This document shows, piece by piece, positions 1-64,000 of a stretch of 64,000 bases of DNA. Each line of letters starts with the position of its first letter. The first letter of the stretch is position 1. A program made the translations under genes and the position numbers. The notes under the pieces were generated by a model. It worked only from the letters and a program-made list of their open reading frames with translations, did not search any database and was not told the DNA's origin. The stretch covers positions 5,273,001 through 5,337,000 of the forward strand of contig NC_092570.1 of NCBI RefSeq assembly GCF_037975245.1, read 5' to 3'. The stretch comes from Apostichopus japonicus. Its lineage: Eukaryota; Echinodermata; Holothuroidea; Aspidochirotida; Stichopodidae.

Positions 1-1504
1 GGCGTAGGTCCCGTAGGAGGCGGGGGCTGCACCCCCCCCCCCCCCGCAACCATTTTTTTCGGGCACCTACTGAAAGAAAAATAAATAGCAATGAATAGCT
101 TAAAAATGATCTCCTTGGTAATTAAAATAAAGTTGTAAGCTTGGCCGACATTACTACTGTAAAAGAGAGTTTTGACATAAATGGATCTGTATGGTTTTTC
201 TCCATCTACATAAGACATTTGGTTGTTTACATTAGCATCCGGCGGTATACTGTGCAACTGTGCAACTTTGACAAATCCAATTGGGCTCCTACGCCTTTGA
301 CTACACACAAAGACAGTTTTTGAGGCTGTTCATCGTGGAACATGCATTCAATGCTCACTGATATGATGTTATATCTGCTCTTTGCTTTACAAATTCGAAC
401 AGGCGTGTAGCGAGTAATTGCCAAGAGAGGGGCGAAGCCTGTAGGCAAACTATCTAAGCGAAGCGCCACCATGTGTTGGCGCGAAGCATTCAATACAAAT
501 TTTGGCCGAAAATGCCTCCCAGATCGCTGGAAATGACACTTCCCAGGCCTTGTAAGTTGCATCTAAGCATTGTCTATTTTGAAATTACTAGCGAAGTCAT
601 AAAGAAAATTTGCTCGGGGGGGGGGCGGTCGCCCCCTTCCCGAAATGCGTCATGTTCCCCGACGACTCGGTCGAGTTCAAGACCAGCCACAGTTGGTTCC
701 ATATAGCACAATTGTACAATTGTTTAAGGCGTCCATACACACACACGCGTTATGATAGACCATATATAGTATTTATATAGATACATTAGTGAGAGAAGAA
801 AAATGGAAACGTCAAAAATGGAGTTGTCGGTGTAAGGGGTAGGGTGAGGCGCAAACCCCCTCCGTAATCCTCGATCTGTCACTGGCTACCATGTGTATAT
901 AATAGGGATCAGCGCTTTAACTATGACTGTTCCTCTTTCTCTTCCCGAAGTCTTGACTATCTTCTACTCCCTCCTTTTCTCCTTTTTCTCTCTTTTTTCT
1001 TTTTCTTTTCCCTTCCTTCCTCTCCTCCTTTTCTTTTCCCCCCCTCCTTTTCCCTTTTTTCTTCTCTTTTTTCTCTCCTCTTTTCCTTACCCGGGGGGCG
1101 CGCGCCCCCAACGCCCCCCCCTGGATACGCACCTGTATATACTCCCGATCGCGTTATAGATATACCATTGGTGCATGCTTTCATATACAAGCCTTTCTAA
1201 ACTATCCTGTTTTTGATGATTTGTTCATTATCTTGTTTGAATCACATATTTTTCCAGCAACGTTATTATCTGATGGTGTGAAATATGATGAATATATAAT
1301 AGCTGTTAATTGATTTTTATTGCTAATCACACTTTATAGGGAATGTCGGAGGCCTTCATATATATATCGATGAATGGCATCAATTCATTTATATACAACA
1401 ATTACGTTGTGATTCTGTTTTGATACTCACTGCACAATAGTGTTTACATTATACGTGTTGATGAATAGGCTATACGTGAATGAATTACATATTGAAATAT
1501 TAAC
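1..1504. other. Upstream non-genic sequence with repeats
   Basis: No convincing gene. The stretch has poly-C/poly-G runs near 31-46 and 616-626, a GCGCCACC-core interspersed repeat near 457-550, and a long pyrimidine tract at about 940-1085. Short open frames here are uninterrupted only because of low complexity. The last few hundred bases before 1505 are plain A+T-rich DNA that should contain the promoter or 5' UTR of the sulfotransferase gene, but I see no core promoter motif I would defend. Confidence 0.6.
400..1135 (+). mobile_element. Probable non-autonomous hAT-like element with GCGCCACC core
   Basis: The stretch begins with CAGGCGTGTAGC and ends with GGATACGCACCTG, which resemble the terminal repeats of the CAGGGGCGTATCC-type elements elsewhere in the window. 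It contains the shared core near 457-490 (CTATCTAAGCG, then GCGCCACC and GTTGGCGCG as a hairpin). Its right part, from about 800 to 1135, matches 12478-12806 closely. I could not find a matching 8-bp target duplication at these exact ends, so the boundaries and the single-element interpretation are tentative. Confidence 0.45.
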
Positions 1505-4500
1505 ATGGGTTATCGAGATGTTCTTAGATCATGGAAGGATACTTTTCAGGATCGTCTGTTAACGTTTACACTGAAACCAAAGCAAACCAGACGGGGTTTG
1601 GTAAGTAAAGTTATCTATACTGATGTAGACAGTAATTATATGCCAGCCTAACGTACAAATTTCCTGGATAGGTGGTATGTTGAAACATCTCCTACAGTCG
1701 CTAACACAGGTTAGTACAGTGATCTCACGAGTTAATCAAATAAAGTAAAATCATTTTTAACTTCTCTTTTTTCGTCAAGCTGAAAGAATTTAAAATTGTG
1801 AGTGATGTCATAGCCAAATTTTGAAGTGTACACTTTTAATTCCAAAAAGTAAGAATTCATTCTTTGAGAATGTCCAGAATAATCACTCATCTTGAGAAGT
1901 GAGAATTTCACTCTAACAACAACTGTTAATTGACTGTTAATTTATCTCTAAAACAAGGTGAGTGTTCTATGCTATAAGACCTATGTATTTGCTCATATTC
2001 CTTCTGAGAAGAAATATCATGAATTCGCCCTTCGAAAGAGTGACCATTCAGTGGACACTCTCAGAAAGTGAATTCTTACTTTTCGGAATTTGATTTCTTC
2101 TGATGTGATGTTATATAAGTATGAAAGGTTTCTTTTACAAAAATCTCAGCACGTAAAAGAAAGAAGAAAAACAAATGTTTGCAGTTTTCTTTATTTCTAG
2201 CAGATAAATCAATTTTGAATGCAAGAATAAATTAATGAGGTTATATAGATGCCACTCCCAATTAATATACCTTCTTTACACAGGTGAGAGGAAAAAGTCT
2301 AGTTATGTTATTATTTGTAGTTGTTATCTGTTCAGCAATTATAAACGTCTACCTCTTGACAAACTTTGGTAAGAAAAGAATTCTTTCGGACAAGGAATTG
2401 AACTCAAAAGAAATGCCATTGTTGTTAAAGAACCAAGAATTACCAGAGAAGGTGAAGTTTGTTGCTCTTGACGAAAACGAGGAACTACGTAGGATACGCC
2501 GATTGGCAAGGGAAATTCCCGGAAGGTTAGACGATGCTGGGAAAAGGGATATCGAAAAAGTTTACAAACCTGAACACATTCAACCAATTGCTAGTTCAAA
2601 TGCAGTAGATTGGAAGAGGTACGATGAAAAACGTCGAAACAAACAGCCGGAAGATAAAAAAGCGCGTGATGACGTCATTGGTGAAAAGAAAAAAACAGTT
2701 GAAGGGACGGGAAAGAAATGGAGACTCTCTGTCGGAGAAGATGACGCCTCGAATAAGAAAATAAGGAAAACCAAACGAAAACCCGTTCCTGATGACTTGT
2801 ATAAGTTAGCGCCAGATGTAAGTATATACATCAATAGCGAAATTGTGTAACTATACAATACACACACACACCGTACCCATAACAATAGAATTCTTTTGAG
2901 GACGTGGTGATTCTTTAGAAATCACATCCGAGGACATTCTTTTGTTAAAGTCCTCGGTCAGAAAACAAAACAAGTGCACGCACCCACCCACACAAGCACC
3001 CATCACCCACAAACGCACACACGCACGCACACACGCCTTTGAAAGCCTGTGGAAGGGGTCACTGGTTTCAGACCGTCATGGAAGAAAACTTTTACAACTA
3101 TGATCTAAGTCTGCAGTGGTTATTGCTTAATTTTTTGCCTCAAAAGTTTGATTTAAGTATTCATTCGGTGAGTGATAATGCTATATAAAATAAGTACGGT
3201 AATAGCTCATCAAAATGGCTAAACGATGTGGTCATGAGGGTACTGTCGTAGTTACGAGAGGAGAAGGGGAGGGGAAGGGGGAAGGGTAATCACCAGTCCG
3301 CACCCCCTAAAGCGTTCAGTGGATATGCAGAGAAAATGACGTAGGCCTATATACATGTACACATGGGCGGCGATCCGTACTTCCGAGTGGGGGGATATGA
3401 CCTTGTTGACTATCTAAGCGTAGCGCCACCATGGGTTGGCGCGAAGCGTACACGAAAATTTTGGGATTTACAAACCCTCTAGACGGCCGGAAACGGCACT
3501 TCCCGAGGTTTCCAAGCGGCATATACCCAACTTTAAAATAGGGATATCATGTCCGAAATATCTCATAATCAGGATCCAAAATACTTTTTTATTTTTTATT
3601 TCGGGTGTTATTTTGGGAAAATTGCCCCTGTCAATCTTGTTTCAGGCGCTACGTTAGAATGTTCGAGAGCTCTTTTATATTATTCGATGAAGAAAATGGC
3701 CTCATGCAGGCTATTATTTATTTGAAAAGATCGCACTGCGTTTATGGTAGGCGAGAAATGAAGCGAAAAAAGAGCCGTACATTCACGATGATGCATATAA
3801 AGGCATGAAAATATTCTTATCCCTGGCATTTGGTGGGGGGTATGGTGTATTACATCCCCTCCACCCATTTTCATGGGGGGATATATCCCCCTTCCCCCCC
3901 AGGATCGCCGCCCATGCATGTACACTCAACATACCATCCTTCCTACCCTCACCAACCCCAACCTCCACCCCCCCCCCCCTCCCACCCCACCGAACAAAGT
4001 AGACCACTCAATCCCAACCACCCCACCGTCGGAAATGCTATTTGCTTTCAAGCTTTACTATAAAAACGTGATTTTTTCGTTTGTTTAATTCAGATTTTTG
4101 ACTCCGTTCCGATGAAGTTTGATGAAGGTCTGCGGAATCCATGTTGGAAGAATGATTCGAAGGACTTTCCTCTTCGTTGTTTACCATATTTCTTTGTTCT
4201 GGGAATGCCAAAATGTGGTACGTCCGATTTATGGAATAAGCTTATTCAGCATCCCCAAATAGTACCAGTGTTAAAGGAGCCACACTGGTGGACTAGGAGA
4301 CGATTATGTAAGTATATCAAAGTATTATTATAGTCATTAAAGAACAAAGCAAAAACTGAAATCTTTATCATTTAAATATAAGTTTAAAATTTGAAAAGTT
4401 TGAAAACAAAATAAAGCTTTCAAATATTTTAAATTTCTAAATAAAATATATATATGAACTATTAAAAGAATTGTGGAACTAAGAAAAGTCATTTTGATTA

Positions 4501-4949
4501 ATTTCAAAATTTAATTTTGAATCGATTTGGTGGAACGTCAGACTTCATTTGGGAAGCTTTAAGCAACAAAATGAGGATAGAAATTGGAGAGGTAGAGGAG
4601 GGTGAGAAGGGAGGGGACGGGAAGGAGGTAAGGGAGGGACTCGGGGGCCGGGAAGACATGTATACGAAGTAGTACTTTTGGATACGAATTTCTTTGATCT
4701 GAAGCAGTGAGATCATAATAACTTCTATTCTTCAAAGACGTTGATAAGTTATATAGAGTGGCATGCCTGATGAAGAACTAATAGCTGAAGGGCAAATTTA
4801 TAGCCTTATAAGGTCAAGAGAGAGAGACATATCTGGGAGCTAATGTATGGAATATGTTTGATAAATAACTTTAAATTGACCTGATGGTGGCCATGCTTAA
4901 TTATGTGAGCTGGATGAAGATATCTTCTTTTTGAATGTTGTTATATATG

Positions 4950-5005
<56 letters not shown>

Positions 5006-8000
5006 AAATATTGCCGCAGTCGAAAAGTCATTAATATTTTAAGGTAGGGTGGGGCGTGAGTAAGCAAACAAATGATGGAAAAATACATTATGATATTATT
5101 TGATTATTTGCTGCAGTATAGCTTTATAAATATCGTTTCTTTTCCTTGTTGAAATAGGTCTTCCTGCACAAGGAGCATTTTCTGACTATATGAGTTGGGC
5201 GCAACCATTTTTAGACGAGGTACAGCAAGGGCATCAGAATATCGTTTACGGTAATAAAGATATATTTACATCACACTTATTCCAAATATTGGTTATCAAC
5301 TTATCATGTTACAAAACTAAATTTATCAACAAATTTTGAGTCTCGATATAAGCCACTAGAAATTTTCCGTCCCGTTAAACTGATTTGTATTTCAACTGGA
5401 TATAACATATGACAATTAATGATATTACAAATCATCCATTCTATTCTCATATGCAGGCAACATAGACCAGTGGCTCCTTTTATCCCTTAAAAAAATATTC
5501 CGGTAGCTGAAGTGGCCGATTGCTTCATAAAAATACTGGAATTTGTCCACATCTTTAGACCCAAACAACATCCTAATAGCATTTTGTATGGCGAAGATAA
5601 AGATCATTTGAATTTGATTTTGTGAATAATGCATTTGGCAACACTGCAAAGTGAATGATACCACCACGGCAATTTCGGCTGCAACTATTTTTTCCCTTTC
5701 AAAATAGTTATAGTATAATCCAGAGTAAGCCAGCCAAAATTCAATCAACCATATATTCAGATGGATACAAGATTCCGTGTACTGTGATGCAGTTTTCAAC
5801 TAACAATGTGCAATATTGTCTTCTCTACATAAGTGTCACATTGTCTGACATTGGAATACCCCTTGAAATATTTTATAAAAGTATGGAAGCTTCGAGACAC
5901 GCTGCAGACTCCCTTTGGATATTTTTTCCATTTTTAATCACCACGTGTTATAATTGGCAACAGAGCAGATGGACATACAACCCATTACTTGATTAAATGA
6001 TTTTTACTTCATAGGAGATGCGTCCGCGTCTACACTTTGGGATAACAACTTTTGGCGGAATTTTTTCCCATCCAATACTTCAGAGCCACCGTATGTTCTT
6101 GCTGATATAATCAGAGAGTTGTTGCCAGATGCTAAACTTATCGTTATGCTACGTGATCCAGTATCAAGGTACTGCGTTCTCTTTTAATTGGATTCAGTTG
6201 TGAGGGGGTCTACATCCCCATCTCACCCTCCCCCACCCCCTCCTTTCCAACTGCGAACAAACAAACCAAAATTAAAAAGAATAGTTATAAGAACAACCTT
6301 TGGGTTTCTACCTGGGAGAGAATGGGAAAGAAATACGTTATTAAAGAGATAACCGCCAACTAAAATGGATGAACAAAAAAGAACTTGTAGAGCTCGATGG
6401 AGATTCTCTTCATATAAATTGCTTACATTTTTATTCTCATTATGTTGGCAAAAATAGACTTTTTTCCCCCCATTATTAGTCCTTTTCTTGCACCCACTAT
6501 AGATTGTACTCTGATTATTTGTACTTGAGTAACCGAAGCATAGTCTCAGCGACTGATTTCCACCAGAAGGTCCTACAATCTATTAAATCATTCGAAGATT
6601 GCCAACGGATCAAACCTTTCCGAGCCTGCATCTATGAACAACAATCTCTAGATGAATACGTGGTAAATCATATTTTATCTGTACTTTTTTTAATGATGTA
6701 TACAGCTTTACTATTCTTTAATAACACTGTTATTTAATATACACTATTAAACGTTGGGTTAAAGGTTTTTACTCAACACTATAGGTACGTATGTATTCAC
6801 ACACATGTCGGTAAATGTTACCCCAAAACAAATAAAATGCAAACAGGTTTAATGTTAACGTATCACTTTTTGCCAATTAACTATGACGGAATCAGAAGTT
6901 GGGAAAATAGAAGGCGTCTGACATTAATTGCTTGGCTGGATTCGTTGTTTAGCACCTTTAAGCTGTCGTAATCTAACCAGTTTGGGGCAAACCTTTTTCT
7001 GCTTGATTAAGTGACAAAAACCACTTCATGACTTGCTAAAGTGCTGAGATATGGTGTAAATGTTATACGTGTATATATCTAGAAGCTTCATGAGGGGGGG
7101 GGGGGGTATACTTATTATAGTCAGACGGAAATTATACGAACCAAAACTAACCAATTTTATTATCCATCTTTTTGCAATCTGCATTTCAGAGATTGTTAAT
7201 TGGCCTATATTCTCCATTTATTCGAGAGTGGGTGAGACTTTATCCGATAGATCAATTTGCATTTATTGAACTGACAGAATGGAATAATAATTGCAAGGAT
7301 ATACTTCCTATACTGTTTGCCTTCCTACAATTGGGTAAGTATAGTACATAGTGTATATATAGATGTAACAGATATTATTAACGTCAAAAATACACACGTC
7401 GAACAACTAACCAGAAAATTTTATAAATGAGAACTTTGGTCAATTTCACTTCACCCATCACGGTCATTATGGTGTGATACCATTTTGTGTATATTGCTTC
7501 ATAGTCTAACATTTCTAATTCGATCGTCGCTTCTAAAAAGGAGCTAGAGCATATATAGATATAGAGAAGTTTTCAACTGACATTTCTAAACGTATACCAT
7601 GACAGCTGATGGCTGGAGGTATCTATCATAGCACATTCAATGTTACGCATTATGACCGTTCAGAGTTTCGATTAGAAGATGGAAAGTTAAAATCATGGTA
7701 CTTTCCTATACCATTGTGCACCACTCCTCTAAATTTCTGAATATCTAAATCAATCATGCAATCTTGATTTTTGTTTATAGTTTTTACACAATCAGTATAT
7801 ATTATATTTCATATTCTTCAATATCCACTCAGCATCATAAAATATAGTATCGATTGAACTTTATTAACAATTTCACTTTAAAAGTCGAAATTTTGAGATT
7901 CAATTTTGGAAATTCGTTGTAAAAAGGTCCATTATAGCTTTTATATCAAATCTCTTACTTCGAATTGATTGTATTTCATATTCTCTACCGTCCACTTCTC

Positions 8001-8889
8001 CCCCCCCCTTCCCCAAATTTTCTAGGTTTCATAAACAACTGATCAGTATAGATCAGGGTTGTCCAACCTTTTGCAGAGGAGGGCCACATGGAATGATTAT
8101 GATGAAGGAGGGGGGCGCATGAACCCTACGCTCGATTTTTCGATTTTTTGCGCGAAGCCCAAGGCAACAAAATGTGAGCACTGCGCGCGGAGCACACTGA
8201 TTTATTTTCCTTCCTGATAAAACAGATGAATAAAGTCCAGCCGGCACCCCTCCCCTCCCCTCCGCTGAGAGAGTGTCACACAAACTGACCTGTATGCAGT
8301 TTTTTGGACCCAGAAGGTTCGAATGATTGATTATATAACTTCAAATTGTTATCAATAAATCTGCTCACTAAATTTCACACCGTAGAGCATCTCTGGCGGG
8401 CCGGACGCAACCCTGCGGCGGGCCGGACTGTGGCCCGCGGGCCGTAGGTTGGACAACCCTGGTATAGATGCTCCGAACGTTGTTATTTTTTGTCAATGTG
8501 TGCTCTATCTATCGTGGAAGGAATATAGTGTATATATAAGAATCTATAAGAATCCAGATACTGTACTAAACACGCGTTTGTCATGACCACTGTCCCCTTA
8601 GATGACAACGAAATAAGTATACGTTTAATATTATAAGAGCTTTTTGATATGAATCAAGTTTCTTAATCTTGAGTGAATTTTGCGCTGTACTTATCTTTTC
8701 TTTTCAGATTCACTGGCAGCAGAGAAAATAGAAGAAATTTGCTCACTACCTCATGTAAATAACAACATTTCCTTTAGAAACAAAATTGGAGATATGTTAC
8801 CGGAAACTCGACAAGTTTTATGGAAATTTTACAAACCATTTAACGAAGACTTGTTTAAGATCTTAGGGGCCGAAAGCTTCAGTTGGTGA
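1505..8889 (+). CDS. CHST15-like carbohydrate sulfotransferase (GalNAc 4-sulfate 6-O-sulfotransferase type), 8 exons
   Basis: Exons: 1505-1600, 2284-2817, 4094-4307, 5158-5250, 6015-6168, 6503-6662, 7190-7334, 8708-8889 (TGA). All junctions are GT-AG and in phase; the protein is 525 aa (human CHST15 is 561). It is a predicted type II Golgi protein: short cytoplasmic tail, one membrane segment at about residues 38-57, then a Lys/Arg/Glu-rich stem. The catalytic domain shows the 5'-phosphosulfate-binding motif GMPKCGTS (about 247-254), the CHST15-type stretch KEPHWWTRRR, and the 3'-phosphate-binding motif LRDPVSR (about 358-364) followed by LYSDYLY. The family moves sulfate from PAPS to position 6 of GalNAc 4-sulfate in chondroitin sulfate. 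The acceptor of this member is inferred; dermatan or fucosylated chondroitin are possible. ATTAAA at 9023-9028 is a possible poly(A) signal. The start ATG lies in a short first exon that encodes the tail. Confidence 0.85.
1838..2090. mobile_element. MITE-like inverted-repeat element in sulfotransferase intron 1
   Basis: The left end (about 1838-1876) and right end (about 2052-2090) are imperfect inverted repeats of about 38 bp, both containing AAGTAAGAATTCA or its complement. The interior is about 170 bp with no coding potential. No clear target-site duplication could be read, so the superfamily is unknown. Confidence 0.6.
2853..3040. repeat. CA-rich microsatellites
   Basis: A short ACACACAC run follows the second sulfotransferase exon, and an interrupted CACACA/CACGCA tract spans about 2970-3034. 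It is simple sequence in intron 2 and encodes nothing. Confidence 0.7.
3362..3916. mobile_element. Non-autonomous hAT-type element with perfect 8-bp target duplication
   Basis: The two ends carry the same 15-bp terminal inverted repeat CATGGGCGGCGATCC. They are flanked by identical 8-bp direct repeats CATGTACA at 3354-3361 and 3917-3924, a hallmark of hAT transposition. The 555-bp interior has no transposase frame. It carries the GCGCCACC/GTTGGCGCG hairpin core (about 3411-3450) shared with other elements here. It sits in intron 2 of the sulfotransferase gene. Confidence 0.88.
4942..5003. repeat. (TA)n microsatellite
   Basis: Almost pure alternating TA of about 60 bp in sulfotransferase intron 3. 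It is a simple-sequence repeat, probably polymorphic in length. Confidence 0.9.
8054..8461. mobile_element. Non-autonomous hAT (Charlie-like) element with 8-bp target duplication
   Basis: The element starts CAGGGTTGTCCAACCT and ends with the exact complement AGGTTGGACAACCCTG. It is flanked by perfect 8-bp direct repeats GTATAGAT at 8046-8053 and 8462-8469. Terminal repeats of the CAGGG-TGTCCAA type are known from hAT/Charlie elements. The 408-bp body is G+C-richer than its surroundings, especially the right end (GGGCCGG repeats), and has no transposase. It lies in the last intron of the sulfotransferase gene. Confidence 0.92.
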
Positions 8890-9388
<499 letters not shown>

Positions 9389-10404
9389 CCCGGGCTGCGA
9401 ATATTTTTTCCCAAACTGAACTGACACTGATATTATATCCTCGATTCTGATTGGCTCTCAGCGAGCACGTGATATACTTTAATATTCAACATGGATCCCT
9501 CGATAATCTGTCGATATCAGTATGATATTTACATTAGCAACTTTCCAGAACTTTTGGTAGGTATATATGAACGAAAGTATATAGTGTTCTTAATACAATG
9601 AAGCAACTATTCCCAACTACTGCGCCCATTAAAGGCAGTCCTCGATCGTTTGTTTACTCGCTTGACTCCGCTCTACACAACACATGTGATGTAGCCTATT
9701 GTACTGTGTATAGTATACAAAACAATAAAACACAGTGCATTTCTAATTGTATACATGTAGCCGATGTACATATGTACGAGGTGTTTGTGTACATTCGAAG
9801 TTGCGATACTTTTAGTTTTATCATCATAAATTCAAAATGTATTCAGTCAATGCATCATGGTAGGCCTAGTCGAATATGCAGTGGCCATGAAGACGGCGAG
9901 CGAGTGTGTGCCAGCCAGTGAGTGTATACAAAAAAGGCATTTGACGATATGGCTGTCTTTTGACTTGTTAACTAGTTGTATATAGCCTTATAACCTATAC
10001 GTACGGAAACACAGATGTTTACCGGCACCATTAGACGTTCTTGTACACGGTGACCTAGTAGGCCTGCATTAACCGTATATACGTATTCGTATTAGTTCGA
10101 GATCTCAAATTCACTAATATAGGCCCTACCGCCTTTACAGTAGCTCTCGATAACTGGAAAGCCTCACATTTTATCTACATGTATTGGCACACTTAGGCCT
10201 ACAGACTTTAACTTAGCCTGTATAAGGCATAAACACGTATTTTTGGCATGATGCGGCCCATGAGGATTGGTATGATCAACACTAACAGTGTCACATACAT
10301 TCATTGATAAACGCAGACTACCATTCCGGTTTTGATCAGCCAATCAGAATCGAGGAAATAATTTCAGTGTCAGTTCAGTTTGGGAAAAAAATATTCGCCC
10401 CGGG
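9389..10404. mobile_element. About 1-kb element with long terminal inverted repeats
   Basis: The left end (about 9394-9465) and right end (about 10333-10403) are inverted copies of roughly 70 bp. Shared blocks include CCCAAACTGAACTGACACTG and CCTCGATTCTGATTGGCT, each present in complement at the other end. The interior has no recognisable transposase; a 107-codon frame at 9598-9921 resembles nothing I know. I could not read a target duplication. It is probably a non-autonomous DNA transposon of undetermined superfamily. Confidence 0.7.
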
Positions 10405-11491
10405 CTAATATATCCCGCATACTGGTTTAGAACCATGTTTCAATATTTGGTTGCAAACTCTATATTCTCGAAGGTGACCCTTTTCTGCCAGATAAACCCT
10501 CCATTAACCCCAAAACGGATTATATTAGATGCTCTGTAAATGTCCTCGTGGCACAAGTTCTCCAAAGGTTTACATTCCTGTTCAGATAATTATTATCGAC
10601 TTTTAGTACATTTTGAGAATGTTCACTTTAGCTGACATTTTTAAAGTAATTTTTTTTGTAAGAATGATTTGTATATTTTACAGGAATACAGCTAAAATTT
10701 CAGGCCAATTTATACGTTGATGATGTCGTTCTCTGTGTCGTTTGCCAGATGCTTAAATTCAAACAACTTCATGAAACGTTATAAAAATCATAATTATAAG
10801 TAAACGTGATCGTTTCATCTAGTTCAAAATATTTAAAGTTAGCTTTTACAATCCTGACCTGTAATCAACTTCAACCATTCACTGTCGCATAACTGCTCAC
10901 CTTGCATTTTACAACATTTCAAGTCAGTACTATTTTATTTGAAGTACAGATGTTTCTTCAGCGAAATTGTTGGCTGAATCACTTTCTGCATGTTACGAAA
11001 AGCTTTAGACAGTGCTTTGATTGCAGTTGTAACATCAGCTCTTGTAGTTTGAGTTCCATGTTTATTGTTTGCTTTTTGTTTTATTTAGCATATGACAATG
11101 TTAACTAATAGTCAGCATTTGCAGGTGAATTGTAAATAATGTTTTTCGATCAGGAGTTTTACACCCATGCATTTTTTAAAAGTTGTAAGGTTAAATGTAT
11201 TTGATGATGAGGAACCACTCCTTTAGACTAATGAAGGAAAATTGGAAATATATAGATAGGGTGATTCTGTGGCTTACTCCTCTAAATGGCAACGTTATAT
11301 ACGTTAAATCATTTCATCGTCTTTCAACAGCGCATGTGTAGTAGTTTCTGGTCATGTCACGTGACAAAAACCGATGCATCTATCCCATTTATATAATTCT
11401 GTCTAACGCAGGAAAATAATACAAAATATTTCCTCTCATGTTTTTTTGTTTAACATTAAATCGTATCATATATTCAGGCTTGCAGTATATT
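10405..11491. other. Gene-free A+T-rich spacer
   Basis: I see no gene, no repeat with readable ends and no RNA gene here. A short open frame at 10902-11108 lacks any family signature or splice context. Confidence 0.6.
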
Positions 11492-12806
11492 CAGGGGCGT
11501 ATCCAAGATTTTCTAACCCGGGGGGCGCGAATTACTATCTAAGCGGAGCGCCACCATCGGTTGGCGCGCAGCGTACCAGAAAATTTCTGGTTTTGATACC
11601 CCCCCCCCCCCCCCCCAGATCACCGGAAATGGCACATCTCGGGCTTGACAATGACCAACCAGATGTACACTTTTGCCTGAGAACCAAGTATTTTCCAATA
11701 GTTTTTTTTTCATCCATAATCTTTTTGAAGATTTGTCAACAGTCACACATCATGTTCGACCTCATCGCATCTCCTGTGGGTCATCATTTATTTGTTCAGA
11801 ATTTGAAAATTCACATTTCTCGTGAAATAAATTCACTTTAAAACATACACAAAAAGTTGCACAAATTTTCATCTATGGACAACCAATATAAAAAACCTCC
11901 TTCAACCCCTAACAGGGTCAAAATTGCACGAGTGGAGGGAAGTATGTTTAAAAATGATAGTCAGGGAATTTTCGAAAATTCAGACACAGTTAAGTTGTTG
12001 GTGCATAGGCGCTGATCAGTCTTGGATAATGGTGGGGGCGCGTGTCTGTTCTCTGATACATATCTAAGCGGAGCGCGACCACGGGTTCGCGCGTAGCGTG
12101 CAAGATTTTTTTTGGGCAAATATACCTCCCAGATCGCCGGAAATAACACTTCCCAGACCCAATGATGCTCCCAAACCTCCTTAAGTTTTAAATCTCATGG
12201 GTTAGAAATTTAGTTTGGGGAAATACATGGGCGTCTGCAGAAAAAAAATCAGGGGACAGATAATCCAAGTAGACTTTTGTATACGATGGGTCTGGGGTCC
12301 TCTCCCAGAAAACAATTATACACTGCCGCAAATGCGATAACCGTCCTATATTTAACAACTGTGGATAAATATAATAAAATGAGAACTGGACGTGAAGCTA
12401 GCTCAAATTGGCAACACATAGTGTGAGTTGTTAACGATTGTTTTGTTCGCACTCAGTCCGTTTGCTGACCACAAAGGAAAAATGGAAACGTCAAAAAATG
12501 GAGTTGTCGGTGTAAGGGGTAGGCTGAGGCGCACGACCCTTCCGAAATCCGAAATCTGCCACTGGCTACCCTGTGTATATAATAGGAATCAGCGCTGTAA
12601 TAATTTCACTGTTCCTCTCTTCCCGGTGTCTTGGCGTTTTTTCTTCTGCTCCCTCCTTTTCTCCTTTTCTCTCTTTCTTCTTTTTCTTTTCCCTTCCTTT
12701 CTCCTCTTCCCCCCCTCTTTTTCCCCTTTTTTCTTCTCTCTTTTTTTCTCCTCTTTTTCTTACCCGGGGGGCGAGCGCCCCCAACGCCCCCCTGGATACG
12801 CGCCTG
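11492..12806. mobile_element. Cluster of hAT-like repeat copies (CAGGGGCGTATCC family)
   Basis: The cluster opens with CAGGGGCGTATCC (11492) and closes with GGATACGCGCCTG (12794-12806). It contains two copies of the GCGCCACC/GTTGGCGCG core (about 11533-11575 and 12061-12100). Its right part (about 12478-12806: a conserved leader, a long pyrimidine tract, then a C-rich end) is a close copy of about 800-1135. Target duplications do not match at the outer ends, so this is probably two or more truncated or nested insertions. No transposase is visible. Confidence 0.55.
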
Positions 12807-12906
12807 ATATTCACCCAGATAGCCTGATATTCTCATCTACGGTTTGCGCATGTGCAGTCCATGCATGGAACGACATGAATTATATTCCGTTTAAGTCATA
12901 GCTACA

Positions 12907-13692
12907 CAGTGGCGGAGCTAGGGGTATTGGTCAGGGGGCGAGAATGGTCTGTAGGGCGCTTTCGACACAATCTAAGCGGAGCGCCACCGCGGGTTGGCGC
13001 GGAGCGTACAAAAAAAATTGAGTAAAGATACTCCCTAGATCGCCGGAAATGACCCTTTCCGGGCCTTGCTAATTTGCAGATAAACGAAGAATAAATATTT
13101 GCACATCCAGATGGTTTATATTAAGGCATTTTGTGATATCAGAGATGAAACAAGTATAGGCCTATGGTGCTTTTTACGTGACCCGCCCTGGTGCCATATA
13201 GGCCTATGGTATCCCGTTACACACGTTCTGAACAACCTACTGAACAGTCAACACACTGATCATGGAGCGGCGTGTAACCAGGGATTTGTTATGTAACAAC
13301 TCCCTGGTGTAACCAGGGAGCTGCTAGAGTAGCAGCTCCCAGGTATAGCGTACACTGCATGCCGACTTAGTTTGGTGTTACTAATATTTCAGCCACAGCG
13401 CGTGGTGTATCGTCTAACAATAGATCGAAACCCCCGTACATTTCTTGGAAATAGTTTCGTACAATGGAAGTGCCGATAAATTAAAGACCGCCGTTAGAGC
13501 ATTTTGTCAGAAAATTACACCAACAAAATGTGACAAATGTCAATAGGTAGATGAGAGCGCAATAAAAAAGTCAATAATAGCGAATACGTAAAAAGTGGTA
13601 AAAAGCTGAAAAGGGCGCCAGCAGTCCATTTGAGTCCGTCAGGGGGGGGGGGCATTCGCCCCCCCCCTGACTATATGGACGCTCCGCCACTG
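12907..13692. mobile_element. Non-autonomous hAT element with intact ends
   Basis: The terminal inverted repeats CAGTGGCGGAGC and GCTCCGCCACTG are perfect over 12 bp. They are flanked by identical 8-bp direct repeats TAGCTACA at 12899-12906 and 13693-13700, diagnostic of hAT insertion. The 786-bp body carries the GCGCCACC hairpin core (about 12970-13005), two overlapping perfect hairpins at 13300-13340, and subterminal G/C runs that are complementary to each other. No transposase is encoded, so it must be mobilised in trans. Confidence 0.92.
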
Positions 13693-13700
13693 TAGCTACA

Positions 13701-14885
13701 TACGTAATGGAAAACGCTTCCATGATATTCTAGCTGTTTTCTTGAAATTGTGCATTCGTGCACTACAAATGAAATTGTGTATTGTGAATGACATGTAAAC
13801 CTAAACCGGTACATCTCATTAAGATGAACCAATCCAACTAAACCCTTCGCATTTTAAGTAAGCTTTCTCACATACGCGTCTAATTGTGTCATCTCAATTC
13901 GTGAATTGTTTATCCAAGATATTGAACAAATTCATCTTGGATCCCCGTTAAACAATCAGTTCAAGTGCTGCAAGATTGATCAATATAGCAGGTATAAAAT
14001 AACACATCGGGAAAATAACCAAAGTATAGGACAATATAGGCACCATACCCTCACCCCACATTTCTTCCTTCCTCCATAGCATAAAGAATTCGGGGACCTC
14101 CAGATACCGTTTCCTTTTGACAAGATGAACGACTACGTATATACGTCATATGCAATTCTGAAAGTTGAAAATTCAGTATTTTATGATATGAGAGTGTTTA
14201 ATACAGGACGTGAAATCTGTCGAGTTTTAATGTTGTCTATTTATACTAATTGTACTAATTATTTCAAATTTAGTTGCAAAAATCACGTTTTGAATGTGTG
14301 TGCAAGTGTGTCTGTGTGTTTTGTCGAAGCAGCTTCATGAAATTCAGTGTTTTAATGTTAATACTATAACATAGCGCCATGCCAATCTGTTTTATACTAA
14401 ATACAAAGCAAACAAGTTTAGTTATTTCTATTTCCGCTTGTTGGTGACTTTCTGCGTCAAAAGAAATAATTAATCTTCAACACTGGATCCGGATAGGTTG
14501 TTTTACGCCCTATACGCCTGCATCATGATATTGTGCTAATATTTATACAATCGGAAGCAGCCCTGTCACCTGTTATGTTATATTTCTCATGATATTTATA
14601 CAAAAGTGCCTGTCTCAAATCCACCTGCTGATAATTGTAGTCCGTGGGGTTACAGGAAAAACGCCAACGTTATAAGGTTCCGTGATAAACATGTTAAGAT
14701 TTGGCTCGATTTCATTGGATAAACTATTAATTACGTCATCATCGAGTGTGTTGCTTGCTTTGTGATGGTGCAATCATTTTTACTCTGTCACTACATTGTC
14801 ACGTCATAACAACTTTGGAACTGCACAACGCAAGTGCCAACTAAGATTATTCTAAACTGACCGTTGGCCTTCCATACGATTGAAT
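13701..14885. other. Spacer upstream of the secreted-protein gene
   Basis: No gene, RNA gene or bounded repeat can be supported. The part just before 14886 should hold the promoter and 5' UTR of the next gene, but I see no convincing TATA box. A 71-codon frame at 14125-14340 has no family signature. Confidence 0.55.
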
Positions 14886-17727
14886 ATGTCGGGACGATTT
14901 GCTGTGACTATCTTACTGGTATTCGCAACGGTTGCTTATTGTGAAGTCAAGGGACAACAATCATTTAGGTCAGTATGTACTTTAACATCTCAAGCAGGTT
15001 ATAACATTATATCTCAAGCACAAGAGTTTAACATTGTCGATGAATTTGAAAAATTACCAAAAGTATAACATGTCGAGAAGAAAATAAAAAATATCGAAAG
15101 TTTGCAGTGTTTCGTCAAAACTTGTAACTGATATTAACCGGGGAAAAAAAACGGGGCCTGTTTTTGTTCTTTTGTCAAATGAAATACTATTTCCCTTATA
15201 CAGCCTTATAGTCACAATTTATTTTCAAAAATATCGAAAGGTTGCAGTTTTTGTCAAAACTAGTATAATATTAACCGAAAAAAAGCGGTGCCTGTTTTTG
15301 GCTTTCTTGTTTGTCAAATTAAATATTATTTCCCTTATAGAGTTTTAAAGTCACAATTTATTTTCAAAAATATCGAAAGGTTGCCGTTTTTGTCAAAACT
15401 TGTATAGTATTAACCGATAAAAGCGGGGTCTGTATAAAGTTATTGGCACCAATCTTGCGTGCACCTACTGCACCTAATATTATACCTAACCTTTAGCCTA
15501 AATATGCTTCAGAATGCAGTATTTCACGTCTAATTTTTTTTGTAGAGGGAGAGAACCCCTAGTGTAACCACCACCTGACCCTTACCACAATAGGAACCGT
15601 CTACCACGAACACAGTATCACTCCCCCTCCATTTTAAATCCTGGATCCGCCACTGTATAGTACTAAATTACAAACAAACAAATAAAACCTTAACTTGAAA
15701 TCGGCCTCGAATTTGATTAGTTTGACTCAAATTGCATGCAGTTCAGTTCGGCTATATACTTAAAATCAAGTGCTATCGTTAGTTAGCCACGTCATTTACT
15801 TAGTGTGAGATTAGATTCCCGTACTTCAATGAAGATAACATGTGTTGCTTCAATCTGCTCAGATTTTAATAATCTGGTTCCATTTTGGTCACTTTTTTGG
15901 TATTATTAGGGATTATTTTTCCTAATTTTTGATAGTTTGTATCCGCATATTTTATATAAATTTACTAATAAAACTACGTACGGGGTACCAAATGCAGAAA
16001 CAGCTACACTGTACCACTTCGTTGTAAAAAATAAATCAAACAATATATTTTGCGGAGTAATTTCTCATAGCTTACTTCAGTTACAATTCCATAGTTGTAA
16101 AGTGAGAAGTGTTAATAGATCAGAACTTATAGAAACCCATTTTCATAGTAGGCTAGAAATACTGGTATCAAAAGCATGCTTGCTACAATGTACTAATCTG
16201 GTTACATATGGCAGAGGAAAAATATCGGTTGAAAAACTCAAAATCATGAACGATTAAATTTTTAAAAAGTTACACTTTCGAATGGGCGTTTATTTTGGAA
16301 GCAATTGATGCAGTACGTCGTCAGTAGATACGCGGCACTGGACTATGTTTCATACGCAGTGACACATACGTCTGTGCATCAAACCCGCACTTGGATATGT
16401 TTATAACATACACAGGAACGGAATATATAGTGGCATATGCATCCCGGTACAAACAGACCAACATATACGGTGACACACCCGTCTATATATGCATGTTTCA
16501 AAATCTGTAGAGGGGTTGCGACATTTGGTGGAGAGAGATTGATGTTTTGAGCAAAAGACCATTTCCAATGTAAGACAAACTATTCATTCGATGTTAGTTT
16601 AGTTTAGTTTAGTAAATTAAACTAATCTTGAAAATCAGTCCTTAGGAACATAACCTTCAATCATCGTCAAATTTACTCAAAAACCAATGACAGTGGAACG
16701 CAGAAATAGTGTGTAAAAGTCTACGGATGGATTGAATCCGGTCCAGAAGTATTAGAAACATTTAGACGACGCAGCTCCTTTAAGACAACCTCATCCGAAA
16801 ATAAGACCGTATCCAGTGTAGGCCTATCACCCCCCCCCCCCCTGAAAATCTGGAATACTACTCATATCTTCCCTTGTAAAAACCGACACAAAATAGTTGT
16901 TCAAAAGATCTGAAAGATCCTGACTATCATTAACTATATTATCAGCCCGTGGAGCCCTAAGAGAAACAATTGTATCTTTTACTTTCTACTTTGACCTGAC
17001 ATAAGAAAAGAAGGCCTTTGGGTTATCCTTAATTTTTCGGGCAATGCTATTTTCGAAATTCAAGTAATATGCAAAATGCATTCTACCTTCAGCTGATGAA
17101 TTTTAAACTTGGCCAAAAGAGATTCAGATTTAGTCCTCCTAAACAACTTCCACATTCTACGTTTTTGCCTAATTGCACATCTAACTTTCTTATTCATCCA
17201 GTGAGGCATACTGCTTTTACGACGACGATTCTTCCACGGAACATGATTTTCCATGTTATCAACTTACATATTTTTTTTCTCCGTTTAGATGTTGGTGTGA
17301 GGTGTTCGATGCGAGAAAGACACCGATCCCGACAACAGTCACTCACAGAATGGTCTTGTACGAGATTGAAGATGATAGCCTAACATCAACAGATTGTCAG
17401 CAATTCTCGATCGAGTGTATGGATAAATGCACCAATAAATTGCAAGAGACATTCCACGCAACACAACTCGGAACCAGGCACGATCCTCGATTTCAGTTGG
17501 GTATATATCTCTGTAATCTCGCAGGAGTAGGAATTCCGGCCACCTCTCCCAGGCAAACCTTTCTACAGACCAAGGTTCCCGAATGTGAAGACGCGGGCAT
17601 TTTTAACTTCATTAAGTTGGGCGATCTATGTTGTTTCAAATGTATTAACGAGCAGAACGTGCTGGAGATTACATACAACCCGGATTGTGACCCGTATAAG
17701 TACCCAAAGGGTCGGTGTGACATATAA
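14886..17727 (+). CDS. Secreted cysteine-rich protein of unknown family, 2 exons
   Basis: Exon 1 is 14886-14968 (donor GTCAGT) and exon 2 is 17289-17727 (TAA), joined in phase 2 to give 173 aa. The N-terminus is a clear signal peptide: a short basic start, then a hydrophobic run ending near AYC at about residue 19. The mature part has about 12 cysteines in CWC, CMDKC and CCFKC clusters plus spaced single cysteines, suggesting a disulphide-bonded extracellular domain. It has no second membrane segment and no motif I can assign. The start is the ATG at 14886; an in-frame TTG six bases upstream is not needed. AATAAA at 17829-17834 is a good poly(A) signal. The function is unknown; I do not recognise homologues. 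Confidence 0.72.
15080..15440 (+). repeat. About 140-bp tandem repeat, 2.5 copies
   Basis: The phrase ATATCGAAAG recurs at 15091, 15231 and 15370, giving periods of 140 and 139. The rest of the unit (GTCAAAAC, ATATTAACCG, TTATTTCCCTTATA, TCACAATTTATTTTCAAAA) repeats with it. It starts about 110 bp after exon 1 of the secreted-protein gene, inside its intron. Confidence 0.85.
16738..17254 (-). pseudogene. Degenerate non-LTR retrotransposon (LINE) fragment
   Basis: Read on the minus strand, 17254-17060 encodes a basic stretch (WMNKKVRCAIRQKRRMWKLF) typical of the linker between endonuclease and reverse transcriptase in Jockey/CR1/L2-type LINEs. It continues with IARKIKDNPKAFFSYVRSK, an in-frame stop, then DLSDLLNNYFVSVFTRED and finally VVLKELRRLN near 16780, which resembles the start of a reverse transcriptase domain. 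The frame is broken and the fragment is short, so it is inactive. It ends only about 35 bp before exon 2 of the secreted-protein gene. Confidence 0.75.
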
Positions 17728-18527
17728 ACCCTTCTCTGTGACGTCATCCTGTGGTCGTAGTTTCCTGATTTCCATGTTATCGTAAACAAATTTGTTTTCT
17801 CTACTTCTTCAATGCCTTTTATCCATAAAATAAAAAAATCAATTAATTTCATAACCCCCAACAAAATGTAAAGAACGTCAAGGTTGCTTTTAAAGGTGGA
17901 GTATAGCTTATCTTACCTCATTTATATCTCTGAATCTAGTAAAAAAAAAAGTAATAATAATATATAGCAACAGAATTTTTCATTTCGTATATTCCTTAAA
18001 TTAAACTTAAATTATTTTGTTAGCGTACAATAAAACAGACAATAGTTTTAAAGTTAATCAGTATCGGCCCCGATATATTTCTAATTTGATGAAGTTGGCA
18101 GGCATTTCTGACCATCCAGATTATATGTAGACATTAATGAGTGTTTGTGTTACACAAATGTTTACCTCAGTGAGGTGAATTGCTTGCAAGTTGGTATTCA
18201 AAAGTTTACTAAAAGCTCGACGGCATGAGCAGTTATTATTTGACTATCTTGCATATCTGAAGGCAACGCTGGTGACCTTGTTGAATTTTCATATTACAGG
18301 TACCGGGATGTGGGGGTGGGGGAGACGGACGGGACATAGCCACCAAAACTTTTTGACAGAAATTATTTTCACTCTTGTGTGGTGTCGTCAAAGTTGGCAA
18401 TTACAACACCAGTGAACATATTTCTGACTTCCCCCCCACCCGCCCCCCCCCCACAATTCCAATCTCAAAATGATCTCCTGCACGGTCAGTTACTTGTATA
18501 ACCCCTTTAATCCTTTACTTGTCAGAG
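17728..18527. other. 3' flank of secreted-protein gene
   Basis: It contains the probable poly(A) signal AATAAA at 17829-17834, then A+T-rich sequence with no gene. C-rich runs occur at about 18431-18453. Confidence 0.6.
17829..17834 (+). promoter_or_regulatory. Poly(A) signal AATAAA
   Basis: A canonical hexamer about 100 bp after the stop codon of the secreted-protein gene, in the right orientation. Confidence 0.6.
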
Positions 18528-18588
18528 ATCTTTTCTTCAGTGAAACGATAAGTGATAATATCACTTATCGTTTCACTGAAGAAAAGAT
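18528..18588. repeat. Perfect 61-bp palindrome (30-bp arms, 1-nt centre)
   Basis: The left arm 18528-18557 and right arm 18559-18588 are exact reverse complements around a single A. As DNA it could extrude a cruciform; as RNA it would form an uninterrupted 30-bp hairpin. No transposon ends or gene explain it. Confidence 0.95.
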
Positions 18589-18817
18589 GTCACTGATATA
18601 TTCTCACTTTATATCTAGTATTGGCTTCGTGGATAAAGTATCAAAAGGAGTATATACGGTTGGAAATTGTCAACAAATTTGACTACACTAAAATATTTTT
18701 TTCATTTCATTTGGGGGGGGGGGGTTATGAAAGGTTGCGGTATAACTGATGAATACATCATGCTACGTTACAGCTGCGGGGTAGTCAATTCAGTAGGCTA
18801 TTATAGATCGGTACGGG

Positions 18818-18863
18818 CCAAATTGGATTTACAGATGATACGTCATCTATAAATCCAATTTGG
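18818..18863. repeat. Near-perfect 46-bp palindrome (21-bp arms, 4-nt loop)
   Basis: The left arm 18818-18838 and right arm 18843-18863 pair at 20 of 21 positions around a TACG centre. It lies only about 230 bp from the first palindrome and is unrelated to it in sequence. Confidence 0.93.
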
Positions 18864-21520
18864 TAACAAAATGCAGGATGGGATTGGGGGCGAGGCGGGG
18901 GGAGGGGGGATAGGGTGTTTGTCTATTCACCCTCCGTAATAAATAGTTGAACCGTTATGATTAAACATCGCGAGTAGTTCATTTCTTCCTTCAGTGGTCA
19001 GTGAGTATATGAGGGACCAAATTTATAAAAAACAACCAAATCTTAAAGAAGTCGCTTTCCTTTTTTGGTGGAAAATCAATTGAATTTTAACAAAAATTAA
19101 GTAAATTAAAAAGTGTTGAAGGTTGATCCATTTAGAATAATAAAACGTTTAACACGCTGAAAGTCTGGTTGACGCTTTTTTTTACAGAAGCATATATAAA
19201 CATCTCATTAGTATATACCCAAAAATGGGTATTGTGATATTTCACGATGCGTTATCCCGTGTAGCCAAGGAAGTCATGTGATACATTAGTATCTCTTTTA
19301 ATAGGGACGTCATGAGATTTCACAATATTCGATTAGTTCCATGGTATATTTCATGGTACATGTAATCAAGTTTTTAGTGTAAAAACGACATTCAATGGAT
19401 TTTGTCGAAAACATGTTAAAAAGATCTTTACCTTCTATGTATTAACATTAATAAATTAACATCCGTGTAGTTTTATTTTATTTTATTTTATTTTTTTATT
19501 TATTTATTTTTTTGAGGGGAAGGGGGTAGAGGGTTACAATCATTCTTCTTAATTCTTGGCAATGATTTCAAACAATTCAGAATCAGGTAAAACGTGAATG
19601 CGTCACTTATACTTTACCAAAAAGTAAAATATATTTTAAACAATTACAACTGGATAAAGTTTAATTCTATATGCTGAAGTATACTATTATAAAGTGATTT
19701 TATCATGTTAATAATTGTTAAACTGTAGTCTATACTTACTAAAATTATTTTGCGTAAATAAAAACAAGAAGTTATTTTCTGTAAACGTGTAAATGTAAAA
19801 TAACAAATTTGTGTAATTAATCAATCACATTCTGTTTTTATTCTGTTGTTCATCTGTATAGCAGAAAGAGACGCGGACAATATCATATGGACTTACTATT
19901 ACGGTTTGATACGCGCGGTTACGAGGAAAATTGGGTTAACCCAATCTCAACCCCAAAATAAGCTCCTGAATGTTTCGCTTAAATGATGTGCAATGAATTG
20001 CGCAATTTCGTCCCTTTAAGAGGGTTACGAACAGACTTTCGGGTAGAATGTTTTCCGTTGTACCCCTTCTAAACCCTATAAGCAAAAACATTCTCCTGCT
20101 ATACCAAGGACCCCTGACACAGAGAAGTCGGGGGGGGGGGTTCAAGCCAATGTTCAGTGGTGTTAATTGCTATATGTGATGGTATATACCACTCTTGCGC
20201 GTGAAATTTATTGTTGTGACAATCATCATTAGCAGGGGACATTCCCTAGCAACCGTCCCCGGGTGTCGGGTTACAGGTATAGCCAATCTATGCTCCAATG
20301 AATGATCCATGGAAGTCATTTGCCATTCAAATAACTTGACGGCGAAACGTTTACAAGGCCGCAAGTAGACGAGGGACACCCCCCCCCCCCACACACCAAC
20401 CCATACATCTCCACAAAATAAAAAGAGGCCGAATATGATTATTAAGAGTATAGTTTTGAAATAAAATCTTGTGCCCACTGTGTTTGCGGTTTTAAATTAA
20501 AATGATTCATTGATGGCATGACGTACCCGTACTCAATTGATCTTCAACTTGTGGAAACATATTTTATAACGTGGCTCAAAATTTAGAGAAACTGTTTTTT
20601 TTCCAAGTCTGCCGTTAACTAACGTAAACATTGTAACATTAGGAGGTATATCCATAAATCGTATAGATGTACACAGCTGGTAGATTGATTTTTGTTTATC
20701 TATTGATCTTTATTGACAAATGTCAACCGTATGATGATTCAGTGCTTATGATGGCCATTATTAATGGATATATACAGGGTGTGTTCAGCAGGTGTATTTA
20801 CATAATTACGTCTGGATTTGGCTTTCTACTGCAAGAGTTTCGAAAATTCAAGCCGTTTGCTATACTTTATGTATATATTACGTTCTCCTTCCAATGTATA
20901 CGCTACTATATATATAGGCTATACAGTACATGTTCTATATGCCTAGTATAAACACGTAGGCCCATATGAAAATATTGGATTCGCAGGCATTATTTGACAG
21001 TGATATTGATACAAAACTTGTCCATTGTGTGACTCTCTGCCAAGAGTACTAATGTCATTTTCTGCGCGAAACAATAATTACAAAAGACCCGTCTGATATC
21101 AACGTAGCCATTTCAAACCAGTCGACTCCTGCCCCTCCCTCTCCCCTACCATCCCCTCCCCTTCCCTTCCCTCCCCTCGCTTGCCCGTGTATTTGGAAAA
21201 TTAATTCTCGAGTTATTTCTTTCAGACATCATTTAAAATGCCTACTTCAAAAGTGTCTATCAAGACGTGTAACCAGTTTACCTTTTCCAATTATCGGAGT
21301 GGAGGGACTGGAATGGGAGGGGAAGAGGCTGGGTTATTATTGTTACTGTCTCTACTCTCCCTTTGACACTTCTTGCTTTTACTTCATTGTGTTTGTTATG
21401 AAGTATGTGATAAAGAACAACAAATAAAATGGACTGAACGTATGCTTGCTTCTGTGGTGGCTTCCCGCTGAGGATTTGATACAGAACGTGATGGCGCTAT
21501 AGCTTGTACATGTATTCAAA
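18864..21520. other. Gene-free region upstream of FUZ
   Basis: No supportable gene. It holds a T-rich low-complexity stretch (about 19470-19515), G/C homopolymer runs (about 20130-20140, 20380-20390) and a CT-rich stretch (about 21125-21185). Open frames at 19936-20145, 20170-20478 and 20667-20951 show no splice context or family motif. The sequence just before 21521 should contain the FUZ promoter. Confidence 0.55.
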
Positions 21521-24500
21521 ATGGCTGCGCACTTGGTTTGCTTGACAAACGAAGGAGGTGTGCCACTTTTTTCGCGTTCATCAGGATCTGCCAAACCGGT
21601 AAGAGTTGTGCGTATACAAAATGAATGTTCGAAAACTGCTGGGACTTGGTAGTAATTTAAGAACATAAAAAATATGTGTAATCTATAAATTATTCTGGCT
21701 AACGTGAAGGGAGTTGTGGACTGTGTATAGGCCTAACGCCAGCTAAGCACAGAACTACACTACAGAAGGCCTGGTAGTACTACTACTAGCGGTATGGATT
21801 TAGCGAATCAAATATAAACATCGCATAACAATTAGGTGAAATAACGCCAAATAAGAAATTATTGCTACTTTATGACAATCGACCCTGTATAAGGATAGTT
21901 ATTATGTGGGTTCGCAATTCCTTGCAATTATGGTCTCGTAGATGAACATAAGGAAGTGAAACTTGTTTTAAAAAAATCCAATGTTTTCACCAACGCTTTA
22001 CTCAACTAGTATAGTCAGTATTGTCCTACTAGTAGCATGGTGACTTCGAAGTTCGGACACTTAAGACTTAAAACACCCCAAAACTAAATCTTCTAGTATA
22101 AATCATTTGAAAATATACTTCATAAGGTGGGAGAATTTTGTTATAGTACGATACACGGCCAAACTTTCTTTCCTGCAAACTGTTTTCACGTTGTTTTCCA
22201 AGAAGATTCTTCGTGATTGTGGAACTAGTATTTCTTTGCTAGAGTATTGCGAAGTTCGGACACGCAACCCACAGTGTGGCGCTGGTGATAAAATTGGTGG
22301 CGCAGTTGCTCTTTCAGTAATTATAGCAGACTTCATAGATCTTCGTCATTTTATTGACAAATATGTAAGTAATTTCTTGCACGCGGGTCATTTTGGACAG
22401 AAAATAACTGTAGCTTCGTACTTTTTGGTGAAATTTGACTCTTCCTGTAGATTTTCATGGTGAAATCGTGTATTTCTTAGGGTGTCCGAACCTCGCAGTA
22501 TGCCGAACTTCGCAATACTGACTATACTGTACTACTACGCCTAGGTCCTGAGACCTGACATGAGTCGGACTTGAACAACATGAAAGAGTTGAAATCAATG
22601 TTCTTCAGAGGAATTTTCAGCTACTATTTCTTTTAAATTGGTAGGCCGTTAAAGGAATGCCAAAAAAATACACCAAAATGCTCTTTGGCAGGACGTTTTA
22701 TGTTCCTCCTGCCAATGAAACTTGAAAAAAAATTGACATTATTGGCCTGTAAACCTGCCAAAATGGCAATGCTGCTAAAAGCTATCCCTTTTCCCTTCAG
22801 CTAGCGTTTGCTGAACAAGGGATGCTCTATGGAGTACAGATGTTTGCACAAAACCATGGAGTAACCTTACAGACCACTGATACAGAAGAATCAAAAGTTG
22901 TTTGGAGAGTGTTTCATGACAGGTACCATTTCCTCACTTTAATTTAGACCTATATCAAAAGATCTACTTGCAGTATGCTAGGATGGCTCTAGGCTATATC
23001 ATTTACCTAATGTAAAAAACATGTTGAATAATAAATCACTTCAAGTAGACATTCCACATCTAGTTTTCAGTAAGAGTTGGCACCAAGTATTGCATGTATA
23101 TAACTAATATTTACAAAATTTAAACACCATCCAAGCCTAGCTTTTCTTTAACTGAAAGATAATTTATCATTCCATGGAGGTATTACTGTTATCATTGCCA
23201 TGAAACCACCACCTTGTAAAAATTTGACCCTCAGTCTGTAGAGAAATAATTTTTTCAACAAGGTCAAATATATATCTTATGGTGCCAAGACACTGTAGGA
23301 CCGAGGGATTGGGAGGGGGACCTATCATGGAATCCCTGACAATATTCACAGCTATGATTTTCACATCGGTGTGTCAGCACTAATGGGGGAAAGGGAGGGG
23401 GGGGGTTGGCAAGTAGAATACAAAAATATGTTTATAACTGCTGAGTCAGTCATATTTTTCTTATCTTATCATTTGTAGCATTGTCCTGGTATTAGTGCAA
23501 GGTGATGATGGCAGTAGTCATGTGCATGCTAACACACTCTTAGAGCATGTTTTCCAGACTATGGTAAGTAAAGACTTTAATCTCTACTCTAGTCCTGCAT
23601 GAAACACCCAAATTTTAACCCCTTGAAAGTCATTTTAGTTTCTTTGATTTGAACCTCCCAAGTTAAATTAGCTATCTCAGAGGTACACGCATGTACAATA
23701 ACGGAGCATATCGAGAACTTTCAAATGGATGGAACATAGCCCTGGCTTCATTGAAGTTAAGTTTCATGTACAGGAGGGGGGGGCGGGAATGGTCTGGGGA
23801 TCAACACCTCCCCCACCAAAGATTATTTACATTCTGAGGCATATTTAGTCTATAAATTAATTCTTAAATCTTCTCAGACACTAAACATTATATCTGATAC
23901 AGAAGTCAATCGGTTTGTCAGAAATGGCATCGAGCTGAACTCTGAATAAGTGGTTAAGTTTCAATCCTTTTAAGCTGTTTGGCAGCTATGGTTGAGTTAT
24001 GTGTTCCTTATCTGAAATCTCACATTTTGTGTTTGAATTTGCTGTTATCGGGTCTTTGCTGTTATCTTTTATATATACTTGTATCCTTTCATATTCTCAT
24101 AGGTGATGTATCTTGGACTGGATACCATTTCTAGATTAAGAAACATTGAAAGGCTTCGAAGGGATTTAAGGGTGAGGAGAGCTCTGTGAAGTGTCTTCAT
24201 GAAGACGTTTGTAGTTTCTCTACTAATTTTGTACCTTTTTAGTAAGTTTTCAGTGTGGAAATCTCGAATGGAGTCTATTTAGCTACCAGGATATAAAAAA
24301 GACCTGGTACTTGTTTTGTACTATCAAATTTGACCATCTTTATCTGGCGGTAAAATTCTTGAAGGAGAACAGAAAACAGAGGACACGCTATAAATAAGAA
24401 CAAAATGCTGTGGATAGGGAAGCGCAATGTATGAAACAAAAGTCACGGTCGAAGTCGTGCAAGGATAAAGGCTGAAGTTAAAGTTAAAGCAGTTGATTGC

Positions 24501-27500
24501 ATTTACAGCACAACTTCTCCTCGCTATCAAATAGTGTACAGTAATGTCAGTCTGTGACATTAATGTTATGACAGATGTTTTAAACATCTTGGTACTTACC
24601 ACAAACAGAAGCACTGCCACACTTTGAAAGCAGATATATGTAGTGCTGTCTACTTTTCACTTAAGATAACCAATAATGATAATTATTCAAAAATGAGAAG
24701 GAAGGGGAAATAAATCTAAAAATGCTCTTGCAAGAACATAATTGTATTCAATCGTATATCCTTTTTTTTTCTTAAAAAAGCTCATGTTTGGAAGTGGACT
24801 GTTTTCTTCTTCATAAATCTGCCCTGAATTATTTTCTCATTTTCATGTGTATTCACGTTTCAGGTTTGTTATCCTGTGATAGACTCTCTGCTGGAAGATG
24901 TTCATGTATTTGACAGTATCTGTGAGACTGTTGAGGTTGTGTCCACCACGGAAGTAGCTTCATTGCAGGTAATACACTGATACGCAGGTTCTTCACCATC
25001 ATCCTTCCCCCTCCGCCTCCCCCCCCCCATCCAATCCTCTTTGTACATCCCCATCTGTTACCATCTCCCTTTCCCCAATTTTATCCTACCATTTTCCCTC
25101 CTCCCTTCTCTCACCTCCTCTGCCAAATCAAAGTATTAAAGACAAGACAAGGAAAACCAGGTGTTTGCTGAAAACCTTGCCTCCTTTTATAATAAGAAAC
25201 TACTCAGTGATCATCTACTGTGGAAGGAAAGTTGTTTTTTCATATGCTGAGCATTTTTTTACTTTTTTATTATAAATAGCATAGTCTAACATGGCATTAA
25301 AGTTTACCTTCCTTTAACCAAGTTTGGCATTTTAACTGTCCACATATATTTCTTGCCTTGAAAGAGATTTCGCTTCAATCTCATCTCCACCTGTGTAATA
25401 ATAATAAGTAATATTTATATAGCGCATAATCAGCAAAGCTGCTCAAAGCGCTTTACAAATGTAAAACCTAAAAACAAATAGTAACAAAAACCTAAATATT
25501 AAATATATAGAACCAATAAGGCATAAAATGTAAAAGCCTAGAGGAACAACATATAGTCCCAATAAATTCAGTAGTATGTAAATAGTTAAATAGCTTTAAA
25601 AAAAAAAAAAAAATGATTAAATCATAGTCAATGTTTAAATATAAATAAGTATGAGAAACTATAGTACAGTAAGACAATTGTTGTAAAAGCCTAACACAGA
25701 TAGTAATAAACACCCAATACTAAACGATAATAAATAGAACCCTAAACGCAGTAAAAAATAAAAAATGTTAAGAAGTAAGTAAATAGTTCCAAACGTAGGA
25801 TCTATGCCTGTGTAGATGATCTGTTTTTTCTCCATTCATTGACATCGTTTCAGGAACCTCTAGAAAGCTTTGTGATGGAGTGCGACAGCACCTTCGGTTG
25901 CGTCCACTGTAACGGTCGGCTGCTGGTCGCAACCCCTAAATGGTGGAGCCTCAGCGGCCAGGAGATGATGCTGTTATGCAGGTTTATACGCTCCTTACCG
26001 AAGAACTCGGCCAGCGACATTCCAGTGTATTTGCCGCACGCGAGCCCAAAGGTAACGATGAAACCTTTTGCACTCTGAAAACCTCTTCCCTGGAACAATG
26101 GCTATATGACAAAGGTGATCGGGCTGGAGGGTAGAGAATTTCATATGTATTTCACTCTTATTGAAACTCGGGCCAAAACTTACAGCATAGATGAGAGAGA
26201 CATAAGTGATACACATGAAGGATAATCGCAACAACAAAACAGTTTGTAAAACAAAACTGGTGAATCGTGTACCGTAAGTCCAAAATACACAATATTCGTA
26301 TGGGAAATCTCCATATCAGAATATTTTGTCCAAATTTGCGATATGGTTGTTTGAAGCTCAACTATTGTTGCTAGATGTTGCTGCAGCCATTCCAGAATGA
26401 AGTGTGCAGGAAATGACCTTTGACATTATATAGGATACATTTTCTACAAAAATGTTAGATGTTATATTTATTTTTTTTATGATTTTTTTTTTAATGTGTT
26501 TATCGTTTGGAATGCTCAGTGTCATGTGGTGAACTGACAATGGTATGGAAATTTCTCCTTCAATTGTTTAACAGATATCTTCATGTTATTTATAAATGCA
26601 AAACTTTCTTTTTAATGCTGACTTTAACAGTAATTCCTTCAGTTGAAGTATGGAGTTTTTACTATTTATTAATGTACTGTAGCGAAGCTAGTGAACAATT
26701 TCAATTTTCTTGCTGGATAGTCCCTCGTACAGTAATTGCATGTCAGATGCAATTTTAGTTAGACGAACCTTTTTTTTCCTTCGTAGTTGTTACTCATTAA
26801 GGATTACAGCAAAAATGTTGTTGCAGTTGTTAATGCAAGAATCTGAAAATTGGTTGAGATTTCCAATGTACATACAGTAATCTTTGATCAGTTGTCACTC
26901 AGCAGGGACATTTTCTAAAGAAGAAAAAAGAAGAAAAAGAAAAAAATGGTGGATATGACAAAATGGAAGGGACATGATGACATGAATATTCATGAAAATC
27001 AAACAGAATTACCCACCCACTTGGGACAATATTTATGTACTGTACTTTCATATCCTGCTTGAAAGCACTTGTACTGACAGTATGAGCAGTATGATTATTC
27101 TGTTTCTGTGGGATAAAGGTTAGGAACTGTTCATACTGCCAGTACAAGTGAATTTAAACATGATATGGGAGGACAGTATAGAGTGATATTAGTATTAGGA
27201 AATTGGCCCCAAGTGGTTGTAAAATTATCATTGAACAAATTTTCTTATTTAATTTCTTCTCTAGGTCCCTCACAGATTGATCAGTGTCCACTTACTGTCC
27301 GGTCTGGTGGTCAGCGTTCTATGCCTGGACGTTCCAACTCTTTCAACAGTGCAATCGAAGCTAATTGAAACCCATTGGTTACCCCACTTTGAAACTCTGA
27401 AGGGTTGCCTGCGTGCATCGGTCACTAACATTCCAAAGACCATTCCTATCGATCCTGGCATACTCGGGTAAGTTTATAACACTTTTTAAAATCATCTAAA

Positions 27501-30402
27501 TGAAGATATAATTGGTTAGAGAGAAAATAAATCTTAAATGTACTCATGTTCCATCTCCAGATATGATGTATCTGAATTTTAGCAATGTGAGATTCCTATT
27601 AAAAGCATTATTATCTAAGACGGATAGTTAATTAGAAGATGTAGTTTGCTTTCCACATTAAGTCAGCTTATATAAACTGGTTCAGCAGACCACCAGTGAA
27701 AGTAAACAAAATGTATGAGCAGCATCCTCTCCAATTCCCTCTCTAGCTCATCCATCACCCCCCCCCCCCCACCCCCACCAAAATACCTGCACATCTATAT
27801 TTATGGAAATGAAGTAGATCACCTTAACAGGAAAAAAACAGTAAGCAACCTTGCAAACAACCCCTATAGGTATTACTCTACAAAAACCTCCAGGAGTGTA
27901 CTTTTGAAAATGTCTACTAGTAATTTTCTTAGCATTCTACAGTTTTAAGGCAATACCTTTGAACTTGAAGGTATTATCTATCTCTCTCAGTTTCTTTCTC
28001 TTTTTATTGTACTAGTTTCCTTGTGATAAATACAGAACAACATAAGTGCATTTCATCGTGTGAACTACCGATCGTCGAAGGCAGTATGGCCGAAAGGAGG
28101 CCACTGACCGTTCAGAAGAGGAGACGTATCTTGACTTCATTCTACAGGAATACCGTGGGATCCATCTTCTCTGTAATTCACAGTCCTGAAAGAAAAGGTA
28201 CTTCACTAGATGATAAGTCATTTTTCACTATGTGGGGTTTTTATTCTGTTTTGTGAATCTTTGTTGAAAGAGGGACTCATTTGGTTTTATGTTAGAATTA
28301 TACAATTTCAGCTAAGATAATTTTTGCACCTAATTAAATAAAGCATTCTACCATGTTTTAAGGTGCATATGTGTGCCGATACAATGTGTACCTGGTGGCT
28401 TTAATGTATGCAAACAATATGCAAGAGTAGGCCACGCCTGTCATCTCTACATTTACTCTGCTCTGCAAGGCTAAGCTTTGTATAAATTTCTGTTCATGCA
28501 TAACATTCTCCTAAAGGAAGTGGAATTTCTCTCCTAGTTTTGAACGTGCGAGTTGCAACTGCAGTTGAAGGTGGCATAGCTTCCTTGATAATGTCCAGTT
28601 CAGTCATATCTGCTAGTAGCCACAATAAGTGAAACTAAAAAGGATTGAAAGCTAAGCATAAAAAATAAATGTTTTAAATTTCAGAGGTTAATTGACTGAA
28701 AAACATGTGTAATCTACTCCTTCCCCTGCAAGGAGAGGAGGGGGTGGAGGGAGGGGGGGTGAGGGGAGATTGGGCCTCTACAAATCTGTGCTAAGTTTAA
28801 TCTGATAATTTTTGTCCATGGTGAATGACTGCAGTCTGCTCTGAATTGTTGACTGGTGTCATCAGTTGGATCACCGAGCCATATCGACTATATGCCCCAG
28901 TCTGCTCCTTTCGTATGGCTCAATGCTGTTGTTAAAAGTCCAGTCTGAAAAAATCCATGATTTAACAAGTCGAATGTAACCTAAAATTACCTTGTTTATT
29001 TGTTGCTATGTATAAATGGAATATTTGTCAGATGGAATGGCAGTATTAGACTAAACTTGGATATCATGCATGAGATTGTTCTTCCTATTTCAACGATTAC
29101 CTAATCATCTTTCTGGTCCCGATAACTCTGCATCTCGTCGTTTCTTCTTAACCAGACCCGTCGGGGGATCGACCGTCGACATTTCTCCACGTTGCAGAGG
29201 AAACGTACATGAACGCTCTGGATCATAAGTGCTTTGCAATCAACTCTAAGGATTTCAGATTATTTGCCATCTTCTCATCTGCTGTCCCCCATCATGCAGT
29301 CAGGTTAGAATTAAAAAATAACCTCACCTCACCCTACCAAGCCAACCCCTACCCTGACCCCCAACATACCCTACCCCTACCATTCCCTTCCACAACATAG
29401 TAACCCCTTTGCTTCTTTACATCTATTCGGTGGTCTTTTGAATAATTAAATTATTTACGATCGACTGAAAGTTTTATATACAGCATTATGTCATATGTAA
29501 AAAATATTGATTTGTGATTGCTGAATACTTCCAACTTCTGATGATGTATATAATGTGACATGCATTGGAAAGCAAAGAACCACCCCCCTCCCCCCTCTCC
29601 CCTGTCCTGCTCTTACTAATCTTAAAACCCTTGAAAAAGGAAGGGTTAAGGACACACAATGTTTTGTTATGCTATTGTAAACTTGATTTATATTTACCTT
29701 TTCCTTATAATAATAAAATAAATACCATATATTAAAGTGGTGTTATCATGAAATAAAACATGCTCAAGAGCACTGTACAAAAGAACCAATACCTGGAATA
29801 TAAAATTACCAAACTTAAGAAAACCTAAAAGTAATAACAACAGCAGTAAAAGTAAAACATGCTCAAGAGCACTGTACAAAAGAACCAAAACCTGGAATAT
29901 AAAAATACCAAACTTAAGAAAACCTAAAAGTAATAACAACAGCAGTAAAAGTAAAAACATGATATAAGACAGGGTTATAAACCACAATAAAGAACATAAA
30001 AATATAAATATACATAAAAATGGGCACAGTAATGTGAATAAAACAATTTTATTGTGAATAAGATTAATGCCCATACTCAAGCCTATAAAGATAAGTTTTC
30101 AAATGCTTCTTCCAGAGTTTAGGACCTGCTGCACTGAAAGAACAATCTCCATATGTGACTTTGTTAGTATGAGGAATGACTAGAGAAAGATGACTTTGGG
30201 ACCGTAATGCCCTAGCTGGCGTGTAGTGTTTCACCCTAGAATATGTAGCGTTTTATCCTTGATTATGTGATTGACTTACTGCCAGGAAATTTTGGGTTAT
30301 AAATTATTTTCCTGTTTGCTTTCCAGGTATGTCAGCCTTCAATTCTTGGAGAATTTAAAGAAGGATAAGGCCTTCACAGATCTTAGAGAGAAGAAGAGTT
30401 AG
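21521..30402 (+). CDS. FUZ: Fuzzy planar cell polarity protein (CPLANE subunit), 10 exons
   Basis: Exons: 21521-21598, 22801-22922, 23479-23563, 24103-24171, 24864-24968, 25854-26051, 27265-27467, 28016-28197, 29156-29303, 30327-30402 (TAG). All GT-AG junctions are in phase; the product is 421 aa against 418 in human. Diagnostic stretches are GVPLFSRSSG near the start, YGVQMFAQN, the FHDSI junction, LRNIERLRRDLR, then DIPVYLPHASPKVPHRL, and ILGFLLVINTEQHKC. FUZ has longin-like domains. With Intu and Wdpcp it forms the CPLANE complex, and INTU-FUZ acts as an exchange factor for Rab23 in ciliogenesis, Hedgehog signalling and planar polarity. That role is family knowledge, not read from the sequence. 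Intron 1 holds a MITE; ATTAAA at 30880-30885 may be the poly(A) signal. It is convergent with GK5. Confidence 0.95.
22008..22528. mobile_element. MITE-like element in FUZ intron 1
   Basis: The ends are inverted repeats: AGTATAGTCAGTATTG at 22008-22023 and its exact complement at 22513-22528. A GAAGTTCGGACAC block also recurs in inverted orientation just inside (near 22048 and 22470), with another direct copy near 22250. The 118-codon frame in its interior has no known motif and I do not regard it as a gene. TA flanks would fit a Tc1/mariner-type insertion, but that is weak evidence. Confidence 0.7.
25395..25800. repeat. Interspersed A-rich repeat in FUZ intron 5
   Basis: It begins with TAATAATAATAAG and AATATTTATATAGCGCATAATCAG, then GCTCAAAGCGCTTTACAAA, a phrase typical of dispersed repeats in marine invertebrates. 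It continues as A-rich sequence with near repeats of CCTAAA and AATAAATA. I cannot assign the class. Confidence 0.45.
29745..29960. repeat. 99-bp tandem duplication in FUZ intron 9
   Basis: The phrase TGCTCAAGAGCACTGTACAA occurs at 29761 and 29860, with about 99 bp repeated twice almost perfectly. It lies in a larger dispersed repeat that continues to about 30200 (phrases about a 'GCTGCACTGAAAGAAC' block). A pseudo-ORF rich in Leu on the minus strand results from the repeated codons. Confidence 0.85.
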
Positions 30403-31499
30403 TCCGTTTCATTGGGATCCTCCTCTGCAATTGGACAGGTTGTTTAGTCTTGCGGTCTGATATATCCTTTCTTTCTCGACCGTCGTCATGGCAACTTTCG
30501 TTGCCCGATTTCCGAAGCATGTTCTGATTGTGGGCACTTCACAAGGAAAGATATGTTCCCGCTTCTACGTAAGGATATCGGCGATAAAAATTAAACAGAT
30601 TAATTACGGCACATCAGAGCCGTGTCCGAGGGAGGACAGTTTGTCACAGTAGTTTTGAAACGTACAAAAACGTTCATTCATCTTTGAAAGGATTCACACG
30701 TTTACGGATTCATCACACACTGCCAAAGCTCATTCAACGCATTGAAATTTTCATGTCAGCATTGAAGACTTATTTGGAAAGTGAAATGAGGAGAAACCAT
30801 CTCGAGTGGGCCGTCGGCCCGAATAATTCTACGAACCAGTCTGAAAAATGTAGACGTGATTTCAGCCAGGTTATCTATAATTAAAAATCTTTAATTTATG
30901 AATAGTTGTCTGACATTATTTGGGATTATGGAGATAATTGTTAGTGCTAATTCAAGTGAACTAAAAATGCCAGTGAAATCAACAGTAACATCATACACAA
31001 ATTGGAAGTACCATGTTTTCATCTTGAAACTCTTATATTAACTGTAAATGGAGGCTTCCAGCTGCCATTTGATATGTTATCAAATCCCATGATTCAGTAG
31101 AGGTTCCAAGGGCAAGTATGAAAAACATGGCACAAATATTTATGTAAAATATTTTAAGCAAGTATTTAAAGGGTGCAGTAGTGTACACTGGAATCTTCAA
31201 AACACAGCAGATATGTTGTCTGCCTTTCCTTTGTTTTGCAAGGATTGGGGAGAGGGGGTGGGTGGGGGTGGCATGGCCACTGTTGTCCTTTGGTTTTGTC
31301 TGTTCTTCCTTCACACCAGTTTATTTCCTTGTTAAAAGCTTTGCTAAATTTGTTTAGCTACCTGTTTCATAGTTGGTTAAGGTACTTGATTTCTTTTCAC
31401 ACAATATTCTCAAGTTGGAAAATATTCAACTGTCATTACATTGCTTATTTCCTTTTAAGATATATGTAATGAATGGATTTCTTTGATTACAAGAAGTCA

Positions 31500-31612
31500 G
31501 GAGAGGAGGGGTGGGGGGGGGGGAACAGTTGTCTGAGCAATTCTGTAATTATCGGCACCAGAGCAGTAGAAATAACACTAGTCTTTCACTTCCTCAACTT
31601 GTATTCAGTAAA
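31500..31612. repeat. Diverged direct repeat, copy 1 (copy 2 at about 33435-33547)
   Basis: The phrases GAGAGGAGGG, GAGCAATTCT and AATTATCGGCA, the AGTAGAAAT stretch and TTGTATTCAGTAA recur in the same order at about 33435-33547, roughly 1.93 kb downstream. The copies are about 80% alike by eye. Confidence 0.7.
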
Positions 31613-33122
31613 AACAAAAACCAAAATTATACTTATTCATGAATATATATTTCAGTTATATAATTTTGTTGAAATAATACTCTTCATATTCAATGATTGA
31701 CAATCAGATATTATTTATATGACAAGTTATTGTAAAGAGATGTACTTTTAAGAGATGTATTTTCTTGAAATTTCCAGCAGTCTTTAGGAGGGGATCCAGG
31801 GGTGTGTGAGGGTGTACACCTCCCCCCCCCCCTTCCCTCCCTTTTAACCCACACCAAAGAAAATATGAAAGTAGTTATTAGCACAACTGTGTGGGTTGAA
31901 TATGAATCAGAATGCACAAATTCACATCCCCCCCCCCAACAGTACAACCCTACAACAGTCTACTTCAAGGTACCCAGGACCACACACACCCTCCTTTCTA
32001 AAGTCCTGGATCTGCCCGTTATTCCAAGTATTCTATGTACTTCAAATTTAATTTTCTGGATTTAAAAAACAACTAGAGCTCTTTATTTACTTGTCTCAGA
32101 AAAGTAAGATTGTTTGGTGTTTACTTCCTGTTTTGGGGGTTTTATTTCCTGGGTCAGTGCAATATTTTATTGAAGAAATAATAACAATCTCAATAAATTA
32201 TAGAACAAACGTTTTTTTTGTTAGTTTCTCTTTCAACTAGTCGCAATTTCATACTGTTAGCTCAGTTAATGCCCATCTTTACTGATGCAACGCATTGTAG
32301 AAACACCTTTAATTTTTAACTACCTGCATCAGAGCGTCTTACATAACTGTGACATCTTTATCATTAAGTTTAACAGCTGTTAGGTTCTGAGAAAAGCTTG
32401 GAGACTTTTATAAAAACTGTTTGGCAAACTTCTACTCTTAGCATTATTTTATTTCTATTCATGTAAATTCTTTTCTAAGTCATGCAAAGCTTTAGCGGGA
32501 CAAAACTTGGGGCAACACTGATGACCCTAGTAACAAGTTGAGAGGCAGGATGGTTACCAGGCCTTTCATTTTTTTGATCAAAACCAAATTGAAATTGATT
32601 GAATCCAAAGAAAACAATAAAAAATTAATATAAAAATGGAATGTGCTTAATCAATGAGTTACAAATACTTGGGTAAAAATAGAATTACAAGAGAGGAATG
32701 TAAAATAGATTTGAAATGATGAGTTTTAAGAAACACAAGATGAATACTAGAAATTTAGATTCACTGGTGAAGGCTCTCAAACCCAAAGCTATTGCTAATC
32801 TCATTTCACATAATCATTAACAGGAAGGTAAAGAGGTGTTCTGGCCTCTTATTTAGATAATAAAAGACCAATCATACATCGGTGCCAGTAAACACAAATC
32901 TAATCATGTGGCTTTTCCCCTCAAAAGTTCCTTATTGATGTATACTATTACCCAAAGGTCAAACTTGCTTTAAAGATGTAAAAATTATCTCTTCCAAGGT
33001 TTTGACTCTCCAAACTTATGCACAGATATTCAGTGGTGTTGAAAAAAGTTAAAGTTGAAGGTTTACAGTCTTGTATGAGGCTAAAGCCTCCTCACACGAC
33101 TTTACAACTTAACCCCTAGTCA

Positions 33123-33425
33123 TTGGTAACTTGTCACACCCACACACCAAAGTGTGCACAATTCAATCAATCTCTCCTGGGGCACACAGTGCACCACAAC
33201 CATGTGTCCCCTGGGGGACTTCCCATAGGGTGCAGCCACAAACCGGCGCACGCAACTATATTTACAAGTTACCTCGCAGGTCCCCATTTATACACCTGGG
33301 TGAAGAGAGGCAATGGAGATAAAGCGCCTTGCCCAAGGACACAACGTAATGATCTGGCCAGGGCTCGAACCTGTAATCCTTAGATCACAAGTCCACTGCC
33401 TTAACCACTTGACCACAACGCCCCC
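33123..33425 (-). mobile_element. tRNA-derived SINE (family 1), minus strand
   Basis: Read on the minus strand, the head begins GTGGTCAAGTGGTTAAGGCA (tRNA A-box region) and continues to a B-box-like GGTTCGAGCCCTGGCC. It is followed by a body (ATCATTACGTTGTGTCC, then GGGCAAGGCGCTTTATCTC) that is shared with copies at 36075-36395 and 46909-47275. It is a retroposed element, not a functional tRNA gene. Confidence 0.85.
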
Positions 33426-34837
33426 ACGAAGATGTGAAGAGAGGAGGGTGGTGGGCAGAGGGTTCTCTGAGCAATTCTTTAATTATCGGCAACAAAGTAG
33501 TAGAAATTAAAACTAGTCTTCCAGTTCATCAATTTGTATTCAGTAATAGGTTTGTATTCTTTTCAAGGTTTTGACTCCCTAAAATTATACACAGATATTC
33601 AATAGTGTCAAACAATTAGACATCTTAATGAGGCAATATGTTTAAAAGGATGGCAGTGAAATGGAATGGAAGTTTGGATGGTATGAGTGACCATTATTTG
33701 AATTTCTAGCATATTTGGGGGCAGTTATGATGACTGTTTAACTGTCCATGATATACAACATTTCTAAAGATGGAATGTACTACCGAGGTGAGTAATACTT
33801 CAATGTCCTTACAGCCTAAACAATACACCTCCAAAGAGAAATATATACCAGAGAAGAAAATTGTCCACACCAGTCTAACGGCTGACTGTTTAGTGGTTTT
33901 CACTTTTTTTTTTTATCCAATTAGATCTTGTAGTACGTATTACAAGGAACTAAATACCTTTAAGTACATACCATACAGCAAGACTTTTCTTGACTGTTGT
34001 TTCACAGTGTGTATCACCTTATTATCAATGGGTATGTACCCAGACTGTGTTAGTTAGCATGACCTAGCCTGACACGATCCTACAAATTCATTATTCTTCC
34101 CTTTAATACTCTCTCAATTTATCTGCCAAAAAAACCTTTTACTGACTGTTTACCAGTGAGGAGGTGCAAAGTTGCCTGACCGTGGACGTATTTCCCGTTA
34201 GAAAATTCACGAGGTGTCAGAGCATAATATGGAAGACTATAACATGGACCATCTGTTAAACCAAGTATTTAACAATTATAATTAATAAATCTTAAATTAA
34301 GATAAAATATCTTCTTCCCATACATTGCTCATATTTCTGCATGCATTAGTACTTTTTTACTTCAAATAGAAACAAAAGCGTGATATATTTTGGCTATCCC
34401 CCTCGGACTAAAGGAGTTAAAAAATCGCCCCATACAGGACATCTTTACCGTGACATGGAAGCAGCCAGTTTTAAATTATCACATCATTATTTAAATACAC
34501 AAATAAACATCATTTGTGCAAGAAAACTTATATGCATAATTGTAGAAAATGAAAAAAGTTATCGTAAAAAGGCAAAAAATTCAACAACTTCAGGAAGAAG
34601 ATGATGCATCGAAAGACCTGAGAATATGTTTGGAAGTTAAGCATAGTTCAAAAATGAATAAAAGCATGACTTTAACACAGAAAAAAAATTAAAAAATGTG
34701 AATTTTCAAAATGATATAATTTGAGCATCTGAAAAGCACACGACTTTAGTTCACTTTATAGACGCTGATTCCTGTGCCTTGTATTGAAAATGGAACTCTG
34801 CCTTTGAACCTTAATTCTCTGAATATAAATGCGGTAC

Positions 34838-34843
34838 TTTATT
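34838..34843 (-). promoter_or_regulatory. Poly(A) signal for GK5
   Basis: TTTATT on the plus strand is AATAAA on the minus strand. It lies about 120 bp past the GK5 stop codon, a normal 3' UTR distance. Confidence 0.55.
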
Positions 34844-34964
34844 TTGAATGAAATTAATAACTCAACAAAACTTGATTTGTGCTCGTTTTGTCCATTATTT
34901 CATATTTGTTTTTATAAAATCTATTTGGGCAAATTGACGGGATACCCGAGAGTTATGGTAGGCA

Positions 34965-37900
34965 TCAGGAACTCTCCGAGTACCAGTCCAACGATCGATC
35001 TACTGCTTTCTCCCAAGCTTTGATCGTTACCCTGTAGTCTTCTTTCAAAGATTCCGAGTGGAAAGTTGTATCGATTGTTCTCAAGTTCTTTATCTCTTCT
35101 CTGTCTTTCCAAATCCCTTTAAAAAAAATATTTAAAAAAAAGTAGACATGATAGGAATGTGAGTTGAGTATATCTGTCTAACTTTTCATCTATTGATTTG
35201 ATATGTGCAATATATAAACTGTGATACCATGACAACAGGTTTGGATTTGCAGACAACAAGACTTTGATGGATCTAACTCCTGTTCTTGTTCTCTGATATC
35301 TGTGGTGCAAGTGAAGGGCTTATTGTCTGGACCATATTATAACAATTTGCATATCAATAAGTAACAATGTTGCTCATTTGTTTCGAAGGTTTCTTTCTCT
35401 CTCTCTCTGTTCTCATGATCATTCAACTTGTTTGAAGTTAGCAGACAATTACATACCAACTGTTAATCCGGCCATGAATGCTGCCCCCAGACAGGACATT
35501 TGAAGATTTCTTGGTCTCTCGACTGGACATTCCAACAAACCTGATATGAGATTGCAGATGAAGCTATTTCTGCTCACTCCTCCATCAATGCTGTCAAGAA
35601 CAATAACGATAAAATCTGTGCTATCACCTGTAATGTAATTTGTTGTAAGTAGGTTGTAAAGTGTGGTTTTGCTTTTCACTCTTTGCTTCTACCAGTTCTA
35701 TGGTGCAGTGGATATTAAAGGGAGGTCCTGGTTCGATTCCCTGGTCGGAAAAAGTAACGTGGGTCTTTCATCCACAAGAATTTGGTGCTTTTTTTTACCA
35801 TCTTAAATGGTATTCAAAATTTTCAAAATCCAAAATGAGCTAAAGAACCTGTCAATTTAGATAGCCACCTGACATCAACTATTGTGACAAGCCATTCCAC
35901 TTCTCTCATGTGCACGAGTGGCTTCTTAGCTTATCAAACTATCTACCTTCGAGGCTGATTATTATTCTCAATATTGTTTAAACAGTGTTGTTGTTAAACA
36001 GATAACCAGTTGTAGATGGGTTAGACAGCATTTTTGTAGTTTTTTCAATGTTATTTTATGTGGTTCATGTATAATGATAATAATAATATTGAGGATTTAT
36101 AAAGCGCAGACATATCCACCTATAACGGTGCTCAAGGCCCATCACTACAATAATACCATGGTAACGATAACCTGTCAAACATAGAGCCAAATCCTCCTCT
36201 TGGCAGCAGCTAAACAGCGCCCAACTGACAGTTTTAACTCACAGGTCCCCATTTATACACCTGGGTGAAGAGAGGCAATGGAGATAAAGTGCCTTGCTCA
36301 AGGACACAACTTAATGATCTGGCCAGGAATCGAACCTGCAAGCTTTAGATCACATGTCCACCGACTGCCTTAACCACATGATGACAATGCACTAAACATA
36401 TATAACCCTACACTGTACTAACAGCTTGTTAGGATTCTCAGTGATAGTCAAAGTATACACTTCACTGCTGTGGCTAACTATAGAGGACATTTCTAAGAGG
36501 ACACAGCTTAAAGAGACATAACAAGGGGACATTTCTGATGTATTTTACTGCTGGTTTACTTCACTCACAGCTTCTATACATACTACACAGTAGCAGACTA
36601 ACCAGTACATTCTACTTTTGTGGTTTATCCTAATTGCTGAACTACGGTCCATGTGTATATACTACACTGTACCTATCGATCTACACGTAATTTTGTAAAT
36701 TAATCATAATCATAATCATAATAACTGTGGCTCGCACATCATAGATTTCTCAACGACAGTCAAAGCATACAATTTTTCTGTAATTATTTCTAACCACCTA
36801 AACTTTCATTTCCATCTCAACATTTAACCAGCTGCCGTAAATCACCAGACAGAACAAATATAAAAACTGATTGATAACCAAATCTGTCCTCTTGAACAGA
36901 AATGGCTCAGTAGGTGACGAACCAGAATAGCATGAGTGAGAGAGAGCACTGCAGGAGAAAAATTGTGCTCGGATACTTGAGACTACAGGTGCGAGTCCTT
37001 TATTTACTTCCTGAAGAGAATTAACCTGGGTTTGCTCGATGGATCTCAAGCAGGAACGGTAGCAGAAGGCTGCGATTACCTCCTCGGCTCTTCAAGGGGG
37101 CCACTCGGGAATACATGGTAGAATTGCAACATACCTAGCAACTATTAAAATGTGATGCTTCCATAAAGCCACATAATTCTAAATTCCACAATAGTTTCCT
37201 AAGAGTTTACCTTTTCATTTCTTTATTTAACGTTTACCATGTGACTCACCATATGATCTGTTTTACGACTGTGCGACACTTATCCAATCCAAGCTTGTGC
37301 AACTGAACGACCCTGCAAAGACATAATGACCAAATCTGACTAGTAGAGAGTTTATAATAACACACAGAAATGTCAAAACTGACTTAGAAATTATAAACAA
37401 GCTTGAAAAGAGCAATGAGATTTATGGCTAGAACAGGACACAAAACAAGTGACCTCATAGTTACAAGCCCTGCATTCTACCAAACTGAGCTATTCTCTGC
37501 TTGGAGCAGCAGCTAGGAGCAGAAACCACAGTACCTTGCGTTTCAAACTCAGTAAACCCACAAAAGAAGCAGGCATGGGATTTCATGAGAAAGTTCAAAC
37601 TTTTTATGTAATACATACATATAATTAAATGAACCACCTTACCCCTGACTGGGCAATTACAAACTTAAAAACAGCAAAAAGAAATTACAAGCTTGAACAA
37701 TTAAGCGACTTCCATATGCTTTATTTGTGCAAAGAAATTTTCATCCTTTAATATCATCCAAATAAAGAGGCATCATTAATAGCATCCAAATAAAGAGGCA
37801 TCTTTAATGACATCCAAATAAAGAGGCATCTTTAATAGCATCAAAAAGGGACATCTTAAATAGCATCCAAAAAAGAGGCGTCTTTAATAGCATCCAAATA

Positions 37901-40900
37901 AGAGGCATCTTTAATAGCATCCAAAAAAAGAGGCATGTCACCCATATAACACTGAAGCTATTATAGCTTATTACTAATCTGACCTGACAATTTCATTTTG
38001 CGCATGTGTGTGGTAGATAAATCACGGAATGGGTTATTAGCTCGACTCACCTAAAGGCAAGAGATTCTAACATACTTCTAACAATGTGACCTGGTTTTGT
38101 ATCCACTGTAACACCCAGAAGGGAGGCACAGGCCCCACCATTATTAATAGGACCCTGCGACAAAAAAAAAAGAAAACGAATGTTGGTATGCATAATTCAA
38201 ATCTGGATTTAAGATTTGACTATGTAAAATATTGCAAGAATCGAATAAAGTTGAAGTAGCAACTTTAGTGCAAAATTTTACAAGCCATCAGCAAATCTAC
38301 CAGTGTCATTGAAAATGAAAATTGAAAATGAAAAGAAAATCTGATAAAATCTGATCTTTAGGCTTATTAAACTATGGAAACATAACACACATATGTATTC
38401 CTTTACACAGAGCTGCAATATTTATATTCAAAGTGTTGACGTGCACCATGTTTGTAGAAAAACATTTGTATTCACCATTTTATTGACCATTGTTTTCTAT
38501 TATTGTATCACATCTATATGTTACAATTGGTTCAAGTTGAAGAAAAATAATATGTCATGACTATACTGGAATGAAAACAGTGATAATTCTGACTGTACAT
38601 CAATATCATGAAAATAGTCTAAGATGTTTCAGTGTTTGACGAATCAACAATGAACACCCTGATTCCCCCCTCTACCCCCACTATGAAGGTGGGGGTGATC
38701 ATGTGCAAGGATTCTCGAATATAAATTTAAACTTGATCTTTTAACGATGCCAGTTTTCTGTTTGCTACAAACATTCTCCTCCTTCGTGCCAAACCTCTCC
38801 TTCAAAACGAACCGGCTGATATAGCAGTAACTTCACAGAAAGCTGTGTCCACAAATTATGTCAAATATTTCACAACATGGTAATCAAATTCAAAGTGACA
38901 GAAGGCTATATGGAATTCCCTAAACTGATATGAAAATTTCACAGAGAACAAAGTCAAATCTTCTCACTTGAAGTCCTTGGAATGCAGGAACGAAACATAC
39001 ACCTCCACTGTTGGCTACTGATTCAGCTACGGGAGCACTCTGACTAGGATCATCGTAGAACCCTGAGGGATGAGAGGAATCAATAAATCAGGTCTTGTTT
39101 CCATCTTAATCAAAAAGATATTCTTCTTGGGGGGAGGGAAAGGGGGGTGGGAAAAGTGGGTGGCTTCACTTCTAATGATTGTTGTTGCAACCTCTTTACC
39201 AATATTCCCTCCAATCACAGCTTTATAATTTACCCATTTTCACTCCATTCAACCAGTGCTTATAGTTGCATTGCTACAATTCATGAGGTATGTAACCGCA
39301 CTGCCAATATTCACTCCAATCAAACCTCCATACTTACCCATTTCACTCCCCATTCAACCACAGTGCTTATATTTGCATTGCTACCTTACATGAGGTATGT
39401 AACCGCACTGCCAATATTCACTCCAATCAAATCTCCATACTCACCCCTTTTTCACTCCCCATTCAACCACAGTGCTTATATTTGCAATGCTACATTTCAT
39501 GAGGTATATAACCGCACTGCCAATATTCACTCCAATCAAACCTCCATACTTACCCATTTTCACTCCCCATTCGACCACAGTGCTTATATTCGCATTGCTA
39601 CATTACATGAGGTATATAACCGCACTGCCAATATTAACTCCAATCAAACCTCCATACTTACCCATTTTAACTCCCCATTCGACCACAGTGCTTATATTCG
39701 CATTGCTACATTACATGAGGTATATAACCGCACTGCCAATATTAACTCCAATCAAACCTCCATACTCACCCATTTTCACTCCCCATTCAACCACAGTGCC
39801 CGTATCTGCATCATTGCATTCCATGATATAGGTCATCTCATTACCAATTTGCCAGCCGACCAAAGGATATGCACCTTGACAGGAAGAGACGAATTCTTAC
39901 ATAATAGCTGGATCTTACATTCTTTGCTTCTGAAGTCGATCACAACAAAGATTGTTACATCTTTTGTGAATATGGTTGCCCGATCATGCAGTAATTATAG
40001 GTAACAGAGAGTAGCTGTAATCTAACTGTAACACAAAACTATTTGGAATAGCTAACACAACAATAGCTAACACGACAATAGCTAACATGACAATAGCTAA
40101 CATGACAAAAGCTAACACAACAATAGCTAACACAACAAAAGCTAACACAACAATAGCTAACACAACAATAGCAAACACAACAATAGCTAACATGACAAAC
40201 TAACAACATACATTGTTGCTGACATATCGAAAGTAGCTTAATATATATTGCAATGACATCACCAGCAACTTGGCACTTGAAATAAAGCTATTTCTTGATT
40301 TAACATAACTAAAGATGTTTATTTTCTGGGATAAACAGGAACAGTTTTCTTTGCAAACGGCATATGATTGTATTCATGAAAGACGTTCTCACATGAAATT
40401 AATAGAATGCCACCAGTCACTTTAAGTAGAGGCTTACAATAAATAAAACACAGTCACATCTTTGTACATTCTTTGGAATGGTCTACCTCAAAGTTTACTA
40501 ATGTAATTGCATATCCAAGAGATACTTCAAGCTCCTTAATACGGCTGCAAGCCATGCGAAAAGTCAGATGTCAACTAGTGCCAGGTATACAAAACTATAT
40601 AGATCCGTACAAGTACTTAAATAGTAGATCTCAGTCTGTTTATTCAGTCACGTTCTATTTATTGTACTAGGCGTATCATCCATGGGAAGCCAAACAGACA
40701 AATAATGTAGCACCTTGCTCATGCGATGACTTACCATCATACGGCACAGTTGGTCTTGGCCCTGTGTTTATTACTAGAAATGATCCAGTCCCCATGGTAA
40801 GCTTGATGTCACCCTCATTGAAACAGCATTGACCAAACATGGCAGCTTGTTGGTCAGCAATCTAGATATAAAAATGGAAAAAAAATGAAAATTGTCTTTA

Positions 40901-43900
40901 ACATTGTTACACTATCCATAAAAACCATTTTTTTTGTGACTTAAAAACATGCTATGGAAAAAAAGATATTTTTTTCACATGAAATAATTCAATTTCCAAA
41001 GCAGGGTTCATTTACTCTCCATGCCTTTCAGTTAAATCTCTGCTGGGTGGCAATCCATCATTGCTGTGATATGCAAAATATAAAAAACAATAATGACAAT
41101 AGAACTATCAGTTCTCTATAAATTGTTAATAAACCTTTCAAATAGATCATTTTTAATATTTCATATAAACCCGGTTCCAAATACCTCCTAATATGTTTTA
41201 AGTATGTGAACTGGGCTCCATCATCAGGACAAATGTCTACAGGCTTATAATGGAATAATTAAATACTCACCACAGCCCTGATGGGTATGGAGGCACCGAA
41301 TAATTCTGGATCTACTATTCCATAGTCACCGCTGTGAGAGGAGAAGAGAAATAAATCAACAGTTTTTGTTCATTTTCAACTGTTATCTATGGGGATCTGT
41401 GAGATAAAAGTTGACTATAATCACTCTTTATAGGTAATATGATTGGGATGAAATCTTTTAAAATTGAATACTTTAAAAAAATATATATATAAATAAACAG
41501 CATACAAAAAATAAAAATAAATTAAAAAATATAATAAAAAATATATATAAAAAAATTAATTAATAAATAATAAAAAATAAATAAATAAGTTTTAAAAAAT
41601 ATATAAAATAAATTTAAAAAAATAATAAATTAAAAAATAAATTAAAATAATATAAAAACAAACAAATAAAAATAAATAAAAATAAAAACTTAATACTTAT
41701 TGTTCATCCGTGTGAGGAAGTAGTCGATATCTGAGAGGTCCTTGCTGTCCCTCCCCTTCACCTCCCTCCACCCCACCTCTTTTACAAACACATGCACCAC
41801 CATGGAGTTTTGACCAATGCTTTTGTAAAACTTTTGGGAAAGGTCAGCTGAACTCTAGAATAATATATCTCTCTAACGATAATACATATTTCATTTGGTT
41901 TTACACTTCCTTAGTAAAAGGTAGCGTATCATTATAATAAAGGACTTTCATAGCTTAAAATGCAAACAAAGCACTGGTCACAAAATGTGGAGGCCTAATT
42001 TATAAAAGTTATCCGGGCAACATTGTATTTTTATGAGGAAACAAGATACAAGCAAAGCCTCTCTTCAACATTTGTAGATATGCAGCTCATAGTATATTGG
42101 AATGTGAAACATTCTTTTGTTTTGATTGCTTGAACTTTGACCTTTCATTAATACAAAGCCCCCACGTCAAATTTGAACCACGCAAACAGCTTGTACATGA
42201 AATTGGCATGAGAGAAATGTCCACCCAATTGAACCAAATAGTCATGAAAAAGAGGGGGAAAAAGCTGACTCACTTTGTGTCTTTAATTTCTGGAAGGATG
42301 TTAGTGGGAAGACCTAAATAGGCCATGTGAATGTTATTGTAACCTTTCTGGAAGAAAAAGAAGGAACAAATCAAAGGGGTTTACTCATTTATGATCAGAA
42401 AACATCTTATAACAGGGAGGCAGACCATTCCACTAAAATGAAAACTCTTAGCATGACAACTGTATAAAGAGGTATTTCCCTTTTGTATATCTGAAAATTA
42501 CTACGAAAGATTTCTTTTTTTCTGATTTTTTTTTAACGTCTGAATTTTATTCATCAATGATTGTCACATTGACTGAGTTTATGATGAGCTCTATACTTCC
42601 TAAACCTACGGATTCACTTAACTAATAAAATATCTGGTGAATTTTTTGGATAATCCACATGTTTACTGTATGTCACTTTTCCCTACAGATGAGATAGCCT
42701 AGAGCCGACACGTCCATGTAGTTTTCTTTCCAAGCTCTATATAAATCAAACATGATTTCACCCCAAAATGCAAACATCTTATCAAATTACCTTAAAAACG
42801 TCATACATCCCCGTGGTACTGAAATTTGAAAGATCTGTGGCATGGACCTTCCCTACAACAAAAGGAAAAGAAAATATGATAAGACAGAATTTATGAGAGA
42901 TTGCAACATCTGACGACTCAAGAAAAAATGGGGAAAAAAAAACCCTTCCTGCAATTAGAGGTAAAAACTGGCAAAGATGACACCATTCTCCATTTCTATG
43001 CTAGATGTTCAGTCATCATCTGTCGACAATAACTGCAGAATAAACTCATCCACTTTAGGAGTTAGCTCAGTGGTTAACGCCGGTGCCTTTCAATCATAAG
43101 GTCCCCGGTTTGAGTCACTCTCAGATTAATGTATGTCGTTGAGTTGTTGACAATTAACAATTCATAATCATGGACGTTAAATATGAATGTAAGAGACTGA
43201 CTTTGGTCAGCTTGCGGCTTTGATAAGCCAATGAGGTTTCTTCGCGAGTTCCTGCTTTTAGGAGGATGTAAAATACTTACATACATACACTTGCGTGAGA
43301 GGCATCACCATGATACTAACTTCAACAACAATGTTGCTGCAAAAGTAAGTCCAGATATTTCATAAATTACAGCATTGTTATTTCAAGTGAATTCATTTCC
43401 TGCATTTTTTTATCTGTTTCTAACATGGGAGTTGTCTATTCTTTTTTTAAATCTAGAGGTTAAAATGAATGTACCTTTTGTGAGCTTCCATACCAGCCAG
43501 GTATCGACAGCACCGTAGTGAACAAGATCCTTTGCGATATCTTTTTTTAACTGTCACGAGACGAAGAAAATGTCAAAAGAATTAATCATGCCAGAGGATG
43601 CAAACAAAGTGTAGAGAGTGAGGAAATATAACTGGTAAATAATGCATGGACTTACAATTTTACGACCATATTGTAAAATTGAAAAAAAAAACTTACTTGC
43701 CGTGTATGCCAAAAAAAATATGAAAATGGCTTGTTTGTCTCTTATTACTGTATTCAACATTCAAGTGTATCAATGAATACTGTGGGTACACAATCTGAAC
43801 ATGGACTTGTTATTTCAGAGAAAATATGAACCACAGTACAGTAATGGAGACTCTTTCATCCCTCCCTAACAAAGTTAATACAACAGAGAGACAATATGGC

Positions 43901-44686
43901 TTTGCATAAATATAAAAAGTTACAAGAAAACATGAAGGACAAAGAATACGATTACAGTTACGTAATATGACACTGTGGAAATTAAAGTAACCTTTGACCT
44001 CAACAAATAGCAATACAGCTTTTCACTCATTACAACAAAGGTCAACAAATCCGGATGAAATATCTAAGAAATCTGTTGAAGTGTTTTAACTTCAAGATAC
44101 CATGTTCCCCAGTTAGGAAATCATACACAGGACATACGTGTAAATAATTGTTCGACTGCAAAAGGATGCAGTCCTAAAATTAATAATGAAAATTTGAACT
44201 TACCTCGGGTATATTATCTATAACCCAGCCTAACCTCATTGTTACCTGTACAACATGAGAACGGAAAACATCATAAGGATATACCAGAAATTTTTCTCTT
44301 TCTTAGCTTCTTCCATTGTTATCAATTTTTTTTTTTTAGCAAAGCTACTGGATAAAGTAAGATTGGCTAATTGTTCAATTTCTTTCCAATTTTATTGAAT
44401 AATAATTAATGAACATAAAACATGGAGGAGCCCAACTGTCTCCCAACTGTCTCACCACCCTCTTTAATTTATTTGATACAACAGGACAGAAGGTATTTGT
44501 TCAGTTATCCTACTCCACCTGTTTCTTCTCACAATATCTCTTAATTTTCCAGATGTTTCCTATTAAAATTGGTCTCTACTTGTCTGTTTTTTGCCCTCCT
44601 CATAGCAAGCATATCTGTTATTCTTTAAGTTAGACCATATGTTTTCTTTTTAAATTCATTTCTACTTGTTCACATCATGATACAAT

Positions 44687-44730
<44 letters not shown>

Positions 44731-47700
44731 TATACATATATGTCAGTACAGCTAAATACAAATCTTGTGACTTACTAATTAACCTTTACCCAATTAATTA
44801 CAAAGATAACTACCAAGATAGAGGCAATTAATTCACATCTCTGTGATAAAGTGCTTTATGGTAAAGAAGGTTAAAGGAGTGATCTTTGAACCTTGAGGAA
44901 TAACAATGCAAAAACAAACGACTTTGTTTACGAAAGCCTGGTTCTCTACAATTGAATAGTCCAAGAGACTTTTAAATAAATACTCACAGAGTATGTGTGC
45001 TGTCAATACATGATTTTATTATATTTGACGTTTTTGTATACATGTCTATGTAACTGAACAACTCCCTCCCCTCCCATCACCCTTACCCCTTCAGGCAGGT
45101 GAAGCAGATCCAATGACCATCATTGGTCCATGTAATGGAGGTATTTGTGGTGAAAACCTCACATTCTACCCTTCCTCCCCCATCAGAGACAAACCAAACC
45201 AACATCATTGGTCCTTTGATGAACAACTGCTCCTCCCCCCTCAGCCAACCACACCCCCCCCCTCCTCACCTCGACAGAAAAAGCAAATGTTACCAGCAAA
45301 ATCAGTCTATGTGACAGAGATTCTAACTTACGTTAAAATTCTTCAGCCTATAAAATTGAAATAAGTTGAGCTACTTAACTCAAGTAAATGAGTCTTTCCT
45401 TCATAATTACATCATATCTTTGTAAGCATGGGTTTTGATGTTTTATTGTTATGTCAATGACAAGTTTTCAATCAATGGCCATGCCCATATTGAAACAGAT
45501 AGCTGACAAATGGCTCTCTCTTAGGTGGAGGAGAGGTGCCTGGAGTGAATATATTCAACAGCACATGGATGTGAAATGGTAGGATCAACCACAACTAAAA
45601 ATACCTACATGCTGACTTGTAAACTTGAAGAAATGGTAGGGTCAACCATGACTAAAAATACTTACATGCTGACTTGTGAACTTGAAGACACTGGCCGTCT
45701 CCCACCTCCTGCTTCCACAACTTAATCCGTAGAGAAGTGTGGCCCCCGTTCGAAGACCCTGATAGAGGGGGATAGACCAGATCATTAAATATCCCCTGTT
45801 TATGATGCAACTGCTTCAATACCTTACAATTACAAATTTTCAGAGCAATGAATAACATGTATGGCAGATCACTTTCAAACCACAGAGTATTACACCCAAT
45901 GCTGCCAATTTTCCCCCTCCCATTGGTCATCTCAATATGTCTCCAGGTCATTGTACATCTAAAAATTAACCATTAAAGTAGCATTTTGAATCCCCTATAA
46001 ACTCCTTACCATAAATGACCAAGAGTTGTTAATGCTGTCTGCTCTTTTCACTGATCGGGTATCGTTCCAGCAGATGAAATTGTGATAAGATTTACCAGTT
46101 TTTCTGTGGTAGAGACATATGGTTGATATATTTTAAATACTAAAAAATGTTCTCCTTTCTCCAACAAAGAGATCATTTACATCCTGTTTTCTTCCACCCC
46201 ATTAAGCACATATGGATTTTAATATTAAACCTGTACGAGGAGTCCTTCAAAGACTGAGTGCAAAATAAACCACACCAAAAATGACTCATATTGTCAGTAT
46301 AAAATTCATGACAACACACCTATTTTGCTTCAAGTTGATTTACGAACATTTTCTGCTATTAATATCTATGTAAGAATTGAATACAAATTGTTCTTGGGAT
46401 GTCAATTTAGGTAAGGATGATAGAATTTGTCCTTCATGTGTCTTCTTCAAAGCTTGAGCCCTTCCCTATTGCTTAACACACTAAGAGACGTACTTTGAGC
46501 AATGGATTTTTTTTCCATTTTATCGTTAATTGACATCTTTAACTACTGCTGAAATAGTATCAAATGGGGGAAGTAACATATAAATAAACAGACAAATTAA
46601 TAGGAAATATAATTTACAAAGTAAGTTTGCAAGCGGGAAGAAGTAATTGCCTAGTTATAATGCAAAATGCACAATATCTATGAATGCAAACTTACTTGTT
46701 CCAAGTAGTAAAAGTAGCTCTTTGTGTTGAGAGACCTAGGGCAGTGATATCAGAGGGTGCTACACCTGAATCTAAATGCCAAACATGAGATAGAAACATG
46801 AGATTCATAGTAGATAGAGCCAGAGAAAGCTATAAGGTATTGAATCTTCACGATAACAAATCAACAGTTAACACATGATATACCAAGGTCTCTTACACTG
46901 AGAGAGCATTGTGGTCAAGTGGTTAAGCCAGTGGACTTGTGATCTAAGGCTTACAGGTTCGAGTCCTGGCCTGATTTGTTGTGGTCAAGTGGTTAAGGCA
47001 GTTGGTGGACTTGTGATGCTTGCAGGTTCCAGTCCTGGCCAGATCATTGTGTTGTATCCTTGGGCAAGGCACTTTATCTCCATTGCCTCTCTTCACCCCA
47101 GGTGTATAAATGGAGACCTGTGAGATAAAACTGTCAGCTGGGCACTGTTTCACTGCTACCATGTGGAGGGATTGTCTCTATGTTTGACAGGTTATCGTGG
47201 ACCAGGGTAATATTGTGATGCGCCTTGAGCACCGTTATAGGTGGATATGTCTGCGCTTTTGTAATCCTCATTATTACTTTTACACTGAGGAGGAAGTCAA
47301 TGGGGTCATAGTCCCCAACAATTTTTAACAGCAATGATTTTCATGTTGGCATGGTGGTGCACTGGTGGCATTTATACCACCAATTTAAATTAGTCTGAAT
47401 ACTGCCCCCCCCCCGGCCCCAGCTCACCTTCCCTTGCAATCCCCTATCTCTAATCTGTGTAGTGTTCCATGTGTATAACACTGGAAAAAGTCATGAAGTA
47501 GCTACTTAGATTCCCTTTTTTTTGTCCCTTACAGCATCAAAAGGAAAAACAAAATGGATAAAGAAACTTTGTCTTGCGGTATAAATTAACAATCTGTGTT
47601 AGGTTTCATAAATGAATCATACCAGACGTATCCTTAAGGTACTACTGTTCAATTTATCTACTTAAAAAACACAAAATCACCACATAACAGATTAATAACA

Positions 47701-50700
47701 TTATGTGTAGATATGCTGTATAGCTAAACCAAGCAGAGATAAATATCATTTTATTCATGAGACTGGGCATGATAATAAAGTTCTAACTAGTGGACAGGAC
47801 ATTACAAGGCAAGTTATTATCATAAAAACTCCACTAATAAACATTGATTCATAGTCACTGTTATTGCTTTTCACCTAGTTCAAACAATTGTGGAGTTTCA
47901 TTAATCTGAGAGTGGTGTAATTGTCAATGAAAGAAAAACTGCTGTAACCTAGTTTGTCCTGTCCTCACCCTGAATGGCTTCTTTGATAGTGGTAACAAAC
48001 TGATTCCAGAGTACCTCTGGGATAATCTCAATAATCCCTTGTGATGGACAGTGAAGTTCTAGCTACAAGGAAAAGAGAAATAAAAGAAGGATCAAGCCTT
48101 TAAAGCGAAGAAGAAAATTACAATCCCAAATTGTGCAAATTTAATGAATATTTTCTACCCAAATTTTCTCTGTAAGTTGCTGTTGTTTTTTTTGTTTTTT
48201 TTTGGTTAGCATTTTAACCATCAATTTCAGAAAGATTTCTATATCAAGTTTTTAACTATTCAAAATTTAATGATGAATAACTGTAAAATGAATATGCAGT
48301 CAACTTAGTTACCATAGATTTTCAGTATTTAAGATATGCTGTGACCAGATTGAGGTCACTGCAGTTGTCTAAAAACTATTCATGACATAATGTTCAATGA
48401 AAGGACTAAGAAAAGTTAGCATCAATATTCTACATGCAGCCTGGGGTAATTTAGTGTTCATTCATACTTAGTAAAGATTCCTAAATCCTATTGGTCCATT
48501 CAGGTCAGCTGACCGTGGTTAATCCTGTGAGTAACGCATGGTAAAATTACGGCACATCACTTTAATAAATCTTTGGTTATATGTAACCAACAAGAGCATC
48601 AATGATGCAGTATCTCAATACTGGAAGTTTTAATTTTGATTCCTAATTTCAAATCTTTGCTCTGTCTCTACAATTATCAATATCAATCACGGTACAACAA
48701 ATACATAACTTGCATTTTTGCTACTTTGCCACGAATAGTCTCTGCAGGTTACACTTTATCCTGCTAGTCTTGCCTTTAGCGCTCATTGCCTGTTAGTCGA
48801 AACAACGACGTTGCAAGGTTTAGTAATGTCATAGAATACCTAAGAACTTGTTTTTTATGTGGTATCCTTCATCTTAGGTCAGTCTCTGTTGGACTTTTTG
48901 GTCATATAGTTTGACGTCAATGACAACAGCCAAATTAGAAGAGGCGAACAACTCGACCATATTCTTGATGCCTGCCCTTGAGAGCTAGGCCTATTGACCT
49001 ACTGTATGTTACTGTAGTGGTGACTACCATCAAAACTGTGTCCACTTCTAGATATCAAAACAACCCACGTTTTTCCATCTCAATTTTTTGGACATGAAGA
49101 TTTCATGGATTTATGACTTGGAAACAAATAATGTAAAGGAAGATTACAAGTTTTTATATGCAAGTGATGGGTGGCCTCCTCTTCCCCTAATAGCCACCTC
49201 AGTTCCTCTCCATTTTGTTATTTTATTTTAATTCTTTGTACATTTGATGTCAAACATTACAGGTTCAAAAGAAAGCTAAACATACTTCATATAACCTTAT
49301 ACATCTTATATCCTTATAAATAAAACATAACCTTATACAATTTTTATAGTCTTATAAAAGTTGTGATGCTATGGCCGGCTCCTCTTTTATACGTACCCAT
49401 CAAACAAACTTACCCTGGTCCTTCCTAGGAAAAGCTGTCTGAACACCAGTACAATGCTAATGTGGCTATCACTGAAAGCCTAATAGGACTAGGCCTAGGG
49501 GCCTAGGCCTATATATATATTTTTTTTAAATGCACTAGGCCTACAGTAAGTAGCCTTCAGAAATACAAGAATGTGTATACGTATATAATTATACAAAATA
49601 CATGAAGGGCAATCAAACAAACTTATCATGGCCCTTGCTCTGAAAAGCTACCTGAACACCAGTACTATCCTTAAATGGATCTTAAAAAACGAAGGCCTAA
49701 TATAAATTAAATGCACTACGTAGAATTCAGCAGTACAGAATGTAATTAGCATGCAATACACTAACACCTCGCGTACCTAACTACACTACAGAAATTGGTC
49801 GCGAGCGTAGCCATTTTCGTATATCTAACATGTAGCTGTTATGAGTCATAGCCAATCTGCTACAAAACAGACTTGGGGCGGGGCTTAATCATCAAAAACG
49901 GACCTTTTTACTAATAGTAGGGGCGGCAGCTCAGTGTTGTTTTAAGAAAGAAAAATCATTTAAACATCAAATAAAGCAAATAAAAGCCATAAAATGTCAT
50001 ATACAGCTAGTAAAATTCTTATTAATACCTACCTGTAAACAACAAATGAAAGTTTAAAATGTTAATAAAATATATAATACATAGGACCCTATCTTAGACG
50101 ATACCACTGTTGAAAGACAGTTCTATTCTATTCTCTTTCATAAAACATAAGTTTTGGAGCGTGTGCAAAACAGGTCTGCCAAAGTGTGTTTTCAGTCCAA
50201 ATTGGCCCGATTTGGACATAAATCGGTGAAAAAATCACAGAATGAGATACAATTCTGGAATAAAAAACAGTAACTTTTGTTGGTCTATATGATATATTCT
50301 TGCTCTGGAAATTCCAGAGAAAAAGAACTTTGTTTGAAGACGCTGAAAATTTTTTAAGAGAAGAGAGAGTCCCACTTACTGTTACAATATCTCTATACAT
50401 GTAATGTATTGAGATAAAAATGTTTTGTTTTATGATTTTTCCCCCACACAAATGGTAGTAATGCTATCGCTGGATGCACTCGGGCTCCGCCCTCGTGCAT
50501 CGCTTGCATTATCCCCTGATAGTGCATTAATCCTGTGAGTAACGCACGCTAGACCGTTGATTAACCCCTTATTCAAATTTTTGTGAAGGCTATGACTTTT
50601 TTCTCTCAATCGGTGCTATAGTGTAGAAAATTGCTATCTTTGCACTTGTATAGCAAATTGACCTTTTTCTATTTCATTATGCGATACGATACTGGATAAA

Positions 50701-51153
50701 TTATTCCCTGAGATGTATGTAAGAAAGCAGAGAGCTTCCCAACAAATATAATGTACAATTCATAATTTGCCAATTTACCAACAAACTTTCAAAGGAATAA
50801 ATCCAAGCGATTATTAACACCTGTTTTAAAGTCAGTTGCATTGAGAGCCATTTCCTACCTGGGCAAATATAACATCACCGGTCCTCCTTTTTGCACTGTT
50901 CATACATCCCACCTTCCTCCTGGCCTCCTCCATTTTTTTTTCCCAGGCCTTAAAATTGACCCAGGACTGTACCACCCCCCCCCCCCCCCGCCCCACCCTA
51001 AGCCAACCCATTCTCTTCAGATCTGTTTTAAGTACTTACTGCTTGGTCACTTTGACCAACCACTTCTGCCTTTGTGTTGTAAACATGAGCCCTGATGGTT
51101 GTTGTACCGACATCAATGGACAGAATGTATTTCTCTTGTTCAGTGGCAGTCAT
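34965..51153 (-). CDS. GK5: Putative glycerol kinase 5 (FGGY carbohydrate kinase family), 17 exons
   Basis: Exons in gene order: 51153-51040, 48062-47969, 46765-46696, 46103-46010, 45758-45666, 44245-44204, 43550-43475, 42852-42791, 42347-42274, 41331-41271, 40861-40735, 39874-39770, 39062-38968, 38154-38051, 37312-37250, 35590-35457, 35116-34965 (TGA). Every junction is GT-AG and phases agree; the product is 519 aa (human GK5 is 529). The N-terminal phosphate loop is [12 protein letters not shown]. Further FGGY landmarks are [43 protein letters not shown] (about 262-271), LTMGTGSF (about 281-288), and near the C-terminus IDGGVSRN and [12 protein letters not shown]. The family phosphorylates glycerol with ATP; the substrate of GK5 proteins is less well established. 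Exon 6 is a 42-nt microexon. Intron sequence next to exons 5 and 12 contains tandem copies of those exon ends. It is divergent from PSMD1. Confidence 0.95.
35693..35840 (+). mobile_element. tRNA-like SINE head fragment
   Basis: TCTATGGTGCAGTGGATATTA followed by a perfect B-box GGTTCGATTCC about 15 bases later looks like the promoter region of a tRNA-derived SINE. The rest of a cloverleaf cannot be folded convincingly, so I do not call a tRNA gene. It lies in a GK5 intron, antisense to the gene. Confidence 0.5.
36075..36395 (-). mobile_element. tRNA-derived SINE (family 1), near full length, minus strand
   Basis: On the minus strand it runs from a tRNA-like head (CATGTGGTTAAGGCAGTCGG, GGTTCGATTCCTGGCC) through the shared body to a tail of AATCCTCAATATTATTATTA. 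The same order is present in the plus-strand copy at 46909-47275. It lies in the last-but-one intron region of GK5. Confidence 0.85.
37745..37940. repeat. About 28-bp minisatellite, 7-8 copies
   Basis: The unit CATCCAAATAAAGAGGCATC followed by TTTAATAG repeats tandemly with small indels. It lies in a GK5 intron. There are no regular unique spacers, so it is not CRISPR-like. Confidence 0.9.
39190..39769 (-). repeat. 108-bp minisatellite built from GK5 exon 12 and its 5' splice site
   Basis: Five tandem copies lie directly downstream (in gene direction) of GK5 exon 12. The phrase CAGTGC recurs at 39254, 39361, 39470, 39578, 39686 and then inside the true exon at 39794, giving periods of 107-109. 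Each unit contains a diverged copy of the last 60-odd bases of exon 12 followed by a donor: GTAAGTATGG or GTGAGTATGG, with only the most distal copy degraded to GTAAAT. In the exon's frame some copies carry a stop (ATG TAA) and at least one does not. Confidence 0.92.
40041..40200. repeat. 15-bp minisatellite, about 10 copies
   Basis: The unit AACAATAGCTAACAC, with ACATG and ACACG variants, repeats tandemly in the GK5 intron between exons 11 and 12, only 170 bp from exon 12. Because the unit is a multiple of three it gives a Val/Ile/Ala-rich pseudo-frame on the minus strand. Confidence 0.92.
41470..41690. repeat. A+T low-complexity tract
   Basis: About 220 bp composed almost only of A and T (AAATAAATAAAAA with ATATATAT blocks) in the GK5 intron between exons 9 and 10. 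It is simple sequence. Confidence 0.9.
43057..43295 (+). mobile_element. tRNA-derived SINE (family 2)
   Basis: The head GGAGTTAGCTCAGTGGTTAA (A-box) and GGTTTGAGTCACTC (B-box-like) sits about 50 bases apart as in a tRNA promoter. It is followed by an unrelated body and a tail of ATACTTACATACATACAC. The head resembles a tRNA but lacks a closable acceptor stem. It lies antisense in a GK5 intron. Confidence 0.72.
44688..44726. repeat. CA/TA microsatellite
   Basis: ACACACACAC followed by TATATATATATA in a GK5 intron. Simple sequence only. Confidence 0.85.
45574..45688 (-). repeat. 57-bp tandem duplication spanning the end of GK5 exon 5
   Basis: The phrase AAATGGTAGG occurs at 45574 and 45631, and ACATGCTGACTTGT at 45607 and 45664, both 57 bp apart. 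The copy nearer the gene contains the true last 23 bases of exon 5 and its donor GTAAGT; the other copy repeats those bases with a weaker donor GTAGGT. Confidence 0.88.
46909..47275 (+). mobile_element. tRNA-derived SINE (family 1) with duplicated head
   Basis: Two tRNA-like heads lie in tandem: GTGGTCAAGTGGTTAAG at 46911 and again at 46981, each with a B-box-like GGTTCGAGTCCTGGCC or GGTTCCAGTCCTGGCC. After the second head comes the shared SINE body and the AATCCTCATTATTA tail. It lies antisense in the GK5 intron between exons 2 and 3. Confidence 0.88.
48063..51039 (-). other. GK5 intron 1, repeat-bearing
   Basis: The largest GK5 intron, about 3 kb. It contains a phrase TTAATCCTGTGAGTAACGCA twice (about 48520 and 50527), a GATGCAC-CGGGC/GCCC-GTGCATC imperfect palindrome at about 50472-50500 and a C run at 50974-50989. 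I see no gene nested in it. Confidence 0.6.
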
Positions 51154-53309
51154 GATTGCTTCAATTATTATACGTCCCTCATATAGTTGGTATCATTGTT
51201 GCATGTCTTATCATCAATTATACATAATTCTGCAGAGTATGGGAGGAAAACATAATGTACTGTTTATGTTCAGCGTGGCCAGATTGACTTATAAGAAGTA
51301 GTAGCCATATCTATGTGGCAGATATTGCAGTAGCATGCAGTCTTTGGTACACATGAAATGAAATTAAGCTCAGTAATAACACCTGATGTAACCAGTGCAT
51401 TTCATTTTCCAACTTGATGACGTCAGGGAGGAACAACTCAATCGAGCAGTAGCGCTCTCCGTACAAATGCTGTGCTAAAGCACAGTCAGTAAACAGCAAT
51501 TTCATTCGAAAAACAAAAACGACATAAATCAAAAATACATGTTCAATGGTAGGGCCGCAGCCTTATGATTATGATCTGATATAATCACAGCAGAGGAATT
51601 ACAGGCAAGGGAAAACATAGAGTAAACAGGGAAGAAGATGATCTACGGAGACCTACGGAGGTGGAGTGTGTTTGTAGCCACAATGAGTGGATAACTTGGC
51701 GAAGCTACTTTCATCCCCAGAAGCCTGTTTAACATCCTAAAACAGACTTTGAAACCATTTGCCAAAATAGAGCACTACTAAGAGCTACCTAAGTGATGAT
51801 GAACGACATCCGTGGCCACGCAAGGAACATTCAATTTTAATTGGATATGAAGTAAGCCTAATTCTGGGAAGGCATGTTGCATGCTTTTAAGGTAACAGTC
51901 AGCCTACATTGTTACTGTTACTTTAGCGTACACTAGGCTTAGCGTCAGTGTGCTCGTTGAGCATAGCCTTTTAACAGAAAATTAAAGAAAAGAGAAGTCT
52001 TGATTTTTCGTAACTATGACCTTCAGGTGCCTCGTTAATATTTTAAACTGCGTTGGGCTTATAGGAAATTGCGAGGCCTTCTAAAGTTCTAGCCCTAGCA
52101 ACAACAGCTGAATATTTTCCACGGGGAGTGAAAAAGACTTGTTACAAGAGTTGTTCCTCTCTGACGTCATCAAGATGGAATTTCAGGCATATTGCATAAC
52201 TAATGGCAGCTTACTGTGCATTTTGGTCAGGCCTTAGGAGCCAATTTTCAAAGCGAGCTTATTCAGTCCAACAGGAAGCTGTTAACTTAAAAATCTAATA
52301 TTAGATAGTTTTGAGGTTACTGAATAATATAAATGTCTTTGATCCCTGCATTCATTATTCCTTTATGCCTCCCAAGTCCCAGTTTCCAGTTCACACCCCT
52401 TAGAACACAGGTTGGATAGCTGATGCTAGCCTTGGGCATTTGCTTAACTCAATCAAGTTTGTCCTTTGAATGCTACATGATCTAGCCTACTCCCTAGTTC
52501 TGGTAACTTCTGGGGCTGGATAACTTTTTGATAAAAGTCACCCAGGAAAGAACTGATCTGCTCTCAACTCCAGTCCCCTTGCATCGAGACTGTGTGATCA
52601 TCGTCAGGTGTGTAACAGGATTCCCCTAGAAGGAGAATATAGTGCTACACATGATCATGACCAAAACGCCGAGAAGTGATACAGCATGTAGCGTTTGAAA
52701 CCTAAGTTAGATTTAACTGAGGCAGCCTAGACTGAGGTTAATGTTGTAGTGTTGACTTACGACACGAAGGCTAGGCCTATTGTCTGCTAGGCCTAAAGCC
52801 TATTGTCAAGGATATTCTAGCTTCGGAGGTGAATTATCTTTGCTATTGTCAACTCAAAGACTGCTGATAACCAAATGCTTTCGACCACAGAAGTCAGATG
52901 ACTTTTGTATTGAATCTTCTATTGTTTTAAGCCTCTAATACCTATTGTCTTCTATTCTAATGGCTCTTGTTTTCGGCATTCGTAACGTAAATGGCTAATT
53001 TTTGATAAATCTTTGGTAAACTAAAACTTACAAAAGTATGTCCGTCTGTAAATGTGTTGACCAAAACTACCGAAGTAGGGTGCCAGGTAGTACAGTACGT
53101 CGGATGACTTGGTGGTGCGACTGTTGTGGAGTAGTGGCGCACTTCCATTTTATAAATGATTGAAATACACATATATTCGCATGTGAGTCTTCTGTTCGTT
53201 CGAGACTAAAAAAAGAAACTCGTTGTAGACAACAAAACAGTTCTATGAAACAAGACCGGCGAATTACTCTATCAATCATTTAAATATAGTGTAATAGATC
53301 TTAAAGAAA
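51154..53309. promoter_or_regulatory. Divergent intergenic region between GK5 and PSMD1
   Basis: The two genes are transcribed away from each other across 2.16 kb. Two perfect cAMP-response-element palindromes TGACGTCA lie at 51418-51425 and 52162-52169, each embedded in one arm of a 31-bp inverted repeat (51409-51439 and 52148-52178, two mismatches). No coding exon is evident. Whether these sites act in transcription, or are ends of a transposon, cannot be told from sequence alone. Confidence 0.55.
51409..52178. repeat. Inverted-repeat pair, possible MITE, carrying CRE sites
   Basis: The 31-bp arms are complementary at 29 positions and enclose about 700 bp without coding potential. They could be subterminal repeats of a DNA element; no target duplication was readable. 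Confidence 0.6.
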
Positions 53310-56300
53310 ATGAAGATCACCTCAGCTGGTAAGATTTCCCTATTATCATCAAATATCATGATAATTACCCTGTTTAACGTTAATCCAATGTTATTTCGCG
53401 TAACTTGTGAACCTTGTACTGTCTGCACTTCACCTTTCGCTGAATCACTGTGATAGCCTAACGTTTACTTCGTATGTTGTATTCATACCTAATGTTATAA
53501 CGTTTCATACCTTTCTCTGTAATGTTGAAAAAGTGTTTATCAAGTTCAGCCTCTTCCTTAAGTTAGAATCTAGGCATATAGCCTAATTCCCCTTTGTAAA
53601 GGACTTTTCTATGTAGGCCTATGAAAGGTAAAAGAAGTGGAAGGGACCTGGCATATCGCAGACCTAAACCCATATCATCTTCACATGAACACAAACACTA
53701 GGCCTACAGAAACCATCTGAATCTGAATTGGTTAAGTCTGCAAAAATCCTACTAGAGGACATAAATGCCAACAGAGGCATAACATGGCATAACATATCAC
53801 TACGCCAGAGTTAGATTTGGTCTAAAATAACGGCTATGGGCTCAAATTTAGGCGGTATGAGTGAATTTTAGAGGCCTAGACTATTGTTTCTCTAGAGTAA
53901 GTGGTTATGATTAGCTAATTATATTAATCCTATTTATTATTAAACCGGTCTCTTTAACCAATATCGCTAAGCCCTCTCATCCCCATGCAGTGTGTAATGT
54001 TTTCCTTGACCTAGGAATAGTATAGTCAAGGGCCTATTATGACGGGGTAAGAATTATAACACGCTCTCGGAAATTCCACGATTTTGCCATAGCAATGAAA
54101 AGTGAGCCAAACTTGAAGTGTGCTGACAAGTCTCCCAATATGATTTTGTGTTCAAAGTCAAATAATGAAAGAAAAGCTATGTTTAAATCCTCACTTTCAA
54201 GTTGCTTATGTTGTGTTAGATAAGTTATATCAGCTAAATTGTTATTTGTTTGTGTTGAATGCAAAGAATGCAAACTATATCTCCAATTATTCTTCTTAGA
54301 ACCTGCTTATTGTAATTGTTGCATTAAAACAAAGGATATTATTTTAACTTGACACAAGTTTGAAGTTATCAAAATTGATATCAGATGCATACAATGGGCA
54401 CATTGTTAACATGTATTGCAAAAGCTAGATATGTCTAAATTAAAAGAAATTTCTTAATTGCATCATTACTTGGACCCATCATGCTTCAGTTGAGATAGAG
54501 ACTTCTGGTTAACTGATTCAAACTTAGACCTGAGTATTAAATATTTATATGGCTTTTATCCATATCAGTGTTTCCTTTAATTTTGGTACATTTCTGTCTT
54601 TTTCCTTCTTTTGTCAGGTGGTGTTATCTCTATGCTGGATGAGCCAGACATCCAGTTGAAGGTAAGTTGTTCATCTCAGTTGCAACACCAATTTCATAAG
54701 AGAAGCAGGGATTTTGTGTAAAGTTTCAGATTAAATTTCAAGTTAAATGTTACATCTCAAAAGAACCTTCTAAGAAGTAAATAACCATGAACTTTGAATA
54801 ACTTGTACACAATAGAGCTTGATTTTTGGCTCAGTACATTTTTCTAGGTTCATCCATTGTCCAGACAACTATGTAGACTAATTAGGACCCTTTATTATAG
54901 ACTAAGCTGACAAAGCTACTCTCATGTTGGAGCCCAAGTTATAACAAAGAGTTCGCATTCTTGCATTTAAGTGTTACTTTCAACATAATAAGCTGTATTT
55001 CATTGACTTGAATGCCTCTGGAAGAGGGAAAATATTTTAGCTTTGGTCTCCTGAAGTATCCTACATGAACTGCAAAGCAGTGTGCCTAAGTCTATGTTTC
55101 AGTCATGAGCTTTTGCCTGCGAAACACAGATTTCCTTTGTTCTTTTTATTTCTTTTTTGTCCGCATTTTTTTCTTACATATGTGTTTGTGTTTCCAGACT
55201 TTTGCAAATTTTCACACATCTGTGTAAAAGAATAACATGAAACATCATTTCACCTACTTGAGAAAATAATTTCATCAGTGAGAATATCGTTAGTGTCGGT
55301 ATATGGATGTACTGAGAATTTTATAACATATCAATATATATATATCTTCATGCATATTAAAATATTGCAGCCAACTCCCAAAACGAACATTCGCGCAGCT
55401 AGTACAAGCCTGCACAAAAGATGAAATTTGTTGGCACAGCCCTTAGTATGTAATGCATTGTCCATCATGTGTATGGTCTTGTCGATATTTGCACGTAGCG
55501 GCCTAGACAGCTCATTGTGCCATCACTAACCCTGCAATACATTTTCAGAGTATTTTCGTAGAAGTCAGGCTCATGGCTGATGTTATATACGATTATATGT
55601 CAGGTGTTTTAGAGTACCTTGCTCAAGAGGTAATCATGAAGTAGTATTATCTTGCCTATTGCACATCGTGGATGTATTCTATGCATGCTTGTTCCTCCCT
55701 CAGCTGTTTTTTTTATTTTATTTCTTATAATTCATCAAATATGTGTAATGTACCAATGTTCTCTCATTTTCTTCTCCCTACCATCAGGCGTATGCCTTGG
55801 AGAAACTTAATGTTCTGGTCGATGACTTTTGGGCAGAGATTGCAGACACTGTGGAAAAAATGTATGAAAATTTTCTCCATTGACAGTGTGATCCTAGGAA
55901 TTACTTCACAGTTACTGTAAACATTATTTGCTAGACCTCCAATAAAGCACCTCCATCTGTCATTGTGAAATTTAGTTTATATCAAACTGTACTTGACTTG
56001 AGCAATCAGCAGAGTGGTTTTGTGTGAATTATAATAGTTATAATAATTATAGTTGTCATCATCATTATTATTACTTTCAAGTTAATTTAGGCAGCAAGTG
56101 TTGTACCCGTAGACTGTGTATTTTACTTTGCACGTTGCAAATTCAGCAAGTCCTTCTTACCACACCGTAGGGTAATATGCGGTCTGGTAACTTTGTACAG
56201 TAATGCAAGTTAACATTAGATAACAGTACATAGTATAATGTAGTTTAATACAATGTATTGTTAGGATTTGTAATGAAATGTAATGTCACATAATGACAAT

Positions 56301-59300
56301 GCGAAATTTCAAGCAAATAGGGAAGATGACCTAAGAAGAAAGAAAAAAATCATTTCTGAAGTTCCTCTTCACTAATACATTATTGCTACTATATGCAGGG
56401 ACAAATATATATAACAAAAAAATATTTTTGCCAATACTCTACCTCTCATTGCTATCATGTTCTAATTAGTAATTATCAGACATTTGCATGTCTTAGTACA
56501 TTAGTCTCAAGTCTAAGGTATACCCATGTGGAAAATGAACTTATTATTAAAGTATAAAAAGTGTAGCACAGAGATTGTAGAAAAGTGGTGTTGGGGGGGG
56601 GGGGGGGGAGGGGGTGGAGCCTGTAAAATCAAGGACCTTGAATTTACCACAATATAACATACTGTACTTTAAATTGTAATGTACATACTACTACTTACTG
56701 TTGCTTTTCTTAATCCTACAGTGAAATGATGTATGAAGATGAAAAGTTTGAACAGAGAGAAATAGCTGCCTTGGTCGCCTCTAAGGTGTACTATCACTTG
56801 GGAGCCTTTGAAGAGTCTGTAGCGTATGCTCTAGGTGCAGGGAGTCTATTCGACGTCAACAGTAAATCGGAATACGTCTCAACTATTATAGGTAAGTCTG
56901 CATGGTAGCAAAGTGTCGGACGTCCCATCATCACGACTGTTGGTTTCATATCTTGCGTAATATATCTCTTTATCAATGCCCCCGAAATTCAGGCTATTTG
57001 CTGGCTTAAATGTAAATGGAATTAACCGTTTGCTATTGAAGGGGGGGGGAGGCACTTGTGTTTCTCGGCCAGCAAACATTAAATAATTACAGCAGTTAAA
57101 TAATTACATGATTTCCATATCAAACAAAAGCCCAGTATTACAACTTATTTATCAGTAATATTACTGGGTTGCTCCCATAAGAAAATGGAACAACTGATGT
57201 GTGCAGGAAAATGAAAAAGGTGGGAATTTATTTTGAGATTTTAGCTAAATTTTTGAAATTCTGGGCCTGTTGGTCTTTAAGATTCCTCTCCTTAGAGGTT
57301 AACATGAACACTAATGATTGGTTCGTCTTTTCCTTCGTATCCAGCCAAATGTATCGACCAATACACGAAACTCAAGGTGCACAACTACGAGCACCAAGAT
57401 GAACCCAAAGAGATTGACCCAAGGTTAGAGGCTGTTGTGAATAGGATGTTCAAGAGATGCTTTGACGACAAGAAATTCAAGCAAGCCGTCGGTATCGCCT
57501 TGGAAACCAGACGCCTGGATGTTTTCAAGGAAGCTATCCTCAAGTCTGCTGATATTCCTACTATGCTTTCATACAGTGTGAAAGTTGTGATGTCACTTCT
57601 ACAGGAGAGACAGTTTGGGAATACGGTAAGTCAAACAACCAACTATCTGTTTTGTTTCATACCTGTTATTGCTAGTTATAAACAAGCCGCTTGGTTGCGG
57701 GCAATAATTTTAGTGTTGACGTTTTGTGTGGCAGTTTTCAGGCGTATGAATAATATTTCTCATAAAATAAACTACTGAACTTTAACAGTATACTTCAGTG
57801 TACAAAAAGTGCTACATGTATATATTTTCATTGGTGTAGTATTACGCTAATAGCATTTTTGCTTGATGCAAATACCCTTTTTACAATGACATAGCATCCA
57901 GCAGTAAAATTATGATGCTATGATGTCATGACCATAAGGCCCAGTCACATCTCACCGGATTGCACGAACGGACAAGAGTACGCACGAAAAACAGTTATCC
58001 GGTTATTTCCGTTGGCAAAATTTGTCGCGCATGCATCTGGGGGTTGCAACGTACCGGACGTTCAACGGTGAAAACGGATTACAAACGTACAAGGGACGGA
58101 CAGCAACGGACGAACAACGGATGAACAACGGAATAACAACGAACGAACTAACGAACACCAACGGATAGTAACGAATTTACAACGGACAATTAACGGATAA
58201 AGAACATACAAAACGTAGGAGTACCGGAAAAGTAACGGACATACCGGACTAGCAACGGAGAAGTAACGGTCTAAAACCTTGGCCTCCGGAGTGCCTCAAA
58301 ATCAGGGGGCATCCTCATGAAATTGATGAAAGATTTTGGTCTTCCATTCGCAGCTCCTGCATTAGTTTATCATAAAGACCACCCTGCCGTCTTCTCTGTG
58401 AACCTAACAAGGCCCTAGACCAGCATTTAAGCCGAGCACGTCTCTTCCTTCTCTTCTTGACTTGTTCATTGGTCTTGATGTTGGCTTCAATGATAAGCAT
58501 CTGTGCTTGTAGCTGACACTGTGGTCTAAAGCTTGAAACTTTCTGAAGGGTCCATGCATGATGTAGGTGTTGACGGTAGAGGTAATGGGAGCAGAATGAG
58601 GCGTGGGACGCTTGGAGTGGACAAGGTGGAGGAGGTACGCTGCATCTCCGTTCTATGTCCGTCTGTTATACTTTCCTAGCCTGAGTTCTTCCGTTTCTTC
58701 CGTGTAACGTCCGTTACCTATTCGTTCATTGTCAGTTCTATTCCTTTACACTTCCGTTATTTCTACGTTAGCGTCCGTCGAATATACGGTATAGGTACTG
58801 TACTTCTACGTTTCATCCGTTCTTTGTCCGTTCATGATCCGGTGAGCAATAGCAATAACCAGAGACGAACGGAGAAATACAGTATGCCAAACGCATACAG
58901 AACGAACAAAACGCATGAGAAACTGATAAAACGGAAGCTTAACGGATTAGTAACGAATAAATAACGGAGACATTTTTCGGTGGATGTCCGTTCCAAGTTT
59001 TATGCATGTTCAAAATCGACACCGGACAAACCGGACCCTCCCGGTAATGAAACGTAGATGGACGGAGGAGAACCGCATACTAAACGGATACTAACGTACA
59101 TCAACGGAGAGCCATTTTTTGTCTTCGTTCCCTCTCCGTTATTGCAATCCGGTGAAATGTGACTGGGCTTTTACTTTGGTAGTGTGGCATTTCTCTATCA
59201 TGGTATTGTATGCAGTGTTTTACCATAGTGACGTTACAAACCTACTTTGGTAGTTTTTGAATTTCTCAATCAAGGTATCATATGCAGAAGCCTGAGACAT

Positions 59301-62300
59301 TTCTCATTATCTATTTTCAAAACGATTCCATTTTCTTGTTCATACCAGGTGTTGGGCGTACTGGTGGACTTGTACATGAACCTGGCTGTCCCTGACTACA
59401 TTAACATTTGTCAGTGTCTGATATTCAGAGATGACCCTCAAGCTGTGGCTGATATTCTAGATAAACTCATTAAGGAAGGAGGGGTAAGACTCTTACTTGT
59501 GTTTCCAAGGAAAGCAATAATCCACTCATCGTTATCAGCCAGTGTGATACTAGTGACGAACAAACTTTTTGAACAGCTAACAAAAAGACTGATTTGATTT
59601 GAGCAATATCTCAGTTTCAATGTTCCTTTCACCTCCTTGTTGCACTAATGATATCATAGATTGACAAAAAGGAACCTCCTGACACAACTTGAGAACCAAC
59701 GGCATGTCCCAACTGGAAGAAGATTTTGCTTGGATATTTGGGTTCCAGTTGTTTTTCACCAAATTCTTAATTATATTAGCTACCTGTGATAATTGGGTTT
59801 GCTTCACCTTAGACATGTGACTCATATTCATGAGATAAATAATTTCTCAGATATGATTATAACTTTCTTTTTTTTTTCTTGAAAACTTAACTTTTATACT
59901 TTGTCCTTAAGTTAACTGTTTGATCAACCAATCCACTCCACAGATTCTGTAGATTAAATTTTGTTTAATTCTCAGTCAACATTTAGGTTTCCTTCTTCAG
60001 ATTTGGTCTGAACAAAGTTCTACTTATTGTTTTAAACCAAATTGAAAGGGAAATAAGGCAAGATGTATCACATGTATCTTGTAATGACAAATTATGGATG
60101 ATTCTCTTTCCCAGCATGATATTATATATGTTGAGTAATGAAACGTTAAAATTGATGAGGAATAAAAAATGGAGATAAATATTTTATAAAATATTGGTGG
60201 AAGTGATATAAATAAAAAATAAAAATATTCCTCTGAAAAGGATAGAAATACCATAAAATTGTGACAGCTATTTTCTCAAAATCTGTGTTAGGAAGGGAAA
60301 GCAACATCATTTTTTCTTTCTTCTTCAGGAGCCAGCCCTGATGGCCTTTCAGATTGGTTTTGATCTCTACGAGTCAGCGACACAGAAGTTTTTGGCCAGG
60401 ATTCAAGGCTCTCTGAAACCAGTTGGAGCCGAAGCAGAGACGCCCACAGAAACAAAAACTGAGTAAGAGATATGTCAGCTTAGATTAGATTCGTGGAATG
60501 GCGTCCAGGCATTTCATTATCAGTGTAGCGTAGATTGTGGAAATTAAATTAAAATGTGAATTATATTATGTAGTAAGAAAAGAATAATGGTTCTGCCTCC
60601 TCTTACTCCATGAGCATTCCTTTAGGAGAATGATTTGAGATTTAAGTCATATGCCATCCATTAAATTGACCTTCAAGAAGTCTTGCTTATTAATCTTATT
60701 TTGTTTATATTTTCTCCTTTATCTTCCTTTTATTTCAACTATACTATGTATTTCTAGGGTTCCATAATACATGGAAACAGTATTGTATTATTGTCTGTCT
60801 ATACAGTCCAATTACAATGCAGAAACAGTAATGTATTCTTTCCTGTATTTTGGGAACTTAATGACCAAAGGAACAGTTCACCATTCATAGTTCTTTATCT
60901 CCGGGGTTACATAAGACTCGTAAACAATGTTGTTCCTCTCTCTCTATCTTTCCCGTCAGACTCAGAAAGCAATAAGAGAAACAATTCATATTCTTTTTCT
61001 CTCTCGCTCCTGGAACCCAGAAAACGTTTAAACAATCAAATCTTTTTCTTTATCTTTAGGGACAGCATTAGTATAGGGAGTAATGTATTTTCTTTCACTA
61101 ACTCTAATTAATATGTATCAACAAAGCTGTATTCTTGCTCTCTCTTTCTTTAGGGATCAAGAAGAGTCAGAATCGAAAGCAGAGACTCCATCAGAAGATA
61201 AAGACGGAGAAGAAACCAAACCAGAACCTAGTACAGTTGTAGAGGTCGCTTCAACTGCACAAAAATAAAATATAAAAATAAAAAATTTATATATATAATA
61301 AAAAATATAAAAAAAAACGATTCAGGAATATTTTGAGTTAGAGATGGAGGGTAGGATACAAAGAGTTTGTTGTTGTTATATGTTCTATAGCAGTTTTGTT
61401 GCTATAGTTAAATTTAAACATATTCGTTTACTTAAGTCAATTGTTGACACGGAATTGATTTGACGGGTACCCAGTGCCCAAGCCATGTGGTGCAATACTA
61501 AAGAAGATGACCCTATTCCTGTGACAAAAACGATAAAGTGAAAGAATAATGCTCAGACAGTGATACATGCTCATTTTCCATCTGTTATGTACAAATATCC
61601 TTTGCCTAAGTATGGGCCCTAGATACAGACTACCCATTGTGTAGTTATTTCCTGCCCCCCCCCCCCATCCTATAAGATGTAATTTGCTACCACATTTATA
61701 GGGTTTTGAAATCCTCTACGAGGCTCTACGAAGAGTCAGAAACGAAAGCAGAGACTCCATCAGAAGATAAAGACGGAGAAGAAACCAAACCAGAACCTAG
61801 TACAGTTGTAGAGGTCACTTCAACTGCACAAAAATAAATACAAAAATAAAATATAAAAATAAAAAATTTATATATATAATAAAAAATATAAAAAAAAACG
61901 ATTCAGGAGTATAATATTTTGAGTTAGAGATGGAGGGTAGGATACAAAGAGTTTGTTGTTGTTATATGTTCTATAGCAGTTTTGTTGCTATAGTTAAATT
62001 TAAACATATTCGTTTACTTAAGTCAATTGTTGACACGGAATTGATTTGACGGGTACCCAGTGCCCAAGCCATGTGCTGCAATACTAATTAAGATGACCCT
62101 ATTCCTGTGACAAAAACAATAAAGTGAAAGAGATAATGCTCAGACAGTAATACATGCTCATTTTCCATCTGTTATGTACAAATATCCTTTGCCCAAGTAT
62201 AGGCCCTAGATACAAACTACCCATTGTATAGTTATTTCCTTCCCCCCCCCCCCCCCATTCTAAAAGATGCCATTTGCAACCACGTTTAAAAGGGTTTTGA

Positions 62301-63755
62301 AATCTTCTACGAGGCTCACACAAGGCACTTTTGCACTGATATGACTTTAAATTCAAATTTCCTAACATATCTTTGACTCTCCATTCCTATCAGCTGAAGC
62401 CAGAAGAGAAGGAGTACAACGCAAGGCTTGAGAAACTGAATCAAATTTTGAGCGGCAATTCAACAATATCCTTACATCTGCAATTCTTAATTAGAAGTAA
62501 CAAAGCAGACATGCTTATATTAAAGAATACTAAGGTAAGTGTGAAATTTTAAAATAGAATTGAGATGGATGTGTGTGTGTATATCTTTGTTTATAAGGAG
62601 TATTGTTTTAGAGAACATATTGGCATGTTCGGTCCCCCTGGGACCTTCATCAGCAATACTTTGCATTGGAGTGGAAAGTACTGAATGTAACACAATGAAG
62701 GTATGATGCCAGATAAGTGTAAGTGGCATTGATGAAATTAGACCCAAATAAAGCATGACTATATACAGGTAGCGGATTAAGGAGCAAAGAACGGATTACA
62801 TATATGTTTGTTGTTGAAAATTCCAATATATTCTCTAAAACAATACTCCTTATTTGTCAATTATGAGTCTTATCTTATTTCTCTGCTTTCTTCTAATGAT
62901 ATTTTCTTTTGGAGTATACATGGATTTTCTTTATTATATATGTATACATAAGTATATATATTTCTGTTCACCATTATGTTTATTTATCTGCTTTGCCAAA
63001 ACTTCTCTTTCATTACTTCCATATTATTTTATGATAATTGTATCTTTCATTAAATTTTCATTGAGTCAAGTTTTCTTACTGCTAGAATCCAACTGCCTTA
63101 TAATTTGTCACAATTTCCAGAAAAATTCTTAAATGCCTTGTGCTTTTTCAGGCATCTGTTTGTCCATGTGCTTCAGTTATCTGTGTGGACAGAAATATGA
63201 ACCTTCTACAAGGCTTACGAAGATTTATTTTTATATTCCTATATGAGAAATTTGTTCAAGTTTGTAAAGTTCATATTCTTCGATAATTTTATTGACGTTA
63301 TCAGGAATACAAGAAATGGATGTTTTACATTTTGCTTGCTTATATAATTGGAAAATTGATGCAACTGTTATGCATACACCAGAGTGTTGATAAATATCTC
63401 TTTCAAACAGGAAACTGTTAGCAAAACTGCTTATCTACTGCAAAAAAACCTGTGTAGGGAAATATGTAAAAGTTAGACGGCTTGACATTTCCATCCCAGC
63501 ATTAGAAGCTAACTGAATGGAAAAAATTTTTTTTTTAAATACTTTAAGAGAGACAGATGGAAAGACAGTTAATGATCTTGCTATGATCGAACCGTCAGGT
63601 CCTCTAACTTTTACATAATATCTCTTTCCTAAGATCTAGACTGTCTCATTATTCTTTGTATTACAGGAAGCAGTAAGGAATTCAGTATGTCATAACGCAA
63701 CAGTAATTGCCAACTCTTTCATGCACTGCGGGACAACGTGCGACTCCTTCTTGAG
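53310..63755 (+). CDS. PSMD1: 26S proteasome non-ATPase subunit 1 (Rpn2), 5' part, runs off the window
   Basis: Exons: 53310-53328, 54618-54661, 55788-55861, 56722-56891, 57345-57625, 59349-59483, 60329-60462, 61154-61268 (3' end unresolved), 62394-62534, 63667-63755; more lie beyond the window. Matches to PSMD1 are strong: [86 protein letters not shown]. Rpn2 is a scaffold of the proteasome base, with N-terminal helices followed by PC repeats that bind partners; only the N-terminal third is here. Exons 1-7 join in phase. Exon 8 encodes the acidic Ser/Glu-rich linker, but its frame reaches TAA at 61266-61268. Exon 9 starts in phase 0, and the in-frame donors before that stop (GTTGTA, GTAGAG, GTCGCT) are all weak. 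The donor of exon 10 is GTTCGT. It is divergent from GK5. Confidence 0.93.
56595..56620. repeat. G-rich homopolymer tract
   Basis: A near-continuous G run in PSMD1 intron 3, one of many G or C runs in the window, several of which lie inside or beside mobile elements. It could form a G-quadruplex, but I claim nothing functional. Confidence 0.8.
57939..59168. mobile_element. PIF/Harbinger-like element with transposase remnant
   Basis: The ends are 26-bp inverted repeats (57939-57964 and 59143-59168) differing at one base, starting GCCCAGTCACAT and continuing CACCGGATTGCA. On the minus strand about 58500-58270 encodes a basic stretch ([13 protein letters not shown]) then [16 protein letters not shown]. 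After a one-base frame change it continues [14 protein letters not shown], as in the N-terminus of Harbinger (HARBI1-like) transposases. The rest is filled with AACGGA-type motifs. I could not confirm a 3-bp target duplication. It lies in PSMD1 intron 5. Confidence 0.75.
61161..62317 (+). repeat. Tandem segmental duplication (2 copies of about 570-590 bp) across PSMD1 exon 8
   Basis: Copy 1 (61161-61729) begins inside exon 8 and copy 2 (61730 to about 62317) repeats it almost perfectly, with small indels in poly-A and poly-C runs. Both contain the last 108 bases of exon 8 and its stop. Copy 2 joins copy 1 directly, so it lacks the exon's 3' splice site. High identity implies a recent event or an assembly artefact. 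Confidence 0.93.
61730..61837 (+). pseudogene. Duplicated, acceptor-less copy of PSMD1 exon 8
   Basis: It repeats the linker coding sequence with two amino-acid changes (S to T early, A to T near the end) and the same terminal TAA. It lacks the CTTTAG acceptor that precedes the original exon, so it is unlikely to be spliced in alone. Confidence 0.8.
62594..62852. mobile_element. MITE-like inverted-repeat element in PSMD1 intron 9
   Basis: The left end (ATAAGGAGTATTGTTTTAGA, then GAACATATTGG) and right end are inverted repeats of about 30 bp with one mismatch, starting about 60 bp after exon 9. The interior is about 200 bp. TA at the flanks is compatible with a Tc1/mariner-type insertion but is weak in such A+T-rich DNA. 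Confidence 0.72.
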
Positions 63756-64000
63756 GTTCGTTTTATTCTCCTTTTTACACATCTCGTTTCAGTCACGATT
63801 GTTTTTTCGTAGTATATCTTAGTAGTGGAGTATTTCGTGGTTGAAATGGTGACAAAATGCTGAATGTGTCAAAGTGTCATAATGTGAACTACATTCTGAA
63901 ACATTGTGTTAATGTCACATCATAGTTCTGCCATTAAAGGTTTTTTGTTTTGCTATATGGATTATTTGGTTTAATAATTGTGAAAAGAAAAAACAATGGA
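63756..64000 (+). other. PSMD1 intron running off the window
   Basis: Follows the exon 10 donor GTTCGT. A+T-rich with no feature that I can name; the next PSMD1 exon is beyond the end. Confidence 0.7.

Follow-up and report, generated by a model that had tools for sequence, protein, structure and literature searches.

A 108-bp minisatellite directly follows a 105-bp exon of the GK5 gene of Apostichopus japonicus, and by alignment, register and window search its repeat unit is a copy of that whole exon, the copies being fused end to start without introns. The array is likely to be a decayed and re-amplified tandem duplication of the exon, which lies within a GK5 intron, would be spliced out from the first of six donors and is tolerated as a relic.

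The GK5 locus and its intronic array

GK5 lies on the minus strand of the 64-kb window (the whole stretch of DNA that was analysed), where its exons were located by tblastn with a partial human GK5 protein as the query (Table 1). The exon that adjoins the array, referred to here as the live exon, is in phase 1 at both ends, with CCTGTCAAG directly before it and the first donor, GTGAGT, directly after it. In phmmer searches, the partial GK5 translation matched 30 distinct PDB sequences at E <= 0.001, all of them glycerol kinases save one xylulokinase. Pfam scans of three minus-strand frames at about 35-50 kb and one plus-strand frame at 50-64 kb placed FGGY_C in another GK5 exon only, and the three minus-strand frames gave no domain at the live exon. 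The plus strand from 50001 to 63999 carries exons of the gene for the 26S proteasome subunit RPN2 (PSMD1), with a Pfam match to RPN2_N at E 8.6e-14.

The 671.6-Mb genome holds one GK5 locus, as judged from nine scored candidates: the GK5 query gave seven matches among them, all inside the window, comprising four exons and the array units u1, u2 and u3. These three units were matched by the exon protein over the full exon at 52-56% identity. The array DNA itself matches once in the genome (671,581,487 bases in 35 contigs). Distant blastn of 39190-39900 found no match in phage records, and the GK5 protein, searched against the viral contigs of IMG/VR, gave 19 pattern matches, of which 0 were confirmed. 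In the same assembly, a second contig with pieces of COX1 (G000:C29, 31219 bases) is about twice as long as the 16099-base mitochondrial contig (C35) and is perhaps a concatemer. The genes of C35 translate better when AAA is taken as Asn (table 9) instead of Lys, which is the echinoderm usage.

The array was detected by TRF at 39199-39799 with a period of 108 bp, 5.6 copies, 92% matches and a score of 974, and its first unit begins exactly at the end of the live exon (39770, minus strand), which confirms the initial annotation of a tandem array with a 108-bp unit immediately downstream of a GK5 exon. Its head-to-tail units fall within the tens to about a hundred bases that define a minisatellite. 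Neighbouring units resemble each other closely, with u1 and u2 nearly identical and with 102/108 for u2-u3, 100/107 for u3-u4 and 97/103 for u4-u5, and the partial u6 is identical to the unit consensus at 34 of 45 positions.

Other repeats were seen in the window. TRF found a tandem array with a 15-bp unit (AATAGCTAACACAAC, 9.7 copies, 92% matches) at 40047-40192, within the intron that directly precedes the live exon, a 28-bp array of 7.0 copies at 37746-37936, in the GK5 intron that follows exon 38157-38050, and a 99-bp unit in 2.1 copies with 97% matches at 29754-29961, apparently a young duplication. By eye, the stretches 957-1200 and 12528-12832 are similar to each other, with translations that have PGGARAP and PGYAP-like peptides in common, and are perhaps copies of one interspersed repeat.

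Table 1. Positions of the GK5 exons and of the array units in the window
Feature	Position	Strand	Basis and remarks
GK5 exon	~43514-43458	-	tblastn
GK5 exon	~42853-42788	-	tblastn
GK5 exon	~41333-41265	-	tblastn
GK5 exon	~40861-40760	-	tblastn
Live GK5 exon	39770..39874	-	105 bp; tblastn ~39875-39771, E 1.37e-07; boundaries read; PDB glycerol kinases
u1, dead whole-exon copy, 108 bp	39662..39769	-	begins with the exon's true donor GTGAGT; in-frame TAA at 39713-39711
u2, dead copy, 108 bp	39554..39661	-	begins GTAAGT; 106/108 identical to u1
u3, dead copy, 109 bp	39445..39553	-	begins GTAAGT; AAA replaces TAA
u4, dead copy, 107 bp	39338..39444	-	begins GTGAGT
u5, dead copy, 104 bp	39234..39337	-	begins GTAAGT; two 2-nt deletions
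u6, older incomplete copy, covering the exon's first half	39185..39233	-	weak donor GTAAAT; far end approximate
Next GK5 exon	38968..39062	-	tblastn from ~39057 onward; acceptor CCCTCAG; PDB match; far end read by eye
GK5 exon	~38157-38050	-	tblastn
GK5 exon	~35586-35455	-	tblastn
GK5 exon	~35117-34971	-	tblastn

Donor sites and reading frame

At each seam of the array the exon end, AAAATGG, runs directly into the exon start, which reads GTGCATAT in the live exon and GTRAGTAT in the copies, and the seam resembles a 5′ splice site; in global alignments of u1-u5, the seam donor aligns with that exon start. Six such donors follow one another on the minus strand, with the +1 G at 39769, 39661, 39553, 39444, 39337 and 39233, and read in that order TGG/GTGAGT, TGG/GTAAGT, TGG/GTAAGT, GGG/GTGAGT, TGG/GTAAGT and TGG/GTAAAT. 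The initial annotation stated that nearly all copies keep a good donor, which describes five of the six seams (GTRAGT) but not that of u6, the oldest copy, which is weak. It also held that several of these donors are stronger than the true one, and the outcome differs with the measure. The three later GTAAGT sites match seven of the nine letters of CAGGTAAGT, compared with six of nine for the first donor. When scored with a human frequency matrix, set against an AT-rich background and ranking GTGAGT and GTAAGT differently as that background is varied, the donors gave in order 5.27, 4.68, 4.68, 6.62, 4.68 and 0.11, so that the site at 39444 stands above the first donor, the GTAAGT sites stand slightly below it and the last site is far below.

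The later donors lie at +108, +216, +325, +432 and +536 from the first. The first seam is in frame. The unit was previously described as a multiple of three; the copies are 108, 108, 109, 107 and 104 bp long, and two of the five later donors also shift the frame further on. The TAA of u1 is read in frame with every later donor (5/5) and the open frame ends there, so use of any of them would add at most 19 residues and then a stop. Longer proteins are therefore excluded on this allele, and the suggestion that the array is a source of length variants does not survive.

The translation obtained with the first donor matches the glycerol kinase 2dpn, the best PDB match, without a gap over 168 residues across the junction (residues 33-200 vs 216-383). 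Because this alignment is ungapped and all later donors meet the TAA of u1, we infer that productive splicing uses the first donor, which bears out the earlier view of six donors in a row of which the first is needed for the normal protein. A 3-residue gap in the second PDB alignment and a 2-residue gap in the third lie near the junction, so the length of the family leaves the exon end unfixed to the residue.

Selection on the block formed by the exon end and the donor is unsupported, because 9 of its 30 columns vary among u1-u5, compared with 10 of 80 elsewhere, and the good state of the donors in u1-u5 can be attributed to recent amplification, as seen in the near-identity of u1 and u2. Together with the degraded donor of u6, these observations also leave the array without the support it would need as a splicing buffer, the other role proposed for it. 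Regulated unproductive splicing, in which later donors would be used at a set rate to give premature-stop mRNAs that tune the level of GK5, with copy number setting the rate, is unlikely: five good donors do compete, and according to one study (PMC5585400) the donor that is taken among neighbours is set by their strength and by SRSF1 and hnRNP A1, yet the donor-end block shows no excess conservation and the oldest copy has a weakened donor. The seams, which read ...ATGG/GTRAG or GGGG/GTGAG, contain no intron and no AG acceptor before any copy, and the units were ruled out as cassette or mutually exclusive exons on that ground.

Whole-exon origin of the unit

Global alignment pairs each of u1-u5 with all 105 bases of the exon, interrupted by one 3-nt gap, where the unit has a codon more, and in u3-u5 by small indels close to the unit ends; the unit length is thus the exon length plus one codon. 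Earlier, the unit had been read as the last 60-odd exon bases followed by about 40 bp of intron, which is wrong according to the alignment and to register tests and a window search. As background, the register tests used 15940 overlapping window segments from both strands, with GC of 25-60% and the array zone excluded. Exon positions 9-42, held in fixed register against unit positions 12-45, match at 19-20 of 34 positions in u1-u5, with a null mean of 8.6, and at least 19 matches occurred in 2 and at least 20 in 0 of the 15940 segments. When the null was given the best of 13 registers, these counts rose to 29 and 5. The same exon stretch reaches 20/34 in the expected register and 16 in the best other one, and a circular scan of exon 9-75 round the unit gave 40/67 in the expected register and 26 at the next best of 108 offsets (mean 18.0, s.d. 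4.2). Finally, a search of the whole 64-kb window, both strands, with the first 75 nt of the exon at E <= 1 returned only the exon itself and u1-u5, the units with E-values of 0.008 to 0.44 each.

Local alignment of the first 42 exon bases to u1-u5 gave unremarkable scores of 12-16, equalled by 9242 to 1429 of the 15940 segments, so the whole-exon signal lies in register and length and not in one strong block. There are 11 sites at which the partial u6 and the unit consensus disagree, and at every one of them the exon sides with one or the other (with u6 at 7, with the consensus at 4), an agreement also reached by 58/15940 background segments. Over 45 columns, the exon matches u6 or the consensus at 33, compared with a background maximum of 30. 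Local alignment to the exon stands out for u6 alone, with a score of 26, which 2/15940 segments reach. Unless a 1-nt gap is allowed, u6 is out of register and matches at 10/34, as 5512/15940 segments do.

It is quite unlikely that tandem amplification took in the exon end with its donor and some 40 bp of genuine intron, and that the intron half resembles the exon start by chance. Such slippage of the exon end plus 48 bp of intron would yield an array that starts in the exon and ends, as u6 does, about 48 bp past a seam, and it would fit a near-identity to the exon that is limited to the last 30 nt. However, the supposed intron half lies in the register set by the period in both scans, the first 75 nt of the exon find nothing besides themselves and the units in the window, all 11 informative sites of u6 and the consensus fit the exon, and the unit length equals that of the exon plus one codon. 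The end-to-end alignment and the register tests instead find copies homologous to the whole exon, as in tandem exon duplication.

The five units contain 5 in-frame stops in the exon frame, compared with 18 and 15 in the remaining frames, a scarcity that reflects a memory of coding origin. Mismatches between exon and unit number 11, 8 and 11 by codon position, with no excess at the third, and this evenness gives no sign of coding constraint since the duplication. That the units were once translated as a 36-residue protein repeat and were dropped from the mRNA after the stop arose would agree with the nearly stop-free exon frame and the in-frame first seam, but is highly unlikely given this evenness and the absence of an insertion at the junction in the best PDB alignment.

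Two probable ages, known systems and the live exon

Between the exon and the unit consensus there are 30/75 mismatches in the first 75 nt and 0/30 in the last 30 nt (Fisher 6.5e-6; best breakpoint, 0/2000 permutations), so that near-identity to the exon end is confined to the last 30 nt and does not cover the 60-odd bases first noted. That these 30 nt are identical suggests that the live exon and the dead copies recently exchanged sequence in register. The end of the exon looks native because its VVEW resembles the glycerol kinases aligned there in PDB, and the exchange thus probably ran from exon to array.

In the whole-exon duplication that is preferred here, the first duplication would have taken place between two similar stretches one exon length apart, the exon start noted above and the donor GTGAGTAT. 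The copies would then have drifted without coding constraint and acquired the stop, and a later in-register unequal crossover or gene conversion would have fused the live exon's end with a drifted copy. Amplification of this hybrid unit would have produced u1-u5, with u6 persisting as an old copy at the edge. The spliceosome would take the first donor and remove the array with an intron of 707 bp, and any slip to a later donor would give an mRNA with a stop in u1, presumably cleared by nonsense-mediated decay. As splicing from the first donor would remove the array and slips would meet a stop, the array is most likely a tolerated relic without a function of its own; it looks like something for splicing to ignore, not a device.

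The repeat unit of the human gene IFI6 is short (12 bp), whereas that of the GK5 array is a whole exon. Both are minisatellites at an exon-intron junction in which each unit is a possible donor, and in GK5 the array abuts the exon and carries donor consensus sites at its seams, five GTRAGT and one GTAAAT. The IFI6 minisatellite is reported to supply multiple splice donors, and according to PMC4526556 two downstream repeat units serve as donors to give three mRNA species and different isoforms; in the GK5 array, by contrast, none of the five later donors gives a longer in-frame protein and all read the stop. Tandem exon duplication, in which whole-exon copies lie beside the exon in the same gene, is a known kind of change (PMC9013439). 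The GK5 copies likewise adjoin their exon in the same gene, but they are fused without introns or acceptors, unlike the duplications described there, and therefore cannot serve as exons in their own right or as mutually exclusive ones. In intron gain by tandem duplication (PMC4974935), the donor is taken from duplicated exon sequence. The GK5 array shares with it a tandem duplication across an exon boundary and a donor that may come from formerly exonic sequence; there a new intron arises, whereas in GK5 the exon copies probably enlarged an intron that was already present. The GK5 array combines these known kinds, as an intronless whole-exon minisatellite in which the donors are the seams and every later donor runs into a stop. 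Among the papers listed for GK5 and tandem repeats, titles and abstract beginnings suggested no report of the array.

A more tentative reading, possible but held with less confidence, counts the live exon as the first unit of the minisatellite and has it evolving in concert with the other units. Its last 10 codons and donor would be kept like those of the dead copies by in-register exchange, and the exchanged tract would be bounded just after the drifted, stop-bearing stretch because longer tracts kill the protein. If true, this would be an intronic repeat able to rewrite coding sequence, with selection setting the boundary. The array offers a natural test of donor choice, with six almost equivalent 5′ splice sites spaced at about 108 nt and a protein from the first only, and if the exchange reading holds, the end of a coding exon evolves together with its own dead intronic copies.
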